Positions 1 to 64,000 of a stretch of 64,000 nucleotides of DNA are shown here, piece by piece. Below the pieces are notes generated by a model, which saw nothing but the letters and a program-made list of their open reading frames with translations, had not been told where the DNA came from and did not search any database. The position numbers and the translations under genes were made by a program. The stretch is taken from NCBI RefSeq assembly GCF_014201715.1, contig NZ_JACHFD010000008.1:62001-126000 (forward strand), in the 5' to 3' direction. Within the stretch, counting starts at the first letter, position 1, and each line of letters starts with the position of its first letter. The DNA comes from Haloferula luteola (GTDB taxonomy: Bacteria > Verrucomicrobiota > Verrucomicrobiia > Verrucomicrobiales > Akkermansiaceae).

Positions 1-400
1 TGAGATTGAGGAAATAGTCGGCTTCGTCGGCGTTGAGTCCGAAGTCTTTGATCAGATCGGCATACCATTGGGCTGCCATGGCTTTGACGCCTTGAGCCAT
101 CATTGAGCGGCCGATCTCGTTTTCGCTCATTTTGCGGAGCGTTTTTCCCATGTCGCTGCGGGCGAGGTCGACGGGAGGGCGATCGTCGTCGGGGGTCTTG
201 GGATCCCGAAGGGCTGATTTGGGAGGCGCTTCTTCGTCCGATGGGGTTCCCGGAGGGAGGGACGAGGAATGGGAGGAAGCGACGGGGCTAGAGACCTGAC
301 TGTGCTCAGCGAGGTGTTTTTTCAGACCCTCCATTCGCGCCTCTTCGATGGCGACGACCAAAATGGTCACGCCGACCAGAACCCACACATTGACCTTCAT
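1..400 (-). CDS. Exported or membrane-anchored hypothetical protein, 3' part cut by window edge
   Basis: The reading frame opens with ATG at 400 and runs off the left edge after about 133 codons, so the C-terminus is missing. The N-terminus (MKVNVWVLVGVTILVVAI) is one hydrophobic segment, a signal anchor. It is followed by a Ser/Pro/Asp-rich linker and a more ordered part with the stretches MGKTLRKMSENEIGRSMM and LNADEADYFLNL. I do not recognise the family. The frame is open and codon use looks normal. It is transcribed divergently from the MFS gene that starts at 565. Confidence 0.6.
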   Translation of the reverse strand, partial: MKVNVWVLVGVTILVVAIEEARMEGLKKHLAEHSQVSSPVASSHSSSLPPGTPSDEEAPPKSALRDPKTPDDDRPPVDLARSDMGKTLRKMSENEIGRSMMAQGVKAMAAQWYADLIKDFGLNADEADYFLNL

Positions 401-564
401 GGCGAAGGCATAACAAAGCCGGGTGGCGATGTTAATGACGCATCTTCGTAGGTGGAGGGAGGGTTGACGCGTAAAAACCCCGACAGGTGGTTCGGGCTAC
501 CGGGCTTGCATGGGGGGGGGCTCGGGTGCGAGGGAGTCCGCGCGTTCGCACGAGCGCTAGCATC

Positions 565-1767
565 ATGGCACTTTCGTCTGCGTCCCCCGTTTCCGAACGC
601 TCGTTGCTTCCGCTCCTCGCTGCGGTGCAGTTCACCCACATCATGGATTTCATGGTGGTGATGCCACTGGGTCCGCAATTGATGCGAGAATTGGACATTT
701 CCGCCGCGGCCTTCGGTCATATCATTTCGGCGTTTGCGCTGACTTCTGGGGTGGTGGGTCTGGCGATGGCGCCGTTTGCCGATCGGTTTGATCGGCGCAA
801 GCTACTGTTGGTGTGTTATGCGGGCTTTGTGTTGGGCAGTCTGGCCTGTGGGATGTCGAAAACGGCGGAGATGCTGATGGTGGCGCGGGCCTTGTGCGGC
901 GCCTTCGGGGGGGTGAGCAGCGCGACTCTATTGACGATTGTGGCCGATGTGGTGCCTCCAGAGCGGCGGGCCCGGGGCATGGGGATCATCATGACGGCCT
1001 TTTCCGCTGCGGCGGCATTGGGCGTCCCATTGGGCTTGAAATTGGCGCAGTGGTGGAAATGGGAAGCGCCGTTTTTGGTGATCGCGGTGCTGGCTGCGGG
1101 TGTCTGGGTGCTGTTGGCGAAGGTGCTGCCACCGGTTCGAGCTCATTTGGATCGATCAGGCGCGAATCCTGGCCGGGACTTTCTGGTGCTGTTGAAGGAC
1201 GGCAATGCCTGGACGGGGATTGGACTGATGATGGCCTGTGTGATGGGGCACTTCATGATCATCCCCTACCTTTCTCCTTATTTGGTGGGGAATGTGGGGG
1301 TTTCAGAGGATCATCTGTTCCTGGTCTACTTGGTGGGCGGCGTGGTGACGATTTTTACCGGTCCTTTCGTCGGGAAGATGGCCGACCGTCACGGGAGATT
1401 TCGGATCTTCTGCGTGTTGGTGGTGTTTGCCTGTGGGATTGTGTTTCACATCGCGAACTCCGGCCCGCTGCCGCTGTGGCATGTGTTGGTGAATGCGGCT
1501 TTCTTCTTCGTGTTTGCGAGTGGGCGTTTCGTGCCAGCGCAGGCGACGATTTCGCTGGCGGTTCCTTCCGAGCGGCGGGGGGCATACATGAGTTTGGTTT
1601 CTTGTTCGAGGGATTTGGCCTCTGGAACGACCGCGGCGATCGGCGCGATGGTGGTAAGCAAGGGTGCGGGGGGAGCGTTGAACCATTTCGACCGACTCGG
1701 CTGGATGGCGATTGCGATCAGCCTTTGCAGCCTGTGGGTATTCCGCCAGGTCCGGATGGCCGAGTGA
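565..1767 (+). CDS. MFS transporter (DHA1-like)
   Basis: A 400-residue polytopic membrane protein with about twelve hydrophobic segments, the usual length for the major facilitator superfamily. After the first helix (FTHIMDFMVVMPLGPQL) comes the loop MAPFADRFDRRKLL, which matches the MFS motif between helices 2 and 3. A weaker copy (FVGKMADRHGRFRI) lies in the second half, as expected for the duplicated fold. Such proteins export drugs or take up small solutes by proton exchange, and the substrate cannot be told from sequence. The frame extends upstream to a GTG at 487, but the ATG at 565 fits an MFS N-terminus better. The gene converges on the DUF4394 gene. Confidence 0.85.
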   Translation: MALSSASPVSERSLLPLLAAVQFTHIMDFMVVMPLGPQLMRELDISAAAFGHIISAFALTSGVVGLAMAPFADRFDRRKLLLVCYAGFVLGSLACGMSKTAEMLMVARALCGAFGGVSSATLLTIVADVVPPERRARGMGIIMTAFSAAAALGVPLGLKLAQWWKWEAPFLVIAVLAAGVWVLLAKVLPPVRAHLDRSGANPGRDFLVLLKDGNAWTGIGLMMACVMGHFMIIPYLSPYLVGNVGVSEDHLFLVYLVGGVVTIFTGPFVGKMADRHGRFRIFCVLVVFACGIVFHIANSGPLPLWHVLVNAAFFFVFASGRFVPAQATISLAVPSERRGAYMSLVSCSRDLASGTTAAIGAMVVSKGAGGALNHFDRLGWMAIAISLCSLWVFRQVRMAE

Positions 1768-1775
1768 GGTGGGTG

Positions 1776-1806
1776 CGAAAAAGCCCGGGCGTTGAGGCCC
1801 GGGCTT
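1776..1806 (-). terminator. Intrinsic terminator of the DUF4394 gene
   Basis: Arms 1783-1790 and 1797-1804 (GCCCGGGC) form a perfect hairpin with a 6-nt loop. On the minus strand it is followed by a run of T (1782-1778), about 30 bp after the stop of the 1838-2692 gene. Confidence 0.8.
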
Positions 1807-1837
1807 CAGGGAGTGGGTCGTGGAGAAACGCCGTGCT

Positions 1838-2692
1838 TCAGGCGCGCCGCCGCCGAAGCCCTAGCAAGCTGGCAGCGCTGCACAGCAGGGCAGTGGTCGG
1901 CTCTGGAACCACCGCGAGACCCGATAGCGATCCGGTTGGGTTGCCGATCATCGTGGCGGATCCGGTGGTCAGGTCGAGAGTGTAGAGGGTGGTAACGAGG
2001 CCGTTGGAAAAGGCCGCGTAGGCTGTGCCATCGGGTGCAATGTCGAACCCTCCAAGGTCCATCGCATCGATGCCCAATGAACCGATGGTCGTGAGTGTGC
2101 CAGCGCTGTTGGCCTGGGCGACGAGGATATCGAGAGCCGTATCGATGGCGTAGAGTTGCGTGGATGAAGGGGCGGGTGAGAAGCTGTTGGTGTAGGCGTG
2201 GTGAACCACGTTGGGGTTGGCTCCAAAATTCACATCTCCAGAGTCATAGAAGACGGAGGTGACAATGGTCGCCGTGCCGAGATCGGGATGGCCCACCGTA
2301 TTCGAGTCGTCATCTCCCACGATGCGGATGCGATCGATCACGGGATTGAAATCGAATCCATAAGAAGTGGCCGAAAGGGCGCTTCCAAAGCCCGAGCCGA
2401 CTTGGCTGGCAACACCCGATGAGAGGTTCAGGGTGTAAAGAGATCCGCTGGATCCAAGGCCGAACAGCTGTCCGGTCGCTGGACGGAAGTCGATGCCAAG
2501 CAGGCTCTCACCACTGCCGAGGCCTGAGATGGTCACAGGGGCTCCCGAAGCGATCCCCGGACTGCTCGAATCGAACATGGAGAGGGCCTGGGATCCTGCG
2601 CCGAGTTCGACAAGGCCGACGAGGCTTGCCCCGTGGGCGGTCGAGGACGTGAGAATGAGGAGGCCAGTGGCCCCGAGCAGTTTGATTTTCAT
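1838..2692 (-). CDS. DUF4394 domain PEP-CTERM protein
   Basis: A 284-residue exported protein. Residues 1-22 are a signal peptide (MKIKLLGATGLLILTSSTAHG). The body is a DUF4394-type beta-propeller-like domain, recognised by GIDFRPATGQLFGLG, the segment RIRIVGDDDSNTV near residue 125 and the repeated 'LYTLDLTTG' strands. The C-terminus, VVPEPTTALLCSAASLLGLRRRRA, has the three parts of a PEP-CTERM tail: PEP motif, hydrophobic helix, arginine cluster. In this family an exosortase normally processes the tail. No exosortase gene is in this window. Molecular function is unknown. Confidence 0.85.
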   Translation of the reverse strand: MKIKLLGATGLLILTSSTAHGASLVGLVELGAGSQALSMFDSSSPGIASGAPVTISGLGSGESLLGIDFRPATGQLFGLGSSGSLYTLNLSSGVASQVGSGFGSALSATSYGFDFNPVIDRIRIVGDDDSNTVGHPDLGTATIVTSVFYDSGDVNFGANPNVVHHAYTNSFSPAPSSTQLYAIDTALDILVAQANSAGTLTTIGSLGIDAMDLGGFDIAPDGTAYAAFSNGLVTTLYTLDLTTGSATMIGNPTGSLSGLAVVPEPTTALLCSAASLLGLRRRRA

Positions 2693-2834
2693 ACGTTGGG
2701 ATAGGCAATTTGGACGTCAGAGAAGGGATCCGGCGGGATGCGCGAATCGCGCTTCTCTGACAAACAACGTGCCTCGTAGAAACTCGGATGCTCACCGAGT
2801 GAGTTTTCGGGGAAAAAAGCTCCGAAGCGGGAGA

Positions 2835-5153
2835 TTACTCCTTTTCGACGGCCAAGCCGTTGCCAACGTAGGCGCGGTATTTGGCGATATCACCCGGGTT
2901 GTTCCCAGCACGGGGGACGAGCTTGAACCCGGCGACGGTTTCTTCCTGACCGAGGTCGATGACGATGCGGTGGGGGTAGCCGGGTTGAGCATTTTTCCAC
3001 TCGGTATGCCAAAAGTCCGAAATTTGGCCGTTGATGGCATTTGTGGCGGAGCCGTCTTCGCCGACCATTTCCTCGCTGCTGGCATAGGCAATCTTCCAAG
3101 TGGCGTGGGAGATCGAGTGGCCTTGGCGGTCGAGCAGGTCGAGTTCTGCGATGGCGGCGAAAGGTTTGCCGTCGTGGGAGCTGAGGGCTTCGAGGCAGAA
3201 TTGAGAACCCTTGGCCGGGATTTTGAACTCGATGGTTTTGGCGTCCTTGGTGGAGTCGAAGGAGCCTTCGATGATCGGGCGAACGCCGTCGAGTTTCAAT
3301 TCGGCTTTGGCAGAGAGTCCGCGTGCGAAGTCGAGTTCCGGGCGCAGCTCATTGAGGATGGGGGTTTCGAGTCCAGCTGAGCTGGCTTTTTCAGGTCCGA
3401 CGAGATCGAGGATGATGATTTCGTTGTCACCTTCTTGGAGCCATGGGCCAGGGACGTATGCGGTTTGCGTGGGGCCGATGTTCCAGTAGCGGGCGAGGCA
3501 GTGGCCGTTGATCCAGATGACGCCCTTGCCCCAGCTGCGGAGGTCGAGGTAAGTATCGGCTGCCTTTTCCAGGGAGAAGGTGCTGCGCCAGAATTTGGGC
3601 CCCTCAGGAGCTCCCGTGGCCGGTTGCCATTTCAGGGACGCAAGCATCGAGTCATCGAGTGGCAGCGAATAGGCTCCCCACGGACCCTTGAGGGATTCTC
3701 CGCCGAGGCGGACATCGCCGGAGATGCCTTTCCGGTCATGAATCTCCTTGCCGAAATTCACATGGCCCATGGTGTGGACGAGGATATCGAGCACGGCTTC
3801 CTGATCACGAGGTGGCAAAACCACTTTGAACCGCCGGGAGCGGCGATCCATGATGCCGACGTTCTTGCCATCGAGTCGAACCCAGGCGAAGTCATGAACC
3901 TGATCGAGCTCCAATGAGGCGGAGGGTCCGGCGGGCACCTTGGTGCGGTAGAGCATGGCACCGTGACCTTGATCGTAGGCTTCCATGAACTTGGGGGTGT
4001 CGCTCATGACAGGTTTCGGCAGGTTGTCGTAGATCGGAGCCACTTCACTGAAGGTGAACTCGGGGACCGAAATCACCGGCATGGCGGCAGGAGGGTCGGG
4101 GAGTGTTTCTCCGGGCAGCAGGTAGCGCTTCATCAATGCGCGGGTCTTGTCGAACTTGTCGCCAATCCAACCGGCTTCGCTGATGGGTGCGTCGTAGTCG
4201 TAGCTTGAGGTGTCCGGCTTGAATGGGCGATCGGCGCCGGCCCACATTCCAAAGGAGGTGCCACCGTGGGCCATGTAGATGCTGAACGAGGCCCCTTCCT
4301 TGAGCATGTAGTCGAGGTCGGCAAGATTCTGATCGAGGTTGCCGAGGTGGTGGGGGGCACCCCAGGTGTCGAACCAGCCCGGGTAGAATTCGCCACAGAC
4401 GAGAGGGCCGTCTTTTTGAATTTTTCGAAGTTCTTCGAAGCTACCGGCGGGGTCGCTGCCGAAGTTGACGACGGAGAAAAGGTCATCGCGGTATCCATCG
4501 CGGAGGTTCCACCGCGGGTTGCAATTGAAGAGAGGGATGTCGAAGCCAGAGTCGATCATCACTTGGCGAAGCTCGCCCATGTACTCCGCATCTTTGCCGT
4601 AGAATCCGTACTCGTTTTCCACTTGGGCCATGAGGATGGGGCCGCCGTGAGTGACTTGCATGGGGCCGAGGACGCGGCCGACTTCGGCGAGCCAGCGCTG
4701 GGTTGCGGCGAGGAAATCGGGATCGCGGGAGCGCAGGGCAATGTCCTCTTTTTTGAGCAGCCACCAAGGTAGGCCGCCGCCATCCCACTCGGCGCAGGCA
4801 TACGGACCGGGACGAAGCACCACCCACAGTCCTTCTTCCTGCGCGAGCTTGCAGAATTCCACCGCGTCGGCCTGGCCGGACCAGTTGTAGGTGCCCTCTT
4901 CGAATTCATGAAGATTCCAGAAAAGGTAGGCACAGACGGTATTGAGTCCCATCGCCTTACAAAGTTGAAGACGGTGGCGCCAGTATTCCTTGGGCACACG
5001 AGCGAAGTGAATTTCTCCGCAACGCATTTGGAACCGCTCGCCATCGAGCAGGAAGTCCTTTTTGCCGATCTCAAAGGTGTGATCGGCTGCCGGCGCGGGA
5101 ACGGCAGAAAGCAGTGCCGTGGCAAGAGTCAGGTTTTTGAAGAGCTTCAACAT
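2835..5153 (-). CDS. GH35 beta-galactosidase, secreted
   Basis: A 772-residue protein with a signal peptide ending at about residue 22 (AVPAPA). The GH35 catalytic barrel fills roughly residues 25-345. The acid/base is E181 in QVENEYGFYG and the nucleophile is E255 in CGEFYPGWFDTWG, both classic GH35 blocks. Beta-sandwich modules follow, including a jelly-roll near 530-580 (SWGKGVIWINGHCLARYWN). The C-terminus resembles an F5/8 type C discoidin domain (HRIVIDLGQEETVAGFKLVPR). It should release terminal beta-galactose from plant or algal glycans outside the cytoplasm. It stands alone between a PEP-CTERM gene and a lipid kinase gene. Confidence 0.9.
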   Translation of the reverse strand: MLKLFKNLTLATALLSAVPAPAADHTFEIGKKDFLLDGERFQMRCGEIHFARVPKEYWRHRLQLCKAMGLNTVCAYLFWNLHEFEEGTYNWSGQADAVEFCKLAQEEGLWVVLRPGPYACAEWDGGGLPWWLLKKEDIALRSRDPDFLAATQRWLAEVGRVLGPMQVTHGGPILMAQVENEYGFYGKDAEYMGELRQVMIDSGFDIPLFNCNPRWNLRDGYRDDLFSVVNFGSDPAGSFEELRKIQKDGPLVCGEFYPGWFDTWGAPHHLGNLDQNLADLDYMLKEGASFSIYMAHGGTSFGMWAGADRPFKPDTSSYDYDAPISEAGWIGDKFDKTRALMKRYLLPGETLPDPPAAMPVISVPEFTFSEVAPIYDNLPKPVMSDTPKFMEAYDQGHGAMLYRTKVPAGPSASLELDQVHDFAWVRLDGKNVGIMDRRSRRFKVVLPPRDQEAVLDILVHTMGHVNFGKEIHDRKGISGDVRLGGESLKGPWGAYSLPLDDSMLASLKWQPATGAPEGPKFWRSTFSLEKAADTYLDLRSWGKGVIWINGHCLARYWNIGPTQTAYVPGPWLQEGDNEIIILDLVGPEKASSAGLETPILNELRPELDFARGLSAKAELKLDGVRPIIEGSFDSTKDAKTIEFKIPAKGSQFCLEALSSHDGKPFAAIAELDLLDRQGHSISHATWKIAYASSEEMVGEDGSATNAINGQISDFWHTEWKNAQPGYPHRIVIDLGQEETVAGFKLVPRAGNNPGDIAKYRAYVGNGLAVEKE

Positions 5154-5257
5154 GGAAGAAACGAGTCGTTTGTGAATGCAGCGCGCCCATTACATGCTTA
5201 AAGAAGGGTTTCTTGCAAGCGGGTGTGGTGAGAGTGCCCCCCAGATAGGAGGGGGCT

Positions 5258-6190
5258 TCAGGCCTTTGGTAGCAGCCCTTTGGCTTGGGCGTAGTCGCGT
5301 GGGACGATGAGTTGAGTTCCACCCGGGACGACGTGGGCCTCGAAGGGCGTGGTGCCGATGGGCTCACCGTCAATTTCCAGGTTCAGCGGGGGGTGGGCTT
5401 CCACGCGGATGCGCTCAGCCTTGAAGTAGCGAAGCTCAGTTGCGCCATCGTAGCGGCGGGTGAGCAGCCGGAAAACGACCCGGAGAATGCCGGCGAGGCT
5501 ATTGGGGGAGACGATGGCGAGGTCCAGTTTGCCATCGTGAGGGCTGAGGTTGGACCCGAGAGCGACTCCGGAGCCGTGAATTTCACCGACGTTGATGGCG
5601 ATGACGGTATGGGCCCGGAAGCGAAAGGTCTGGTCATCGACGGTGAGCTGGATCCGCGAGCGAGTGAGGGAGAAGAGGCTTTTCAGGCCAGAGATGACGT
5701 AGGCGAAAAAGCCGAGACGATTTTTGAGTTCCCGGTCGGCGGCCTTGATCAGGTCCGCATCCCATCCGGAGCCAGCCATGAGGGCGAAGTAGCGGTCATG
5801 GTCGATGAGATGGCCAACGTCCATTGAAACAGCGACGCCGTCGTGGAGGGCGAGCTGGAGCGCGTCTTCTCGGTCTATGGGGATGGCGAGTGCCCTGGCT
5901 AGCAGATTGGCGGTGCCTGAGGGGAGTTGGGCGAGGGGAACGTCGCGAGGGTTTTCGATGAGCCCTGACATGGCCTCCATGATGGTGCCGTCACCGCCGG
6001 AGACGAGAACCCGATCGCACTCGGTTTCGCGAGCCCAGCGACGGGCGTCGCCTTCTCCTTGGGTCTCTCGAATTTCGTATTCGAATCCCCCGTCGTCGAG
6101 CGCTTGGACCAGGGCAGGGCGAACCTTTTCCGCCGGATCCTGGCCGGCGGTGGGATTGAAGATGACGAGGATGCGAGGGAGGGTCGACAT
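5258..6190 (-). CDS. Diacylglycerol kinase family lipid kinase (DgkB/YegS-like)
   Basis: A 310-residue protein of the diacylglycerol/sphingosine kinase catalytic family. The N-terminus has ILVIFNPTAGQ, and the nucleotide loop VSGGDGTIMEA (residues 63-73) follows. LPSGTANLLARALAIP and the C-terminal LEIDGEPIG are also typical. Such enzymes phosphorylate lipid alcohols with ATP at the membrane, and the exact lipid cannot be read. I chose the ATG at 6190 because it puts the first beta strand at the N-terminus. The frame continues to 6232, which would add 14 unusual residues. The next gene upstream on this strand is the CotH-type gene at 6248, so that longer start would still just fit. Confidence 0.85.
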   Translation of the reverse strand: MSTLPRILVIFNPTAGQDPAEKVRPALVQALDDGGFEYEIRETQGEGDARRWARETECDRVLVSGGDGTIMEAMSGLIENPRDVPLAQLPSGTANLLARALAIPIDREDALQLALHDGVAVSMDVGHLIDHDRYFALMAGSGWDADLIKAADRELKNRLGFFAYVISGLKSLFSLTRSRIQLTVDDQTFRFRAHTVIAINVGEIHGSGVALGSNLSPHDGKLDLAIVSPNSLAGILRVVFRLLTRRYDGATELRYFKAERIRVEAHPPLNLEIDGEPIGTTPFEAHVVPGGTQLIVPRDYAQAKGLLPKA

Positions 6191-6247
6191 GACGATCGCA
6201 TCATCGATACTCCATCGAAGGACCTTGTCCAATCGCCCGAGGGGAAA

Positions 6248-7792
6248 TCATTTGGCGGCCGTCGAGGCGGTGAGGGTCGGATGGTGGAGAAGGAACGAGC
6301 GGCGGCCGTCGGCGAAGGCTTTCAGTTCGGCCAAGCTCTGGTCGAAGGCTTCCGTGGAGTCGAGCTTCCGCGGGTCTTTCGCGACTTCCTCTCGGATCAG
6401 GTCCTGGTGGCGACGAGCGATCGGTTCGAGGTTCTTCCAATCGAGCCATTTCGAGGCGATTTCGCGGACCAGTTGCCCATAGCGTTCGCGCCATTCGGGA
6501 ACGGCCAGAAGGCGGGAAATAAGGGGGCGATCCGGGTTCTCCGCAGCGACCCATGGATCGAGATTGAAAGGGGTCTCCTGAGAGGTGCTTTCGCGTGGCC
6601 CCCCCGGTCCGTGGTCGGCGCGGAAGGCTTCATTCATGTCGTGCGGCACGATGTGGAAGATGCCCTTTTCGTCCTGATAGAGGCTGTAGTCACTGGCGCG
6701 GGTCCAGTATCCGTCGGAATTCATCAGCACGTTTTCGACGGCCAGGAAGGCCAGGGCCCCGTCGACGTCGAGAACCTTGGGTAGCTCGGTCTTCAAGGAT
6801 TCGAGCGGGGTTTGATCAAGGGTGCGGGTGAGCTTGACCAGAGCCTGCCAAGCTTCGGGCTCGTCCTTGGTTTTGATTTCGTAGATGCCTTCGTAAGCGG
6901 ATTTGTCTTCCCCGAGGAAGCGCAGAGATCCCTGGCCATTGGGGCTTCCTGGGACGTGCCAACGCCTGCCCTTGGAGGATGAGAAGAAGTCCTGGGTAAA
7001 GTCTTTATTGAACTGCTGTTGATTGATGTAGATGCCGCGATTTTCTCCCTGAATGGCCACGCGAAGGTAGTTGACCTTGGGCGCTGGCAGGTAATGGCGG
7101 GCGATGAAGGAATAGAGGGGTGCACTGAGATAGCCCGGGTCTCCCGCCGCGTTGAGCAGGTTCAAAGTACGGTAACCGTCGAGCCGGAGGGAATCGTCGA
7201 AGGCGGAAATGGACAGGTTGAGTGAGCGTTTTTCACCGTCGCGAGTTCGCATGAACGAAGAGGCACCACGGAACCGGGCACCCACGCGGCCGATCACTTG
7301 TCCGTCGCGGGTGAGGAGTGCCGGGGTCTCGACGTCGGTGGGCTTGAAGGCCACCATTTCCGATTCCCAGGTCGGGCTTTCAAACTCCAGGAATAAAGTA
7401 CTAAGGAGATCGGAGTCATAGAGGTCGGAACCTAGCAGGTATTGGGTGTCGCTGGGAGACAAAGATTCACCAGTGCCAGGCGCGGGGCGCTCCTGAGAAT
7501 CTTCTGGGCCCCCAGGTCCCCCTCGGCCTTGCGGAGGTGGGCCAGGGCGAGCGCCTGGTCCCCATCCCCGGCGACGATCTCCTCCTTGTTCCTTGAGGTA
7601 GGCGAGAGCGGATTGGACTTCGTCGCCTTCGAGAATGCCATTGGCGTCGGCATCGAAGCGCTTTTGGATTTCCTGGTGCGGCTCCATCATCGGCCCAGGG
7701 CCACCCATGGGGGGTGGGCCATCAGGGCGTTGGGCGGAGGTGGGGAGGCTGGCGAGAAAAGGCCAGGCAAACCATAGGGGACGGAGCTTCAT
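6248..7792 (-). CDS. Secreted CotH-kinase family protein with one EF-hand
   Basis: A 514-residue protein. A short signal peptide (FAWPFLASLPTSAQ) is followed by a Pro/Gly/Met-rich stretch and one textbook EF-hand loop (DADANGILEGDE, residues 47-58), so calcium binding is likely. A second Gly/Pro/Arg-rich linker leads to the CotH kinase-like domain, about residues 120-500. It shows RFRGASSFMRT, RTLNLLNAAGDPGYLSAPL and the metal/ATP-site region FHIVPHDMNEAF. CotH proteins were first known from spore coats, but many non-sporulating bacteria have them, where they may phosphorylate extracellular proteins. The frame stays open upstream to 9211, but that part lies opposite the helicase gene. The ATG at 7792 precedes the signal peptide. 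Confidence 0.85.
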   Translation of the reverse strand: MKLRPLWFAWPFLASLPTSAQRPDGPPPMGGPGPMMEPHQEIQKRFDADANGILEGDEVQSALAYLKEQGGDRRRGWGPGARPGPPPQGRGGPGGPEDSQERPAPGTGESLSPSDTQYLLGSDLYDSDLLSTLFLEFESPTWESEMVAFKPTDVETPALLTRDGQVIGRVGARFRGASSFMRTRDGEKRSLNLSISAFDDSLRLDGYRTLNLLNAAGDPGYLSAPLYSFIARHYLPAPKVNYLRVAIQGENRGIYINQQQFNKDFTQDFFSSSKGRRWHVPGSPNGQGSLRFLGEDKSAYEGIYEIKTKDEPEAWQALVKLTRTLDQTPLESLKTELPKVLDVDGALAFLAVENVLMNSDGYWTRASDYSLYQDEKGIFHIVPHDMNEAFRADHGPGGPRESTSQETPFNLDPWVAAENPDRPLISRLLAVPEWRERYGQLVREIASKWLDWKNLEPIARRHQDLIREEVAKDPRKLDSTEAFDQSLAELKAFADGRRSFLLHHPTLTASTAAK

Positions 7793-8071
7793 GGAGCGGG
7801 GAACCCCGTCAGTCTGCAACGGTTTCGCACCCGATCGGAGGGGGAGGTATCTTGATTTTTGCGGAAATGCGTTGGGTTCTTCCTTGCTAAGTTCGTTTTT
7901 CCGCATTACCGGGCCGCTGTCCGGCGACTTTTCCGGACTGCGGACGGCAATTCGCGCCGTCCTCCCGTTTCCGGTCTTCATCGATGAGAGGAAAGGTTCT
8001 GGGTTCTCCAACAACGATTTCATCGAACCCCCGCCCGCGCCATTTTCTGGCCGCCGGGCCCTCTCACCCAC

Positions 8072-9361
8072 ATGAATCCGACCTCCTTTGAGGCGTTGCC
8101 CCTGGCAGCGCCTATCCAGCGTGCGCTTGCTGAGCGCGGTTATACGACTCCGTCGCCGATCCAGGCCCAATCGATTCCGCTGCTCTTGCAGGGTCGGGAT
8201 TTGTTGGGCTGCGCTCAAACGGGCACCGGCAAGACGGCGGCATTTTCCTTGCCGATCCTCGATGCACTCCATCGGGATCCCCAAGGCTTGCGACCGAAGT
8301 CGGCTCGGGTGCTGGTTTTGACTCCCACCCGCGAGCTTGCCAGCCAAGTGGGCAAGAGCCTGGAGAACTACGGCACCTACCTGAAGTCGCGCCACGCATT
8401 GGTCTATGGCGGCGTGGGTCAACGACCTCAGGTCGACGCGATGCGCAAGGGAGTCGATATTCTGGTCGCTTGCCCCGGGAGGTTGTTGGATCTGGTTCAG
8501 CAGGGTTTCATCGATCTTTCCCGAGTGGAGTTCTTTGTGCTCGATGAGGTGGATCGGATGCTCGACATGGGCTTCCAGCGCGATGTGCAGAAGATCGTCT
8601 CGCTGTTGCCTGCAAAGCGCCAATCGCTGTTTTTCTCTGCCACTTTGGCGCCGCCCATCGTGAAGCTGGCGCATGAGATTCTGCAGAATCCCGCCAGTGT
8701 GACGATTGAGCCGGAGGTAAGAACTTCCGATCGTGTCGACCAGTCGGTGTGTTTCGTGGCTCGTGAAAACAAGCGTGCGCTTCTCTTGGATCAATTGAGC
8801 CGACAAGGAAAAGGAGAGCTGAGCATCGTGTTCTCCCGCACCAAGCATGGCGCAAGCAAGTTGGCTCGCCAGATCACTCAGGCAGGATTTGCTGCGGAAG
8901 CGATTCATGGGAATCGCACCCAGAGTCAGCGGGATCGCACCTTGGAGAAGTTCCGTGCCGGACGCCTGCCGGTTTTGGTGGCGACGGATGTCGCGGCCCG
9001 CGGTGTGGATGTGCGTGATGTGACGCTGGTGGTGAATTTCGATCTGCCGAATGAGCCGGAGGCATATGTCCACCGGATCGGTCGTACAGGTCGGGCTGGT
9101 GCGACGGGCCGGGCGGTGTCTTTCTGCTCCGAAGACGAGCGGGAGTATCTGCGCGATATCGAAAAACTGATTCGCCAAGAGGTCTCGGTCGATGCGGGCC
9201 ATGAGTGGCACCTTGAGGACTTCAGTAAGCTACCCGTTGGACGGCCAGCCGCGAAAAAGTCGGCCAAGCAGGGTCGTCCTTCCCGTGGCGGAGCGCCCGG
9301 GGATGGTGCGAAGCCTGCGCGTTCACGCCGCCGCCGCCGTCGGCGCCCGGCCAAGGCGTGA
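8072..9361 (+). CDS. DEAD-box ATP-dependent RNA helicase (RhlE-like)
   Basis: A 429-residue helicase. It shows a Q motif (F6, then TTPSPIQAQSIPLLL), motif I AQTGTGKT, Ia PTRELASQV, Ib CPGRLLD, motif III SAT, and the C-terminal motifs ATDVAARGVDV and HRIGRTGRAG. Motif II reads LDEVDRMLDMGF, DEVD in place of DEAD. The tail after about residue 385 is Lys/Arg-rich (SRRRRRRRPAKA), as in RhlE/DeaD-type proteins that bind RNA during ribosome assembly and cold adaptation. It is monocistronic, divergent from the CotH-type gene across about 280 bp in which I see no gene, and convergent with the HAD gene. Confidence 0.95.
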   Translation: MNPTSFEALPLAAPIQRALAERGYTTPSPIQAQSIPLLLQGRDLLGCAQTGTGKTAAFSLPILDALHRDPQGLRPKSARVLVLTPTRELASQVGKSLENYGTYLKSRHALVYGGVGQRPQVDAMRKGVDILVACPGRLLDLVQQGFIDLSRVEFFVLDEVDRMLDMGFQRDVQKIVSLLPAKRQSLFFSATLAPPIVKLAHEILQNPASVTIEPEVRTSDRVDQSVCFVARENKRALLLDQLSRQGKGELSIVFSRTKHGASKLARQITQAGFAAEAIHGNRTQSQRDRTLEKFRAGRLPVLVATDVAARGVDVRDVTLVVNFDLPNEPEAYVHRIGRTGRAGATGRAVSFCSEDEREYLRDIEKLIRQEVSVDAGHEWHLEDFSKLPVGRPAAKKSAKQGRPSRGGAPGDGAKPARSRRRRRRRPAKA

Positions 9362-9377
9362 GCACGCTCCCGGCGAA

Positions 9378-10193
9378 TCACGGAAGGGTGCAGGGCACCA
9401 AATGGAGAGTGGCCACGGCGCGCGCGAAAGCGCTTTCCGGGGGGCCGACGGGAGCGATCTCGTGGGCTGCTTCGCGCGCCGTTGGCATGCCATGGGGCAT
9501 GGCAAAGGAATGCCCCGCCCATTGGAACAATGGGATGTCGTTGTCGGCGTCCCCGAAGGCCACGACTTCCTCGGCCTTGATTCCGAGCAGGTCGGCGACC
9601 GCGGCAACTCCGACGGCCTTCGATGCCTGCCGTGGGAGGAATTCGTAAATCCATTCGTGGGTGCGAATCTGATAGAGAGGAATGGCTTTCACCTCGGGCA
9701 GTTCAGGTAGGCCGTCGATGCGGCCTTCTTCCCCGAGCCAGATTAGCTTGTGGATGCGGAGGCCCTCAAGTTCGGCCGGGGAGGAGGCTTGGGGCATGCC
9801 ACCAGCGTAGGCGCCGTAGAAGTCGATGAACGGACCTTTGCCGAGGGTGCGGACCTGATCCTCTGCATAGATGATGCAGGAGAAACCGAGTTGTTCGCCG
9901 GTTTTGAGGATGAGATTGGCCTCCTCCGGGGTAAGATGGACGGAGTGGATGGATTCTCCTTTTTGCAGAGAATGGGCTGCCGCGCCTTGGCAAGTGACGA
10001 CCCAGCGAGCGTCGGGCACAAAAGGCATGATGCTGCCAATTCGGGTGATGTGGCGACCCGTGGCGACGACGATTTCGAGCCCGGCTTCGCGAAGTTGTTG
10101 AAGGGCGGCGAGATTTTCAGCGGAAATGGTCTTGTCGGGGCTCAGCAAAGTACCGTCGAGGTCGATGGCGGCGAGTTTCAGGGGTGCTCTCAT
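9378..10193 (-). CDS. Cof-type HAD-IIB family phosphatase
   Basis: A 271-residue haloacid dehalogenase-superfamily hydrolase. Motif I is AAIDLDGTLLSPDKTIS at residues 8-24, with nucleophile Asp11. The IIB cap and the C-terminal motif IV (VVAFGDADNDIPLFQWAG) followed by MPHGMPTAREAAHEIA are typical of the Cof/YidA group. These enzymes dephosphorylate sugar phosphates, flavin precursors or similar small molecules, and the substrate is not evident. The gene is divergent from the DeoR-type regulator at 10252 with only 58 bp between them, which makes shared control possible. Confidence 0.9.
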   Translation of the reverse strand: MRAPLKLAAIDLDGTLLSPDKTISAENLAALQQLREAGLEIVVATGRHITRIGSIMPFVPDARWVVTCQGAAAHSLQKGESIHSVHLTPEEANLILKTGEQLGFSCIIYAEDQVRTLGKGPFIDFYGAYAGGMPQASSPAELEGLRIHKLIWLGEEGRIDGLPELPEVKAIPLYQIRTHEWIYEFLPRQASKAVGVAAVADLLGIKAEEVVAFGDADNDIPLFQWAGHSFAMPHGMPTAREAAHEIAPVGPPESAFARAVATLHLVPCTLP

Positions 10194-10251
10194 TTCAGGC
10201 TTAACAAGACGCAGAAAAACCGTTAATCAACGTAAAAAACGCAACAAAGCG
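10194..10251. promoter_or_regulatory. Divergent promoter region between HAD phosphatase and DeoR regulator
   Basis: Only 58 bp separate the two start codons. The stretch is A-rich compared with its surroundings and contains the partly symmetric GTTAATCAAC (10221-10230). Both promoters and any autoregulatory operator must overlap here or run into the genes. The operator call is inference. Confidence 0.35.
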
Positions 10252-11010
10252 ATGCTACAGGAAGAAAGATTGGAGGAAATCCGCAAAAAGCTGCAAGAAG
10301 ACGGACGGGTTTTGTCGGCGGAACTGGCGAAGTGGCTGGAAATATCGGAGGATACTGTGCGGCGGGATTTGGCGGAGTTGGCTGCGCGCGGGCAATTGAG
10401 GCGAGTTCATGGAGGAGCAGTTCCTTTATCGACGACCGATCCGGATATCCGGGTGCGCTCGCATGAGCGTACGGGGGAAAAGCAGCGGATCGCGGCGGCA
10501 GCGGCGCGATTGATTCAGCCGGGACAGCTGTTGTTTCTGGACGCGGGGTCGACCGTGTTGGAGTTGGCGCGACGGATGCCGCGGGATTTTCGGGGAACGG
10601 TCGTGACCCACTGCACGGCAACGGCGACCGCGCTCGCCGAGTTTCCCAATGTCGATATTTTGTTGATTGGGGGACGATTGTTGAAGTCGAGCCTCACTGC
10701 GGTGGGTGCGGAAACGATTGCAGCCTATCAGAAGATCCGTGCGGATATCTGCTTTCTGGGGATTTGTTCGATCCATGCGGAGTTCGGTGTGACCGATCTG
10801 GATCATGATGAATGCCTGGTGAAGCGGGCGATGATTCGCAATGCATCGAGGACGGTGGTCCTGGCGACGGGCGACAAGCTGGGAGGAACGGCCAACTACG
10901 AGGTCGCTCCGATTTCCGAACTCGACTATCTGCTGACGGATGAGTCGGCATCGGCTCCGGCAGTGGAAGCTCTGCGGGAGGCGGGCTTGCCAGTGGAGAG
11001 GGTCCACTGA
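10252..11010 (+). CDS. DeoR/GlpR family transcriptional regulator
   Basis: A 252-residue protein. The N-terminal winged helix matches the DeoR signature: MLQEERLEEIRKKL, then VSAEL-like LSAELAKWLEISEDTVRRDLAELAARGQLRRVHGGA. The C-terminal sensor has the sugar-phosphate fold blocks LFLDAGSTVLELARRM, VVTHCTATATAL and LGICSIHAEFGVTDLD. DeoR proteins usually repress sugar catabolism genes and are released by a phosphorylated sugar. The frame extends upstream to 10126, overlapping the HAD gene, but the DeoR N-terminus starts at the ATG at 10252. The downstream acetylesterase gene is 79 bp away on the same strand and is a plausible target. Confidence 0.9.
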   Translation: MLQEERLEEIRKKLQEDGRVLSAELAKWLEISEDTVRRDLAELAARGQLRRVHGGAVPLSTTDPDIRVRSHERTGEKQRIAAAAARLIQPGQLLFLDAGSTVLELARRMPRDFRGTVVTHCTATATALAEFPNVDILLIGGRLLKSSLTAVGAETIAAYQKIRADICFLGICSIHAEFGVTDLDHDECLVKRAMIRNASRTVVLATGDKLGGTANYEVAPISELDYLLTDESASAPAVEALREAGLPVERVH

Positions 11011-11089
11011 GGGATGGCGGGTTGCGGGCTTTCCGAGTACCCCGCTCAAGGTATCGCGGTGGCCTCCGACCCGGCGGCAGGATGAAGCG

Positions 11090-11971
11090 ATGAAACGATG
11101 GTTCCAGGCGATGGGATACCGGGTGCTGGCGATGCTGGTGGGCGGGGGGCTTTGTGCGGCGCAGGGGCTGGACGATCAGCCGGTCGAAAAGGACGGAGGA
11201 AAGGAGAACAAAGCTTCCCCAAGTTTGCCGACCTTATGGGTGATCGGCGACTCAACGGTGAAGGTCGGCACTCCTGGCCAGCGCGGATGGGGGGAGGAGT
11301 TAGGCCCGCTTTTCGATCCGAAGAAGATCAATGTGGTGAATCGAGCGATTGGCGGTCGTTCTTCGCGAACCTTCTACACGGAAGGCCGGTGGCACGAAGT
11401 TGCCGAGCAGTTGCGGGAGGGGGATGTGGTGATCATGCAATTTGGTCACAACGATGCATCACCGATCAATGAAGATCCGCCTGTGAATGCGTCGACCCGT
11501 GCCCGCGGAACGCTTCGGAGCAATGGCGAGGAGACGGTAGACATCGTGAATATCCTAACGGGCAAGCCAGAAACGGTTCACAGCTACGGTTGGTATCTGC
11601 GGCAGTTTGCGGAAGGTGCGCGGGCGAAGGGCGCACGCGCGATCATCTGTTCGCCGATTCCTCGGAAGAGCTGGAATGTTGACGGGAAGGTGAACCGAAC
11701 CCGCGAGGGGTGGTCGCTGTGGGCTCAGCAGGCTGCCGAGGCTTCGGGCGCGGATTTCATCGACCTCAACGAGATCATTGCGCGGATCTATGAGGAGATG
11801 GGGAAAGCCGCGGTGGAGCCGATGTTTGCGGATCGCGGAACTCACACTTCGCCCGAGGGGGCGGCTTTGAATGCGCGGGCGGTGATCTCCGGGGTGAAAG
11901 CTTTGACCCCGAACCCTTTGGCGTTTGCTCTGTCGACGAAAGGGGAGGACGTCGCGGCTTTCGAGCGTTGA
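11090..11971 (+). CDS. Rhamnogalacturonan acetylesterase-like SGNH hydrolase
   Basis: A 293-residue secreted esterase, with a signal peptide around residues 1-26 (LAMLVGGGLCAAQG). The SGNH blocks are clear: block I VIGDSTVK with nucleophile Ser55, block II AIGGRSSRTF, block III QFGHNDASP (Asn121), and block V DRGTHTSPEGA with the Asp and His of the triad near residues 248-252. Block V has one more residue between Asp and His than I expect for the family. RGAE enzymes remove acetyl groups from rhamnogalacturonan I. The convergent GH105 gene at 12040 acts on products of the same polymer, which supports the assignment. Confidence 0.85.
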   Translation: MKRWFQAMGYRVLAMLVGGGLCAAQGLDDQPVEKDGGKENKASPSLPTLWVIGDSTVKVGTPGQRGWGEELGPLFDPKKINVVNRAIGGRSSRTFYTEGRWHEVAEQLREGDVVIMQFGHNDASPINEDPPVNASTRARGTLRSNGEETVDIVNILTGKPETVHSYGWYLRQFAEGARAKGARAIICSPIPRKSWNVDGKVNRTREGWSLWAQQAAEASGADFIDLNEIIARIYEEMGKAAVEPMFADRGTHTSPEGAALNARAVISGVKALTPNPLAFALSTKGEDVAAFER

Positions 11972-11981
11972 GCTGGGCTCG

Positions 11982-12028
11982 TTTGCGAGGGCTCGGTCCG
12001 TCGTCCCGGTGACGACGGACCTCGCAAG
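11982..12028. terminator. Long hairpin between convergent esterase and GH105 genes
   Basis: An inner stem of 10 bp (11996-12005 with 12011-12020) is extended, after a bulge, by an outer 7-bp stem (11983-11989 with 12021-12027). No T-run follows on either strand. Its place between two converging genes suggests a shared transcript end, but it may be only a structured spacer. Confidence 0.45.
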
Positions 12029-12039
12029 CGATGGAAATC

Positions 12040-14013
12040 TCAGCGGGATTCGTAGAGATACTTCAGCCAAGCCTGTTCGGTAGTGATGTCCCCTTGGCCT
12101 TCCCAGGCAAAGCCGGTCGACCAGGAGATTTTGCCCTGAGCATCGGTCCGGGCGATGACGAGGGATTGCTCCTGATCCCCTTGGCCGGATTCAGTGGAAG
12201 TGATGACCGATGCGGGATCCAGGACGATCCCTGCGCCAAAGCCTAAGCCGTCGATGGATTCCCACAGACTGAAGATTCCGGCCTGAGGCTGGGCGGTGAG
12301 GTGGGCGCCACTTGTCTGATGCTTCAGGCCGATGGCGACTTCGAAGGTGCCCGGTTGGCCATCCACCGTGAAGGAGGATTCGCAATCGATGAGGCGTTGG
12401 CCGAGTTCGATCGTGATGCGCTTGGTTTCGCGAGCAGTGCGTCCATCGGCGAGGCGGTTTTCATAACTGAGCTCGAAGATACCGCGTTCGGGAGTGGATT
12501 CGAGGATTTGGAAAGCGGTATAGGTTTCAAGGTTGGCAGGCTTGCCATCAATCCACAGGGAGATCCCACCGCAGCCCCGGGTGTCGCCGACTTTGTAGGC
12601 ATCGTATCCTTCTCCCTGATCTTCGTGATACGATTTGGCACCCCATTCGGGGGCCTTCGTGGATTCGGCGGTTTGGTATTCGGTGAGCTGGGTGACGTCT
12701 TCGATGAACCATTTGTCCATGACCGGATAGGGAACGCGCTTGAGCCAAGCGTCGATGCCGCCGTCCTCGGCGCCGGAACGAAGGGCAGGACCGTAGGCGC
12801 GGAAAGCGACGAGGTCGTTTTCAAAGGCGAAGTCGTCGACTCGCTCCGGAACATAGCGGAGTCGGACGGCCGGGGCTTCGCGGAGGAAACGACTCGGAAG
12901 GGTCACGTGGGCCCAGGCTTCAAGTTCGGGTTGGGCTTTGGAGGAATCGAGGCCACGCAGCATTTCCGATCCGGCGAGGAGCAAGGCGCCAGTGCCATAG
13001 ACTTCAGTGGATTCGGGCCCGGCAGCGCCGGGGCGATCACCGATGCGCTGGACGAATCCGAACATGCCGTCGGCTTGTACGCATCGTTGCAACGCGTCCC
13101 AGGCCCGATGGAGAGCAGGTCGGAAAGTCTCCTCGGGCAGCAATCCGCGGTTCAGGCCCCAGGCCATGCCGTAGGTGAAAAAGGCACTGCCACTTGATTC
13201 TCCCACGGGGCCTTCGGGATCGAGGAGGCTGGTGCGCCAAAGTCCGTCAGTGCCCTGGAGTTTGACCAAGGCGTGCATCATGTCGTGGTAGAGGCCGAGG
13301 TATTTGGGCCGTGAGGGGTGGTCGGAGGGAAGTCGGTTGAGGACGTTGACGAGGCCTCCGATCACCCAACCATTGCCGCGCGACCAGAAGACTTGGCGAC
13401 CCGATTCGGTGCGCTGATTGAAGAAGCGGCGATCGCGGTAAAAGAGTGCTTCTTGGGGATTGTAGAGGACATCGACGCAGGTCCACCACTCGCGGTCTGC
13501 CCAATCCAAGAATTTCGGATTTCCGGTGATCTGGCTGAGGTGGGTCCAGACGGGGGGAGACATGAAGAGCGTGTCGCACCAGGAGTAGGTGAAGGTGCCT
13601 CCGGATTCGGCAACGGCAGGTCGGTCCTGCAGTCCCTTCATGAGGGCATCGAAACGCTCCAGCGTGGGACGGAGTTTGGCGAGATCGTGGTCGTGCTCGT
13701 AGAGGTCGAGCCAAGCCTGCATGACGGCGTGATCATCGGGGTGGATGACCAGCGGGCCGGGGCCGAAGGAGGCTTGGCGACCAAAAGCGCGCACGGCTTC
13801 CAGGTAGCGATCGTCGCCCGTCACTTGGTGGAGCTGGAGCAAGCCGAGGAAGTAGGGAGCCTGCGTCCAGTCGGTGACCGGATGCTGGGAAGGGTGCTTG
13901 AGTTGCCAGTCGGCGGCCTTTTTCAGGGTGGTGGAAATCTCTGAAGCGGAGGGGGCGGACCAGGCGGGCGCGATCAGGCAGGCGGTGAGAGTGAGGGCGT
14001 GGAAGAGGTTCAT
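12040..14013 (-). CDS. GH105 unsaturated rhamnogalacturonyl hydrolase fused to DUF4861
   Basis: A 657-residue secreted protein with a signal peptide (LTACLIAPAWSA). Residues about 25-365 form the GH105 (alpha/alpha)6 barrel. YSWCDTLFMSPPVWTHL carries the catalytic Asp region and FWSRGNGWVIGGL is also characteristic. Residues about 385-655 match DUF4861 (RYVPERVDDFAFENDLVAFR, YHEDQGEGYDAYKVG, RGCGGISLW), a beta-sandwich found near or fused to such enzymes. GH105 hydrolyses the unsaturated uronic acid left by pectate or rhamnogalacturonan lyases. The gene is divergent from the TRAP operon at 14186, which could import the released sugar acid. Confidence 0.9.
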   Translation of the reverse strand: MNLFHALTLTACLIAPAWSAPSASEISTTLKKAADWQLKHPSQHPVTDWTQAPYFLGLLQLHQVTGDDRYLEAVRAFGRQASFGPGPLVIHPDDHAVMQAWLDLYEHDHDLAKLRPTLERFDALMKGLQDRPAVAESGGTFTYSWCDTLFMSPPVWTHLSQITGNPKFLDWADREWWTCVDVLYNPQEALFYRDRRFFNQRTESGRQVFWSRGNGWVIGGLVNVLNRLPSDHPSRPKYLGLYHDMMHALVKLQGTDGLWRTSLLDPEGPVGESSGSAFFTYGMAWGLNRGLLPEETFRPALHRAWDALQRCVQADGMFGFVQRIGDRPGAAGPESTEVYGTGALLLAGSEMLRGLDSSKAQPELEAWAHVTLPSRFLREAPAVRLRYVPERVDDFAFENDLVAFRAYGPALRSGAEDGGIDAWLKRVPYPVMDKWFIEDVTQLTEYQTAESTKAPEWGAKSYHEDQGEGYDAYKVGDTRGCGGISLWIDGKPANLETYTAFQILESTPERGIFELSYENRLADGRTARETKRITIELGQRLIDCESSFTVDGQPGTFEVAIGLKHQTSGAHLTAQPQAGIFSLWESIDGLGFGAGIVLDPASVITSTESGQGDQEQSLVIARTDAQGKISWSTGFAWEGQGDITTEQAWLKYLYESR

Positions 14014-14185
14014 TTGAAAGGTTTCTTAGGCTTTCCGGCTCATCCGCTACCACATGATGAGGAAATGTCGCGGATTTCCGTTCCCATAGGTGGATTGAGG
14101 ACCCTTTGCTTCACCCCATTCGGGGAGGTTGCCAGGATTGAGATCGTCGGGAGAGCCTTCCGAGCCTTTTGTTTCGAAACCCAGA

Positions 14186-15214
14186 ATGATGAAAGCCTCA
14201 ACCTCTCTCTTTGTGGTCGGCCTATTGGTCGGCCTGTTGGGAGCCTGCCTGACCTTTGCCCTCTTAGGGCAACGGGCGGATGCTCCTGGCGGCGGTGGCC
14301 GTGTGCTCACCGTGGCCCATGCACTGCCGGTGAATCACCCGGTGCACCAAGGTATTGTGGAATTTGGCGAGGAGCTGGCGCGCCTTTCGAACGGGGCGTT
14401 GAAGGTCGAGATCTATCCCAGTGAGCAATTGGGGAATGAAACGGAGTGCCTGGAGAAGGTGCAGCAGGGGGCGATCGATGTGACCAAAGTGAGTGCCGCG
14501 CCGATCGGCAATTTTGTGCCGTTGTTCAAATTGTTCAGCCTTCCCTATTTGTTCCGGGATCGTGAGCATTACTGGAGCACGCTCGACGGTCCGGTCGGGG
14601 CGGATCTGCTCAAGGCGATGGAGACGAATGGTTCCGGCGCCACCAGTGGACTGGTGGGCTTGGGATACTACGATGCGGGCAGCCGGAGTTTCTATACGAC
14701 CCGCAAGGTCACGGGGCCTCAGGATCTCAAAGGCTTGAAAATCCGAGTGATGCAGGACCCAGTGGCGGAGGATACGGTGAAATCCATGGGAGCCTCTGCG
14801 GTGGTGATGTCCTTCGGGGAACTCTATACTTCATTGAAGCAAGGGGGGGTGGATGGAGCGGAAAACAACCCACCAAGCTTCCTTTCAAGCCGCCACTTTG
14901 AGATCTGCAAACACTACGTTCTCGATGAGCATTCGAGCATCCCCGATGTGTTGGTGTGCAGTGAGAAACTGTGGAGCGGCTTGAGCGAGGTCGAGAGGGG
15001 CTGGATGCAGGAGGCGATGAAGAAATCGAGCCTGTTTCAGCGTGCCCTGTGGGCGGAAGAAACGGAGAAATCGCTCCAACAGCTCAGAGAGAGTGGGGTC
15101 GAGATTCTTGAGGCAGATCCGGCTCCATTTCGCGCTGCGGCGGAGTCGGTGACGGAGGCCTACGCGACCGGAGAGCGGGCGGCGATGGTGAAACGGATTC
15201 AGGAGGTGGAATGA
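14186..15214 (+). CDS. dctP: TRAP transporter substrate-binding protein (DctP family)
   Basis: A 342-residue solute-binding protein of a tripartite ATP-independent periplasmic transporter. The N-terminus is a hydrophobic signal or anchor (LFVVGLLVGLLGACLTFALL). Family blocks are LTVAHALPVNHPVHQG, LEKVQQGAIDVTKV and LKGLKIRVMQDPVAEDT, which holds the arginine that normally grips the substrate carboxylate, then MSFGELYTSLKQGGVDGAENN. Two adjacent ATGs (14186 and 14189) could start it. Substrates of this family are organic acids. Next to GH105, an unsaturated or free uronate is the best guess. Its last 4 bp overlap the start of the small permease gene. Confidence 0.92.
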   Translation: MMKASTSLFVVGLLVGLLGACLTFALLGQRADAPGGGGRVLTVAHALPVNHPVHQGIVEFGEELARLSNGALKVEIYPSEQLGNETECLEKVQQGAIDVTKVSAAPIGNFVPLFKLFSLPYLFRDREHYWSTLDGPVGADLLKAMETNGSGATSGLVGLGYYDAGSRSFYTTRKVTGPQDLKGLKIRVMQDPVAEDTVKSMGASAVVMSFGELYTSLKQGGVDGAENNPPSFLSSRHFEICKHYVLDEHSSIPDVLVCSEKLWSGLSEVERGWMQEAMKKSSLFQRALWAEETEKSLQQLRESGVEILEADPAPFRAAAESVTEAYATGERAAMVKRIQEVE

Positions 15215-15714
15215 TGCATCACGGGAGATTTCACCGCGCCTTGGTGAAGGTGCTCAGCGCGCTTTGTGCCGTGCTGTTTGCCGCCTTGGTGCTGGATGTG
15301 CTGTGGGGAGTGTTCACCCGACAGGTGTTGAATGACCAGCCGGCATGGACCGATGAGCTTGCACGGTTTTTGCTCGTGTGGCTGGCCTTATTGGGAGGAG
15401 TACTGGCCTATGCGGACGACCGCCATTTGGGGGTGGATGTGCTGGTTTCCCGCCTGGATCCGGCCGCGCAAAGAATTGCATTGCTGGTATCGCATCTCGG
15501 CGTTTTCGGTTTTTCGCTAGCGGTTTTGGTGGCCGGAGGGGTGGAGCTATTCGTGAGCCGGTGGGAGGCGGGACAGATGATGTCGGCTCTCGATATCCGG
15601 AAGGCGTGGTTCTACTTGGTTCTGCCGCTGGCAGGCTCGCTGATCACGTTGATGGCGGGGGGCAAGGTGATAAGGAGTCTGAAGAGCTTCGGAGAAAGGG
15701 GGGAGGCGCGATGA
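15211..15714 (+). CDS. dctQ: TRAP transporter small permease (DctQ family)
   Basis: A 167-residue protein with four hydrophobic segments, as expected for the DctQ subunit. The typical segment FTRQVLNDQPAWTDELARFLLVWLALLGG follows the first helix. A near-perfect Shine-Dalgarno sequence (AGGAGGT at 15201-15207) precedes the ATG. It overlaps the gene before it by 4 bp (ATGA) and the gene after it by 4 bp, so the three TRAP genes are probably translationally coupled. Confidence 0.92.
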   Translation: MMHHGRFHRALVKVLSALCAVLFAALVLDVLWGVFTRQVLNDQPAWTDELARFLLVWLALLGGVLAYADDRHLGVDVLVSRLDPAAQRIALLVSHLGVFGFSLAVLVAGGVELFVSRWEAGQMMSALDIRKAWFYLVLPLAGSLITLMAGGKVIRSLKSFGERGEAR

Positions 15715-17021
15715 GTGTCGGTCTTGCCGTGCTTTTGGTGGCCTTTGTGGTGCTTCTTTTGTTGGAGGTGCCGGTGGCTTTTGTGATCGGGCTGGCGACT
15801 CTATTGGGGGCGCTGGCGCTCGGTCGGGATGGTTCCCTAGTGTCCCTGGCCAGTGATATGGCAAATGGCCTGGATAGCTTCCCGCTGTTGGCGATTCCGT
15901 TCTTCATTTTGGCGGGAGAGTTGATGGCGGCTGGCGGTCTCGCGAGGCGGATGATCGACTTTGCAGCCGCGATCGTGGGGCGTGTTCCGGGTGGCTTGGC
16001 ATTGATCAATACGCTGACCTGCATGTTATTCGGCGCCGTTTCAGGCTCGGCGACTGCTGCGATATCGTCGATTGGCGGCTCATTGATTCCTGAAATGGAG
16101 CGCAAGGGATATCCTCGTGATTTCAGTGTGGCACTGACGGCGACGGCGGCGACGACGGGATTGTTGATTCCGCCAAGCAATGTGATGATTGTGTATGCTC
16201 TGGTGGCTTCAAATGTTTCGGTGGGAGCATTGTTCCTGGCGGGCATCTTCCCAGGGGTGGTGTCGGGACTGGCATTGATGATCGTGGCCCTGATGGTGAG
16301 CCGTGGTTTCCGACGGGAGACACCGGCGGGAGCTGCTGTTGTGGAGGAGGTGCCGCCGTTTCTCCGTTCGTTCCTGCGGGCGTTTCCGAGCTTGTTGATG
16401 CTGGTTTTGGTGTTGGGCGTGATTCTCGGGGGAATCATGACGCCCACCGAGTCTTCGGCCTTGGCGGTGCTGTGGGCATTGTTGTTGGTGGCGGTGATTT
16501 ACCGGGAAATCCGGTGGTCGCAACTGCCACAGATTCTGATTCAATCCGCGCGTACGACGGGAATCGTACTTCTGCTGGTAGGTACGAGTGCGGCGATGAG
16601 CCGGTTGTTGACGATCGAACAAGTTCCTCAGGTGGCGGCGAATGCGCTGCTGGGGGTTTCGGAGAATCCCTTGGTGATCCTTCTGCTGATCAATTTGGCG
16701 CTGTTGCTGGTGGGGGTGTTCATGGACATGACCCCTGCTATTCTTGTATTCACACCGATCTTTCTGCCTGTGGCGGTGGCGATCGATCTGCACCCGGTGC
16801 ATTTCGGGATCATCATGGTGGCGAATTTGTGCATCGGTCTATGCACACCACCGGTGGGAACTTGCCTTTTCCTAGGCTGCGGCGTGGGAAAAGCGAAGAT
16901 TGCGGGGGTCTCGAAGGCGATGGTCCCGTTCTACATTGCGATGTTTGCAGCCTTGTTGGTGATCACCTACTGGGAGGACCTATCGTTGTGGCTGCCGAGG
17001 GCGCTAGGAGAGCTGGAGTGA
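15711..17021 (+). CDS. dctM: TRAP transporter large permease (DctM family)
   Basis: A 436-residue membrane protein, the sodium-coupled translocation subunit. Recognisable DctM blocks are LLAIPFFILAGELMAAGGLARRMIDFA, MLFGAVSGSATAAISSIGG, ATAATTGLLIPPSNVMIVYA and ANLCIGLCTPPVGTCLF. The ATG at 15711 has a strong upstream GGGGGGAGG and overlaps the dctQ stop. An open frame reaches back to 15378 but that part lies inside dctQ. The stop at 17021 is only 7 bp from the stop of the convergent halogenase gene. Confidence 0.93.
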   Translation: MSVGLAVLLVAFVVLLLLEVPVAFVIGLATLLGALALGRDGSLVSLASDMANGLDSFPLLAIPFFILAGELMAAGGLARRMIDFAAAIVGRVPGGLALINTLTCMLFGAVSGSATAAISSIGGSLIPEMERKGYPRDFSVALTATAATTGLLIPPSNVMIVYALVASNVSVGALFLAGIFPGVVSGLALMIVALMVSRGFRRETPAGAAVVEEVPPFLRSFLRAFPSLLMLVLVLGVILGGIMTPTESSALAVLWALLLVAVIYREIRWSQLPQILIQSARTTGIVLLLVGTSAAMSRLLTIEQVPQVAANALLGVSENPLVILLLINLALLLVGVFMDMTPAILVFTPIFLPVAVAIDLHPVHFGIIMVANLCIGLCTPPVGTCLFLGCGVGKAKIAGVSKAMVPFYIAMFAALLVITYWEDLSLWLPRALGELE

Positions 17022-17028
17022 GCTTTTG

Positions 17029-18540
17029 TCAGGAAGGGGTGGAGTGCTTGCGATCGGCATTCCATTCCCATGCGGGGTGCCGCACGTAGGCGAGGGCTTC
17101 TTTGACGGTGAGCCCCTGGCGGGCTTGAGAGATGTGGGCGGCCCGATGCTGTTGCCAGGTGGTCCATTCCTGCGAGGTGGGTTGGTGGCGGTTTTGGTAG
17201 GCCACTTGCATGCCGACGAGCATGACCAAGTAGCCCTCGATGCCGAAATCGTTCTGGGTGTGGCTGGCAGGAAGTCGGTAGCGAGACAATCCGGTCGGGC
17301 CATTTTCGGCGTAGAAATCAAGCAGCTCGTGGATATTCGATAGGTCGGTCTCCTCGCGGCAGCGACGCCAGAAGGGCGTGTCGAGCGCGGTGTTCGGTTG
17401 GTAGTGGAGGCCGAGGAAGTCGCGAATGCCCAACCAGGTGGGGTGGGTGAGCTCGTTGTAAATCTCGCGGACCGAAGGGGTCGGGTTTTGGCCGCAAGCA
17501 TGGAGCACATCGACAAGGGACTGAATGTGGAGGGAGATGACCATCAGGGCCGTGGCTTCAAGAGGTTCGACGAAGCCGGCAGCATTGCCGAAGGCGACCA
17601 CATTGCCGACCCAGGTTTTGCGATAGCAGCCACTGCGAAAGCGGACGATGCGAGTGGGTCCGACTTTCGGGTTGGAGCGGCGGAACTCGGACTCGGCCGC
17701 CTCGTCGGAGATCATGTCGGAGCAGTAGACGTATCCGCGATGGATGCGATGTTCGTGCTCAATGCGCCAACACCAACCGGTGCTCATTTGCTCCGCCGTG
17801 GTGTAAGGGAGGATGGGTTCACTTTCGCGGTCCCACCCTCCGACGACCGCCCGGTCACAGAACAGGGTGCGATCGAAGGAGAGAAAGGGCGTTTCCAAGG
17901 CCTTGCCCAGCAGTTCACTCCGGAAGCCGCTGCAATCGATGAAGAGGTCCGCTTCCAAACGTTGACCATCGCTTAGAAGAATCGAGCGGATGCCATCGTC
18001 GGAGCGTTCGGCGTCGACCATGTTACCGTCGAGGATGGCGATGCCGGCATCTCGGGCGAGGGATTCGAGCATGGAAACGAAGTGCTCGTTTTCGATGTGA
18101 AAGGAGTGCCAGGCCTGGACTTCAGGGCAGCCATTCGGTTGGCGCGGGAAGACGTGGCCTTGTTCCATCAGCGCCGAGGGAAGGTCGGTCGAGCGAAACT
18201 CGTCGGTGCAGTAGTATCCATTGGGCCGTGGCAGATCACCCCACCAGGAATCGAGTTGGGGGGCGAAAGTGTAGTCGAAGCGCCCGCGCGGTCCCCAGAG
18301 AAAGCGGATACCGAGCTTCCAGGTGGGTCGGGCGAGCTGATAGAAAGTCTTTCGCGGGATTCCGAGCGTCTCGAAGAGCAGGGATGAAAGATTGGGGGTG
18401 GTGCCTTCACCGACACCGATGGTGCCGAGTTTGGGATCGCGAAGGATACGCACAGTGAGGCTGGGGATCCGCTTTTTCAGGGTGAGTGCAGCGAGAAGCC
18501 CGGCGCTTCCTGCGCCGACGATGAGGACGTTTTGAATCAT
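17029..18540 (-). CDS. Flavin-dependent halogenase (tryptophan halogenase family)
   Basis: A 503-residue flavoprotein of the tryptophan-halogenase family. It has the FAD-binding GAGSAGLLAA at residues 9-18, GVGEGTTPNLSSLL, the family lysine K75 in PTWKLGIRF (equivalent to catalytic Lys79 of PrnA), and FGNAAGFVEPLEATAL, which holds the conserved Glu of the active site. The WxWxIP signature is present as WCWRIE (W256, W258), with Glu in place of Pro. Known members use FADH2, oxygen and chloride or bromide to make HOHal that the lysine passes to an aromatic substrate. The substrate here is unknown. No flavin reductase gene lies beside it. Confidence 0.9.
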   Translation of the reverse strand: MIQNVLIVGAGSAGLLAALTLKKRIPSLTVRILRDPKLGTIGVGEGTTPNLSSLLFETLGIPRKTFYQLARPTWKLGIRFLWGPRGRFDYTFAPQLDSWWGDLPRPNGYYCTDEFRSTDLPSALMEQGHVFPRQPNGCPEVQAWHSFHIENEHFVSMLESLARDAGIAILDGNMVDAERSDDGIRSILLSDGQRLEADLFIDCSGFRSELLGKALETPFLSFDRTLFCDRAVVGGWDRESEPILPYTTAEQMSTGWCWRIEHEHRIHRGYVYCSDMISDEAAESEFRRSNPKVGPTRIVRFRSGCYRKTWVGNVVAFGNAAGFVEPLEATALMVISLHIQSLVDVLHACGQNPTPSVREIYNELTHPTWLGIRDFLGLHYQPNTALDTPFWRRCREETDLSNIHELLDFYAENGPTGLSRYRLPASHTQNDFGIEGYLVMLVGMQVAYQNRHQPTSQEWTTWQQHRAAHISQARQGLTVKEALAYVRHPAWEWNADRKHSTPS

Positions 18541-18676
18541 GGCCGGGGAGCGAATGGGAATGAATAACCTAGGGGAGCCGATGGGACTTTGCCAATGGCA
18601 GAGAGTGGCAGAATCTGCGGAAATCGTGGCAGTCGCCACGGGGACAAGAGCGCTGGGAAGTGCCAGGGTGGGGGGC

Positions 18677-19963
18677 ATGGAAGCGAACTGGTTGCATCCC
18701 CGCCAAGAGTTGGTTCAAACGATGAGCCGGATCTATCGCTACCGGATGACGACGACCTCGGGAGGCAATCTCTCGATTCTCGATCCCGATGGCAGCATTT
18801 GGATCACCCCATCGCGCCTCGATAAAGCGAAGCTGCGACCTGCGGATGTGGTGCAGGTGATGCCGGATGGACGGCGCAGCGGTCCGGTGCCTCCGTCTTC
18901 AGAGTTTCCCTTTCACCAGGCGATCTACCGTCGCCGTCCAGACATCAAAGCGATCGTCCACGCCCACCCGGGTGCGCTGGTGGCCTATAGCATCTGTCGT
19001 GAATTGCCGGATTTACGGGTTCAGAGTCATGCCTTTGAGGTGTGTCACAAAATTGCCTACGCGGACTATGCCTGTCCCGGCAGTTCGGAGTTGGCGGGCA
19101 ATATTGCCGATGCCTTTGCGGGTGGGGCCGACTGCGTGATGTTGGAAAACCATGGGGTCGTGGTCGGGGGGAAAGATCTCCAAGATGCGTTCCAGCGTTT
19201 CGAGACGCTGGAGTACGTGGCGCGCTCGCTGATCAATGCCCATCGGCTCGGCAAAATCAGCTCGGTGCCGGTGGAGGTTCTTCGCCACCCCCCGCGTCCA
19301 GAGTTTGCGCCGCTGCCAAAGTCCAAGGCGTCGAATCGGGAAAAGGAACTGCGGGCGGAACTCTGTGAGTTTCTCCATCGGTCCTACGAGCAGCGATTGT
19401 TGATCAGCACCGCGGGAGCCTTTTCGGCCCGCTTGGATGACGATCGATTTGTGGTGACTCCTCATCGTCGGGACCGGCTGGAGATTGAGCCCGACCGGAT
19501 GGTGAGGATTTCAGGCAATGCCTGTGAGGAAGGCGCGCATCCTTCTCGGGCGGCTCGTCTGCATGCCCGGATCTATGAAAAGCATCCGGACGTAGGTGCG
19601 GTGATTTTGGCTCAGCCAGCGGCTGTGAGTGGTTTCTGCATGAGCGATGCGAAACTATCGACTCGAACCATTCCGGAGAGCTATTTGGTTCTTCAAGAAT
19701 CCCCCAAGGTGCCCTTTCGCTGTATCGTGAACGATGCCGATGAGTTGGCCGAATGGGTGAGTTTGCGGAGATGCCCGGTGTTGCTCATTCAGAACGAAGG
19801 GGCGCTGGTGGTCGGCAAGGATCCGCTGGATGCATTCGACCGGCTGGAGGTGCTGGAGGCGACGGCAGAGGCATTGCAGTTGAGCCAAGCGGTGGGTCCC
19901 TTGGTGCCGATGCCCGAGGATGCCCTTGATGAGTTGCGAAGAGCGTTTGGAATGGAAGATTGA
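18677..19963 (+). CDS. Tandem class II aldolase/adducin-fold protein, second domain degenerate
   Basis: A 428-residue protein with two class II aldolase/adducin domains in a row, about residues 8-200 and 225-420. The first keeps the zinc/catalytic set: E76 in SSEFPFHQ, H95 and H97 in VHAHPGAL, and H159 in ENHGVVVGG. In the second, the equivalent positions read LAQPAAV and QNEGALVVG, so all three histidines are lost. Single-domain relatives cleave or epimerise sugar phosphates such as fuculose- or ribulose-phosphate. A strong G-rich ribosome site (18667-18675) supports the ATG at 18677. It is divergent from the halogenase gene with 136 bp between them. Confidence 0.85.
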   Translation: MEANWLHPRQELVQTMSRIYRYRMTTTSGGNLSILDPDGSIWITPSRLDKAKLRPADVVQVMPDGRRSGPVPPSSEFPFHQAIYRRRPDIKAIVHAHPGALVAYSICRELPDLRVQSHAFEVCHKIAYADYACPGSSELAGNIADAFAGGADCVMLENHGVVVGGKDLQDAFQRFETLEYVARSLINAHRLGKISSVPVEVLRHPPRPEFAPLPKSKASNREKELRAELCEFLHRSYEQRLLISTAGAFSARLDDDRFVVTPHRRDRLEIEPDRMVRISGNACEEGAHPSRAARLHARIYEKHPDVGAVILAQPAAVSGFCMSDAKLSTRTIPESYLVLQESPKVPFRCIVNDADELAEWVSLRRCPVLLIQNEGALVVGKDPLDAFDRLEVLEATAEALQLSQAVGPLVPMPEDALDELRRAFGMED

Positions 19964-19970
19964 ACGCTCA

Positions 19971-20003
19971 AAAAAGGGCGGCCCCTCCTGAAAGAGGCCG
20001 CCC
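19971..20003 (-). terminator. Intrinsic terminator of the 20027-20707 PEP-CTERM gene
   Basis: Arms 19976-19983 and 19996-20003 (GGGCGGCC/GGCCGCCC) form a perfect 8-bp stem. The minus strand continues with a T-run (19975-19970). It also sits just after the stop of the convergent aldolase gene at 19963. Confidence 0.8.
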
Positions 20004-20026
20004 GGGGGTGCCAATCCTGAGAAGAT

Positions 20027-20707
20027 TTAGCGGCGGCGGCGGGCAAGGCCGAGAAGGCCGAGACCACCCAGAAGGGCGATCGATGGCTCGGGCACAACCG
20101 TCAATGAGCCCAAGGTGCCAACGGCACGGACATCGGCATAGATGCCGACGTATTCGCCGTCGTTGGCTGTCGTCGGCGTGCGGGTCACGATCACGGTACG
20201 AGTGGCACCATCATAGTAGCCGAGTTCGTAGGTGTTGCTGCCGGTACGGGCGATGAACAGGCTGTCGTAGGTGACGATCCCTGCTGCGGAGAGCCCAAGT
20301 TCCCCGGTGCCATCGAAGCCGCGGCTGTAAAGCTCGCCGTTTCCGCGGGCGTAAACTGCCACGTAGTCTTGGCGGACGTTGAAGGTCGGCGCGGTGCCGC
20401 CCACGTAGAGGCCAATGTCTTGAGAGGCTCCGGTGTGGGTGAGCGCAAGTTTGACCTCGTCGCCGACGGAAAGCGAGAATCCGTCATAGATCATGGCATA
20501 CTGTTGGATGCCATCATAGGTGCTCGTGGTAAGCGCGAGGCTGTCGCCTGTGAGGCTCCAGCTGGCGGTGTTTTGGGAACCGCCATTGGCATCGAGAATG
20601 ACGGTGCTGGTATAGTCGGAGAGATCTCCACTGAGGGTCTCGATGACAGCTCCGGAAGCGGAGAGTGCACCGCAGCTTAGCAGGGCGAGGATGATCGTTT
20701 TTTTCAT
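20027..20707 (-). CDS. PEP-CTERM protein, function unknown
   Basis: A 226-residue exported protein with signal peptide MKKTIILALLSCGALSASGA. Its beta-rich body (FSLSVGDEVKLALTHTG, DYVAVYARGNGELYSRGFDG) looks like a lectin- or jelly-roll-type domain, but I cannot assign a family. The tail VVPEPSIALLGGLGLLGLARRRR is a clear PEP-CTERM signal. The ATG at 20707 is chosen because it starts the signal peptide; the frame runs on to 20833 without one. It lies downstream of two further PEP-CTERM genes on the same strand, but terminators separate them. Confidence 0.8.
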   Translation of the reverse strand: MKKTIILALLSCGALSASGAVIETLSGDLSDYTSTVILDANGGSQNTASWSLTGDSLALTTSTYDGIQQYAMIYDGFSLSVGDEVKLALTHTGASQDIGLYVGGTAPTFNVRQDYVAVYARGNGELYSRGFDGTGELGLSAAGIVTYDSLFIARTGSNTYELGYYDGATRTVIVTRTPTTANDGEYVGIYADVRAVGTLGSLTVVPEPSIALLGGLGLLGLARRRR

Positions 20708-20825
20708 AGGGTTCGGTTGGCATAGGCTCCTCCGAGTATGGGGGAGACCAATTGCCAAATTAGGAATCCAGCCCGTGCGTGAACAGATTCCTCTTCCCCC
20801 CATTTCGTGGGAGCTCCCCCAAAAA

Positions 20826-20856
20826 AGCGGCATCCCCCGGAAATGGGGATGCCGCT
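20826..20856 (-). terminator. Intrinsic terminator of the 20890-21819 PEP-CTERM gene
   Basis: Arms 20826-20837 and 20845-20856 pair over 12 bp (AGCGGCATCCCC/GGGGATGCCGCT). On the minus strand they are followed by a T-run (20825-20821). Confidence 0.85.
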
Positions 20857-20884
20857 GAGAATTGAAAACGGATGGAATCGATGG

Positions 20885-21441
20885 GGATCTCAGGCGCGGC
20901 GACGGCGCAGCATGCCGAAGAGGCCGAGACCGCCGAGCAGGGCGACCGAAGGTTCGGGAACCGCGACGGTGAGAGCACCGGTGGCCTCGTCGAACAGGTA
21001 GACGCCGGAGGACCAGGTGTTGTCTCCGTTGTCGATGAAGCCCGCGACGCTGAAGGTCGAACCGTAGGTTTCGGTCAGGCTACTGTTGTTCACCAATTGC
21101 CAGGAATCCCCAAGGGTGGTGCTCGCCCCGGTGAGGTTGAGAATGAAATCTCCGTTCAGGGTCATGTTGCCAATTCCCGAAATGGAGTTGTTCACGCCGG
21201 CAGCACCGATGGCAAAGTTGAAGACAGCATTGTCGGCCAAGGTGGCGAAGCTCTGCGCGTTGTTGAGGATGAGATTGCCGTTGAAGGTGCTGCTGGTGCT
21301 GGTGAAGGTGACCATGCGGCCCGCGGATCCACTGCCGTTGCCCATCACGGTGATGGCGCTGCTACCAGAGATGGCGGAGTTGATGGTGAAGCCGCCTTGT
21401 GAGGCGATGCCCATGCCATTGACGCCGACGGTGATGTTGCC
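20885..21441 (-). repeat. 557-bp near-identical block, copy A
   Basis: Aligned by eye with 22056-22612 at a constant offset of 1,171 bp. I count three substitutions and no gaps across 557 bp. The block covers the 3' half of the gene, including its stop codon, and ends abruptly on both sides. Confidence 0.95.
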
Positions 21442-21819
21442 AGCGAGGGTCAATGAATCTCCGTCTCCCGATCCGTGACGGAGTTGGCCGCCATTGACGA
21501 TCAAGTTGCTAATGGTGATCGTTCCAGTGCCCGTGCCTTTCCACATCAAGGCATCGTTGGCAGCGGCTGCGAAGTTTCCGGTGCCGGTGATCGACAGTGA
21601 GTCTCCGCCAAAGGCGTAGTTGGAATTTGCCACGGCAGGAGTGCGCAGGAGGAAACCGGCATTGGAGTAATCGTTGCCGGCGCTGGGCGCGGCAGCATTA
21701 TTCCAAAGTCCGGCAGAGTTGAAGGACGAGCTCCCGAAGCCATCGCTGGCGGTGAGAGTGATCGAAGCTCCAAAGCTCGGAGTCGCAAGCAAGGCGACAA
21801 GCATAAGGTTGAGGTTCAT
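20890..21819 (-). CDS. PEP-CTERM beta-strand-repeat protein, paralog A
   Basis: A 309-residue exported protein with signal peptide MNLNLMLVALLATPSFGAS. The body is Gly/Ser/Asn/Thr-rich with repeated strands (ITISNLIVNGG, LTLAGNITVGVNGMGIASQGG, FNGNLILNNAQSFATLADNAVFNFAIG), the pattern of autotransporter-like parallel beta-helix proteins. The tail VPEPSVALLGGLGLFGMLRRRRA is a PEP-CTERM signal. It is a close paralog of the next gene upstream on this strand (22061-22993). The C-terminal half is almost identical in DNA, while the N-terminal half is clearly diverged. Role unknown, probably cell surface or extracellular matrix. Confidence 0.85.
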   Translation of the reverse strand: MNLNLMLVALLATPSFGASITLTASDGFGSSSFNSAGLWNNAAAPSAGNDYSNAGFLLRTPAVANSNYAFGGDSLSITGTGNFAAAANDALMWKGTGTGTITISNLIVNGGQLRHGSGDGDSLTLAGNITVGVNGMGIASQGGFTINSAISGSSAITVMGNGSGSAGRMVTFTSTSSTFNGNLILNNAQSFATLADNAVFNFAIGAAGVNNSISGIGNMTLNGDFILNLTGASTTLGDSWQLVNNSSLTETYGSTFSVAGFIDNGDNTWSSGVYLFDEATGALTVAVPEPSVALLGGLGLFGMLRRRRA

Positions 21820-21967
21820 TTCTGATGGGTTTTTCTGGGGTTTCAGTGGTGTTGATACCACTTGCTGAAATTCAGAGTGATGGATTCATTCTCCGAACTT
21901 AGCTATGCCATCAGATGAGAATCTTTATGACTTTCAATACGATTGCGTGCTCCTACCCGAATAGGGG

Positions 21968-21994
21968 GGATCCCAGATCGGTGATCTGGGATCC
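21968..21994. terminator. Perfect 12-bp hairpin between the two PEP-CTERM paralogs
   Basis: Arms 21968-21979 and 21983-21994 (GGATCCCAGATC/GATCTGGGATCC) with a 3-nt loop. It lies 67 bp after the stop of paralog B. No T-run follows on either strand, so it may be an RNA-stabilising stem or a weak terminator. The other PEP-CTERM genes here have terminators with T-runs. Confidence 0.5.
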
Positions 21995-22055
21995 AAGGAT
22001 GAAGCGACCAAGAGGTAGCTTTTAAGAACGATACCGCCGTAGAAGGCGACGACTC

Positions 22056-22612
22056 GGATCTCAGGCGCGGCGACGGCGCAGCATGCCGAAGAGGCCGAGA
22101 CCGCCGAGCAGGGCGATCGAAGGTTCGGGAACCGCGACGGTGAGAGCACCGGTGGCCTCGTCGAACAGGTAGACGCCGGAGGACCAGGTGTTGTCTCCGT
22201 TGTCGATGAAGCCCGCGACGCTGAAGGTCGAACCGTAGGTTTCGGTCAGGCTACTGTTGTTCACCAATTGCCAGGAATCCCCAAGGGTGGTGCTCGCCCC
22301 GGTGAGGTTGAGAATGAAATCTCCGTTCAGGGTCATGTTACCAATTCCCGAAATGGAGTTGTTCACGCCGGCAGCACCGATGGCAAAGTTGAAGACAGCA
22401 TTGTCGGCCAAGGTGGCGAAGCTCTGCGCGTTGTTGAGGATGAGATTGCCGTTGAAGGTGCTGCTGGTGCTGGTGAAGGTGACCATGCGGCCCGCGGATC
22501 CACTGCCGTTGCCCATCACGGTGATGGCGCTGCTACCAGAGATGGCGGAGTTGATGGTGAAGCCGCCTTGTGAAGCGATGCCCATGCCATTGACGCCGAC
22601 GGTGATGTTGCC
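22056..22612 (-). repeat. 557-bp near-identical block, copy B
   Basis: Partner of 20885-21441 in direct orientation. The three differences I see fall near 22116, 22340 and 22574. Outside the block the paralogs differ in many positions. Confidence 0.95.
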
Positions 22613-22993
22613 GTTGAGCGCGAAGGAATCGACTTCGCCCGATCCGTGGCGGAGCTGGCCACCGTTGACGATCAGGTTGCTGACGGTGATGACGTTGCCG
22701 GTGCCAAGGCCCTTGAACATCAGGGCGTCATTCGCGGCCGCCGCGAAATTGCCGGTGCCGGTGATGGTCAACGAGTCCCCGCCGAAAGTGTAGCTGGCGC
22801 TGGTCGTAGCGGGGGTGCGCAGGAGGAAACCGGCATTGGAGTAGTCGTTGCCGGCGCTGGGCGCGGCAGCATTACTCCAGAGACCGGCGGAATTGAAGGA
22901 TGAGCTCCCGAAGCCATCGCTGGCGGTGAGAGTGACGGACGCTCCGAACGCTGGAGCAGCGAGCAGGGATAGCAGGACAAGTGTACGGTTCAT
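22061..22993 (-). CDS. PEP-CTERM beta-strand-repeat protein, paralog B
   Basis: A 310-residue paralog of the 20890-21819 product. The signal peptide is MNRTLVLLSLLAAPAFGAS. The Gly/Asn-rich body has the same repeat-strand architecture, and the tail is VPEPSIALLGGLGLFGMLRRRRA. From the strand NITVGVNGMGIASQGG to the tail, the two proteins differ in a single residue by my reading (VPEPSI versus VPEPSV). The N-terminal 160 residues carry many substitutions. The ATG at 22993 starts the signal peptide; an open frame continues to 23104 without one. Confidence 0.85.
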   Translation of the reverse strand: MNRTLVLLSLLAAPAFGASVTLTASDGFGSSSFNSAGLWSNAAAPSAGNDYSNAGFLLRTPATTSASYTFGGDSLTITGTGNFAAAANDALMFKGLGTGNVITVSNLIVNGGQLRHGSGEVDSFALNGNITVGVNGMGIASQGGFTINSAISGSSAITVMGNGSGSAGRMVTFTSTSSTFNGNLILNNAQSFATLADNAVFNFAIGAAGVNNSISGIGNMTLNGDFILNLTGASTTLGDSWQLVNNSSLTETYGSTFSVAGFIDNGDNTWSSGVYLFDEATGALTVAVPEPSIALLGGLGLFGMLRRRRA

Positions 22994-23137
22994 AGCGGGT
23001 GGTTTTGGGCGTGGTGCCCAGGTTGGGGTTGGGGCCGATGGACCGAAAAAGGCCGATCGATCGGCACCTTGCTCCGATTTGATCCGTCGCCTGTCGTGGG
23101 TCAACGGGATTGCATGGAACCACTCGATTGGAGGGTG

Positions 23138-25696
23138 CTACTCCTTCAGAAGGATGACGCTGTCCAAAGTATGTCCGGGGATCTTGATCGTATCTCCTGC
23201 TTTCGAAGGGCGGGACCATACGGTGGCGTCCGCCAACCAGAGATCGTGACCGCGCCAGCGGGCGGGAGCGGGTGAGCGGGTGAATCCGAGGTGGGATAGT
23301 TCCCCTGAAAGGGCGTCCGCTTCGGCAACGGTCGCGGGATCTGGCTGGCGAAGGACCATGGCGGGAAAGGTTCCGGTGGAGTGCATGATCATCACCGTAG
23401 CATCCTTTTTCAGGGTGAACGAAAGGTCGGTTTTCATGGTAGGATCGGAGAGCCGTTTGGTGGCGATCCACGAGGCACCTTCGAGGGATGTGGGGAGGTC
23501 GTCGAAGGTGTTGTCAGCACTGCCATCCACCATGTAGTAGAATGGAGCCTGTGCGGCGATGGGCCGATCGATGAAGTGCGCTTTGTTGTCGGGGTTGCTA
23601 CTGCGGAGATCGGAGATCCAGGGGTTTTCCGCTTCGGTAGCGGTCCACTGATACACGACGGTGCGGTCGGTCTCACCTCGGCTGTCGGTGACTTCGAGGA
23701 TGTTTTTTCCCGGATCGAGAGGAGTATTCCAGAAGAACACGTTGTGGATGGTGGCCGGGTCGCCTTGCCAGTCCTTCGGGTAGACCTCTGCGGGTTGGCG
23801 ATAGTCACCGTTCTGTTGGCGTCCGGCGAGTTTGCCGTTGATGCGGAGTTCAACCCAGTCGGCGTTGGAGAAAACCTTGGTGCCGTTGTTGGGGGCGAAC
23901 CAGCGATAGAAGTGGTCTCGGCTGGCGATGTGAAGAATGGGCAAATCCGGGCGGAAGAAGGCCTTGTGGAGGTAGTAGACGTCCTTGGGGGTGCCGGCGA
24001 GGGTGATCATTCCCTTGGTGTTGCGGTTGTTTTTGAACTTGCGGTCGTAAAACTCTCGGAAGTTCCACCAGAGGTACATTTTGTGTTCCTCCTTCTGGGA
24101 GCGGAACACGGTTTCAAGCCGGTATTCGGTGAACAGGTTGCCATATTCCATGGGCTCGAATTCGTTCACTTTCCAGCGGGCTTCGTTCTGGGGAATGTGT
24201 TGGCTCGGCCAGGTGCCTGCGCCGGTCTCCGAGACGTAGCGATTTCGGGGAAGTTCGCGGAAGCCGGTGAAGTGGTCCGAGTACCAACCCTGATAAGTAT
24301 TTCCAGCGATGAAATCGACGGTGTCGGGTCGATCCGTATGGGCGGAGGCGTATGTGACGAGACGGGAGGTGTCGTTCTCGCGAATGATGTCCGCATAGTG
24401 GGCGGCGACCCTTTCGTAGGTCTCATTGCCACTGCTCCAGAAGATGATGGAGGGGTGATTCCAATTCTGGAAAACCATCTCGCGGGTGATGCGGTCTCCG
24501 TCTGCGGAGGGTTCCCGCTCGCCACTGTCCCGGGTGACTTCATGTTGCCAAAGTTGTCCGGCGAGACCGTTCTCTGCCCAAATGGCGATGCCGCGACGAT
24601 CGGCTTCATGGTATTCAAATCGACGGTGGGGGTAGTGGGCGAGGCGGACGGTGTTGACGCCCATGTCCTCAAGAAGATCCCATTCGTGGACGAGCTCCTG
24701 TTCGGGGATGGCATTCCATTCGAGTTCGGTTTGTTGGTGCTTGTTGACGCCTCGCACGAGCAACTCTTCGCCATTGATGAGAAAACGTCCGTCGTCGATG
24801 GCCACCGTACGGAGCCCAGTGGATTCGGAGACGCGGTCCATTTCCTGACCATCCACGAGCAGGGTGGTGGTCACTTGATAGAGTCTGGGATGTCCGGGAG
24901 CCCATCGTTGAGGGTGAGCGATGGCGACTTTCCCGACGAGGGGCTGGGTGGCTCCTGCTGGGAGTGAGCTGGTGACATTGAGTTCAGCCACGAGGTCGCC
25001 ATCGGGCCCGGTGACGATGCTGCGTGCGAGCAACTCGACGGGATGGTCGAGCGTATTGCGAACGTGGGCTTTGATTTCGAGGTCGGCCGAGTCGGCTTCG
25101 ATATTTTTCCCGGTCAGGAAGAGGCCACTGGATCCCATAAAAGGCTCGAAGGAGACCGGGCCGGTTTCGATCCACCACACGGGACGAAACAGTCCTCCAC
25201 TGGTAACGAAGAGTGTGGAATGGGAGAGGCAGTTGTTGGCTTCGGCGTCGCCGTTGCTCACTCGAATGGCAACGTGGTTGGTGCCTGGTTTCAAGCTCGG
25301 GGAAAGGTCGTAGACGGCAGCAGTGAAGGCACCACGATGGCGACCCACCCGCTGGCCGTTCACATAAATGTCGCTGACCGATCCTGCGCCTTCCACGTGC
25401 AGCAAATGACGGCGATGGAGATCGTCGACCTCGATCGAGCGCCGGTACCATGCGGCCTGATCGTCGGCGAGGGCCTGTTGGCGGAAAGCATGGGGAAGTT
25501 TGACTTCCTGCCAGGCAGCCTCGTCGCTGAGGTGTTCAGCGGCATCCTCGGTAGGAAGTTGGTCGGCGGCGGGGAGGGGGGCAGCGGGGAGAAACTCCCA
25601 GGTGTCGAGGCGGAGGACCTCGCGTGGTTCGGCGGCCATCAAAGGAGTGACCAGTGAGAGGCGCAGCAGGAAGGCTGCGATGGCACGAAGCTTCAT
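23138..25696 (-). CDS. GH2 family glycoside hydrolase, secreted (beta-galactosidase-like)
   Basis: An 852-residue protein with signal peptide ending near residue 22 (LVTPLMAA). It has a sugar-binding jelly-roll (AAWYRRSIEVDD, VEGAGSVSDIYVNGQRVGRHRGAFTAA), an Ig-like domain, and a TIM barrel starting near NGEELLVRGVNKHQQ. The acid/base is E425 in SSGNETYE and the nucleophile is E490 in RYVSETGAGTW, matching GH2. The C-terminal third has an Ig-like DUF4982-type segment (VFSNADWVELRINGKLAGRQ) and a further domain with HSTGTFPAMVL. Galactosidase, glucuronidase and mannosidase activities all occur in this family, so the substrate is not settled. It stands alone, downstream of nothing on its strand. 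Confidence 0.9.
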   Translation of the reverse strand: MKLRAIAAFLLRLSLVTPLMAAEPREVLRLDTWEFLPAAPLPAADQLPTEDAAEHLSDEAAWQEVKLPHAFRQQALADDQAAWYRRSIEVDDLHRRHLLHVEGAGSVSDIYVNGQRVGRHRGAFTAAVYDLSPSLKPGTNHVAIRVSNGDAEANNCLSHSTLFVTSGGLFRPVWWIETGPVSFEPFMGSSGLFLTGKNIEADSADLEIKAHVRNTLDHPVELLARSIVTGPDGDLVAELNVTSSLPAGATQPLVGKVAIAHPQRWAPGHPRLYQVTTTLLVDGQEMDRVSESTGLRTVAIDDGRFLINGEELLVRGVNKHQQTELEWNAIPEQELVHEWDLLEDMGVNTVRLAHYPHRRFEYHEADRRGIAIWAENGLAGQLWQHEVTRDSGEREPSADGDRITREMVFQNWNHPSIIFWSSGNETYERVAAHYADIIRENDTSRLVTYASAHTDRPDTVDFIAGNTYQGWYSDHFTGFRELPRNRYVSETGAGTWPSQHIPQNEARWKVNEFEPMEYGNLFTEYRLETVFRSQKEEHKMYLWWNFREFYDRKFKNNRNTKGMITLAGTPKDVYYLHKAFFRPDLPILHIASRDHFYRWFAPNNGTKVFSNADWVELRINGKLAGRQQNGDYRQPAEVYPKDWQGDPATIHNVFFWNTPLDPGKNILEVTDSRGETDRTVVYQWTATEAENPWISDLRSSNPDNKAHFIDRPIAAQAPFYYMVDGSADNTFDDLPTSLEGASWIATKRLSDPTMKTDLSFTLKKDATVMIMHSTGTFPAMVLRQPDPATVAEADALSGELSHLGFTRSPAPARWRGHDLWLADATVWSRPSKAGDTIKIPGHTLDSVILLKE

Positions 25697-25875
25697 GAGT
25701 CAAATGGGTTTGAGGGAAAAGCGGCTCCCTCTGGGGAGACCTTTCTGACCAATGCTAGTGTCGAGGCATGGCAAGTCACCCCCCCTTTCGGGTGGCAACG
25801 AAAGCGGAAGACACAAAAAAGGCCGACGGCCGCACGAAGCGGCTGCCAGCCGGTGGGGGGATGGGGAAGGAGTCT

Positions 25876-26133
25876 TTAGTAGCCGCGCTTGTCCTTCTCG
25901 TTGCCAACGGCGTAGCCCGTGCCACCGCCGACCGCAGCACCGATGGCAGCGCCTTCCGCTGTGCGGCCGGATTGGTTGCCGATGATGCCGCCGGCGACCG
26001 CGCCAATGGCGGCACCGGTAGCGGCATCGCGTTGGGCGTTCGAGTAGCCAGGTCCGCAAGAACTCAAGCTCAAGCCGGTGAGGGGGAGAGCGCATGCAGC
26101 CAGAAGACGAAGGGATGGGGTGTGTTTCTTCAT
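25876..26133 (-). CDS. Small glycine-zipper lipoprotein
   Basis: An 85-residue protein. The signal peptide ends in a lipobox-like LSLSSC, so Cys26 is probably lipidated. The mature part repeats AATGAAIGAVAGGIIGNQSG and GAAIGAAVGGGTGYAVG, the small-residue pattern of glycine-zipper outer-membrane lipoproteins of the SlyB/OsmB kind. It is probably anchored in the outer membrane with a stress-related or structural role. The frame extends upstream to 26385, but the ATG at 26133 begins the signal peptide. It is divergent from the superoxide dismutase gene. Confidence 0.75.
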   Translation of the reverse strand: MKKHTPSLRLLAACALPLTGLSLSSCGPGYSNAQRDAATGAAIGAVAGGIIGNQSGRTAEGAAIGAAVGGGTGYAVGNEKDKRGY

Positions 26134-26390
26134 AACGCGCTGTCTTTCGCGGGTGACGTGCCAGCGCGGGCCGGAGCTCGGGAATTCCTCGTAGTTCAGG
26201 AACTTTCGGAGATTGGTGGGCTGGCGGTTACGGGAGAAAGGGCGGTCTGGGCATTGCAAATCCCGGAGGGCATCATGCAACAAGCACGATGATTCTCGTG
26301 GGAAACCCCACTTTGGGTCGCAACCCCTTGGAAATCGATAGGAACGCGGAATGCGAGGGAGGAGAAGCCACATCAAACCCATCAAGAATC

Positions 26391-27101
26391 ATGAAAACTT
26401 CCACGACACGAAACTCACTGATGACGACGGTTGCGCTGCTTGGAATGGCGGTGTTTCCCCTTTCCGGTGCCCAAGAGCAGGTCAAAGCAACGTCCTCGAC
26501 CGCAGCCGCCAATCCCGATGGCTCAGCCCCAACGGCGATGCAGGAAAAGGCCATGGCTGATAACCATCAAGATGCTGAGATGGCGAAGGATGCCAAGGAG
26601 ATGCCTCGTTTCGAGGATGCCAAGGAGTTGATCGCCGCGATTCAGCCTGCCAGCGGAAGCAACGTCAAAGGGTCCGTTCTCTTCAAGAAAGTATCGGGCG
26701 GGGTGGAGATCACCGCACGGATTGGCGGACTGGAGCCGAATTCGAAACACGGGATCCATATCCATGAATTCGGGGACATCACGGCCACCGATGCGACCAG
26801 TGCTGGGGGGCATTTCAATCCTGAGCACCATGATCATGCCCTGCCCGAAACCGCCGAGCGGCACGCCGGCGATCTCGGAAACCTGGTCGCAGACGAAGAT
26901 GGCAATGCCACCTTGAGTCTCACCGTCGAAAATCTTTCCCTGACGCGTGGCGATCATCCGATCGTGGGGCGTGCGGTGATCATCCACGAGAAAGTGGACG
27001 ACGGAGGTCAGCCGACCGGGAATGCCGGCGCTCGAATTGGCGCAGGCGTGATTGGAGTGAGTGCTCCCGCTGAGGACTCTGATACCGCGATGAGCCGATA
27101 A
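26391..27101 (+). CDS. sodC: Cu/Zn superoxide dismutase, cysteine-free, exported
   Basis: A 236-residue protein. A signal peptide (residues about 10-27) and an Ala/Lys/Glu-rich linker precede the SOD domain (residues about 85-225). Copper ligands H123, H125 (HGIHIHEFGD), H141 and H199 (VIIHEK) and zinc ligands H141, H149, H158 and D161 (ERHAGDLGN) are all present, as is the guiding Arg215. Both cysteines of the usual subunit disulfide are alanine (A135 in ATSAGGHFNP, A218 in RIGAGVIG), and the precursor contains no cysteine at all. It should dismute superoxide in the periplasm. It is preceded by GAAGCC-rich sequence rather than a strong ribosome site, and a terminator follows. Confidence 0.93.
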   Translation: MKTSTTRNSLMTTVALLGMAVFPLSGAQEQVKATSSTAAANPDGSAPTAMQEKAMADNHQDAEMAKDAKEMPRFEDAKELIAAIQPASGSNVKGSVLFKKVSGGVEITARIGGLEPNSKHGIHIHEFGDITATDATSAGGHFNPEHHDHALPETAERHAGDLGNLVADEDGNATLSLTVENLSLTRGDHPIVGRAVIIHEKVDDGGQPTGNAGARIGAGVIGVSAPAEDSDTAMSR

Positions 27102-27127
27102 GGACGTCGGATGAATTTGCCGTGATA

Positions 27128-27163
27128 GGGCGGACTTTCCTGAGTGGGGAGTCCGCTCTTTTT
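27128..27163 (+). terminator. Intrinsic terminator after sodC
   Basis: Arms 27130-27136 and 27150-27156 (GCGGACT/AGTCCGC) form a 7-bp stem followed by TCTTTTTG on the plus strand, 28 bp after the sodC stop. Confidence 0.8.
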
Positions 27164-27237
27164 GTGTCATCAGAGAAATCTCCGAAACCCCTGACCGGTT
27201 GAAATGTTCTTCTCTCCAACGAATTGCCTGTTAGTCA

Positions 27238-28308
27238 ATGGATGCGATGGATCCCTCCCTGCACGAACTCCTCCAAGTCTCCTTCAATGGGGGTGCCAGT
27301 GATGTCTTTCTTCTTGAAGGAGAATGTCCACGAGTGCGGCAGGATGGGGAGGTCATCAAGGCTCATGGGGAGCCTTTGGAGAAAGAGACGATCGCTGCGA
27401 TTTGGCGGGAATGTGGGGTTGATCCGCAGACGGGCGAGGATGCGGATGCGAGCTTCGTCGTTGAGGGCGTTGGGCGCCTCCGGGTGAACGCCTACCGCTC
27501 ATTGGGGCGGATCGGGGTGGTGATGCGACCGATCAAAAGCCAGATTCCAGGGTTTGGGGATCTCGGATTGCCGGGATATCTTCTGCAGCAATGGCTGGTG
27601 CGTCGTTCCGGACTGATTTTGATTTGCGGGCCGACAGGGGCTGGCAAATCGACCACCGTGGCGGCCTGCCTGGAATGGATCAATCAGCACCGAGCTTGCC
27701 ACATCGTGACCTTGGAAGATCCGATTGAGTATCTCTTCGTCAATCAAAGGTCCTACTTTTCCCAGCGGGAGATGGGGCGAGATACCTCGGAGTTCAGTCA
27801 TGCCTTACGCCAAGCTTTGCGCCAGAATCCCGATGTCATTTTCTTTGGCGAGATTCGCGATTCGGAGTCCGCACTGGCAGCGCTGCGAGCTGCGGAAACG
27901 GGGCACCTTGTGATCTCCACTTTGCACGCGGCTGGTGTTTCGGGAGTGCCGGTGGCCATCGAGAGGCTGACGCGGATGCTGGGTAGTGCGATGGCGGGAA
28001 CTTCTTATTTGTTGTCGACCCAGCTGATTGGCGTGATGGCACAGCAGCTCTTGCCGCGGATCGATGGCGGCGTGGTCGCGATGTTGGAGTATTTCGAGAA
28101 TTCGGGGATCACGCGAAAGCTGATTGGGGATCAATCGGCTTCCGAGCTGCGGGATCATCTGGACCGGAGCGAATCGGATGCCGCCTGCCCCTTCCTGCGT
28201 TACTTGGTGGCCGCCACGCGACAGAATATCATTTCCGTCGATATCGCGCGCGCCGCCTGTGATCGCCCGCAGGATTTTGATCGCGCCATGCGCGGCATCA
28301 CCTCCTGA
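27238..28308 (+). CDS. PilT/PilU-type pilus retraction ATPase, first of a pair
   Basis: A 356-residue secretion-type ATPase. The N-terminal domain starts with HELLQVSFNGGASDVFLLEG, close to the PilT N-domain. Walker A is GPTGAGKSTT (residues 131-140). The Asp box EDPIEYLF, Walker B DVIFFGEIRDSESA and His box TGHLVISTLHAAG follow. PilT motors depolymerise type IV pili and drive twitching, DNA uptake or adhesion. The end is unusual: the AIRxLIRE-type region is replaced by SGITRKLIGDQSASELRDHL. This suggests a PilU-like accessory role beside the more standard gene 12 bp downstream. No pilin or pilus assembly genes lie nearby. Confidence 0.88.
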   Translation: MDAMDPSLHELLQVSFNGGASDVFLLEGECPRVRQDGEVIKAHGEPLEKETIAAIWRECGVDPQTGEDADASFVVEGVGRLRVNAYRSLGRIGVVMRPIKSQIPGFGDLGLPGYLLQQWLVRRSGLILICGPTGAGKSTTVAACLEWINQHRACHIVTLEDPIEYLFVNQRSYFSQREMGRDTSEFSHALRQALRQNPDVIFFGEIRDSESALAALRAAETGHLVISTLHAAGVSGVPVAIERLTRMLGSAMAGTSYLLSTQLIGVMAQQLLPRIDGGVVAMLEYFENSGITRKLIGDQSASELRDHLDRSESDAACPFLRYLVAATRQNIISVDIARAACDRPQDFDRAMRGITS

Positions 28309-28320
28309 TCTTATCCTCCC

Positions 28321-29376
28321 ATGAGCGAATCCAAGGAAATCACCGACTACCTCCGCCAGACCGTCGAGCTGGGGGGATCTGACCTGCATCTCTCCGCCTG
28401 GGCTCCCCCCGCGGCTCGGGTTTCGGGAAACATGGTCCCGCTCGAGGACTTTTTGTTAACTCCAGAATCCGTGGAATCCCTGATCGACCAGAGCTTGAGC
28501 GAGAAGCAAAGGGCCGATCTCGATGCCAATCTGGAACTCGACTATGCGCTGCATCTGGAGAATGTGGGTCGCTTTCGTGGCAACATCCACGTTGTCCGCG
28601 GCACTCACGAGGCCGCGTTCCGTTTCATTCCTGAGGAAATTCCTGAACTGGATCACCTCGGACACCATTCAACAGTGGCGGATCTTTGCCAACTACGGCG
28701 GGGGCTGGTGTTGGTGACGGGGGTGACGGGATCCGGGAAGACGACGACCTTGGCGGCGATGATCAAACGGATTGCGGAGACCCGCTCTGGCGTCATCATC
28801 ACCATTGAAGATCCGATCGAGTATCAGTTTTCGCACCTATCCTGCCTCATCAAGCAACGTGAGATCGGTCGCGATACCAAGGGGTTCTCCATCGCCCTGC
28901 GCCAGGCGTTGCGCCAGGACCCTGATGTGATTGTGGTTTCTGAACTGCGCGATCTGGAGACGATTCGCATCGCTCTGACAGCGGCGGAAACGGGGCACTT
29001 GGTCTTGGCGACCTTGCACACGATCGATGCTCCTCAGACGATCGATCGTTTGGTTGATGTGTTTCCGCCGGAGCAGCAGCAACAGATCGTGACGCAACTC
29101 GCCGGGGTGCTGGAAGGGATCGTCTCGCAACGATTGATGCCGCGGTCCGATGGACAGGGCCGGGTGCTGGCTTCCGAAGTCCTGCGCTCCACCCACGGCA
29201 TCCGTGCGTGCATCCGTGAACGCAAGATCGAGCAACTCGTCGGCTTGATGGAAATTTCTTCCCGCGAGGGCAATCGGACCATCGATCAGTCGATCAAAGT
29301 TCGCCTTCAACAGGGATACATTTCTCTTGAGGAGGCGATTCATCATGCCCGCGAGCCGCGGAATTTCATGGGATGA
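28321..29376 (+). CDS. PilT-type pilus retraction ATPase, second of a pair
   Basis: A 351-residue PilT-family ATPase following its paralog with a 12-bp gap. Walker A is GVTGSGKTTT, the Asp box is EDPIEYQFSHLSCLIKQREIG, the His box is ETGHLVLATLHTID, and the C-terminal region HGIRACIRERKIEQLVGLM matches the PilT AIRNLIRE region. Walker B reads DVIVVSELRDLETI, with Ser where most PilT proteins have Gly. A dual PilT/PilU-like motor for type IV pilus retraction is the best reading. The operon ends 6 bp from the convergent SDR gene. Confidence 0.9.
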   Translation: MSESKEITDYLRQTVELGGSDLHLSAWAPPAARVSGNMVPLEDFLLTPESVESLIDQSLSEKQRADLDANLELDYALHLENVGRFRGNIHVVRGTHEAAFRFIPEEIPELDHLGHHSTVADLCQLRRGLVLVTGVTGSGKTTTLAAMIKRIAETRSGVIITIEDPIEYQFSHLSCLIKQREIGRDTKGFSIALRQALRQDPDVIVVSELRDLETIRIALTAAETGHLVLATLHTIDAPQTIDRLVDVFPPEQQQQIVTQLAGVLEGIVSQRLMPRSDGQGRVLASEVLRSTHGIRACIRERKIEQLVGLMEISSREGNRTIDQSIKVRLQQGYISLEEAIHHAREPRNFMG

Positions 29377-29382
29377 GCGCTC

Positions 29383-30150
29383 TTACAGGCGGGGCAGCGT
29401 GAGTCCGCCATCGATGTGGATTGTCTGCCCGGTGGAATAGGGAAAGTCGAAGCGAGCCAGAGAAGCGACGGCTTTTCCGACATCGTCGGGAAGCCCCCAG
29501 CGTGGGGTGACGCAGAGGCCGTCTTCAAGGAGTCGGTCATATTTTTCAGTCACGCCGGCAGTCATGTCGGTCCGAATGATTCCAGGCCGGACTTCGAAGA
29601 CGGGCAAATCGTATTCGCCGAGACGGGCGGCGAAAAGTTGGGTGACCATGGCCAAACCAGCCTTGCTGACGCAATATTCACCGCGATTGGTGGAAGCTAC
29701 GGTGGCGCTGATGGAGTTGACGTTGATGATTCCCCCTTGGAACGACGAGTCGGCTTGCTTTTGTTCGATCAACCATTGGGCCACCGCTTGGGTCAGGAAA
29801 TAGGGCCCTTCAAGGTTGATGGCGATGAGACGTTGGAAGCTTTCCCGGGAGGTCTCAAGAACGTCGCGGCGTTCGGCGGGTGCTACCCCGGCGTTGTTGA
29901 CGAGGAAATGCAGAGCGCCAAAGTGAGAACGAAGGTGTTCGAGCATCCGCTGGCGATCCTCGGGACAGCCGACATTGCCTTGGCAGTAAATGGCTTCGGG
30001 GGCGCCCGCTTCGCGGATCTGTTCGAGGACGGGACCGATTTCGGACTCCGCACGCACGCCGTTGATGGCGATGCGGTGCCCTTCCTTGGCGAGGGCGAGG
30101 GCGATTCCAAGGCCAATGCCCCGGCTGCCACCCGTGATGAAGGTGATCAT
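29383..30150 (-). CDS. SDR family oxidoreductase
   Basis: A 255-residue classical short-chain dehydrogenase/reductase. It has the NAD(P)-binding TGGSRGIGLGIA (residues 6-17), NNAGVAPAERRD, catalytic Ser in NVNSISATVAS, the YxxxK pair in GEYCVSKAGLA, and the C-terminal STGQTIHIDGGLTLP. It is annotated 3-ketoacyl-ACP reductase-like by similarity, but last place in a GH88 operon suggests that it reduces or oxidises a sugar or uronate intermediate. The ATG at 30150 is chosen because the Rossmann strand starts there. It is 20 bp downstream of the Gfo/Idh/MocA gene. Confidence 0.88.
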   Translation of the reverse strand: MITFITGGSRGIGLGIALALAKEGHRIAINGVRAESEIGPVLEQIREAGAPEAIYCQGNVGCPEDRQRMLEHLRSHFGALHFLVNNAGVAPAERRDVLETSRESFQRLIAINLEGPYFLTQAVAQWLIEQKQADSSFQGGIINVNSISATVASTNRGEYCVSKAGLAMVTQLFAARLGEYDLPVFEVRPGIIRTDMTAGVTEKYDRLLEDGLCVTPRWGLPDDVGKAVASLARFDFPYSTGQTIHIDGGLTLPRL

Positions 30151-30170
30151 GAACGTGGGTGGAGCTGGAT

Positions 30171-31322
30171 TCAGGGTTTCAGTTCGGGGATGTCGAGCCA
30201 ACGACGTTCCGCGCTCGATTGAAGCCCGAGTTCGGCGAGTTGCACCCCTTTGGCTCCCTCCAATAGGTCAAATTTCCACGGCTCATCGAAGGCCACGTGG
30301 CGCAAGAACATCTCCCACTGGACTTTGAAGGCGTTGTCGTAAGTCTCTTGGTCGGGGACTTTGCTCCAGCCTTCGAAGAAATCGATAGGCTGCGGGATAT
30401 CGGGGTTCCACACCGGACGGGGGGTGTTCCCATAGTGCTGGATCCAGCAATCGCGTAGCCCGATCACCGCCGATCCCCGGGTTCCGTCCACCTGCATGGT
30501 GAGGAGGTCATCGCGGCGGACTCGAACATTCCAAGAGGAGTTGAAATGGCAGATGATGCCGTTCTCCAACTCGAAAGTACTATAGGCACTGTCGTCGGCA
30601 GTGCAGGGGTAGGGGTGGCCCGATTCATCGATGCGTTCGGGGATGTGCGTGGCGGCAAGGGTGGAGACGCGCTTCACGGGGCCAAAGAGGTGATCGATCA
30701 CATAGCGCCAGTGGCAAAGCATGTCGACGACCATGCCGCCACCGTCTTCCTTGCGATAGTTCCAGGATGGGCGCTGAGGTGGGACCGTGTGTCCCTCGAA
30801 GACCCAGTAGCCGAATTCTCCACGGACTGAGAGGATGTCGCCGAAGAAGCCATTCTCCTTGAGGCGCATGAATTTCACCAGCCCAGGAAGCCAGAGTTTG
30901 TCCTGCACGACACCGTGCTTCACCCCGGCGTCTCGGCAGATCTGATAAAGCGCATAGGCATCTTCGGTGCGAATCGCGGTGGGCTTTTCGCAATAGACAT
31001 GTTTGCCTGCGGCCGCGGCCTGCTTGACGGCTTCGAAGCGTCGCAGGGTGGTCTGGGCGTCGAAGTAGACTTCGTAGCTTGGGTCGTTCATCACCGAGTC
31101 GAGATCGGTGGTGTATTTTTCGACGGAGGTTCGAGCGATCAGTGATTGGAGTTTGGATTCGTTGCGGCCGACGAGGATGGGATCGGGGAGGAGTGTTTCC
31201 TCTGGGCCGATGCGGATGCCCCCTTGCTTGAGGATGGCGTCGATCGATCGCAGCAAGTGCTGATGGGTGCCCATGCGTCCGGTGACGCCGTTGAGGATGA
31301 TGCCGATGCGATGCGTTTTCAT
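30171..31322 (-). CDS. Gfo/Idh/MocA family oxidoreductase
   Basis: A 383-residue protein. An N-terminal Rossmann domain (RIGIILNGVTGRMGTHQHLLRSI) is followed by the family block HVYCEKPTAIRTEDAYAL, where the EKP lysine is conserved. The C-terminal alpha/beta domain includes the possible metal or substrate region DMLCHWRYVIDHLFGPV. Members oxidise or reduce sugars and inositols with NAD(P). It is fourth in the XRE-GH88-isomerase-Gfo-SDR operon, spaced 35 bp after the isomerase gene and 20 bp before the SDR gene. A catabolic step on the sugar released by GH88 is the most likely role. Confidence 0.9.
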   Translation of the reverse strand: MKTHRIGIILNGVTGRMGTHQHLLRSIDAILKQGGIRIGPEETLLPDPILVGRNESKLQSLIARTSVEKYTTDLDSVMNDPSYEVYFDAQTTLRRFEAVKQAAAAGKHVYCEKPTAIRTEDAYALYQICRDAGVKHGVVQDKLWLPGLVKFMRLKENGFFGDILSVRGEFGYWVFEGHTVPPQRPSWNYRKEDGGGMVVDMLCHWRYVIDHLFGPVKRVSTLAATHIPERIDESGHPYPCTADDSAYSTFELENGIICHFNSSWNVRVRRDDLLTMQVDGTRGSAVIGLRDCWIQHYGNTPRPVWNPDIPQPIDFFEGWSKVPDQETYDNAFKVQWEMFLRHVAFDEPWKFDLLEGAKGVQLAELGLQSSAERRWLDIPELKP

Positions 31323-31357
31323 GGGAAATGGAGTGAGGTGTCCGGATGCAGAGGGTC

Positions 31358-32164
31358 TCAGACGTGCTTTTGGTAGGCGTTGAGGATTTGTTGGAGGTAG
31401 TCGTCTGGATCATGTGACCACCATCGATCAGAGAAAATCTCGACCTCGATCCACCCCTCGAAGCCGGTGGCTTCGACCTGGCGGCGGATTCCTTGGATGT
31501 CGATGCAGCCTTCACCCATCAATCCGCGGTCATTGAGAAAGTCGCGGGTCGGTGTGAGCCAGTCGCAAACATGGAAGCCACAGATGCGATCGCCGGCGCG
31601 AAGAATTTCCTGCTCAAGGGCGGGATCCCACCACAGATGATAGACGTCGGCTGCCAAGCCCATTTCAGGAGGTGAGCCAAGGCGGTCGAGGAGGTCATTG
31701 GCCTGGCCCAAGGTGTTCACGGCGCTCCGGCAATCGGCGTACATGGGATGGAGCGGTTCGAGCGCGAGTTTCACGCCGGTTATGCGGGCGTGATCGAGGC
31801 AGGCGGCGAGGCCTTCTTCGATGTGCCGACGGGACTCAGAAAGAGGCAGCTCAGGCATGGCCCCAGCAACGAGAACGAGTTGAGGTGCACCGATGGCGGC
31901 CGCCTCATCAAGGGCGCGTCGGTTGTCATCGAGTGCCGACTGTTTCTCGGTTGATGTTAGGTAGGGAAAGAATCCGCCGCGGACGAGGGAGACCGCTTGA
32001 ATGCCGTGGTCGTCAAGGATGCGGCGCGATTCGGTGAGCGGGCGTCCTTCGAGCCAAGGTCTCCAGATGCCTGCGCCACCGACCCCAGCCGCTTGGTATT
32101 TGGCAGCGGCGGTTGGCAGATCCCAGGATTTGGTGGTGATCGTGTGAATGGCGAGGCGTTGCAT
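31358..32164 (-). CDS. Sugar phosphate isomerase/epimerase family (AP2Ec TIM barrel)
   Basis: A 268-residue xylose-isomerase-like TIM barrel. Typical blocks are LVLVAGAMPEL, GVKLALEPLHPMYADCRSAV (metal-ligand Glu), GLAADVYHLWWDP, GFHVCDWLTPT, and WIEVEIFSDRWW with the last metal-binding Glu. Members isomerise or epimerise sugars with a divalent metal. The operon context, 14 bp after the GH88 gene and 35 bp before the Gfo/Idh/MocA gene, points to uronate or keto-sugar catabolism. The ATG at 32164 starts the first barrel strand. The open frame continues upstream into the GH88 coding region. Confidence 0.88.
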   Translation of the reverse strand: MQRLAIHTITTKSWDLPTAAAKYQAAGVGGAGIWRPWLEGRPLTESRRILDDHGIQAVSLVRGGFFPYLTSTEKQSALDDNRRALDEAAAIGAPQLVLVAGAMPELPLSESRRHIEEGLAACLDHARITGVKLALEPLHPMYADCRSAVNTLGQANDLLDRLGSPPEMGLAADVYHLWWDPALEQEILRAGDRICGFHVCDWLTPTRDFLNDRGLMGEGCIDIQGIRRQVEATGFEGWIEVEIFSDRWWSHDPDDYLQQILNAYQKHV

Positions 32165-32178
32165 GGCGAGCCGAAGGG

Positions 32179-33546
32179 TCAATGAAAGAAGGTGAGGTAG
32201 GGGCCGCCTTGGATGAGGCGCTGGAGGTAGACTGCCAGTTCCATGGCGTGGTAGTCTCCCCACATACTTGACTCTCCGTAGGGGGCCTTGGAGGGATCGG
32301 GTCGGTGGTCCCAGCCATTGGGATGGTGGTAGATGCTGTGGAGGAGCAGGCCTTGGTGTTCAGGATCGATCGAGAGGTAGGGCTCGCTGAACAAGCTGGC
32401 AGCGGTGACGCGGGCGGCGGCATGGTAGCGGTCGGCTCGTTCGGTGTCTCCCTGCGCATGCATGAGGCGGGCGAGGCGGAAGAGGCCTTGGGCGGTGATG
32501 GCACTGGCCGTGGAATCGACTGGCTCCCACGGATTGTAGGGATCGGCGGGGACCGAGAGATCGATGCGGTGGGAATTCGGGCCGGCCTGATCCCAGTAAG
32601 AAATGCCGTCGGCGGCGGTGTTCTCGATAAAATTGTCGGCGATGGCGGTGGCTGCTCGAAGCATGAGTGTTTGCCATTTTTCGCGACCTCCGAAGGGTTC
32701 AAGGTCGGCGTCAGGGAGTGAGGCCAGGCATTCAAGTTCCTCGGCGAATCCGAGGCAGGCCCATGCTTGTCCACGGGTCCAGGTGGAGAATCCGGTATAG
32801 CCTTGTTGGGAGTTGGGGCAGCGGTAAGCTCCGTCTTTGGTGTTGAAGATGGCTTCGTGGGTGGTGCGACCAGGGACGTCCCAAATGTCGCGACCTTCTC
32901 CGTAGAAAACGGAGAAGAGGGCGGTGGATTCGATATGTTGGAGGGCACGATCGAGCAGCGAAATCGGTCGGTCGCCCTCGCCCATGAGGACATGGCCGAG
33001 ACGGTGGGCCTGCATGAGAATCCGGCACGAGCGGATGGTGTCGACGAACAGGGAATGAGGACCGTTGAAGGAATGGATGAACCCCCCTCCTTGACGTTCG
33101 GTCCAGCGAGCCGCCTGCACGGCACCGCTGACTTTGATGGCAAGTTCGTAGAAGTTTTGCTCCCAGGGATCTTCCGGTAGGCGACCTTCGAGCATCAAGC
33201 GACGGAGGTTGCCGTAGGTGGAGAGGTTGTTGAATCCGTGATCGTGAACGCCCATGTGACTGACATGGCTGGCCATTTTTGTGACCGTGTGTTCGCGGCC
33301 CGATTGAAGGGAGACAGGGTCGCCAGTGGCGTCGAAATGGAGGATGGCGATGCCATATCGAAATCCTTCGGTCCACTCAGTCCACCCGCGAGTGGTGTAT
33401 TTTCCGCCGACAGTGAAGACAGGAGAGCCTTTGCTGTCGTCGTAAGTTCCATCGAGCGAGGCGATCTTGGAGGGAGCGAGGGAGAAAAAGCGGTCGAGCT
33501 GGGGGGCGAGGCTTTCCAGCGAGGGAGCGGAGGAGAAATCGATCAT
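32179..33546 (-). CDS. GH88 unsaturated glucuronyl hydrolase
   Basis: A 455-residue (alpha/alpha)6-barrel enzyme without a signal peptide, so it is probably cytoplasmic. GH88 signatures are HDHGFNNLSTYGNLRRL, YTGFSTWTRGQAWACLGFAEEL, LLLHSIYHHPNGWDH and GESSMWGDYHAMELAVYLQRL. These enzymes hydrate and remove unsaturated glucuronic acid from the ends of oligosaccharides made by polysaccharide lyases (glycosaminoglycan, ulvan or similar). The gene follows the XRE-cupin regulator by 36 bp and precedes the isomerase gene by 14 bp. Since no lyase is in the operon, the polymer it serves remains open. Confidence 0.92.
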   Translation of the reverse strand: MIDFSSAPSLESLAPQLDRFFSLAPSKIASLDGTYDDSKGSPVFTVGGKYTTRGWTEWTEGFRYGIAILHFDATGDPVSLQSGREHTVTKMASHVSHMGVHDHGFNNLSTYGNLRRLMLEGRLPEDPWEQNFYELAIKVSGAVQAARWTERQGGGFIHSFNGPHSLFVDTIRSCRILMQAHRLGHVLMGEGDRPISLLDRALQHIESTALFSVFYGEGRDIWDVPGRTTHEAIFNTKDGAYRCPNSQQGYTGFSTWTRGQAWACLGFAEELECLASLPDADLEPFGGREKWQTLMLRAATAIADNFIENTAADGISYWDQAGPNSHRIDLSVPADPYNPWEPVDSTASAITAQGLFRLARLMHAQGDTERADRYHAAARVTAASLFSEPYLSIDPEHQGLLLHSIYHHPNGWDHRPDPSKAPYGESSMWGDYHAMELAVYLQRLIQGGPYLTFFH

Positions 33547-33582
33547 GGTGGTGGAGTGGAGGTCGAGCCGTTGTGCCGTGGG

Positions 33583-34128
33583 TCAGAAGCGGTGGGTTTT
33601 GGTAAGGTGGGCGATGATCAGCTCGGCATCGGCCTGAATTTCGTAGGTGTGAGGGAGGACGGCGTCGAATTTGAGAGCGTCTCCGGCCGCAAGGGTGTGC
33701 TGCTCGTGGCTAAAGGCGATGTGCACGCGTCCTTTGCGAACCCAACAGATTTCGTGTTCGTCGCCGTGGGCTTCGGGATGTTGGAGCGAGTCGCCAGCTC
33801 GGGCGGTGGCGTGGAAAAGTTCGACGCCCTGAAAGGCGAGTTTCTCGAAGTTGAAGGGCCCGGATTGGTAGCGGGTGACTTTTTTTCGGTGGGCCGTGGC
33901 GGACTCGGCGAGGGAGAGGAGATCGGATGCTGAAAGCCCGAAGACGCGGGCCAGACGATGGAGAGTCGGGAGTTCGATGAGGTTCTGATTCCGCTCGAGT
34001 TTGGAAAGGCTGGCGACGGAGAGGCCGGATTGATCAGAAACCTGCTGCAGGGTCAGCCCTGCCTGCTTGCGCAGGTTACGGATGACGGCGAAGTCGAGAG
34101 AGAGATTCTCTGAATCCAAATCAGGCAT
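33583..34128 (-). CDS. XRE-cupin transcriptional regulator
   Basis: A 181-residue regulator. Residues about 12-70 form an XRE helix-turn-helix (IRNLRKQAGLTLQQVSDQSGLSVASLSKLERNQ). Residues about 105-175 form a cupin_2 sensor (EHEICWVRKGRVHIAFSHEQHTLAAGDALKFDAVLPHTYEI). Such two-domain proteins usually sense a small metabolite through the cupin and regulate the adjoining catabolic operon. Here it is the first gene of the GH88 operon on the same strand, so autoregulation plus control of the four genes after it is likely. Confidence 0.9.
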   Translation of the reverse strand: MPDLDSENLSLDFAVIRNLRKQAGLTLQQVSDQSGLSVASLSKLERNQNLIELPTLHRLARVFGLSASDLLSLAESATAHRKKVTRYQSGPFNFEKLAFQGVELFHATARAGDSLQHPEAHGDEHEICWVRKGRVHIAFSHEQHTLAAGDALKFDAVLPHTYEIQADAELIIAHLTKTHRF

Positions 34129-34222
34129 GGAAGAATAAAAAGCATGCCTAAATTTACTCTGGAAGAAAAAAGTGGAAATCGAAAGGGGGCATGGAGCATC
34201 GCGTCCATTATCGGGATTCGTG

Positions 34223-37200
34223 CTATTCGAGAACGAGGGTGAGGCTGCCGTGATCGGGATGGGTGACTAAGATGGCGATGCGGCCGGAAGGGATGGGAGC
34301 GTCGTCGGTGAGGGTGCGGTAGTCGAACATCCCACGGAGGTCGGTGTAGCCGTCTTTGAGAAACGCCGGTTGGCCGTCGCGTTCGGTGTACACCTTCACA
34401 TACGCGGCGGATATCGGTGAGCCGGTTTCGGCCTGGCGAACCTGCAGGATCGGATGGTTGCGTGTGCAGGTGACTTGGAGGGCATGACTATTGAGGACAC
34501 GGAGGGTTTTGATGGCACCCGCATCGGCGACCACGAGGACGTTGCCCTGTTGGTAAGGTGCCGGCAGGTCGACGAGAGTCTGTTCCTCTGCGAGCGGGAC
34601 GTTTTCGACGAGGTTGGGCTGAGTGCCGGGGAGTTTCCCAGAGTCTTGGAGGAAGGGATTTCGCGAGAAGAGCATCTCAAGATCGACCTGATAGAGCGAG
34701 AGGTCGACCTGTTTGAGGCCTCTCTGGGTGATTTGGAGCTGCCCATGTTTGGCGAGGGCAAGGTCGAGATGGGTGGCAGGAACTTGGGATGGGTCGGGCC
34801 CGGAAGTCAGGGGTGCACGGGTGAGTTCCGCGATTTCTTCCGCTTGGGAGATGACGGATTGAAAGCGATCCGACCATGGGCCCGGCGGTGCGTCGGCATG
34901 CGACCGCGCGAGGGTTGCTGCATCTTCGGGTTTGCCCTGATGGAAGAGCGCAAGGGATTTTAGATAGTCATATGCGATTGTGGAGGAAACCTGGTCGCGA
35001 TCGACCTTTTCGAGCCGTTCAAGTGCGTCGGTCACGCGGTCTTGGAGGAACAGGAAGCCGGTTAAGTGGAGCTGGTCATCGGCCGAGAGGATCGGTTTCC
35101 ACGCGAGCTGCCGGAGGAAGTCCTGATAGTGCTTCTGGAGGGCTTCCTGCGAGAACCATGGACGGTTTGAGAGGCGGTGGCTGCGTGAATGGATGAGGGG
35201 ATCGAATTCGAGATTGGCCCAATCGCCGTGGATGAAGGGTTCGATGCGGAGGAGGGGGGAATCGAGGAATTCACCGAGCTGGTGGAGTTCGGGGGACGTT
35301 TCCAACCAGTCGTGGAGGGTCTCGCGGTCTTGGTGAAGGAAGGCATAGCGAGCAAGGGAGGAAGGCAGGACGAGGCGTTCGCGGAGGATGGAAAGGGCGG
35401 GCTCGTAGAAGTCGCGGTCTCGACAGCGCCAGGCGAGCAAGTCGAGATTGACTTTCTGAAGGTTGACTGTGCGTAGGCGCTCGAGGACCTGGGCAGAACT
35501 GCCATCGCGGGCCAGCACTGGCCATGAGTCCCCATTTTCTGTGGGAAGTGTATCGACGACTTGGAAAGTTTTCGTCGCAGCGCTGGCGAGGATGGTTTCT
35601 CCAGAAGAGATGTGGAGGGGGTACGCGGTGAACTCGCCAGGTGAGGGGAAGTAAAAGGCAAGGTCGAACTTCAGCACTTCGTAGGGCTTCAGTTTGTGGA
35701 CGGTGGAGAGGGTGGCATCCTTGCCGCGGAGGGCGATCGATCCTGCAGGGATTTGGGCGAGGACTTCGATGCGGCGGGCGTCTCCCGTTGGGTTGGTGAC
35801 GACGAGTGAAGCTCCGTAGGGGACGCCGGTAAGGAAGGGGCCTTTGACCGATTTTTCGACTTCGCTGCTATCCTCATTTACGAAGTGCTCGTTGAGCCGG
35901 TGAAACGTCTCACGAACCAATACGGGGGAGTCATCGGCGAACTGGTCGGTCTCCCGGGTGTCCTTGAAAAAAAGCAGCATGGAGGTGACCGCTGCGACGT
36001 GAAGGGTGGTGTCATCGCGAATGATTTCGGGTGCTTGCGCTTTGAAAGGGAGGTCGAGTACCGCCAAGGCCATGAGTGCCGCATTGGGGGAAGCGGTGCA
36101 GGCATGAAAGTGTGGGGAGAGGAATGGGCCGCTGCCGTCCCAGCGCGCAAAGTCGAGCCAGAAGGCATTGAGTGGGATCATCGTTTCGCTGGTGTCCTTG
36201 CTCGGATGATGGTCGTAGTTCGATTCCATCCAGATGCGGGTGAGAGGGCGGGCAGCGGACCCGCGACGGAGGGGTGGGCGGAGGGCGACTTCTGGTGTGA
36301 GCCCGAGATCGCCGACATTGTGCTGAAAATCGTCTCCCTCATCTGACAGGGATCGGATCAATGAATCCATGAACTCAAGATTGGTTGGGGTGTTGCGAAT
36401 GAGGAGGGTCCCGGCTTCGGCGAAGAACTGGGCCGACGCACCTGCCCTAAATTTGATTCCTTGGGATTTCAGGAGTTCGACCAAGGATTGGCGACGGGGG
36501 GCCGGGAGCATTTCGTTGGAAGCGAATGGATCCGAATCTCCGTCAGCAGCGAAGCGATCGTTCGCAGCGTTCAAAACGGAGATGAAATTGGGCGGGACTT
36601 TGTAGGAGCGGGTGAAGAGGTCCTCGCCGACTTCGGTCGCCGGCTTGATCGTCACCGCGAAGTCATCGATGGACCAGCGAAGGCGGGTCGCCTCGCAGAT
36701 GTAGTTGAGGGCCTCGGCAAGCGGAACGTTGCGCAAACGAAGTTCTTGGATTCGTTGAGATTGAAAGGGGCCGCGGACCACGATTTTGATGCCCTTTTTT
36801 TGGGGGTCCAATTCGACGGTATCGAACTCGATCGAACGCATGCGCAGGAATTCAATGGCATCGGACACCGAGATATCTTCAAAATCGATGGTCGGGATGA
36901 TGATCTTGCGCATCTTCATTTGGATGAAGCTGGCTCCTGACGATTTCACCGTGAAGGCGCTTTTGGCCTCCTCGGCCTCGTTGCGGGCGATTCCGAGCGA
37001 ATCGATGGAGGCGAGGTCGGTGCCGCGGAGGATTTGGGCAAATCGTTGGTTTTCCTGTTCAGGGTTGGGTGCTTCCAGTTCCCAGCAGTCTTCGAGTTGA
37101 TCGAGGATGCGATCACGAGCTGCGGGCAGCGCGTGGACAAGGAGTGCCTTTTCGGCCGCGTTGAGGCGTCTCCAGGCAAAAGGCCTGAGATACGCGGTGA

Positions 37201-40200
37201 GGTCGCGACCGAGCAGGTAGTCATCGATGAAGGTTGGCTCAAGTTTCTGGGCGAGGGTTGGCTTGATGTACTTTTCGAAGAATTCGGGATCCCGTCGTGA
37301 GAGAAAGAGGTGGAGTTCGTGGCAGGCGTGATGGGCCCAAAAGTTGAGCTTGGCGGGCTCATCGAAGGATGGCCAATCGAGCATGCCGGCGAGTTCGCGG
37401 AGGGAGTCGCTGTAGGTGGCGCCGTAGAGATAATTGTGGGCATCGGCGAGAGTATTGAAGGACCGCCAGTCGGCATCGATGGTGGTGTCGATGGTGGCCT
37501 CGGCACCGGGAGAAAGGGCGACGGCACGGCGAATGGTGACGTGGTGACGCGTGGCATCGAGCGGTTGAGACAGACGGCGATCGCGAAGTTCGGCAGGAGT
37601 CTCGGTGAGAGGCAGGATGCGGCGTTCGAGGACGCCTGGGGAACTCACGACGACGCGTATCGACTGGCTGTTGCCCAGTGCGGAGAGCGGAACGGAAAGG
37701 AGTCCGTTTTCATCCGGGGTGAGGTCATAGAGTAAGATAGAGGAGTGGGCCAGGTAGTCGACGGCATCGGGCGTGGCGTCGTGTCCGCCTTTTCGTGAGT
37801 GATCAGAAAAGGGATGGGAGGTTTCGGGGGATGATGAGCGGGGCGAGCTGGGTTGTTCCAGAGAGCCTTCGGTTTCAGGGAGCGGAGGGAGGATGGCCCC
37901 AGAGCTATCCTCTTCCCCCCAGCGATGGGCCAGCCAACCGGGCCGGGGTAGCAGGGTGCCGGGGAGGGCGGGCGAACTCCGGCGATCGAGAATATAGCGA
38001 GTTTCCTCATCGAGAGTTCTGTTGGTCAGATAGCCGCAACCCGTGAAGGAGGGAGTCACGGTGGGTCCAGGGGGAGAGGCGAAGGGCGAGAGGGCATGGT
38101 CATCTCCCAAGGTGTCGATGAAGCGGGTGCCAATGAGGTGGACCAGGGTGTCTGGGTGGGGCGACCGAAACTGAAGCTTCAAGGTGTCGTTCTCGATCGT
38201 GTGGGCCACCCATGCGGTGGCCTCGGCGGGGAGGTGAGAGGCGATACGGTTGGGTGCGACAAAGCGACCTTCAGTGAGAGGTGCGTCGATGATTTCAATC
38301 TCGACAGTGGCGTGAGGGGTGGTGAGGCGGTAGTTGCCGACAGGGAGTCCGGTGAGGGTGAGTTGGTGATCGTTTTCCTGAAGTTGCTCGAAGTGATCAT
38401 GGACGGGATCGCCGAAAAGGTTGCTGCGGGTGAGGCCGTAGTGGAGACGGTCGAGAGGGCCGGTGAGGGGTAAGCGCAGAGTTTCGGCTGGGGTGATGCG
38501 TACCATCGCTGGAAGGTTGGCCCGGGGGTGGATATCCTTCGCCTCCATCGAAGTGAGTGAGGGGATGCCGAAGAAGGCGTTGAGGTCGCGGATTGAATCG
38601 AGCTCACCGAGAAGGATTTTGCCTTGGGCATCGGTTCTCAGGCGGACAGTGAGGCTGTTTTCGAAGCCTTCGTGGAAGAGGTGAAATTGAACCGAGCGGC
38701 CCGCGAGGGGTTCGCCATTGCGGCCGAGGAGTTCGAAAATGGTTCCTCTCGAAGTGAGGGAGAAGTGGGCGTGAGCGAAGTCACCGGAGAGCAGCGAGTT
38801 GAAGGAAATGGTCTCCGAGCAGGAAACAGGAACGGGGTCGCTGGTTGCGCGAGGGGAGACGGTGGCATCCAAACGGAGAGTGAGGCGGACAGCGTCGGCG
38901 GGAACTTGGAAGGGCACCATCATGACCGGAGCGACGTGGAGGTCATCGGCGATGACATGCTCGGTGGTCATTCCTGACACCAACTCGGCACTGAGGGTCA
39001 GGCGAGGGTTTTGCAGGGATTCGAGCGGGAGGCTCTGGTCGAGATGGGTGAGAGTGAGTTCGATGCGAGCGGTGGCGAGGGCATCGGCGCGGAGCTGCTC
39101 ACGATCGAGGTGGACTCGGGCCCGCAGATCGAAGTCGTCGGTGAAGTCCTCGAGGGTGACCCAAGTGGCAAGGGGGCCGTGGACGAGGAGGGCCCGGCCA
39201 CCCGTGGTGGTGGCGTGACCAGGAATTTCGATCTTCCCTCCTTCATCGGAAGTGAAGGTGGAGGCTTGAAAGTTGAGGGTGAGGTTCTTGAGGGGGGAGC
39301 CGTTTTCGTCGAATGCCCGGAGTTGCTGTCCCAGGGCAGAGCGGGTGAGGTCGGGGATGAGCTGGCCCTTGCGAACCAAGATGCGGGAGGCTTGGCCTTG
39401 AGAGACGAGTTCGACGATCCAAGCCCCGGGTCCGGTGAGTTCGGGCAAGTCGAGGGTTTCGCGGTGAAGGACGAGAGGCGGCTGGGAGAAGCGAAGGGTG
39501 CGGGTGTGATGGGGGACGAGGCCGGCAAGGTCGAGATCGGCTTCCGGTTCGTGACCCTCGCGGCGCAGAAGGGAGGGGAGGTCAAGGTCGTGGATATGCA
39601 CCGTCAGTTCGGGCGTATTTTTGAGGTCGAGGGCAATGGCCACGGGTGCGTCCGCCGCAAGGAGAAGGGGGCGCTTGGGTCCGAACTGAATGCGGGTTTC
39701 ACTGCGCAGTTGCGCAAATCGTGAAGCGGAGAGTTGGGGGCCCCAAAGGGAGGGGTCAGCTCCTGCGAGAAGTTGTGCTTCCGCGCGAATTTCTAGAAGG
39801 GGCCCGCGTTCGATGAGAGGGGCGAAGCGGTCCAACAATGCGGGGTCTTTCAGGAAATCGATGAGCAGTTGGCGGACGAATTTGGAGTCGTTCTGGATGG
39901 GCGGGCATCCGGAGATTTCGCGGAAATCGGAATCGAGAGGGAGATTCGGGACGATCGCCTGGGTACTGCGCAGAATGAGTTCGTGGGACCGGCGAGGAAA
40001 CGCCAGGTAGGCGAGGAATTCGTCGAGCGAAGGCTCACCGTGAGCGAACTCAAGCTGAAGGAGGTGGAACAGGATGTGGGCTTTGAGAGGGGCGAAGGCG
40101 GACGGGAGTTCGGCCGTGGCCTGGCGCAGCTTGCGCAGGTGAGCGAGGTGGAGTTGTGGCGAGCGCGCGAAAGTCTCGTCAGGATCGGAACGGAGTTTTT

Positions 40201-40942
40201 TCAGGCTTAGGGAGACGACCTCTGGATCGATGCGAAGAGAAGGCATCCGGTGGGTGAGCTCTTTGATTTGCTCGAGGGTGAGCTGGCGATGGAGGGGGAC
40301 GGAGTTGAAAGGAACCGGTGGATCCTGTTGGAGCCCGCGTAGGACGAGTTCGACGACGCCGGGGAGGTCGGCGCGGGTGAGGGTTTCCAAAGTGAATCGC
40401 ACTTGCGCAGCGGAAAGCTTGGTGACGTCGTCCAAGGAAGCGGCAAGGCGCTCTTGGCGATAGGCTCGCCAAGGTTCGTCGGGCTTGCTCTGGTGGGCGG
40501 CTTGTTCGAAAGCCTCCTCGGAGATGAGTGTGGGATCGAGGGTGGTGGGCAGCTTTTCAAGTTCGCTGGCGTCGGGCTTTTCATCGTCAAAGTGCAGGTC
40601 CCACTTTTCCATGAGGCCGGCGAGGGAGGCTTCGGGATCGTCTTCGAAGCTCAGGAGGTGCTGTCGGGTTTCCAGCGAGCGGAGACCTTCTTCCGAGATG
40701 GGGTCTTTGGAGCGAGTTGCGGCTTCGCGCCAGGCCGTGAGAGTCTTCTGAAAAGCCTGGAGGTCGCCCGTCAATTGCTGGTGAAGAGCATGATAGAAAT
40801 AGTCATTCCGAGTTCCCGGCACCAATCGTTCCAGTGCCGATTCCCGCGTTGCTGGATCGGCGAATTCTTCGTCGAAATCGAAGTCCGAGGCCATCGCTAA
40901 TCCACCCGCCATGATCCCAATCCCCAACCATTCCCATTTCAT
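34223..40942 (-). CDS. Giant alpha-2-macroglobulin-like protein with internal secretin-type module
   Basis: A 2,239-residue exported protein, with signal peptide LGIGIMAGGLAMAS. Family blocks of large bacterial A2M-like proteins are visible: an MG-domain region near FENSLTVRLRTDAQGKILLG, an ANG2-like block HHACHELHLFLSRRDPEFFEKYIKPTLAQK (about 1210-1240), and C-terminal QVDLSLYQVDLEMLFSRNPFL. None of its cysteines sits in a CxEQ thioester, so covalent trapping is not expected. Residues about 1342-1530 form a different unit. IIIPTIDFEDISVSDAIEFL and LRNVPLAEALNYICEATRLR look like a secretin/TonB short N-terminal (STN) domain, and AEAGTLLIRNTPTNLEFMDS looks like a second secretin N-domain. A Ser/Pro-rich linker precedes the ANG2-like block. 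Role unknown; a cell-envelope scaffold or protease guard is possible. Confidence 0.8.
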   Translation of the reverse strand: MKWEWLGIGIMAGGLAMASDFDFDEEFADPATRESALERLVPGTRNDYFYHALHQQLTGDLQAFQKTLTAWREAATRSKDPISEEGLRSLETRQHLLSFEDDPEASLAGLMEKWDLHFDDEKPDASELEKLPTTLDPTLISEEAFEQAAHQSKPDEPWRAYRQERLAASLDDVTKLSAAQVRFTLETLTRADLPGVVELVLRGLQQDPPVPFNSVPLHRQLTLEQIKELTHRMPSLRIDPEVVSLSLKKLRSDPDETFARSPQLHLAHLRKLRQATAELPSAFAPLKAHILFHLLQLEFAHGEPSLDEFLAYLAFPRRSHELILRSTQAIVPNLPLDSDFREISGCPPIQNDSKFVRQLLIDFLKDPALLDRFAPLIERGPLLEIRAEAQLLAGADPSLWGPQLSASRFAQLRSETRIQFGPKRPLLLAADAPVAIALDLKNTPELTVHIHDLDLPSLLRREGHEPEADLDLAGLVPHHTRTLRFSQPPLVLHRETLDLPELTGPGAWIVELVSQGQASRILVRKGQLIPDLTRSALGQQLRAFDENGSPLKNLTLNFQASTFTSDEGGKIEIPGHATTTGGRALLVHGPLATWVTLEDFTDDFDLRARVHLDREQLRADALATARIELTLTHLDQSLPLESLQNPRLTLSAELVSGMTTEHVIADDLHVAPVMMVPFQVPADAVRLTLRLDATVSPRATSDPVPVSCSETISFNSLLSGDFAHAHFSLTSRGTIFELLGRNGEPLAGRSVQFHLFHEGFENSLTVRLRTDAQGKILLGELDSIRDLNAFFGIPSLTSMEAKDIHPRANLPAMVRITPAETLRLPLTGPLDRLHYGLTRSNLFGDPVHDHFEQLQENDHQLTLTGLPVGNYRLTTPHATVEIEIIDAPLTEGRFVAPNRIASHLPAEATAWVAHTIENDTLKLQFRSPHPDTLVHLIGTRFIDTLGDDHALSPFASPPGPTVTPSFTGCGYLTNRTLDEETRYILDRRSSPALPGTLLPRPGWLAHRWGEEDSSGAILPPLPETEGSLEQPSSPRSSSPETSHPFSDHSRKGGHDATPDAVDYLAHSSILLYDLTPDENGLLSVPLSALGNSQSIRVVVSSPGVLERRILPLTETPAELRDRRLSQPLDATRHHVTIRRAVALSPGAEATIDTTIDADWRSFNTLADAHNYLYGATYSDSLRELAGMLDWPSFDEPAKLNFWAHHACHELHLFLSRRDPEFFEKYIKPTLAQKLEPTFIDDYLLGRDLTAYLRPFAWRRLNAAEKALLVHALPAARDRILDQLEDCWELEAPNPEQENQRFAQILRGTDLASIDSLGIARNEAEEAKSAFTVKSSGASFIQMKMRKIIIPTIDFEDISVSDAIEFLRMRSIEFDTVELDPQKKGIKIVVRGPFQSQRIQELRLRNVPLAEALNYICEATRLRWSIDDFAVTIKPATEVGEDLFTRSYKVPPNFISVLNAANDRFAADGDSDPFASNEMLPAPRRQSLVELLKSQGIKFRAGASAQFFAEAGTLLIRNTPTNLEFMDSLIRSLSDEGDDFQHNVGDLGLTPEVALRPPLRRGSAARPLTRIWMESNYDHHPSKDTSETMIPLNAFWLDFARWDGSGPFLSPHFHACTASPNAALMALAVLDLPFKAQAPEIIRDDTTLHVAAVTSMLLFFKDTRETDQFADDSPVLVRETFHRLNEHFVNEDSSEVEKSVKGPFLTGVPYGASLVVTNPTGDARRIEVLAQIPAGSIALRGKDATLSTVHKLKPYEVLKFDLAFYFPSPGEFTAYPLHISSGETILASAATKTFQVVDTLPTENGDSWPVLARDGSSAQVLERLRTVNLQKVNLDLLAWRCRDRDFYEPALSILRERLVLPSSLARYAFLHQDRETLHDWLETSPELHQLGEFLDSPLLRIEPFIHGDWANLEFDPLIHSRSHRLSNRPWFSQEALQKHYQDFLRQLAWKPILSADDQLHLTGFLFLQDRVTDALERLEKVDRDQVSSTIAYDYLKSLALFHQGKPEDAATLARSHADAPPGPWSDRFQSVISQAEEIAELTRAPLTSGPDPSQVPATHLDLALAKHGQLQITQRGLKQVDLSLYQVDLEMLFSRNPFLQDSGKLPGTQPNLVENVPLAEEQTLVDLPAPYQQGNVLVVADAGAIKTLRVLNSHALQVTCTRNHPILQVRQAETGSPISAAYVKVYTERDGQPAFLKDGYTDLRGMFDYRTLTDDAPIPSGRIAILVTHPDHGSLTLVLE

Positions 40943-41169
40943 AGTATGGTTGGTAGATAAGGTGTGAAGATAGGGAAAGGAGAATTGAAGACTGTAAAAA
41001 GGAAGGCAGAAGCGTTTTCTTGGATCTGTTTCCGGGAGCGATGCTGAGCTGGGTGGGGCGACGGCGGCGAATCGGTATTGGCATGACGGAACGGAGTGCG
41101 GAAAAAAGGGGCTCGGGGATGGGATTTTGGTGTTTCGTGCTGCCGGAGGCGTTTCAGCGAACTACATCC

Positions 41170-42138
41170 ATGCCCATGACGAATGGGGTGGAGATCACGG
41201 GGATGGGCCTGGCCGGTTGCTGCTTGGCCTGGCAGATGAGGGCGCGGGGTGTCGCTGTCCGATGGACGGACGATCATCGATCAGGCGCGGCATCAAGGGT
41301 CGCGGCGGGACTGGTGAATCCGGTGACGGGCAAAAACTATGAGCCGAGCTGGCGGATTGCTGAGTTTTTGCCGGAGGCGGTGGCATTCTTTGAAAAGATC
41401 GGGGAGGAAACCGGAGAGAGGTATTGGTTCCCGCAGCCGGTGGTTCGATGGGTGTCCGAAAAGGAATGGCCGAAAGCGGCCGCCAAGCTTGAGCTCCCTG
41501 AAGTGGCGAGGTGGGTGGAGACGGTCGAAGAGCATGTGGAGGGATGGAGGGCTCGGGTGACCCTCAAGGGTGGGGGAAGAGTCGATACCCGCGCATTTTG
41601 TGAGGCCACGGAACGGGTCTTTGCAGAGGGGGCCGATGCCGGGCCTGCGTCATGGCAGGTGCATTGTGGTGGGGCCTTTGATTTGCTGCAGGGTCGATTC
41701 GGGGAACATCGCTGCGCGAAGGGCGAAATCCTGACCGTAAGGATTCCGGATCGGCAGGAAAAAGGCATTCGGATCGGCGGAGGCGGGTGGCTGGTGCCTC
41801 TCGGTGACGATTTCTTCAAGGCGGGCGCCACCTACGAATGGGATCAGCTCGATGGTCGACCGACCGCAGCGGGTCGTGCGCGTGTGGAGGAAATCTTGCG
41901 GCATTTGGGAGTGAGAGATTTTGAGGTGGTCGCCCACGAAGCGGGGATCCGTCCGATTGTGCGTCGCAGCATGCCGTTGATTGGTCGGATGGGGGATGTC
42001 TGGGTGTTCAATGGGCTTGGCTCGAAGGGTTCTCTGTATGCTCCTGGGGTGGCGAGGCGGTTGGTCGAAGCCCTCGTGGATGGCACTGAGTTGGACGCGG
42101 AGTTGGATGTGGGGAAGTGGCTGGAGCGGGCAGGATAA
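41170..42138 (+). CDS. FAD-dependent amino-acid-oxidase-like oxidoreductase
   Basis: A 322-residue DAO-superfamily flavoprotein. The N-terminal FAD-binding strand reads VEITGMGLAGCCLAWQMRARGV, then ASRVAAGLVNPVTGKNY, and the C-terminal block has AGIRPIVRRSMPLIGRMGDVWVFNGLGSKGSLYAPGVA. The last block resembles the oxidase half of MnmC or glycine oxidase. It lacks a methyltransferase half. The frame runs back to 41020, but the ATGs at 41170 or 41176 directly precede the Rossmann strand. It lies 97 bp before bipA on the same strand and is divergent from the giant A2M-like gene. Amine oxidation is the likely chemistry; the substrate is unknown. Confidence 0.75.
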   Translation: MPMTNGVEITGMGLAGCCLAWQMRARGVAVRWTDDHRSGAASRVAAGLVNPVTGKNYEPSWRIAEFLPEAVAFFEKIGEETGERYWFPQPVVRWVSEKEWPKAAAKLELPEVARWVETVEEHVEGWRARVTLKGGGRVDTRAFCEATERVFAEGADAGPASWQVHCGGAFDLLQGRFGEHRCAKGEILTVRIPDRQEKGIRIGGGGWLVPLGDDFFKAGATYEWDQLDGRPTAAGRARVEEILRHLGVRDFEVVAHEAGIRPIVRRSMPLIGRMGDVWVFNGLGSKGSLYAPGVARRLVEALVDGTELDAELDVGKWLERAG

Positions 42139-42235
42139 GGAGGGAGGGTTGGGGCTGTGAAACACCCCGGCGCGCCTCCGGGCTTGCCATGGCCGGAGAT
42201 TCCGTCCATAGGGCCGCCGCAATTGCGCCGCCGCC

Positions 42236-44059
42236 ATGTCTTTGAAGATCCGAAATCTCGCCATTATCGCCCACGTTGACCACGGGAAGACCACCCTGGT
42301 CGACCAACTCTTGCAGGCCGGCGGCACCTACCGCGAAAACCAGGAGAAGCAAGAACGGGCGATGGACTCGATGGACCTTGAGCGGGAAAAAGGCATCACC
42401 ATCAAGGCCAAGAACACGGCCATTCACTGGGAAGGTTACACGATCAACATCGTCGATACTCCTGGCCACGCCGACTTCGGCGCCGAAGTGGAACGGGTGA
42501 TGAAGATGGTGGATGGTGTGCTGTTGGTGGTCGATGCCACGGGTGGTCCCCAAGCCCAAACTCGCTTTGTGCTGCGCAAAGCCCTCCAGCAGGGACTGAA
42601 GCCGATCGTGGTGGTCAACAAGATCGACCGCCCTCTTTCCACTCCTGAGAAGGTTCACGACTTGGTGCTGGAGCTGTTCCTGGATCTCGACGCCACCGAA
42701 GACCAATTCGAAGCTCCGTTCCTCTACGGCTCGGCTCGTGATGGTTACTTCATGGATTCGCCGGAAGGCGACCGCGTCGACTGCACCCCTCTCCTCAAGA
42801 AAATCGTCGAGTATATCCCCGAGCCGGATGCGGATCCCGAAGCCCCGTTCTCGATGCTCGTTTCGAACATCGACTGGGATGACTACGTGGGTCGTGTGGC
42901 CATCGGCAAAGTGCTCGGCGGCTCGGTCAAGAAGGGCGACAACGTCTGGCTGGTGCGCAAGGACGGCACCAAAAAGCAGTCGAAGGTGATGAAGACCTTT
43001 TCCTACTCGGGTCTGGCGACTCACGACTCCGAAGGGGGCACCGCTGGCACCATCGTCGGCATCGCCGCGGGCATTGAGGACATCGACATTGGCGACACCC
43101 TCGGAGGTTACGCGGAGATTGAGGCGCTGCCGTTCGTGGCGATCGATCCGCCGACCGTGCAAATGCAGTTTTCGATCAACGATGGCCCGCTCGCTGGCAA
43201 AGATGGCAAACACGTGACTTCGCGTGCCATTCGCGACCGCTTGATGCGTGAGTTGAAGACCAACATCTCGATTGCCGTGGAAGACACGGATCTTTCGGGC
43301 GTGTTCAATGTTTCCGCCCGGGGCGCGATGCAGATCGCGGTGTTGGTGGAAACCATGCGTCGCGAGGGATACGAGCTGCTGGTTTCACGCCCTACGGTGA
43401 TCATGCGCCGCGATGAAGGCGGACAACTTCAGGAGCCGTTCGAAACGCTCTACGTTGAAGCCCCGGATGAATACACTCAGGGCATTCTCAAGGGTCTGGC
43501 AAACCGCAAGGGATTGCTGGAGCACATGGAAACGGAAGCCAGTGGCCGGACCCTGATTCAGGCCAACATCCCGACTCGGGGATTGATTGGTTTCGAAACC
43601 GAGTTGGTGAACCTGACCTCGGGTCACGGCATCATGAGCCACCTTTTCAAGGAATACGGACCGCATGCTGGCGACATCGTCACCCGCATCACCGGCACCT
43701 TGGTTTCGATGGAAAAGGGCCTGACGACGACCTACTCGCTGCAAGCATTGGAAGATCGTGGTGTGCTCTTTGTCGGTCCCGGCGAGGAAGTTTACACGGG
43801 CATGCTGGTGGGCGAAAACCCCCGGGCCGAGGATCTCATCGTCAATCCGGTGAAGGAAAAGCACCTCGATAACATGCGTTCCTCCGGCAAGGACAAGAGT
43901 GGCAAGTTGAGCCCACCGAAGGACTTCTCTCTCGAGCGAGCCATCGAATACATCGAGCAGGACGAACTGGTGGAAGCGACTCCGAATCACCTGCGCCTGC
44001 GCAAGCGGATCCTCGATCCCAACGAGCGCAAGCGGATGGCCAAAGCGGCGAAGGCTTAA
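42236..44059 (+). CDS. typA: Translational GTPase BipA/TypA
   Basis: A 607-residue ribosome-binding GTPase of usual length. G1 is [12 protein letters not shown] (residues 9-20), G2 the [16 protein letters not shown] block, G3 DTPGHADF, and G4 [11 protein letters not shown]-like domains III and V and the BipA-specific C-terminus ([22 protein letters not shown]) follow. BipA helps 50S subunit assembly and stress adaptation. The gene has markedly C-ending codons compared with many neighbours, which fits high expression. A strong terminator follows. Confidence 0.97.
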
Positions 44060-44071
44060 GGTTTTTTCAAA

Positions 44072-44099
44072 GGGCGGCTCTCGTGAGCCGCCCTTTTTT
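44072..44099 (+). terminator. Intrinsic terminator after typA
   Basis: Arms 44072-44080 and 44085-44093 (GGGCGGCTC/GAGCCGCCC) make a perfect 9-bp stem with a TCGT loop, followed by TTTTTT (44094-44099). Confidence 0.95.
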
Positions 44100-44116
44100 G
44101 TGGGGTAAGCGGAACC

Positions 44117-45106
44117 TTAGGTCAGCCAGCGCCACGGCTCGGCCTGCCAATGGTAGCCGGGTTTCTCCTGAACGATGTGGCCCAGGCCGGGCCAAGGCAG
44201 GTGAAAGCCGTAGCAACGGGTGCGGTTTTTGGCGGCTTCCGCCCAGAAGCGTTTGCGAGTGACGACAGCCGTCTGGGGATCGTGATCGAACGCGATCGTC
44301 CATTCCGGATCGGCAAACATCAGCAAGTGATGATGGGCGAGGTCCATGAGGTGGAGAAGCTCGTCGTTTCCGGATCGGATGCGATAGCAAGCGTGGCCGT
44401 CGGTATGCCCGGGCGCGGCGTGAACGGTCACCAAGCCATCGAGGAGGGTTTCTCCATCCTTCACGGTCCGGGTGTGAGGCGCCAGGATGGCGAAGTTGCG
44501 GCGGACTTCTTCCACCATTCCTGGGAGGGGGCGGGGATCGCGCTTCGACTTGGAAAAGTCCGGGTGCTCCCCCTGCCAAAAGGCCAATTCTTCGGGTAGA
44601 AGGTGAAAGGTTGCACGGGGGAAAGCCGGCTTGCCGTCGGCAACGAAACCATTGAGGTGATCGGCATGGGCGTGGCTCAAGAATCCGGCGGTGATGTCCT
44701 CGGGAGCCACGCCGATTTCCTGGAGACCCGCCATCAGCCAGCCGAGCTGAGGATTGCCGCCCGCGCCGAATCCGGCGTCGAAGAGGATGGTTTCCTTCCC
44801 GTGGCGAACGACCAGCACATTGACGTAGAGTGGCAAGGGGCCGGCAGGTTCGCCGTAGGTGGCCAAAAGCTCTCGCATGCGATCGTGGTCTTCCTGCGGC
44901 CACATCAAGTCGAGACCTTCACCCAGCATCAAGTTGGCATCGGATATCGACCAAGCTTGGGCGTCTCCGATGCGGAAGGGGTAGACGAAAGGACGAACCC
45001 CGGAGCCCGGGACCTCGGCTGCCACCGCGCGAGCGGAGCTTCCGAAGCCCGCGGCGACTGCGGCCAGCGAGCTGCCGAGAAAAGTGCGGCGGTCCAGAGC
45101 AGGCAT
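44117..45106 (-). CDS. MBL-fold metallo-hydrolase with Tat signal
   Basis: A 329-residue protein. The N-terminus DRRTFLGSSLAAVAAGFGSSA is a twin-arginine signal, so the enzyme is folded and metallated before export. The metallo-beta-lactamase fold shows FLSHAHADHLNGF (HxHxDH), AAPGHTDGHACY and a later His in FHLPWPGLGHI. Members include lactonases and other hydrolases, and the substrate is not evident. The ATG is 2 bp after the stop of the Dabb gene on the same strand, so the two form an operon. Confidence 0.88.
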   Translation of the reverse strand: MPALDRRTFLGSSLAAVAAGFGSSARAVAAEVPGSGVRPFVYPFRIGDAQAWSISDANLMLGEGLDLMWPQEDHDRMRELLATYGEPAGPLPLYVNVLVVRHGKETILFDAGFGAGGNPQLGWLMAGLQEIGVAPEDITAGFLSHAHADHLNGFVADGKPAFPRATFHLLPEELAFWQGEHPDFSKSKRDPRPLPGMVEEVRRNFAILAPHTRTVKDGETLLDGLVTVHAAPGHTDGHACYRIRSGNDELLHLMDLAHHHLLMFADPEWTIAFDHDPQTAVVTRKRFWAEAAKNRTRCYGFHLPWPGLGHIVQEKPGYHWQAEPWRWLT

Positions 45107-45108
45107 GA

Positions 45109-45465
45109 TTATTGGGCGATGTAGTCGAACACAAAGACGTCGTCGATGATCCCATCGAGTTTGGTGACGAAGGCCTTGTGAGCGGGATGGGGGAGGTAGG
45201 CATCGAGGCCTGCTTGATCCTTGAAGCTGAGCTGAAAGGCGTGGGTGAAGCCCTTGTCCTTTTGTTCCTGGCTGACATTGGTGCCCCACTCGAAACCGGT
45301 CACGGTATCAATTTTGGAGGGGAGTTCGGCAAAGGCCTTCTCGACGATCGCAATTTTCTCAGGGGTAGCGGCGTCGTTGAACTTGAAGAAGACGAGATGG
45401 CGAAGCTCGCCATTGGCGAAGGAGCTGAGGGTGGTCATGAGTAGTGCGAGGATGATGGTTTTCAT
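45109..45465 (-). CDS. Exported Dabb (stress-response alpha/beta barrel) protein
   Basis: A 118-residue protein with a signal peptide (MKTIILALLMTTLSSFANG) and one Dabb domain: LRHLVFFKFNDAATPEKI, FEWGTNVSQEQKDKGFTHAFQLSFKDQAGLDAYLPHPAHKAFV. Dabb domains are ferredoxin-like and dimerise into a barrel. Their roles range from stress response to small-molecule binding. Exported versions are common in Verrucomicrobiota and Planctomycetota as I know them. It precedes the MBL-fold gene by 2 bp. Confidence 0.85.
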   Translation of the reverse strand: MKTIILALLMTTLSSFANGELRHLVFFKFNDAATPEKIAIVEKAFAELPSKIDTVTGFEWGTNVSQEQKDKGFTHAFQLSFKDQAGLDAYLPHPAHKAFVTKLDGIIDDVFVFDYIAQ

Positions 45466-45565
45466 GGATTTGCCCACTACGGAGCGGAGGGCGGGGTCAT
45501 TTCAGGTTCCAAACGTCACCCGGAATTCCCATGGCGAAATTCTGGAATCCGGAGAGCATGGCGTC

Positions 45566-45955
45566 ATGCAAAAGACGCACAGTAAGACCATCGGTTACCT
45601 CTTGTGGATCTTCGGGTTCATAGGTGCCCATCGATTCTACTATGGGCGTAAGATCACAGGCACGATCTGGTTGTTTACCGGTGGGCTGTTCCTGATCGGA
45701 TGGATCGTCGACCTGTTCCTGATCCCATCGATGGATCGGCAAGCGGCGGTCAAATACCAGGCAGGTCACATCGACTACTCGCTCGCCTGGATTCTTCAGA
45801 CCTTCCTCGGGCCCTTTGGGATCCATCGCTTCTACATGGGCAAGATTGGGACCGGATTGCTCTGGTTGTTGACGGCCGGACTTTGTGGGGTGGGATACGT
45901 TTATGACTATCTGACTCTGAACGAACAGGTCGACGAGGTGAACCGTCGACGGTAA
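45566..45955 (+). CDS. Membrane protein with two TM2 domains
   Basis: A 129-residue protein made of two TM2 units: GYLLWIFGFIGAHRFYYGRKITGTIW... (about residues 9-50) and AWILQTFLGPFGIHRFYMGKIGTGLLW... (about 73-115). Each has the GxHRFYxG turn between two membrane helices. A GGAGAG ribosome site at 45551-45556 supports the ATG at 45566. The upstream open frame from 45245 lies opposite the Dabb gene and is not counted. Function of TM2 proteins in bacteria is largely unknown. Confidence 0.85.
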   Translation: MQKTHSKTIGYLLWIFGFIGAHRFYYGRKITGTIWLFTGGLFLIGWIVDLFLIPSMDRQAAVKYQAGHIDYSLAWILQTFLGPFGIHRFYMGKIGTGLLWLLTAGLCGVGYVYDYLTLNEQVDEVNRRR

Positions 45956-45971
45956 CCGAACTTCAGAACGC

Positions 45972-46007
45972 AAAAAAGGCGGGCTCCCTGAGGGGGCCCG
46001 CCTTTTT
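45972..46007. terminator. Bidirectional terminator between TM2 gene and gnd
   Basis: Arms 45978-45984 and 45996-46002 (GGCGGGC/GCCCGCC) are flanked by AAAAAA on the left and TTTTT on the right, so the hairpin can end transcripts from both converging genes. Confidence 0.9.
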
Positions 46008-46023
46008 GAAATGGGGATCTGGT

Positions 46024-47457
46024 TCAGCTGATGAGCTCCGGCCAGTCTTCCGTGTGGAAGAACTCACCTTCCGGCTTGTCGAGGCGCTCGTAGGTGTGAG
46101 CACCAAAGAAGTCGCGCTGGGCTTGCAGCAGGTTTGCTGGCAGGCGCTCGGCACGGTAGCTGTCGTAGTAGGCCAGGGAGCCGGCGAACGACGGCACCGG
46201 AATGCCATTGAGGCAGGCCAGAGCGACGACTTTGCGCCAGTTCTGTTGGGCGTCGGTGAGGACTTGGGTGAAGAACGGTGCCAACATCAGGTTGGTGGGC
46301 TTCTCGTCGCCTTCGTAGGCTTCGGTGATGCGGTTGAGGAACTTTGCACGGATGATGCAGCCGCCGCGCCAGATGCGGGCGATCGCACCGAGGTCCAGAT
46401 CCCAGCCTTTGTCTTTGCCAACCGCAGTGATGAGGTCGAGGCCCTGGGCATAGGACACGATCTTCGAAGCGTAGAGTGCGTCCCGCACCATGCCAACGAG
46501 CTCTTCCTTGGTCAAATCGCCGAGCGAGAACTCGGTGTTGGAGGGGCCGCTGAGGATCTGGGAAGCGGCGAGGCGTTGGTCGCGCATCGAGGAAAGAATG
46601 CGGGCTTCCACCGAGGAGGCGATGGTCGAAAGCGGAACGGATTGTTCGACGGCACCCATCACGGTCCAGCGGCCAGTGCCTTTTTGGCCGGCCTTGTCGA
46701 CGATCAGGTCGACGATGGCTTTTCCGGTTTCGGGATCCTTCTGCTTGAAGATGTTCGCCGTGATTTCGATCAGGAAGGACTCCAAATCGCCGGCATTCCA
46801 GTCGGCGAAGATGTCGGCGAGCTCTTCATTGGAGAAGCCAGCCGCTTTGAAAATGTTGTAGGCTTCGCAGATCAGCTGCATGTCGCCGTACTCGATGCCG
46901 TTGTGGACCATCTTGACGAAGTGGCCTGCGCCACCGGGGCCGATGTGGGTCACGCAAGGCACGCCGTCGACTTTAGCGGCGATGCTTTCGAAGATGGGCT
47001 TCATCACTTCCCAGGTGCTGGCAGGTCCGCCGGGCATGATGGATGGGCCCTTGCGAGCGCCTTCTTCGCCACCAGAAACGCCGGCGCCGATGAAACGAAG
47101 GCCTTCCTTGGTGCACCATTCGTCGCGGCGCTCGGTATCGGTGTAGAGAGAATTGCCGCCGTCGATGATGATGTCGTCCTTGTCGAGAAGTGGGATCAGG
47201 GACTCGATCACCGCGTCCACAGGGCCACCCGCCTTGACCATGATCATGATCTTGCGGGGTGTTGCCAGGGATTGTACGAACTCCTCAAGGGTCTGCGTCC
47301 CAACGATTTTCTTGTCGGGATGCTCGGCGACGAATGCGTCGGTGACGGAGGTCGTGCGGTTGTAAACGGAGACCTGGAATCCACGGGATTCCACGTTCAG
47401 GACGAGGTTCTGGCCCATGACGGCCAGGCCGATGAGGCCGAAGTCACTGTTGCTCAT
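46024..47457 (-). CDS. gnd: 6-phosphogluconate dehydrogenase, decarboxylating
   Basis: A 477-residue enzyme of full length. It has the N-terminal NADP Rossmann motif FGLIGLAVMGQNLVLNVESRG, then IIDGGNSLYTDTERR, the catalytic region VSGGEEGARKGPSIMPGG, HFVKMVHNGIEYGDMQLICEAY with the catalytic Lys, and the C-terminal RDFFGAHTYERLD. It converts 6-phosphogluconate to ribulose 5-phosphate, CO2 and NADPH in the oxidative pentose phosphate pathway. It is monocistronic, with a shared terminator. A plus-strand open frame covers the whole gene but is antisense. Confidence 0.97.
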   Translation of the reverse strand: MSNSDFGLIGLAVMGQNLVLNVESRGFQVSVYNRTTSVTDAFVAEHPDKKIVGTQTLEEFVQSLATPRKIMIMVKAGGPVDAVIESLIPLLDKDDIIIDGGNSLYTDTERRDEWCTKEGLRFIGAGVSGGEEGARKGPSIMPGGPASTWEVMKPIFESIAAKVDGVPCVTHIGPGGAGHFVKMVHNGIEYGDMQLICEAYNIFKAAGFSNEELADIFADWNAGDLESFLIEITANIFKQKDPETGKAIVDLIVDKAGQKGTGRWTVMGAVEQSVPLSTIASSVEARILSSMRDQRLAASQILSGPSNTEFSLGDLTKEELVGMVRDALYASKIVSYAQGLDLITAVGKDKGWDLDLGAIARIWRGGCIIRAKFLNRITEAYEGDEKPTNLMLAPFFTQVLTDAQQNWRKVVALACLNGIPVPSFAGSLAYYDSYRAERLPANLLQAQRDFFGAHTYERLDKPEGEFFHTEDWPELIS

Positions 47458-47559
47458 GTTGGTGGAGGCTCAGGTGAGGAGCAGGGACCCTGTAAGGAAG
47501 GCGAAAGGTTCACGCAACCCCTAGTTGCCATACAGGTATGCATTCCCCACAGTCGGGCT

Positions 47560-48147
47560 GTGAATCTCCCTAATGCGATCACCTCTTCACGCTTGGTCCT
47601 GACCGCGGTTTTTGTTGCCGCGATGAGCTTTCCGGGCTTTCCGGGGTATTTGACGGCACTGATCGCATTTTCGGTGGCCGCGGCGACGGATTGGCTGGAT
47701 GGCTATTTGGCGCGGAAGCTGAATTTGGTCACTCCGCTCGGGAAGTTGCTGGATCCGCTGGCGGACAAGATTCTGGTGTGTTCGGCATTTGTGTTCATGT
47801 CGAAGCTCGGCCACGCACCCGTATGGGTGACGGCGGTGATCATCGGCCGGGAGTTTCTGGTGACGGGGCTCCGGCAAATCGCGGTGGAAGCCGGGCAGGT
47901 GCTGGCGGCGGACCGATTGGGGAAATGGAAGACGACTTTCCAACTGACTTTTGTGATCACGGCATTGGTGTGGGAGTCGTTTTCGCAGATGGAAGTTCGC
48001 GGCATGGTGGCGGAGGGCCTTTGGAAGTTGGCCGATCCTCGGGGATGGCTGATGCCCGTAGCGCTGTGGATTTCTTTGGCGCTGACGGTCATTTCCGGCG
48101 CGAACTACGTTTGGAATGCGCGAGGTTTGTTGAAAGGCAAAGCCTGA
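47560..48147 (+). CDS. pgsA: CDP-diacylglycerol-glycerol-3-phosphate 3-phosphatidyltransferase
   Basis: A 195-residue integral membrane enzyme that makes phosphatidylglycerol-phosphate. The CDP-alcohol phosphotransferase motif is complete: DWLDGYLARKLNLVTPLGKLLDPLADK is the D-G-AR-G-D-D set near residues 42-66. GREFLVTGLRQIAVEAG and LGKWKTTFQLTF are also PgsA-like. No ATG fits. The GTG at 47560 gives NLPNAITSSRLVL, the standard PgsA N-terminus. The frame stays open upstream to 46006, but that lies opposite gnd. Confidence 0.93.
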   Translation: MNLPNAITSSRLVLTAVFVAAMSFPGFPGYLTALIAFSVAAATDWLDGYLARKLNLVTPLGKLLDPLADKILVCSAFVFMSKLGHAPVWVTAVIIGREFLVTGLRQIAVEAGQVLAADRLGKWKTTFQLTFVITALVWESFSQMEVRGMVAEGLWKLADPRGWLMPVALWISLALTVISGANYVWNARGLLKGKA

Positions 48148-48158
48148 AGGGGAGGGGG

Positions 48159-48944
48159 TTACGGGCTGGTGGCCGGCATGGCGGGAGCGGGATCCATGCG
48201 ATTGCGGAGGGATGCTGGGAGTTCGGTGAGTTCTTGGGTTTCGCGGAAAAGGGTCACTCCCTTGGACTCCCGCAGCGTGTCTTCCTTGAGGATGCCACAG
48301 CCCGGTGCGAACCAATAGGTGCGCTGTAGGGAGATCTCTTGATCCTGCCCCAGCATTTGGAGGCGCACGGCCTGGGTGAAGGTCCCGGCGGGCACCGTCA
48401 GCGTTTCGCGGCCAATGGCGCGAGTGGAGCGCCACAGGCTCTCGTCGTCGGCGAAGACCGTGACGGGGCTGCCTTCCCCGCCATGGAGTCCGGCGTTGAA
48501 GAAAGGAACGGGCTTTTCCAGTAGCACGGGCTGAAGGGTTTCCCCGTTCGGGCCGCGACGGCCCTGCCCGGCAATGAGGATTCGGTCGTCGGTGATGTGG
48601 ACCAGTTCTCGGACGATGGGAGAGGTGCCCGATTGAACTTCGAAAGCCTGGAAGGAATCATCTCCAACACTGATTTCGCCGATATAGGTGCGGGTGCGCT
48701 CGAATTCGGCTCGCACGGGTTGGCCTGTGCGAGCGTCCTTGGGGTTGAGAACCGTGACGTGGTATTTCCAAACATCGCCGATTTGAGGTGCCAGTAACGG
48801 CAGGTCGGCTTGGTAGAGCGGATCCTGACGAAGGTCCGCGGTATCGGATGGGGGCGAATCCGCGGCGATTTCGGTCGCCTTTTTGCATTGGCAAAGACTG
48901 ATCGAAAAGGCGGCGGCAACGGGAATGAGGATGGCGTTTTTCAT
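48159..48944 (-). CDS. Exported hypothetical lipoprotein-like protein
   Basis: A 261-residue protein with an N-terminal hydrophobic stretch ending in SISLCQCKKA, a possible but imperfect lipobox. The body is beta-rich with IGDVWKYHVTVLNPKDA, GRETLTVPAGTFTQAVRLQM and TYWFAPGCGILKEDTL. This arrangement (a 'text-like' reporter fold with GTF/ERTYWFAPGVG blocks) is frequent in exported proteins of unknown function. I assign no role. It is last in the TPM operon and overlaps the preceding gene by 4 bp (ATGA). Confidence 0.7.
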   Translation of the reverse strand: MKNAILIPVAAAFSISLCQCKKATEIAADSPPSDTADLRQDPLYQADLPLLAPQIGDVWKYHVTVLNPKDARTGQPVRAEFERTRTYIGEISVGDDSFQAFEVQSGTSPIVRELVHITDDRILIAGQGRRGPNGETLQPVLLEKPVPFFNAGLHGGEGSPVTVFADDESLWRSTRAIGRETLTVPAGTFTQAVRLQMLGQDQEISLQRTYWFAPGCGILKEDTLRESKGVTLFRETQELTELPASLRNRMDPAPAMPATSP

Positions 48945-49738
48945 GGGGGAGAGGTTCGAGAGGCTTTGGGCTTGGCGGAGAAAGCTGAAGCGCCGTGGGG
49001 TGCGCCGAGGCGGGATTCGCAGATGAGCCCCGGAAAGCGCAGCGGGCCGCTGAGTTTGAGCCATCGGATCGCTCGCCAGAGGGCCGCGCAGATCGCCGCC
49101 AGTAAGGCGATCAGAGCCAGGGCAAAGGCGGCGAATAGAGGAAGTTTCTTAGCGAGGAATAAGAGGTTTTCCTTGGCCGAAAAAGGGACGCGCTTCTCGA
49201 CTTCGACAATCTTTCCTCCGCGCGACTGCCCCTGGAGGAGGCGGATTTCATTGGCCAGGGTATCGACGGCGTCGACCACGGCCATTTCCGGATCGATGGC
49301 GCGGCTGCCCTGTTGGCGTGCTTTGAGGGCGATGGCGTCGAGGAAGTCCGAAGGGATGGTGTTGCGGATTCTTCCAGTGATCGCGATCCATGGAGATTGT
49401 GGCTGCCCATGGAGGTAGAGAATCACGGCACGGCCATCGGAATCTCCCCAGCGATTGGCGAGTTCAGTGGCGACCTCCACCGGATCGTTTTGCAAGCTGG
49501 CAGGGAGGAGAACGACCACCATATCGAGCACGCCGGTATCGCGGAGTTTGCGGAGGTTTTCCGCGAGCCGGGTCCGAGCTGGTGCCCCTAGCAGCCCCGC
49601 GGGATCATAGATGCTTTCAGCGGGGCGTTGGTCAGGGAAATTCGGTGGGGACGCGTCGGCTGCCTCCCCTGCTGTCACCATTCCGATGAAGAGGGCTAGG
49701 CTGAGGGCGCAGAACCGGAGGGCAATCGATGAAACCAA
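48941..49738 (-). CDS. TPM-domain (YgcG-like) membrane protein
   Basis: About 265 residues. After a signal-like stretch (FCALSLALFIGMVTAG) comes a TPM domain: RPAESIYDPAGLLGAPARTRLAENLRKL, VVVLLPASLQNDPVEVATELANRWGDSDGRAVILYL, IPSDFLDAIALKARQQG. A C-terminal membrane helix follows (LFAAFALALIALLAAICAAL). TPM (TPM_phosphatase) domains face the thylakoid lumen or periplasm and have been linked to photosystem repair and to phosphatase activity. I place the start at a TTG at 49738 because no ATG lies near. This is uncertain. It follows the zinc-ribbon TPM gene by about 80 bp. Confidence 0.75.
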   Translation of the reverse strand: MVSSIALRFCALSLALFIGMVTAGEAADASPPNFPDQRPAESIYDPAGLLGAPARTRLAENLRKLRDTGVLDMVVVLLPASLQNDPVEVATELANRWGDSDGRAVILYLHGQPQSPWIAITGRIRNTIPSDFLDAIALKARQQGSRAIDPEMAVVDAVDTLANEIRLLQGQSRGGKIVEVEKRVPFSAKENLLFLAKKLPLFAAFALALIALLAAICAALWRAIRWLKLSGPLRFPGLICESRLGAPHGASAFSAKPKASRTSPP

Positions 49739-49818
49739 AGGGGGGAGCACTTGTTGGAGATTTCGAGCTGCGAGGAGGGAGCGGTGGATGGATTCAGATG
49801 GGCGGTGAAGGTGCCCAC

Positions 49819-50523
49819 TCAAGGGGGAGGGCCGGCGGTGTTTTTTGAGCGGCGTGCCGATCTGGAACTCAGGCGTTTTTGCGTTTTGAGCCAGGCTTCC
49901 TGAAGGCACGTTCGGCAGTCGCGAGTGAAGCCGACGACGGCGTGGGCCAGCGATTTTTGATTCGAAAGGTTCTCGACGCGAGTGAGGAGGGTCTGCCAAT
50001 CGCGGGCATCCAGCCAAGCCTCAGCAGAGTAGCCGGGAGCCAGCGCCCATTCACCAGAAGTGGAGGCGACCAGAAGGATCGTCCAAGAACGCCTCGCCTC
50101 GGCGTGGGAGTCGGCGCAGGGTGATGCGTTGAGCAGCCAGAACGCAAATACCCGCAGGGAGGTGTTTGGAGGAAGATCAACTGAGACGAATGCGAGGGCG
50201 AATTGCGGGAATTTGCGCTCGAAGGCGGTGATGGCGGAATCGATTTTTTGATACTCGGAACGCGTCAGGCGATGCGTGTGGTCAGAAATCCTCTCCAATG
50301 CGGGCGCTTGAAAGGGGAACCAACGAAGGGAGTCCGAACCTGTGAACTGGCAGGAGGGGCACTGGAAGTCTTCAAAACCATCGAGGCGGTGGCCACAGGC
50401 GGGGCAGAAGCAGGCTGACACGCGAATCCGTCGTGCTTTGAAGAAACGCTCTCTTTCGGGATGGGGGTGTCGGAGGGCCACGGCTAAGGAAGGATCGTTC
50501 GGAAGACCCCTCCTCCATAGCAT
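49819..50523 (-). CDS. Zinc-ribbon TPM-domain protein
   Basis: A protein of 234 residues if it starts at the ATG at 50523. A zinc ribbon (FCPACGHRLDGFEDFQCPSCQF) is followed by a TPM-like domain: HRLTRSEYQKIDSAITAFERKFPQFALAFVSVDL, AFWLLNASPC, WTILLVASTSGEWALAPGYSAEAWL. A GTG at 50421, directly before the ribbon, is an equally good start. A longer frame begins with TTG at 50622. The protein lacks a signal peptide and is probably cytoplasmic. It is first in a three-gene operon with a membrane TPM protein and an exported hypothetical protein. Confidence 0.7.
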   Translation of the reverse strand: MLWRRGLPNDPSLAVALRHPHPERERFFKARRIRVSACFCPACGHRLDGFEDFQCPSCQFTGSDSLRWFPFQAPALERISDHTHRLTRSEYQKIDSAITAFERKFPQFALAFVSVDLPPNTSLRVFAFWLLNASPCADSHAEARRSWTILLVASTSGEWALAPGYSAEAWLDARDWQTLLTRVENLSNQKSLAHAVVGFTRDCRTCLQEAWLKTQKRLSSRSARRSKNTAGPPP

Positions 50524-50776
50524 TTCGTGGGGGGAAATAGCCACCACCGACCTCCTGGGGTGGGTGCCTTCATGGAGGCGATCGGGGAGAAAAAGGGGGG
50601 AGTGGGAAAAGACTTCTATCAAATGCTACCGAATAGCAAGCGTTTCAGTTCTCTAAAGAATTTTCATTGACCGTTGAGAGTCAGGGGATTCATATGGCGT
50701 CCGTCTGTTTGGTGAGGTCTTCGCGAGCACTTGGGATTCGCGGGATCGATTCCACCAAGCATTCTCCCCCACCCCC

Positions 50777-51247
50777 ATGAAAACGAAAGCAGCCCTCTTG
50801 GGCCTAGTTGGTGCGCTGGTGCTTCCTGCCGGCGCGTTCTCGCTGGATTTCGCCAGCAACGTTGGAGATACCCTCCCGCCGGACCTCACCGTCTCGGTTC
50901 CGGGTTATGGCGATGTTCAGTTCGTTGCCGGTTATGGCACCGTCCTGGAGGTTGGCACGACCTTGGGTACTTCCGCGCTGCAGCTGGACGCCGGCGAATT
51001 TGTCACGGTGAGCTTTCTTGGCTCCACCGCGACCGATGTCTCGTTCAATCTCGCGGGTTTGAGCCCAGGTGAGGCCTACCCGACCATTCTGCAAACCGGA
51101 GCGAACACCTATCTCGTGAGTTCTCAGACGGGAACAAACGGTGCGGGAATCGCTTCCATGACTTTCAACGCCACCGTTCCCGAGCCGAGTTCCGCTTTGC
51201 TTGGGATGCTGGGTGGATTGGGTCTCTTGGTCCGTCGTCGACGTTAA
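50777..51247 (+). CDS. Small PEP-CTERM protein
   Basis: A 156-residue exported protein with signal peptide MKTKAALLGLVGALVLPAGAF. The short beta-rich body has LTVSVPGYGDVQFVAGYGTVLEVG and FLGSTATDVSFNLAGLSPG. The tail VPEPSSALLGMLGGLGLLVRRRR is a PEP-CTERM signal. No enzyme motif is visible. It is likely a surface or matrix protein. It is divergent from the TPM operon and ends in its own terminator. Confidence 0.85.
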   Translation: MKTKAALLGLVGALVLPAGAFSLDFASNVGDTLPPDLTVSVPGYGDVQFVAGYGTVLEVGTTLGTSALQLDAGEFVTVSFLGSTATDVSFNLAGLSPGEAYPTILQTGANTYLVSSQTGTNGAGIASMTFNATVPEPSSALLGMLGGLGLLVRRRR

Positions 51248-51279
51248 TCCACGTCGCATCATTGGTTGAACGCGTCCTC

Positions 51280-51323
51280 ACCCGGAGCTTTGGAGTTATC
51301 GCCGAAGCTTCGGGTGTTTTTTT
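51280..51323 (+). terminator. Intrinsic terminator after the small PEP-CTERM gene
   Basis: Arms 51280-51290 and 51305-51315 pair over 11 positions with one G-T pair, followed by GTTTTTTT (51316-51323). Confidence 0.85.
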
Positions 51324-51383
51324 GAGAAGGGGCGCCGTTTGAAGGTTCTCGGAAATCGAGATCGGGCCGGGGTTGCGAAGGGG

Positions 51384-52544
51384 ATGTTCACAGGCTTAGC
51401 GTCCGGCATCGAACTTTGGATCCACAATGCCCGATTGGTTTCGCCGGGATTCGAATGCGAAGCGGGGGGCCTCCTGATCAAGGACGGGCGGATCGTCGCG
51501 TGCGGAGAAAATCGACCCACGGGCTTTTCCGGCCGTGAGTGGGACCTTGATGGGAGAACCGTGGTGCCGGGGTTCATCGACCTTCATGCCCACGGTGCTG
51601 ATGGATCGGATGTGGCCGATGCGGACGTCGAGGCGATTCGCCACATCGCCCGCCGCAAGCTGGAGGAGGGCGTGACCACTTGGTTGCCCACCACTCTGAC
51701 GCTGCCACGGGAGCAACTGTGTCGTATCGCTGCGGCCGTGGCGGCCTACCGCGATCAACCCGATTTCACTCGCTGTCCGGGTCTTCACGTCGAAGGACCC
51801 TTTCTATCACGGGAGAAAGTGGGGGCTCAGAATCCCCAATGGGTTCGGGACCCCGACCGGGACGAGTTGGAAGCTCTGCGGAAAATTTGCCCAGTGAGCA
51901 TCCTTTCCCTCGCTCCGGAACTGCCGGGTGCTTTGGAATTGATTCGTTGGGCGTCTGCTCAGGGGATCGTTTGCTCCGCAGCGCATACGGCAGCGAGTTT
52001 TGCGGAAACGACAGCGGCTCGAGAGGTGGGTCTTCGGCATCTCACCCATTTTGGCAATGCCATGACGCCTCTTCATCATCGAGAGATTGGAGTCGTGGGG
52101 GCGGGACTGATGGATGATCAGTTGAACCTCGAATTGATTGCTGACGGCATCCACTTGAGTCCGGAGATGCTCAAGTTGGTGATCCATTTGGTGGGAGTGG
52201 AGCGGTTGATGTTGGTGACCGATTCGATGGCGGGATCGTGGTTGGATCGGGGGGAGGCGATGCTCGGCGGGCTTGAGGTCGTGCTGGACGGGCGTGTCGC
52301 GAGGTTGAAAGAAAATGGCGCCTTGGCGGGCTCGATCTTGAAATACCACGAAGGTGTTCGGTTCCTTCATGCTTTGCTGCAGAAGCCATGGCACACATGG
52401 GTGGCGATGACGTCATGGAACCAAGCCCGTTCGCTGGGTTGGGAGGGCTTGGGGAAGCTGGAGCCGGGATTCCATGCGGATTTGGCGATTCTCAACGACG
52501 ATTTTTCTGTCTGGAAGTCGCTGGTGGGCGGCGAAGTGAGGTGA
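51384..52544 (+). CDS. nagA: N-acetylglucosamine-6-phosphate deacetylase
   Basis: A 386-residue amidohydrolase. The metal site shows PGFIDLHAHGADG, the metal Glu in LHVEGPFLSREKVGAQNP, His in CSAAHTAAS, THFGNAMTPLHHR and the catalytic Asp in VTDSMAGSW (most members have VTDA). It deacetylates GlcNAc-6-phosphate in cell-wall recycling and chitin or amino-sugar use. The ATG at 51384 has AAGGGG just before it. A TTG at 51339 would add 15 residues. No nagB lies beside it. It is 58 bp upstream of trpE. Confidence 0.93.
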   Translation: MFTGLASGIELWIHNARLVSPGFECEAGGLLIKDGRIVACGENRPTGFSGREWDLDGRTVVPGFIDLHAHGADGSDVADADVEAIRHIARRKLEEGVTTWLPTTLTLPREQLCRIAAAVAAYRDQPDFTRCPGLHVEGPFLSREKVGAQNPQWVRDPDRDELEALRKICPVSILSLAPELPGALELIRWASAQGIVCSAAHTAASFAETTAAREVGLRHLTHFGNAMTPLHHREIGVVGAGLMDDQLNLELIADGIHLSPEMLKLVIHLVGVERLMLVTDSMAGSWLDRGEAMLGGLEVVLDGRVARLKENGALAGSILKYHEGVRFLHALLQKPWHTWVAMTSWNQARSLGWEGLGKLEPGFHADLAILNDDFSVWKSLVGGEVR

Positions 52545-52602
52545 AGTTCTTTATCGTCGGAGGCTTGCACCCGGCCGCTTCCCGGCCACACTCCGCCGCG
52601 AA

Positions 52603-54099
52603 GTGAATCGTATTCCGATCGAGCCGTCGTTCGAGGAATTCGCCCAACTGGCCGGCCGGGGCAATGTTGTCCCCGTTTTTACCCAGTTGGCTGCGGATTT
52701 CGAAACGCCGCTGTCCGCGTATCTCAAGGTGCGCGATGGACGGCATTCGTTCCTTTTGGAAAGTGCTGAAAGCACGGATAAAAGTGGGCGATGGTCGATC
52801 TTGGGCAGCGGCCCCCGTCGGGTCATTGAGGCGCGGGGCAAGGAGATCACGATTCGAGAAGGGGATCGGCAATCCACGGAAACTGTGGAGGACGATGTTC
52901 TGGCCGCTTTGCAGCGGCATATGGAACCCTATCGCCCCGTTCTGCATGGAAGCCTGCCCCCGTTCTGCGGAGGGTTGGTCGGGTATCTCGCCTACGATGC
53001 GGTGCGCCAGTTTGAGCCGACGGTGTGCCACACGCCTCCTGATGCTCTCGGGATTCCCGATGCCGTGTTTGTGCTCGCGGACACGTTGATTGTTTTTGAC
53101 CAAAAGCTGCATCGCATCTTGGTGATCGCGAATGCCCTTTTGGATGAGCACGAAGACCCCGAAGCCGCCTATGTGGCAGCACGGGAGAAGATTGCTGCGA
53201 TGGTCGAGATGCTCGCCCGGCCGCTTCATGTCCCCGCTTTGAATGGCCTCGCTCAAGTGGCACCGGTCGATGCCGAAAGCAACACGACCCAAGCGGAATA
53301 TGAAGACATGGTGCGGCGTGGGAAGGAGTATGTCGCGGCAGGCGATGTGTTCCAATTCGTCCCCAGTCAGCGATTCAAGACGCCTTTCGGGCGCTCGCCG
53401 GTCGATCTCTACCGAGCCCTGCGGCATGTGAACCCATCTCCTTACATGTTCGTACTGGAGTTGGACGATTTCGCCTTGGTCGGCAGCTCGCCTGAAGTCC
53501 ATGTTCGGTCGGTGGCCGGTAGAATCGATATCCGACCGATCGCCGGGACGCGATGGAGAGGCAAGACGGTGCAAGAAGACGACGCATTGGCCGCGGACTT
53601 GTTGGCGGATCCCAAGGAGCGGGCGGAGCACCTGATGTTGGTCGACTTGGCCCGCAACGATGTCGGCCGGATCGCGCGACATGGTAGTGTCAAAGTCGAC
53701 GATTTCATGATCATCGAGCGCTACAGCCACGTGATGCACATCGTCTCGAACGTGACGGGGGCCTTGTCTCCTGAGCACAGTGCCTACGATGTGTTGCGTG
53801 CGACTTTTCCAGCGGGAACCGTGTCGGGGGCACCGAAGATTCGGGCGATGCAGATCCTCGATGAACTCGAGAAGAACAAGCGTTGTGCCTATGCGGGTGC
53901 TGTCGGTTGGTTCGGCTTTGATGGCTCCCTTGATTCCTGCATCACGCTGCGGACTTGCCTGCTCAAAGACGGACAGGCCTATGTCCAGGCAGGGGCAGGG
54001 GTGGTGGCCGACTCGGATCCGACGTACGAATACAACGAAACCGTGAACAAGGCGAAGGGGACGCTACGGGCCATTGCCCTGGCTCAGACCCTGGAGTGA
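52603..54099 (+). CDS. trpE: Anthranilate synthase component I
   Basis: A 498-residue chorismate-using enzyme. The N-terminal regulatory block SFLLESAE carries the LLES motif that binds tryptophan for feedback inhibition, favouring TrpE over PabB. The catalytic domain has VFQFVPSQRF, RPIAGTRWRGKT, AEHLMLVDLARNDVGRIA, PAGTVSGAPKIRAMQI and AGAGVVADSDP. The start is GTG at 52603, and no ATG fits. With the glutaminase 20 bp downstream, it converts chorismate and glutamine to anthranilate. No other trp genes follow. Confidence 0.95.
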   Translation: MNRIPIEPSFEEFAQLAGRGNVVPVFTQLAADFETPLSAYLKVRDGRHSFLLESAESTDKSGRWSILGSGPRRVIEARGKEITIREGDRQSTETVEDDVLAALQRHMEPYRPVLHGSLPPFCGGLVGYLAYDAVRQFEPTVCHTPPDALGIPDAVFVLADTLIVFDQKLHRILVIANALLDEHEDPEAAYVAAREKIAAMVEMLARPLHVPALNGLAQVAPVDAESNTTQAEYEDMVRRGKEYVAAGDVFQFVPSQRFKTPFGRSPVDLYRALRHVNPSPYMFVLELDDFALVGSSPEVHVRSVAGRIDIRPIAGTRWRGKTVQEDDALAADLLADPKERAEHLMLVDLARNDVGRIARHGSVKVDDFMIIERYSHVMHIVSNVTGALSPEHSAYDVLRATFPAGTVSGAPKIRAMQILDELEKNKRCAYAGAVGWFGFDGSLDSCITLRTCLLKDGQAYVQAGAGVVADSDPTYEYNETVNKAKGTLRAIALAQTLE

Positions 54100-54119
54100 A
54101 CCTCGAACCGTGAACGACG

Positions 54120-54686
54120 ATGCTATTGGTCATCGATAACTACGATTCCTTCACCTACAACCTCGTCCAGTATTTCGGCGAACTCGGGGTGGAGATGAAA
54201 ATTATCCGCAACGACGACGCCTCCGTGGACGAGATCCGTGAGATGAAGCCTACCCGGATTTGCATTTCTCCCGGACCTTGCACTCCGAATGAAGCCGGGG
54301 TCTCGCTCGACGTGATTCGCGAGTTCGGCCAAGAGCTGCCGATCCTTGGAGTGTGTCTGGGTCACCAGTCGATCGGTCAGGTCTACGGCGGCGATGTGAT
54401 TCGGGCCGAACGCTTGATGCATGGAAAGACTTCGCCGATCCTCCACGAGGGCAAAAGTGTCTTTGCGGGGCTTCCGAGTCCATTCGAAGCGACTCGATAC
54501 CACTCTCTCATCGTGAAGAGGGAGACGCTGCCGGACTGTTTGGAAATCACCGCCTGGACAGCAGAGGGTGAAATCATGGGGCTACGGCACAAACAGTTGC
54601 CCGTCCATGGAGTGCAATTTCATCCGGAATCGATTCTGACTGAGCATGGCAAAACCATGCTTCAGAACTTCCTCGAGTTCTCCTGA
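54120..54686 (+). CDS. trpG: Anthranilate synthase component II (glutamine amidotransferase)
   Basis: A 188-residue class I glutamine amidotransferase. The triad is C79 in [11 protein letters not shown], with H168 and E170 in [32 protein letters not shown] is the standard TrpG/PabA N-terminus. It lies 20 bp after trpE, so the pair is an operon. The same protein may also serve 4-amino-4-deoxychorismate synthase, as in other bacteria with one copy. Confidence 0.95.
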
Positions 54687-54706
54687 GTGGGGACGCTTTC
54701 TCTGGC

Positions 54707-55180
54707 CTACTCTTTGGGGAGCTCCCCAAGGGTGGCCAGGTCTTCGTCTTTCTCTGCCAACTGGCGGAGCTGACTGTTCATCTGGAAAGCCCGTTGCAGG
54801 TGCGAGCGCGCCGGACCTTTTTCGCCGAGCACGGCGTGGTAGCAGGCGATGTTGTAGTGAAAAAGTGGATCCTTGATGAGGGAGGTGGGACCGGTCATGA
54901 GCCAATTGCGAGCGGCGGCGGTGTCGCCCGTTTCATGGAGGCAGTAGGCTGCGTGGATGAAAAATCGAGGCTCTCCAGGTTCGCGGAGACACAGCAGGCG
55001 ACCCGTGTCGGCCCCGGCGTTCCAATGGCCGGCTTTCATCTCGGCCACGAGCTTCAATTCGAGGGCTTGGCGCCGCATTCGTTGTCGCGCGTCGAGCAGG
55101 GACAGTTCCCGGAGTGCCTCCTCGGGAGACCCGAGTTCCAGCCATCCGAGGGCGGAGGTCAGGGTGCTGACGAAGTCCAT
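54707..55180 (-). CDS. TPR-like helical repeat protein
   Basis: A 157-residue all-helical protein with TPR-like repeats: LGWLELGSPEEALRELSLLDARQRM, HAAYCLHETGDTAAARNWLM, and YNIACYHAVLGEKGPARSHLQRAFQMN. There is no signal peptide. Such small repeat proteins are protein-interaction modules, and no partner can be named. The ATG at 55180 is chosen over upstream possibilities that would overlap truA. It is 67 bp downstream of truA on the same strand. Confidence 0.75.
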   Translation of the reverse strand: MDFVSTLTSALGWLELGSPEEALRELSLLDARQRMRRQALELKLVAEMKAGHWNAGADTGRLLCLREPGEPRFFIHAAYCLHETGDTAAARNWLMTGPTSLIKDPLFHYNIACYHAVLGEKGPARSHLQRAFQMNSQLRQLAEKDEDLATLGELPKE

Positions 55181-55247
55181 CCCTACCAGTTTAAGAGAAG
55201 TCGCAAGCGGGAGCAAACCCTCGTTTGGGGTCCGCGATCGATGCCAT

Positions 55248-56033
55248 TCATGCAACGGCCCCGATGGGGAAAGGGTAATTCACCTCAAGCAGGGCAAGAC
55301 CGTGAGCAGGCGCAATCACCCCTGATCGCTGGTCTGGGGAGGGTCGAGCCCCCTCAAAGAGCAAAGGAATTTCTTCAGGAAGTCGTTTTCCCTGACCGAC
55401 TTGAACCAGGAGTCCTGCCAGAGCTCGTCCCATTTTGTAGAGAAACGAGGAGCCCTCAATGAGGATCTGAAGCTCGGGAGTGGCATCCAGAATTTCACAA
55501 CGATGCAAGGTGCGAACGGAATCTTTGAGCTCACCGGGACAGGTCACGGTGAAGGCGAAAAAATCGTGAGTTCCCACCAAAAGTTTCGCGGCCTTCCGCA
55601 TGGCCGAGACATTGAGGGGAGTCGGAATATGCCACGCGTAGTGCCGATGGAGCGGGTGCATCGCTGGGTGATTCCAGATCCGGTAGGCATAGGTTTTTCC
55701 TACGGCATCAAATCGGGCGTGAAACGTGGAGGGGATTGCTTGGGCAGAAACCACGCGCACATCCTCAGGAAGAAAGCGATTCAGGGCGAGCGGGAGTTGC
55801 CGGAGGGGGGGCATTCGCGCTCCCTCGCCGATCTCGAAGTGCGCGGGCATGGCGTGGGCATGCACCCCTGCGTCCGTTCGGCTCGCTCCTTCAAGGCGGA
55901 GCTTTTGTTGGAAGATCTGCGTGAGGGCGTTCTCGACTTGATCTTGCACTCCACGGCCGCTGGGTTGCGACTGCCATCCGTCGTAGGCAGCACCGTCATA
56001 GGCGAGGTGAAGGAGGACTTTGCTCAAGCTCAC
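55248..56033 (-). CDS. truA: tRNA pseudouridine(38-40) synthase
   Basis: A 261-residue enzyme. The catalytic Asp lies in LEGASRTDAGVHAHAM, and LHLAYDGAAYDGWQSQPSGRGVQDQVE and KTYAYRIWNHPAM are TruA blocks. It isomerises uridines 38-40 in the anticodon arm. The start appears to be GTG at 56033, giving SLSKVLLHLAYDG. It is divergent from the DUF167 gene at 56111. Confidence 0.93.
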   Translation of the reverse strand: MSLSKVLLHLAYDGAAYDGWQSQPSGRGVQDQVENALTQIFQQKLRLEGASRTDAGVHAHAMPAHFEIGEGARMPPLRQLPLALNRFLPEDVRVVSAQAIPSTFHARFDAVGKTYAYRIWNHPAMHPLHRHYAWHIPTPLNVSAMRKAAKLLVGTHDFFAFTVTCPGELKDSVRTLHRCEILDATPELQILIEGSSFLYKMGRALAGLLVQVGQGKRLPEEIPLLFEGARPSPDQRSGVIAPAHGLALLEVNYPFPIGAVA

Positions 56034-56110
56034 GGCGATTTTTCAAAGCACGGATGGGATCGAGGAAAAACTCGAAAGGTGGCGTCGGGGAGAAATTTTT
56101 CTGCTAGAGG

Positions 56111-56371
56111 ATGTCCGTGAAGCTCAGGATCAAAGCGACTCCCCATGCGCGGAAAAGCGAGATCGTGGGTTGGGAAGAGGATGCTCTGGGAGGTCGAGTG
56201 CTTCGGGTGCGGATCGCGGCACCACCTGTCGAAGGGAAGGCCAATGATGCGTTGGAGAAGTTTCTGGCGTCGTGGCTTGGTGTGTCGCGCTCCAAGGTGC
56301 GATTGGAGAAGGGCGGGACGAGTCGAATCAAAACCTTCGAGATTCCAGATGGAGTCTTAGAGGAGAGCTGA
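56111..56371 (+). CDS. DUF167 family protein (YggU-like)
   Basis: An 86-residue protein matching the DUF167/YggU family over its full length: LRIKATPHARKSEIVGWEEDALGGRVLRVRIAAPPVEGKANDALEKFLASWLGVSRSKVRLEKGGTSRIK-type pattern, with the conserved PPVEGKAN and a C-terminal K(E)G block. The function of the family is unknown. It is short and monocistronic. Confidence 0.9.
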   Translation: MSVKLRIKATPHARKSEIVGWEEDALGGRVLRVRIAAPPVEGKANDALEKFLASWLGVSRSKVRLEKGGTSRIKTFEIPDGVLEES

Positions 56372-56513
56372 AGTGGCGGGGCGATTCTCGGAAGGGCGCG
56401 CGAAAACCCTCGCTTTCATCGCACGGCGGACGGGAGGCCACGCGCCCACCCTCGAGCCTGCCAGTGAGCTTGGGGGGAGGAGCGCTTTCTCTCACGGGCT
56501 ACCGTGGTGAGAG

Positions 56514-57806
56514 TCAGTGAGTTTTCACCAGAGTCATCACACATTCCAAGTGCCGCGTGTGTGGGAAAAGGTCGAAGGGCTGGACCTTTTCGAGACCATA
56601 GCCTCCTTCTTGGAGGCGGCCAAGATCCCGCACTTGCGTTGCGGGATTGCACGAGACGTAGACCACTCGTTCCGGACCAAATGCGATCAGTTGGGCAAGA
56701 AACTCTTCCGAGCACCCTTTGCGAGGGGGGTCGATCAGCACCGCCGTTTTCTCGGCAGGGAATGCGATCCCTTCAAAGATAGCTTCGGCAGAAGCGGTCA
56801 AGAAGGTCGCATTGGAAATGCCATTCTGTAGCGCATTGCGGCGGGCCCAGTCCGCGGAGGTCTCGCTCACTTCCACGCCCGCCACCTGCTCGAAATGGGG
56901 AGCGAGGGTCAGTGCGAAAAGTCCGGAGCCGCAATAAGCGTCGACCAAAAATCGCATCTCTCCCTTGCGAGCCTCTGCTGCAGCGTAGCCCGTGAAGTCC
57001 GGGAGAATGAAAGGGTTGTTCTGGAAAAAATCGCCAGCGAGGAAATCGAAGGAGAGCTCACCGACTCGTTCGGTGGCGATCGCATTGGGATTCGTTTCCA
57101 CTCGTCCTTCGACCGCGCGAAGCAGGAGCGTGGCGCCTCGCTTGTAGGTTTTTGCCCTGCGCCGGACATCTTCCCGGACGGAGGGAAGGGCGGCATTGAT
57201 CTCAGCCATCGCAATGGGGCAATGGGGCACATCCATTTGCCCTGAACGGCGGGCATTGGGCAGGAAGCCAATGGCATCGATCACCCCTTGGCGAGGTTTG
57301 GCGAAATGCGGTGTGATCTTGGATCGGTAGCCCCAAATTTGGGGCGAAGGGTGGCAGGGTTCCACCGAATGATGGATGCCTGCCATGTGCTCAAGGAGCT
57401 CACCCACTTGGCGAGTTTTCCACGCAAGTTGGGCCGGGTAGGCAAGGTGCTGGTACTGGCAACCGCCACATGCTCCGAATAGCGGACAGCCAGGAGTGGC
57501 CCGATCCTCGGATGGCTCGATCACTTTGATCAGGTCGGCACGGGAGTGGTTCTTATCGTTTCGGAAAATCCGCGCCCGGACCTTTTCCCCGGGCAAGGTG
57601 AAGGGAACGAAAACCACCCATCCTTCGCCTTCCTGATCGGGGAGATCGACTCGAGCGATTCCATCTCCGAGATTGGTCAGGGACTCGATGGTGAGCACCA
57701 ATTCCTCGTGATACTCAAAAGGATGGGCATGAAATTTCTTGGGTGGGCGCGGCATCTTCGAAATCGGCGTGGAAACGAGTGGAGATCCGTCGTTCCAATC
57801 TCCCAT
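56514..57806 (-). CDS. 23S rRNA uracil-C5 methyltransferase (RlmD/RumA family)
   Basis: A 430-residue RNA methyltransferase. A TRAM domain (LVLTIESLTNLGDGIARV) is followed by cysteines for a 4Fe-4S cluster (CPLFGACGGCQYQHL, then VPHCPIA). The SAM domain has LVDAYCGSGLFALTLA, LIDPPRKGCSEEFL and the catalytic Cys in VSCNPATQVRDL. It methylates C5 of a uridine in 23S rRNA; RlmD, RlmC and TrmA cannot be separated here with certainty. ATG codons at 57806 (directly after the stop of the TatD-type gene) and 57755 both fit. Confidence 0.9.
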   Translation of the reverse strand: MGDWNDGSPLVSTPISKMPRPPKKFHAHPFEYHEELVLTIESLTNLGDGIARVDLPDQEGEGWVVFVPFTLPGEKVRARIFRNDKNHSRADLIKVIEPSEDRATPGCPLFGACGGCQYQHLAYPAQLAWKTRQVGELLEHMAGIHHSVEPCHPSPQIWGYRSKITPHFAKPRQGVIDAIGFLPNARRSGQMDVPHCPIAMAEINAALPSVREDVRRRAKTYKRGATLLLRAVEGRVETNPNAIATERVGELSFDFLAGDFFQNNPFILPDFTGYAAAEARKGEMRFLVDAYCGSGLFALTLAPHFEQVAGVEVSETSADWARRNALQNGISNATFLTASAEAIFEGIAFPAEKTAVLIDPPRKGCSEEFLAQLIAFGPERVVYVSCNPATQVRDLGRLQEGGYGLEKVQPFDLFPHTRHLECVMTLVKTH

Positions 57807-58610
57807 TTACGGAAGCTTGAAATTCGGGCATTGCTCGAGGAATCGCCGGGGATTCTCAAAGAGCACCCGGTCGACTGCCGCGGCATCGTGCCCGCGGCGT
57901 TTCATGGCAAGCCCGCATTTTGCGACGGCCAAAGGGTCGGATACTCCCCAGTCGCACGCGGAATTCAACCACAGCCGCTCACTTTCTGCGGTTTCCAAAA
58001 TATCGATCGCCCGATCGGGAGTGCATTTGCTCTCCGGGTAGAGCGTCATCCCTGCCCAGTACCCGGCATCAAGCACGAGGCCCACCGTATGCTCTTCAAC
58101 ATGATCGACGATGACCTTCTGACGGTCGAGTGAAGGGAAATCGGCGAGGGCATCCAGAATCAAACGAGTGCCCTTCAGCTTGTCCTCCAAGTGGGGAGTG
58201 TGAATCAGGATCGGCAAATTCCGATCCGCCGCGAGTTGGACGTGTTCACAAAAGATCGCCAGCTCGTTTCGGGTGTTCTTGTTGAGACCGATCTCTCCGA
58301 TTCCCAAGACGGTGGGTTTTTCCAAGAACTCCGGCAACAAGGACATCACCTCGCGGGCGAAACCTGCGTCTTCTGCCTCCTTCGGATTGATGCATAGCCA
58401 GCAGAAATGAGGGATTCCGAACTTTGCGGCACGCTTCGGCTCGTAATCCGTGAGCTGGCGGTAGTAGTCGAAGAATCCTTGAGGAGAGGAACGGTCAAAT
58501 CCGGCCCAAAAGGCTGGCTCGCAGATCGCTTCGCATCCTGCCAGGGCAAGTTTTTGGTAGTCATCCGTTGTGCGGCTGACCATGTGGGCGTGGGGCTCGA
58601 TGTATCGCAT
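57807..58610 (-). CDS. TatD family metal-dependent hydrolase
   Basis: A 267-residue TIM-barrel hydrolase. The metal residues are His in IEPHAHMVSR, Glu in LGIGEIGLNKNT, His in PILIHTPHLEDK, His in VIVDHVEEHT, and Asp in LNSACDWGVSDP. This variant, with YIEPHAHM and CEAICEPAFW, resembles the EboB-like branch rather than DNase TatD, by my reading. It directly precedes the rRNA methyltransferase gene and follows a short conserved-looking gene by 26 bp. Confidence 0.85.
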   Translation of the reverse strand: MRYIEPHAHMVSRTTDDYQKLALAGCEAICEPAFWAGFDRSSPQGFFDYYRQLTDYEPKRAAKFGIPHFCWLCINPKEAEDAGFAREVMSLLPEFLEKPTVLGIGEIGLNKNTRNELAIFCEHVQLAADRNLPILIHTPHLEDKLKGTRLILDALADFPSLDRQKVIVDHVEEHTVGLVLDAGYWAGMTLYPESKCTPDRAIDILETAESERLWLNSACDWGVSDPLAVAKCGLAMKRRGHDAAAVDRVLFENPRRFLEQCPNFKLP

Positions 58611-58636
58611 CGGAAAGATGGGTCAGGGGTAGAGGA

Positions 58637-58900
58637 TCAGGACCGAGGTGCCCCAAAGGCTCCCTGGAGGGTGGCGGCTTCCATCGGTTCCGAACTGGTG
58701 TCGGAGAGGGCTTCGAGGACCGCCTTCGCCCTCCCAGGTTCGGGCGAGAGAATCAGTGGCAGAGCCTTTTTGAGGGCCTCTAAGCGAAAATCCGTCTCGC
58801 CGTCGTGCCTTTCGATCCGGTCGAGGAAGGCCGCAAGATCAATCAACTTGCAGCGGGCGTCCATGAAATGGAGGTCGAGGATCTCGCGCTTCGTAAGCAT
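58637..58900 (-). CDS. Short hypothetical protein upstream of the TatD-type gene
   Basis: An 87-residue protein starting MLTKREILDLHFMDARCKLIDLAAFLDRIER. It is helical and charged, without signal or membrane segment, ending in PMEAATLQGAFGAPRS. I do not recognise the family. The pairing with a TatD-type gene 26 bp downstream on the same strand suggests that they work together. The ATG at 58900 is used; the frame goes on to 58954 without a better start. Confidence 0.65.
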   Translation of the reverse strand: MLTKREILDLHFMDARCKLIDLAAFLDRIERHDGETDFRLEALKKALPLILSPEPGRAKAVLEALSDTSSEPMEAATLQGAFGAPRS

Positions 58901-59107
58901 GAGAAAACTCTGAACCGGAGAGCACCCGATGCCCAATGCGAAATCCACCCCCACTCGTTCGTGTTTTCAGGCAGATTCGCAAAATCAGACGAGACTCTCC
59001 GTCGCCTCAGAAAGACCTCTCACGCATTCCTCCCACAGGCCTTGCCAATGGCATCGGCCCGAAATCCGCAATAATTCGAGATTCAGTCTCAATAACCTGC
59101 GTGCTCT

Positions 59108-59131
59108 CCCGTAATTTGCCGTTTCTGCATA
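59108..59131 (-). repeat. Degenerate 24-bp repeat, copy 1
   Basis: On the minus strand it begins TATGCAGAAACGGCAAATTA. It matches 60863-60886 at 19 of 24 positions and 60917-60940 at 17 of 24 by hand count. Confidence 0.5.
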
Positions 59132-59193
59132 AAAATGGGATTGCCTTTGCGTAAGAGCTGCTGCGTTTTACGAGGCCACAGGGATCGAAAAAA

Positions 59194-59217
59194 GCCACGG
59201 AACTTGGATTCCGTGGC
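59194..59217 (-). repeat. Hairpin element, left copy of an inverted pair
   Basis: Arms 59194-59202 (GCCACGGAA) and 59209-59217 (TTCCGTGGC) with a 6-nt loop. The inner 22 bp are the exact reverse complement of 60698-60719. The element is followed by TTTTTT on the minus strand (59193-59188 region), so it can also act as a terminator for leftward transcription. Confidence 0.85.
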
Positions 59218-59252
59218 GAGAAACTGGCCAAAGCTGGTCAAGAGTAAGATCT

Positions 59253-59288
59253 TTCGTCAAGGTGAAAATTTTGCGTTCACGTGACGAA
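59253..59288. repeat. Imperfect palindrome
   Basis: Outer arms TTCGTCA/TGACGAA (59253-59259, 59282-59288) and inner GTGAA/TTCAC are separated by single unpaired bases. A stem with bulges of this kind is seen in recombination sites folded as single strands, but also by chance. Confidence 0.45.
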
Positions 59289-59358
59289 TGCCTGCAAATC
59301 CTTGGGGTTGAGCGAAAAGTTCAAAAAGTTCGCATCGGATTTGAAAGTCGCGAATGGG

Positions 59359-59385
59359 CCTACGAAGTCGTTTTGACTTCGTGGG
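59359..59385. repeat. Stem-loop with 11-bp arms
   Basis: Arms 59359-59369 (CCTACGAAGTC) and 59375-59385 (GACTTCGTGGG) pair fully with one T-G pair around a GTTTT loop. It may be a REP-like dispersed element. Confidence 0.6.
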
Positions 59386-59632
59386 ACGTCACCAGGAGGC
59401 GCCATGGCTGATAGGGGCCGCCGCCTTCACCTCGGCGGACCCGAAGAATACGGTCCAGACAGGGTCGATGGGCGGTACCCCGCTCTCATTTCGGGCACCG
59501 GAGAGAACTCAGCCGTTCTCGATCCGGGAGGGATCTGGCAAGCTCCGCTGGGGAAGCGATCGCGATCGATCGTCTCCCATCGAGGAGAAGTCGAGGCGCG
59601 CGGCGGGTAGCCGTGGGGAACTTTTGGGGAGA

Positions 59633-59660
59633 AGGCCAGGCGGTCAGTGCCGCCCGGCCT
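59633..59660. terminator. GC-rich stem-loop after the recombinase gene
   Basis: Arms 59633-59643 and 59650-59660 pair at 10 of 11 positions. It lies 28 bp beyond the recombinase stop codon (59688), on the side where a terminator would be expected, but lacks a T-run. Confidence 0.4.
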
Positions 59661-59687
59661 GGAAATTGAAAACTCGGTCGAGTTCTC

Positions 59688-60632
59688 TCAAAGGGAGTCA
59701 AAAGGGCTCTTTACCGAGAGCAAATGGGTCGGCGAAACGTGGGTGTAGACCATGGTGGTGGCGATGCTTCGATGCCCGAGGAGTTCTTGAATAGTGCGAA
59801 CATCGGTGCCCGCCTCGAGATGGTGGGTGGCGAAGGAATGTCGCAAGCTATGGCTGGCCACTCCACTGGCGAGACCTAGGTCACGAATGACTTCCCCAAT
59901 CGCATGCTGAAAAGTGGCCTTGTGCCGATGGGGATGGAGTTCGTTTTTCCGGCGACGCCCCGGGAAAAGCCAAAAATCGGACATCCGCTTGGAGCCATCG
60001 GCGCGCACGCCCACCCAATCGTCCTGATGGACGAGGTCGCTCCATTCCGCTTGGGCACGGGCGGCCGTCGCGCGCAGATCTTTGAGGATCCGGTGAGCCA
60101 AGGGGAGATTGCGGCTTCTACGTCCCTTGGCCTTGCGAACGTAAAGAATGCCCTTTTCCAAATCAAAGTCCTCAAGACGCAAGGACACGGCCTCGCTGAT
60201 CCGGAGCCCGCAGCCGTAAAGCAGCCCCGCAATCAACCGGTACTCGCAGTCAAGGGAATCGAGGATGCGACTGATTTCGTTCTGACTGCAGATCCGCGGA
60301 AGGCGCATTGGCTGACGCCGAAGGTTGACTCCCCAATCGGGTTTGGGGCGATCGAGGAAGCGGCACAGCAATTCGAGCGCGGCTCGCCCTTGGATCTGAC
60401 TGGAGGGTGAGAGCTTCCGAGTCAGGGCGTAATCTTGAAGGAAATCCTTCTCGCCCCCCTGCTTTCCGGAGTGGCCGGAGGCACGAAAGCGGTCGATCCA
60501 GAGGAAGTAGGTTCGAATGGTCTCATCACCGTATCCTGCGGCTCGGGCATAGGAGCGGAAGGCCTTAGTGAATCGATCGGAGTGAAGGGACGGCGCATGT
60601 GTTTCATCGGTTAGACAGGATCCATGATACAT
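59688..60632 (-). CDS. Tyrosine recombinase (integron-integrase-like)
   Basis: A 314-residue phage-integrase family recombinase. The catalytic set is complete: R144 in YGCGLRISEAVSL, the Lys region VRKAKGRRSRNLPL, H261 and R264 in HSLRHSFATHH, H287 in LLGHRSIATT and nucleophile Y296 in MVYTHV. An N-terminal SAM-like domain binds DNA. Residues about 195-235 (WSDLVHQDDWVGVR...FWLFPGRRRKNE...PHRHKATFQHA) resemble the extra region that separates integron integrases from XerC/D, though shorter. Two inverted copies of a 22-bp hairpin sit 470 bp after its stop and 66 bp before its start. Confidence 0.88.
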   Translation of the reverse strand: MYHGSCLTDETHAPSLHSDRFTKAFRSYARAAGYGDETIRTYFLWIDRFRASGHSGKQGGEKDFLQDYALTRKLSPSSQIQGRAALELLCRFLDRPKPDWGVNLRRQPMRLPRICSQNEISRILDSLDCEYRLIAGLLYGCGLRISEAVSLRLEDFDLEKGILYVRKAKGRRSRNLPLAHRILKDLRATAARAQAEWSDLVHQDDWVGVRADGSKRMSDFWLFPGRRRKNELHPHRHKATFQHAIGEVIRDLGLASGVASHSLRHSFATHHLEAGTDVRTIQELLGHRSIATTMVYTHVSPTHLLSVKSPFDSL

Positions 60633-60696
60633 CTTTTTTGGGACGGTTGGAGTTCGGGTGCATGGGTGAGTGGGGGGCGGGTTGGAGATAGATCAA

Positions 60697-60720
60697 ACCA
60701 CGGAATCCAAGTTCCGTGGT
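60697..60720 (+). repeat. Hairpin element, right copy of an inverted pair
   Basis: Arms 60697-60705 (ACCACGGAA) and 60712-60720 (TTCCGTGGT) with a 6-nt loop. Core 60698-60719 is the exact reverse complement of 59195-59216. The similarity stops at the edges of the hairpin. Confidence 0.85.
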
Positions 60721-60862
60721 CAAAAAGAAGACGTTGCGATCACTCATGTCGTTGAAAATCCAAGCCAAGATCGAATTCTGCCTAACGAGAGGTGGCGATG
60801 TCCACTCTCCGTTTGGGCGATTCTGTCAGTATGGCGATCGGATGCCGATAAAGGTGACGAAA

Positions 60863-60886
60863 TATGCAAAAACGGAAAGTTTAGGG
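60863..60886 (+). repeat. Degenerate 24-bp repeat, copy 2
   Basis: Starts TATGCAAAAACGGAAAGTTT. The stretch 60888-60905 is a shorter, inverted relative (reverse complement TATGCCGATTTGCGG), so copy 2 and this relative can fold together. Confidence 0.5.
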
Positions 60887-60916
60887 TACCGCAAATCGGC
60901 ATATCCAGCATCCGAG

Positions 60917-60940
60917 TATGCAGATATGGCAAGTTTTGCT
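60917..60940 (+). repeat. Degenerate 24-bp repeat, copy 3
   Basis: Starts TATGCAGATATGGCAAGTTT. It lies 54 bp after copy 2 in the same orientation. Confidence 0.45.
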
Positions 60941-61053
60941 GCAGATGACTTCTCTGCGCGATGGGTCGACGCCGACGCCTTCCCTCCGCATGGGCACCGC
61001 TCCCATGGCAGCTGCGACGCATTTTCATTGGTGAACGGGAAGCACCGACATTT

Positions 61054-61078
61054 TCCCTGCGCCGGGACAGCGCAGGGA
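61054..61078. repeat. Stem-loop upstream of the 61441 gene
   Basis: Arms 61054-61062 (TCCCTGCGC) and 61070-61078 (GCGCAGGGA) form a perfect 9-bp stem with a 7-nt loop. No T-run follows on the plus strand. Confidence 0.6.
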
Positions 61079-61085
61079 AGGGTGA

Positions 61086-61159
61086 TCGGCTGGCAGGCGC
61101 ACTTCTGCACTCTGGGTAGGGGTACCCGGAGGATTGGGGCGTGCTCACCTGCCAGCCGA
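61086..61159 (+). ncRNA. Candidate structured RNA element
   Basis: Arms 61086-61097 and 61148-61159 pair perfectly over 12 bp (TCGGCTGGCAGG with CCTGCCAGCCGA) around a 50-nt loop that contains a smaller GGGTAGGGGTACCC stem. GTTTTC follows on the plus strand. Together with the hairpin at 61054-61078 it could be the end of a small RNA or a leader structure for the gene at 61441. I recognise no known RNA family. Confidence 0.35.
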
Positions 61160-61440
61160 GTTTTCTCCCGCGTTCCTCGGACGATTCACTGCCACCTTTC
61201 CTCCCTCCTTCGCGTCCGGGCCGCCGCGGTGCCTTCGGAGTGTCATGGTCTTGATCCTTTGGATGTCCGGGTGGTCCGGTCGCTCCCCCCCGGTGGGTTT
61301 CCCGGGCATCCCTCCTTCTCTTCTTCGCCTCATCCCCCGAGGCGATTTCCCCTTTCGCTTCCCCAGTCTCCCCCGGGGAAGCGAAACCCGCCTGTCGGTG
61401 ATAACAACAGGCTTCCCCCAAACCAAACACCAACGAATAC

Positions 61441-62205
61441 ATGAAAACACGCAGCATCAAGCTGAGTTTGCTCGCGATCACCGCCCTCACCGGCGGGGCT
61501 CTCGGGCAAACAACCACCTGGTTCTACGGATCCGGGAACAACTCCGCAAACTACTCGGTGACCGCGGACAACTACTCCAGTCTCGGCAGTGGCTGGCAGG
61601 ATGGGTGGGCTTCCCAGCTCACGGGTACGACCGGCTACGATACCGTGTCGATTCAGACCAATGCTCCCCAAATGTTCGGCACTCAACAGGCTGGAATCCT
61701 GTATGGTTTCGATGGAACCGGTCTGAACTCAGCGCAGGTCTCCACCGCGATGCTCTATCTTCGCCAGGACTACTCGTCGACGAGTCAAACGTGGACCATC
61801 TATGGTTTGGCCACAGGGAATACGGGTTGGGATAGCTCGAACATGACCTGGGCCGATCTGGATACATCTTCCGCGACCGATTGGACAGGGGATACCCTGG
61901 TGGGCTCTTTGGGGAGCACCTACGGGACCTTTAGCACGACGGGATTGGATGTGGATACGAATATCAGTGTGGATATCACGGATGCGTTCAAGGCCTACCT
62001 CGATGGCTCCATTTCAGGCATCGCCTTCATGCAGAATGCGAATGGCACGACCCTGAATGGTGGAGATCGACGGCTCATCGTTTTCAGTGATGAAAACCTC
62101 ACGTCCTCCAATCTCCCCGGCCTCCTCGTGACCCAAGTTCCCGAGCCCTCAACGGCGATTCTTGGCCTCCTGGGATCCCTCGCCCTGCTGCGCCGCCGTC
62201 GTTGA
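61441..62205 (+). CDS. DNRLRE-like PEP-CTERM protein
   Basis: A 254-residue exported protein with signal peptide SLLAITALTGGALGQ. The body fits a DNRLRE-type beta-sandwich: AGILYGFDGTGLNSAQVSTAMLYLRQDY, WTIYGLATGNTGWDSSNMTWADLD, VDTNISVDITDAFKAYLDG. The tail VPEPSTAILGLLGSLALLRRRR is a PEP-CTERM signal. DNRLRE domains are surface modules often tied to polysaccharide binding or adhesion. It is 51 bp upstream of the fibre-like gene on the same strand, so they may be co-transcribed. Confidence 0.85.
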   Translation: MKTRSIKLSLLAITALTGGALGQTTTWFYGSGNNSANYSVTADNYSSLGSGWQDGWASQLTGTTGYDTVSIQTNAPQMFGTQQAGILYGFDGTGLNSAQVSTAMLYLRQDYSSTSQTWTIYGLATGNTGWDSSNMTWADLDTSSATDWTGDTLVGSLGSTYGTFSTTGLDVDTNISVDITDAFKAYLDGSISGIAFMQNANGTTLNGGDRRLIVFSDENLTSSNLPGLLVTQVPEPSTAILGLLGSLALLRRRR

Positions 62206-62256
62206 TGATTTCCCCCTAACATCGAAAACTGAATAGCAAAAAACAAGCCTCCATTT

Positions 62257-64000
62257 ATGAACTCAAAGTCCAACCTCATGGGTACCGCCTTCCGATCGGC
62301 GGTCCTGATGTCCGCTCTTACCGGGATTTCCCACGCTCAAGCCGTCGCTGGCAGTGCTGGAGTCGATATGGGAGATACGGGCAATATCTACAATGCGCCC
62401 TACATCAACTACCCGTCACTCTATCCAGGTAGCCTCGACTGGTCTTCGCCAAGTCTGCAGGGATTTATCGTTCCTGCCGCCCAATTGACGGGGATTGACA
62501 CCTCGGGGAATGATATCAGCTACCTCGATCTCCTGCCGCTGCAATCGCAGTCCATGACGGTTGTGGACTCGACAGGTCCTGTGATCGCGATGACTGCAGG
62601 TGCCAGCGCCGGAGACCCCGGTGTCATTCAGATTTACGATCCGGTGAGTGACTCGATGATTTCGGTGCTCTCCGTGGACAGTTCGGGCAATCCGACGGTG
62701 GGTGGTTCTCCAGTGGTGACCAGCGCGAATGCGAGCACCTTGGGGGTTTCTCAATGGACGGATGCAGGAACTTACATCCACCCCAAAGACAATGACGCCA
62801 CCACGGGTTTTGCTGTCGATAAAACTTCAGGATTCGCCAGAATCGGAAGTGGGGGTAGCATTACGGATCATGCTCTGTCGGTAGCGAGAAGTAGCGACGA
62901 TCAGAATGCAAAATATGCGATTTATGCAGCAAATATATCTTCTGCTTCTTCCAATCAAAATACGACGAATGTCGGCGTTTATGCACGCCAACGTGTGAGT
63001 ATTGCGAGTGGAACTTCGAACTCCGGTTCTGGTATTTCGGTATTGGGTCTTGCCGAGATGGGTGGTGCTGGTACGATGAATGTTCTCAACGCCATCTATG
63101 GCGGAGTGGGAGCGCGATCTGCTGCGGAAACTGGGACGGTAAGTCTGGTTCGAGGTGTCTACGCAAATCCTGGGGTCGCAACGGGGCATAATGTGAAGTT
63201 CAGCTCAATCATTGGCGTTCAATCCACTCCAAGCAACTATGGTAGTCAAACGACCAGTACGATGTATGGGGGTTCGTTTGCTGTGCAGAGTTCTGGAACT
63301 CTATCCGGGGCAGTGACGACCGCGACAGGTTTGACAGTGTCAGTCGGTAATTCAAATTTCCCGAATCAAATCTCCACGGGCTACGCGATCAATGTTGGTC
63401 CGGTAGTTGCACAGGACTCATACGGTATCTATCAGACCTCGTACAATAATCAGAACTACTTGAATAGCCGCGTTGGAATAGGGGGGGTGGCTCCAGCTAT
63501 TTCTCAAGCCTATGTCTATAATTCTGGTTCGGAGTCATCGGTGGGTGTCGCAAGCGGTTCTTCAGCGCAGTGGGGTGTATACACCTTGGTGAATCCGAAC
63601 GTGAGTTTGTTGGCTGCGGCTTCCGCAGGCGCTAGAAATACCGGTGGTGCGTTCACTGCTAACTATCTGAATGAGACGGGAAGTCTCTCGACGCAAGTCG
63701 GCTCGGCCTCCTATGCAGGTACGCTATATACGGCGAATGCAGCAACGGTGAATGAAGTTACGGCTCTTTCCGGGATTGTTTACTCTCAGCAAGGGACCAT
63801 TGGGACGGCATATGGCTTGTATTTGGGTGCAAGTAGTGCGGTAACCGTTGGTGGAGTGACTTACTCTGGAACGATCACCAATAATTTTGGTGTATATCAA
63901 AGCGTTTCCGCACAGACCAACTACCTCGCGGGGAATATTGGTCTTGGGGTGATCGCTCCGACCACCCGTCTTGATCTTAATGGTCGAATGACCATTCGCC
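62257..64000 (+). CDS. Large exported fibre-like repeat protein, 3' end cut by window edge
   Basis: At least 581 residues and still open at 64000. A signal peptide (AVLMSALTGISHAQA) is followed by a Gly/Ser/Thr/Asn-rich beta-strand protein. Segments such as YLNSRVGIGGVAPAISQAYV and YLAGNIGLGVIAPTTRLDLNGRMTIR resemble the VGIGTTxPxxKLxVNG repeats that precede the chaperone (peptidase S74) end of tail fibres and adhesins. G+C falls inside the gene: 23 of 60 bases at 62881-62940 are G or C, against well over half in the flanks. It may be a surface adhesin or fibre acquired by transfer. The start ATG at 62257 begins the signal sequence. Confidence 0.8.
   Translation, partial: MNSKSNLMGTAFRSAVLMSALTGISHAQAVAGSAGVDMGDTGNIYNAPYINYPSLYPGSLDWSSPSLQGFIVPAAQLTGIDTSGNDISYLDLLPLQSQSMTVVDSTGPVIAMTAGASAGDPGVIQIYDPVSDSMISVLSVDSSGNPTVGGSPVVTSANASTLGVSQWTDAGTYIHPKDNDATTGFAVDKTSGFARIGSGGSITDHALSVARSSDDQNAKYAIYAANISSASSNQNTTNVGVYARQRVSIASGTSNSGSGISVLGLAEMGGAGTMNVLNAIYGGVGARSAAETGTVSLVRGVYANPGVATGHNVKFSSIIGVQSTPSNYGSQTTSTMYGGSFAVQSSGTLSGAVTTATGLTVSVGNSNFPNQISTGYAINVGPVVAQDSYGIYQTSYNNQNYLNSRVGIGGVAPAISQAYVYNSGSESSVGVASGSSAQWGVYTLVNPNVSLLAAASAGARNTGGAFTANYLNETGSLSTQVGSASYAGTLYTANAATVNEVTALSGIVYSQQGTIGTAYGLYLGASSAVTVGGVTYSGTITNNFGVYQSVSAQTNYLAGNIGLGVIAPTTRLDLNGRMTIR

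Follow-up and report, generated by a model that had tools for sequence, protein, structure and literature searches.

A MibH-related flavin-dependent-halogenase-like protein of Haloferula luteola and the exported repeat proteins encoded beside many of its relatives

The DNA analysed here is a stretch of 64,000 nucleotides from Haloferula luteola, referred to as the window. A gene for a flavin-dependent-halogenase-like protein is read from its minus strand, facing a TRAP transporter operon on one side and diverging from an aldolase-fold gene on the other, with three genes for PEP-CTERM proteins lying beyond the latter. The features concerned are as follows.

14129-17021, convergent with the halogenase gene: TRAP transporter operon
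17029-18540, minus strand: flavin-dependent-halogenase-like protein, 503 aa (PF04820, 320 bits; start taken from the family alignment)
17545-17574, minus strand: FVEPLEATAL loop, residues 323-332, including Glu328
17755-17775, minus strand: WCWRIEH (residues 256-262), the counterpart of WxWxIP
18316-18318, minus strand: catalytic lysine, Lys75
18499-18516, minus strand: GxGxxG FAD-binding motif, residues G9-G14
18541-18676, no strand: 136-bp region separating the divergent halogenase and aldolase genes
18677-19963, plus strand: two-domain class II aldolase-fold protein, 428 aa (PF00596, two Aldolase_II stretches)
19976-20003, minus strand: terminator-like hairpin with T run (pattern scan), where minus-strand transcripts of the PEP-CTERM gene would end
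20027-20833, minus strand: PEP-CTERM exported protein, 268 aa, Tyr-rich (5.2% Tyr; PF07589)
20890-21861, minus strand: PEP-CTERM exported protein of the low-charge repeat class (PF07589; class by composition)
22061-23104, minus strand: PEP-CTERM exported protein, near copy of that at 20890-21861 (PF07589)

The complete halogenase open reading frame occupies 17029-18678 on the minus strand; the aligned family begins at the methionine at 18540, so the extension up to 18678 is not needed. The 503-residue product scores far above the cut-off of 21 bits for the Trp_halogenase model, has no apparent signal peptide, and gave an AlphaFold2 model with pLDDT 90. An earlier sequence-only reading of this DNA regarded the aldolase gene as the only close neighbour sharing an intergenic region; the convergent TRAP permease gene also adjoins the halogenase gene, with 7 bp between the two stop codons. 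The same reading reported neither natural-product genes nor a flavin reductase alongside, and this was borne out among the neighbours tested by profile scan (TRAP-transporter genes, a GH88/DUF4861 protein, a GDSL lipase, the PEP-CTERM proteins and a GH2 protein); those scanned neighbours also included no RiPP precursor with maturation genes. The one Flavin_Reduct match in the genome lies on contig C6, separate from the halogenase contig. No sigma-70-like promoter was found in 16900-20100. The hairpin at 19976-20003 has a 12-pair stem with 9 G-C pairs and is one of 2 found by the pattern scan of the region, against 2.3 expected in shuffles.

The aldolase open reading frame spans 18539-19963 on the plus strand, with its start most likely at 18677. 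By eye, its first domain retains what we take to be the His/Glu metal ligands of fuculose aldolase (SSE, HAH, NHG) and the second is without them. It was considered as a functional partner and rejected: a match to the protein turned up in just 2 further genomes among 20, in neither case beside a halogenase gene, and both of those neighbourhoods, when fetched, were without a match to the window halogenase or to the TRAP proteins. The aldolase does not recur near relatives of the halogenase; its adjacency looks accidental and the gene was judged to lie outside the system. The three PEP-CTERM genes beyond it, two of which encode proteins about 89-91% identical across about 300 aa (those at 22061-23104 and 20890-21861), share the strand of the halogenase gene, with the aldolase gene and the terminator-like hairpin intervening.

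For comparison, 72 sequences were aligned, 57 of them forming a main clade (>40% identical to the window sequence, which is included) and 15 being divergent; the relatives' genomes are those of Verrucomicrobia, including Prosthecobacter and Chthoniobacter bins. The halogenase features described from the sequence alone were all located. In the FAD-binding motif G9 and G11 are present in 57/57 main-clade members and G14 in 56/57; Lys75 is found in all 57 and Glu328, within the FVEPLEATA loop (F323-A331), in 56; and W256-E261 reads WCWRIE, retaining most of WxWxIP. The exchange of Pro for Glu in this last motif, which had been singled out for attention, is real yet not peculiar to the window gene. 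At position 261 the main clade has 38 Glu and 19 Asp, always followed by His at 262, and the 15 divergent sequences likewise have Glu or Asp followed by His. With an acidic residue at 261 in 72/72 aligned members, the change is therefore ancestral to the clade. The halide loop also departs from the usual form: of the Fx.Px.Sx.G motif, as defined in PMC7336383, the window enzyme retains F and P and has Ala for both Ser and Gly, as do most of the main clade (Ala329 at the Ser position in 49/57, Ala331 at the Gly position in 56/57). The Gly is also missing in BrvH and others, as described in PMC7336383. Since tests for both the WxWxIP and the FxPxSxG motif failed, the protein is named halogenase-like.

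Such departures raise the possibility that the enzyme is instead a peptidyl or aryl monooxygenase, in which Glu/Asp-His, replacing Ile-Pro, lets the substrate reach the flavin so that it is hydroxylated, as protein tryptophan is by QhpG. QhpG, a peptidyl tryptophan dihydroxylase, is a flavoprotein with a halogenase-like fold (PMC7876137), and weak NCBIfam matches to QhpG (40.2 bits against a cut-off of 240), GoxB (23.4 against 400) and LodB (20.2 against 400) were obtained, all far below threshold. The invariance of the acidic residue and His262, together with the predominance of Ala in the halide loop, would suit this account, and a role of WxWxIP in preventing hydroxylation has been proposed, not shown (PMC10696468). 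Against it stand the retention of the lysine and glutamate associated with hypohalite handling, and the grouping of the enzyme with halogenases by sequence, fold and tree, with QhpG reaching only 7.8e-4 in a PDB search. We regard hydroxylation as improbable. Because Lys75 and Glu328 are kept, the Pro-to-Glu change alone does not make a monooxygenase; because the role of WxWxIP is unproven and Ala occupies the Ser and Gly positions of the halide loop, halogenation is likely rather than certain. The family offers a natural test of the role of WxWxIP, as the whole clade carries acid-His where Pro is expected while keeping the Lys and Glu.

The closest solved relative of the window enzyme by sequence, fold and tree is MibH, not PrnA, RebH or BrvH. 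The best match in a PDB sequence search was 5uao (MibH) at 1.3e-87, the next being 2.5e-54, and 5uao also came first in a fold search with the AlphaFold2 model (36% identity, TM 0.87); its protein is termed a peptide halogenase in PMC7336383. In a quick maximum-likelihood tree with SH-aLRT support only and a program warning about long branches that meet, the 72 verrucomicrobial sequences formed a single clade (support 98) that joined MibH and a Streptomyces plasmid protein (support 100), with BrvH, Xcc4156, Th-Hal and three plasmid proteins falling separately. The phylogeny, a check proposed in the sequence-only reading, places the enzyme among halogenases, with MibH and apart from BrvH. A phage or plasmid origin was considered and rejected, identity reaching 38.5% for the best plasmid match and 30.6% for the first-listed phage match. 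Among 38 genomes searched, at least one family member was present in 16 of the 18 belonging to the same genus as the window (its own included) and in 3 of 20 others; a thinner phylum-wide draw gave a match at 1e-60 in 8/288 genomes. Judging from these matches, the family is a lineage-specific verrucomicrobial expansion.

MibH, the peptide tryptophan 5-halogenase of NAI-107, has the Lys and Glu in place, as does the window enzyme. It differs in carrying GWCWTIP and EPLESSG, where the window clade has WxWx followed by a hydrophobic residue, Glu or Asp and His, and mostly EPLEATA, and in working within a lantibiotic cluster, no such genes lying by the window halogenase. By its anatomy, the latter would be expected to work like a MibH-type halogenase. 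Two further flavin-dependent enzymes, ChlH (chlorolassin) and SrpI (proteusins), act on tryptophan inside ribosomal polypeptides (PMC12518702, PMC10858898, PMC12615548), although their substrates are short RiPP precursors and the likeness to the window enzyme is drawn from published descriptions. According to PMC12518702, ChlH is 58% identical to MibH, halogenates linear peptides, modified one internal Trp of a full-length 1054-aa protein, and prefers small apolar surroundings, positive charge being inhibitory. By analogy, this preference resembles the make-up of low-charge exported proteins, and giant proteins with few charges are plausible substrates.

Comparison of neighbourhoods, likewise proposed in the sequence-only reading, revealed that what recurs beside the relatives is not the aldolase: 23/57 main-clade halogenase genes have an adjacent same-strand gene for an exported-type, low-charge repeat protein. 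Of these, 16 have it upstream and 10 downstream, with some flanked on both sides, and the proteins are often longer than 1,200 aa. The class is defined by a composition rule (at least 250 aa, GNTSAVD >52%, KER <11%) applied to calls from a simple length and GC3 rule, so that adjacency counts may shift by a few; one locus (L066) was scored as not adjacent because a 133-aa opposite-strand ORF intervenes. The same adjacency rule gave 0/86 for size-matched control genes in 20 stretches of 20 kb (taken from 8 genomes, with 2 of the 20 random draws replaced by hand prior to retrieval owing to overlap with a halogenase locus and with another control, respectively). PATR repeats occur in all three large linked proteins scanned, and four smaller linked proteins with PEP-CTERM ends are encoded 26-128 bp upstream of the halogenase gene (L049, L059, L079, L098). 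The remaining 34/57 main-clade genes were not scored adjacent.

That these arrangements might be linkage without functional meaning, with halogenases and giant exported genes sharing variable regions and being co-inherited in a few syntenic blocks, has to be weighed here. Several of the adjacency cases, and much of the signal, come from one syntenic group (within L067-L076), and repeat proteins are common near these halogenase loci (62/650 genes compared with 9/313 in control stretches). However, within the same loci only 3/122 other size-matched genes have such a neighbour, and the adjacency label, mapped on the halogenase gene tree, shows a minimum of 11 changes, so that the linkage as a whole is not one inherited block. 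A search with the family of giant repeat proteins linked to window-type halogenases placed 15/28 matches of at least 170 bits within 10 kb of a halogenase gene (9/22 when the six seeds are removed; 18/45 among all matches listed), where we estimate a chance expectation of ~1% at ~3 halogenase loci per genome. In eighteen stretches around unlinked family members halogenase genes were absent, and no group of neighbours recurred at more than 3 of the loci. Window-type halogenases and the repeat family (at a threshold of 170 bits chosen after the scores had been seen) occur in the same 11/20 genomes. On an rpoB tree built for 18 of these 20 (G006 and G011, where no match was found, being left out), the trait shows 3 changes, with 2 supported independent pairs (p 0.5); so few changes favour the account by shared inheritance, and, being too few for a test, leave the co-occurrence suggestive only. 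We consider meaningless linkage decidedly improbable.

A more specific pairing was observed in one well-supported halogenase subclade, at 7/8 loci of which the exported protein carries an N-terminal domain of ~200 aa containing Trp; the domain was found in 0 of the other 63 exported-class proteins of the set. Relative to the halogenase gene, the position of the domain-bearing partner varies between genomes (upstream, downstream or divergent), a further point against simple co-inheritance. In 20 genomes, 8/9 strong matches (>200 bits) to the domain lay within 10 kb of a halogenase gene and 8/38 overall, the search model having been built from linked proteins and favouring a linked outcome; weaker relatives of the domain were not near halogenases. 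No Pfam match to the domain was obtained in the two linked proteins scanned (L086, L095), and its predicted model reached pLDDT 62. One residue, Trp69, was considered as the target and set aside: it is W in 8/8 linked partner rows and also in 3/6 unlinked members, and is therefore treated as a lead.

Alternatively, the enzyme could halogenate a free small aromatic such as indole, a phenol or a signal; flavin would then be reduced generically, no dedicated cluster would be involved, and the association with exported proteins would be indirect. Free indole is halogenated by BrvH and Xcc4156, orphan enzymes likewise with no known natural substrate (PMC5945002, PMC7336383). A peptide has been put forward as their substrate (PMC7336383), and they differ from the window enzyme in falling on another tree branch and having an intact WxWxIP. 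One subclade (L046, L080, L083, L084) lies near genes for a Na/H-exchanger-family protein and FAD monooxygenase-like proteins, surroundings that look more like small-molecule chemistry, and a Streptomyces plasmid Trp halogenase adjoins a cation:proton antiporter and a flavin reductase. The nearest plasmid relative, from Streptomyces, is surrounded by NRPS genes. This account leaves unexplained both the adjacency to exported-type repeat proteins and the pairing of subclade with N-terminal domain, and peptides are the substrates of the enzyme's nearest kin, MibH and ChlH. By eye, neither form of the free-tryptophan motif, YYxxF... or (Y/H)YHG..., was seen towards the C-terminus of the 503-aa protein; the motif (Trp4) is defined for PrnA, RebH and PyrH in PMC8269204. 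A free aromatic substrate is, in our judgement, unlikely. A hidden RiPP precursor was also sought and rejected, small genes beside several related loci having been read by eye with none precursor-like: a conserved 100-aa protein at four related loci (c17) looks soluble, and the 86-128-aa products encoded downstream of tandem pairs resemble membrane proteins.

The explanation we favour, tentatively and at somewhat less than an even chance, is that the window gene encodes a MibH-type halogenase of a verrucomicrobial expansion that halogenates tryptophan in exported low-charge proteins. FADH2 would be supplied by a general cellular reductase; a flavin hydroperoxide would form and oxidize halide to hypohalite, which would travel along a tunnel to Lys75 and Glu328; and the indole of a Trp in the exported protein would be halogenated before Sec export or in the course of it. 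Relatives would often encode the cognate protein next door. In the window itself, the linkage is absent or broken, and none of the three main-clade halogenase genes in this genome (C4, C8, C35) was scored adjacent to an exported repeat gene. The likeliest cognates here would be the nearby PEP-CTERM proteins or a 1570-aa giant protein of the repeat family on contig C27. This giant protein matches, at 61% identity across 1583 columns, the partner of another halogenase, itself 63% identical to that of the window; no halogenase was present within the 19 kb fetched around the C27 gene. The suggestion in the sequence-only reading of a role at the cell envelope rather than in antibiotic synthesis is supported in direction by the neighbourhoods of the relatives and by the kinship with MibH.

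What cluster-less halogenases act on in nature is a standing question, raised for BrvH in PMC5945002, and this family offers such enzymes with a testable partner encoded adjacently in many genomes. In the open-licence PMC literature no paper pairing a tryptophan halogenase with PEP-CTERM was found, and nothing that looked related was found there for a flavin-dependent halogenase with an autotransporter. Should the partners prove to contain halotryptophan, the range of enzymatic halogenation would grow to include large surface proteins made by free-living bacteria, and new protein-labelling tools might follow.

A broader proposal, which we hold as doubtful, is that throughout this lineage the family halogenates tryptophan in the bacteria's own giant exported repeat proteins and PEP-CTERM proteins, being dedicated to surface proteins instead of antibiotics or short peptides, that the acid-His motif is an adaptation to bulky polypeptides, and that a dead paralogue acts as partner at some loci. 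At 13 fetched loci outside the genome of the window, a divergent second copy directly follows the main-clade gene on the same strand. Among the 15 divergent sequences Glu328 is lost from all and Lys75 from 14, and Arg stands at 331 in all; judging from these residues, such copies look catalytically dead and could partner the active copy. A further tandem is present on contig C13 of the H. luteola genome, where both copies are divergent.

An intact halogenase gene is followed by a divergent copy lacking the Lys and the Glu at a series of the fetched halogenase loci, forming a tandem pair (L052, L054-L057, L060, L061, L087, L089-L091, L097, and L101). A small membrane-like protein is encoded 3' of the pair at L052, L055, L060, L087, and L089. 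The window's own genome also carries a tandem halogenase pair (L064), in which both members are divergent copies.

The halogenases of loci L046, L080, L083, and L084 constitute one subclade and have a Na/H-exchanger-family protein and FAD monooxygenase-like genes encoded nearby. A further FAD monooxygenase-like protein, encoded at locus L103 (G000:C20:10225-11163; genome and contig labels) and displaying a weak Trp_halogenase match, is akin to genes adjoining halogenases in other genomes. The approximately 200-aa N-terminal domain of the exported proteins linked to one halogenase subclade contains a conserved Trp (L098:7336-7962; alignments A2, A4, and A5). No Pfam match to this domain was found in the L086 and L095 proteins, the two that were scanned, and its structure model was of poor quality.

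In the window, the halogenase-like gene has a divergently transcribed neighbor:

18677-19963 (+), two-domain aldolase

The metal-binding residues of its first domain, at what we take to be the ligand positions, seem to have been lost from the second. Beyond the aldolase gene, a pair of PEP-CTERM genes closely duplicate each other (20890-21861 and 22061-23104; about 89-91% identity across about 300 aa), adjoined by a third.

Elsewhere in the window, two genes encode PilT/PilU-type ATPases (27238-29376), and a 2239-aa ORF (34223-40942) has a partial match, under the family cut-off, to the Amuc_1098-family pilus protein. In another protein (12040-14013), whose gene adjoins a TRAP transporter operon, DUF4861 is fused to a glycosyl hydrolase 88 domain.

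Follow-up and report, generated by a model that had tools for sequence, protein, structure and literature searches.

The locus and its two 22-bp sites

The window analyzed here is a 64,000-nt stretch of the Haloferula luteola genome (GCF_014201715.1, contig NZ_JACHFD010000008.1, positions 62,001–126,000 of the forward strand), and all coordinates below refer to it unless another contig is named. It contains a gene for a tyrosine recombinase of 314 residues (59688–60632, minus strand), which lies in a 1.5-kb unit bracketed by two copies of one 22-bp sequence. Comparison across the window places CCACGGAACTTGGATTCCGTGG at 59195–59216 and its 100% reverse-complementary copy at 60698–60719, and the identity between the copies stops exactly at 22 bp. 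Each copy is a hairpin in which an 8-bp stem common to both is extended by one further pair and encloses a 6-nt non-palindromic loop, giving 9-bp stems at 59194–59217 on the left (outer pair G-C) and at 60697–60720 on the right (outer pair A-T), with a loop that reads CTTGGA or TCCAAG depending on the strand. A sequence-only reading of this DNA had described exact reverse-complementary 22-bp arms, a hairpin with a non-symmetric loop in each, and one intact recombinase in the unit between them, and all of this is confirmed.

Read from the outside inward, four of the four half-sites are CCACGGAA, followed by the 6-bp center CTTGGA or TCCAAG. The left site (59195–59216, plus strand) is thus CCACGGAA-CTTGGA-TTCCGTGG, a candidate core recombination site whose hairpin also resembles a terminator of minus-strand transcription. 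The right site (60698–60719, minus strand) is the exact reverse complement of the left one, a candidate core site that lies ~65 bp upstream of the recombinase start and has a U-tract on neither strand. Hence, each site consists of inverted arms of 8–9 bp around an asymmetric 6-bp spacer, and the two spacers are identical but in opposite orientation. Inverted arms around an asymmetric spacer are the standard form of a tyrosine-recombinase core site, as in dif (11-6-11) and loxP (13-8-13). It should be noted that the arms, being palindromic, carry no orientation of their own, so that only the six loop bases define the two sites as inverted. Template switching during replication can flip the loop of a perfect stem-loop, and the inverted relation is therefore weaker evidence than it looks.

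The inverted pair is beyond chance. When the 1.5-kb flanks of the recombinase are compared, their best inverted match has a length of 22, whereas 500 shuffles yielded no match above 15. Among 1,561 intervals of equal size sampled across 1.59 Mb of this genome, this value is the highest; a tandem-repeat array came second (20), followed by a match of 16. In the 4.9-Mb genome the 22-mer occurs at two positions only, those of the flanking pair, when up to three mismatches are allowed, and the stem with any loop of 3–9 nt is found at the same two positions and at no others. The 22-mer was not found in 194 other genomes of the family (≤2 mismatches), nor was the site found in IMG/VR. A widespread repeat or REP-type element was rejected on these counts, and the broad occurrence of the element as a terminator without a recombinase, which the sequence-only reading had set against its own proposal, was not seen in the searched genome and 194 relatives. 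The top-ranked inverted match, together with its absence elsewhere in the genomes searched, argues for a shared origin of the two copies and against a terminator in wide use.

Another type of repeat was noted on contig C2 of the same genome (G000), where positions 82604–84507 and 94779–95729 hold arrays of ~155-bp units, each with the palindrome AGCCGACATGTCGGCT. All 15 copies of this palindrome in the sampled 1.59 Mb lie within these two clusters, the first of which (82604–84507) also carries a second palindrome, GCGCCGACACGTCGGCGC. The C2 arrays are apparently a non-coding tandem repeat.

The remainder of the bracketed segment is largely a 471-bp interval (59217–59687) that runs from the recombinase stop to the left site. 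It has no supported gene, its open reading frames scoring poorly for codon usage and matching nothing in Pfam. A strong hairpin immediately follows the recombinase stop, and the interval also contains a hairpin at 59362–59382 (ACGAAGTC..GACTTCGT), a third perfect one (ACGAAGTCGTTTTGACTTCGT) that lies inside the bracketed segment. On the other side of the gene, a 65-bp leader (60633–60697, minus strand) separates the recombinase start from the right site and would travel with the segment on inversion. No promoter cassette was recognizable in the segment and no credible match to known RNA families was obtained. The first gene outside the right site, ~720 bp beyond it, encodes a PEP-CTERM surface protein with a DNRLRE domain (61441–62205, plus strand). 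Between the two, at 61086–61159, is a strong imperfect hairpin of ~74 nt (TCGGCTGGCAGG...CCTGCCAGCCGA; approximately −55 kcal/mol with flanks), next to which GAGTTTTCTCC follows on the plus strand. A long, repetitive, secreted-looking protein is encoded at 62257–63999 and continues past the end of the window; it has no Pfam or NCBIfam match and its codon usage is unlike that of its neighbors.

The recombinase

The recombinase has the complete RKHRHY catalytic set (R144, K169, H261, R264, H287, and Y296), and Pfam assigns it to the phage-integrase type, with a SAM-like domain at the N terminus. Its best NCBIfam model is that of the integron integrases (TIGR02249), with a score of 196.9 bits that is below the cut-off of 265. 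Integron integrases (IntI1, IntI2, and IntI4) are nearest to it in sequence and in fold, IntI4 (PDB 2a3v) being the nearest solved structure by both measures, and they have the C-terminal SP.D motif in common with it. In a tree whose IntI-like rows were picked by their similarity to the recombinase, it groups with IntI and apart from Xer with a support of 100/100, on a very long branch. The AlphaFold model, predicted from 14 sequences, is of moderate quality (pLDDT 75) with low confidence exactly in the shortened domain described below, and it only confirms an IntI/Xer fold. The codon usage of the gene is like that of the neighboring housekeeping genes, and the gene therefore looks maintained. 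A separate Xer pair is encoded elsewhere in the genome.

What sets the enzyme apart from integron integrases is the deletion of most of their additional domain (ALER..K, W.W, and DPRSGxxRRHH). The aligned full-length IntI-like rows keep this domain near patch III (LPxALxRKYPxAxxxWxWxFPS..DPRSGxxRRHH), in a few cases in a degraded form, whereas the recombinase has WVGVRADGSKRMSDFWLFPGRRRKNELHPHRHK near patch III and is ~15 residues shorter there. Specifically, alignment with the IntI-like rows shows a patch III region without the ALER, K (K219), DPRSG, and RRHH elements. Integron integrases are defined in part by the additional domain, which integron recombination requires (PMC9229058, PMC9668308). 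A further difference is that no attC array was found with the enzyme: a crude finder of limited sensitivity, which did detect attC pairs in two homologous loci (L013 and L016), gave no attC-like site in the 64-kb window. Since most of the additional domain is absent and no attC was found, the recombinase probably does not act on folded attC sites.

The genome encodes a second IntI-like protein (contig C5, 87806–88474; L032), in which the additional domain is degraded and the C-terminal motif is altered (RHAYCSDL, TTMGYAR), and which also lies on a long branch. Across the order (289 genomes), IntI-type integrases with a full additional domain are common, many of them in open reading frames of 430–540 codons.

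No enzyme more than ~40% identical over most of the length was found by a pattern scan of 84,980 genomes, in which the few matches above ~40% identity were short fragments, nor was one found in the 289 genomes of the order or in 387 genomes of the phylum. None of 51 other recombinase loci has a comparable inverted flanking pair (the longest is 13 bp, with some of the flanks being short). Hence, the pairing of this enzyme with these sites is without comparative backing, as neither the repeats in 51 loci nor an enzyme above ~40% identity could be found, and the locus itself was not found in the other genomes searched. A viral origin was considered and rejected, with neither a relative nor the site in IMG/VR and with phage and plasmid matches that are distant IntI-type enzymes.

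Alternative functions of the paired hairpins

The hairpins could be terminators or insulators of the recombinase gene, the left one ending minus-strand transcripts and the right one blocking read-through, with the shared sequence resulting from a local duplication. The left copy fits this well, in that on the minus strand it has a stem of 9–10 bp and a loop of 4–6 nt followed by TTTTTT and resembles the other terminators of the genome. Of the terminator-like sites in the region it is the best, in effect a textbook intrinsic terminator. In addition, the 3′ side on the minus strand is T-rich at both copies (U6 and U3), and the ninth stem position holds different bases in the two copies yet is paired in each (G-C and A-T); although this has a chance of ~1 in 16, it slightly favors a structural role or selection for the hairpin. 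However, ~470 nt separate the recombinase stop from the left copy, whereas 17 of 30 U-tract hairpins sampled in the genome follow a stop by 9–53 nt, and another strong hairpin already lies directly after the stop of the recombinase. The right copy lacks a U-tract on either strand, the hairpin sequence is reused nowhere else in the genome, and terminators leave the identical, oppositely oriented loops unexplained. We therefore retain the terminator alternative raised by the sequence-only reading for the left copy, at its distance of 470 nt from the gene, and not for the right copy; as an account of the pair we consider it rather doubtful. The left site may combine terminator and recombination functions.

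Alternatively, the hairpins could be the terminal inverted repeats of a mobile element, compact at 1.5 kb and equipped with its own tyrosine recombinase, as the sequence-only reading had also suggested. Exact repeats do flank a unit with a single gene, 16 congeners lack the unit and its recombinase in the equivalent gene context, and the outer flanks have an imperfect A-rich stretch in common (TCGAAAAAAG and TCAAAAAGAAG). These stretches are not an exact target duplication, however, and the element is single-copy in the genome, with a host-like codon usage, no relative in IMG/VR, and plasmid and phage matches that are only distant IntI-type enzymes. Moreover, tyrosine-recombinase elements normally use a single attachment site for integration and have no need of terminal inverted repeats. 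No empty site is seen in the 16 congeners, in which homology ends before the left site; because of this the insertion point cannot be aligned to demonstrate either an empty site or an exact target duplication. In many of these congeners a sigma factor/FecR/PSD1-type operon, so named from sequence, lies beyond the conserved hydrolase and small gene. Thus, with no second copy, clean target-site duplication, or empty site, the compact mobile unit is unsupported and we regard it as improbable.

A decayed chromosomal integron, in which a relative of IntI has lost its attC array and two hairpins are fortuitously kept, would account for the IntI clade membership and for the failure to find attC nearby, but is very unlikely given that the recombinase gene is intact with all catalytic residues and that the hairpins match each other exactly and have no attC RYYYAAC/GTTRRRY boxes.

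Proposed mechanism of a putative invertible unit

We propose instead that the locus is a self-contained site-specific recombination unit that putatively inverts its own 1.5 kb, a reading to which we give an even chance on the sequence data and which we prefer mainly because of the core-site anatomy and the literature precedents for inverted sites and for an enclosed recombinase. In this mechanism, each 22–24-bp hairpin would serve as a double-stranded core site with two recombinase-binding arms (CCACGGAA, read inward) and an asymmetric 6-bp crossover spacer, and identical inverted sites would bracket the gene of the very recombinase that acts on them. The IntI-clade enzyme would bind both sites and synapse them, and strand exchange within the 6-bp spacers would then invert the 1.5 kb. 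That the recombinase acts on the two sites, and that the outcome is inversion, is what we infer from this arrangement. The invertible switch put forward by the sequence-only reading thus stands in its parts, namely the dyad anatomy, the inverted identical spacers, and the catalytically intact recombinase, with inversion itself as the step deduced from them.

In the present orientation, the recombinase transcript would run into the left hairpin and then U6. Inversion would turn the recombinase toward the PEP-CTERM gene at 61441, and its transcript would exit past the right hairpin. The left junction retains U6 in either orientation because U6 lies outside the left crossover. The right virtual junction has no U-tract, and therefore rightward transcripts would meet no U-tract terminator at that site. 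It is a matter of speculation that the PEP-CTERM gene at 61441 is the target of such control.

Precedents exist for both aspects of the proposed unit. Inversion between inversely oriented dif-type sites has been reported, and the 8/9-6-8/9 arrangement with identical 6-bp spacers matches this (PMC13141974). In the dif modules of Acinetobacter plasmids (pdif sites; PMC13141974), genes are likewise bracketed by inverse sites of the form arm, 6-bp spacer, arm. In contrast to the pdif modules, which rely on the host Xer pair, the unit is chromosomal and carries its recombinase inside, and its arms are 8–9 bp and perfectly symmetric. Indeed, CCACGGAA and TTCCGTGG are unlike the 11-bp XerC/XerD arms of those sites (PMC13141974), so that the unit does not qualify as a dif module. 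A search of the genome for the canonical dif pattern (≤2 mismatches) gave no match and is uninformative.

A further parallel is provided by invertons such as the RecV/Cdi switches and the putative invertible 844-bp segment of Providencia stuartii, which encloses a recombinase ORF and has inverted repeats of 14 bp (PMC5903667). These likewise have short inverted repeats, a recombinase at or inside the segment, and an adjoining surface-protein gene. Two features by which invertons are recognized, inverted repeats with identical spacers that bracket a segment and a recombinase in or next to it, are present here. The unit differs from invertons in that its arms are longer and perfectly palindromic, its enzyme belongs to the IntI clade, it has no recognizable promoter cassette, and it is known here in one orientation.

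The fullest form of our hypothesis, which we put forward tentatively and consider rather unlikely as a whole, is that the recombinase descends from an integron integrase, has lost the additional domain that reads hairpins, and has become specialized for two double-stranded core sites, forming a self-inverting switch beside a surface-protein gene. If the unit does invert, it would be a minimal inverton of one gene and two sites with an enzyme of the integron lineage. It would also be a test case for the dependence of IntI enzymes on the additional domain, which is mostly gone here with the catalytic core intact and candidate double-stranded sites present. In addition, it would provide a compact pair of site and recombinase whose sequence is unlike that of Cre/lox or Flp/FRT.
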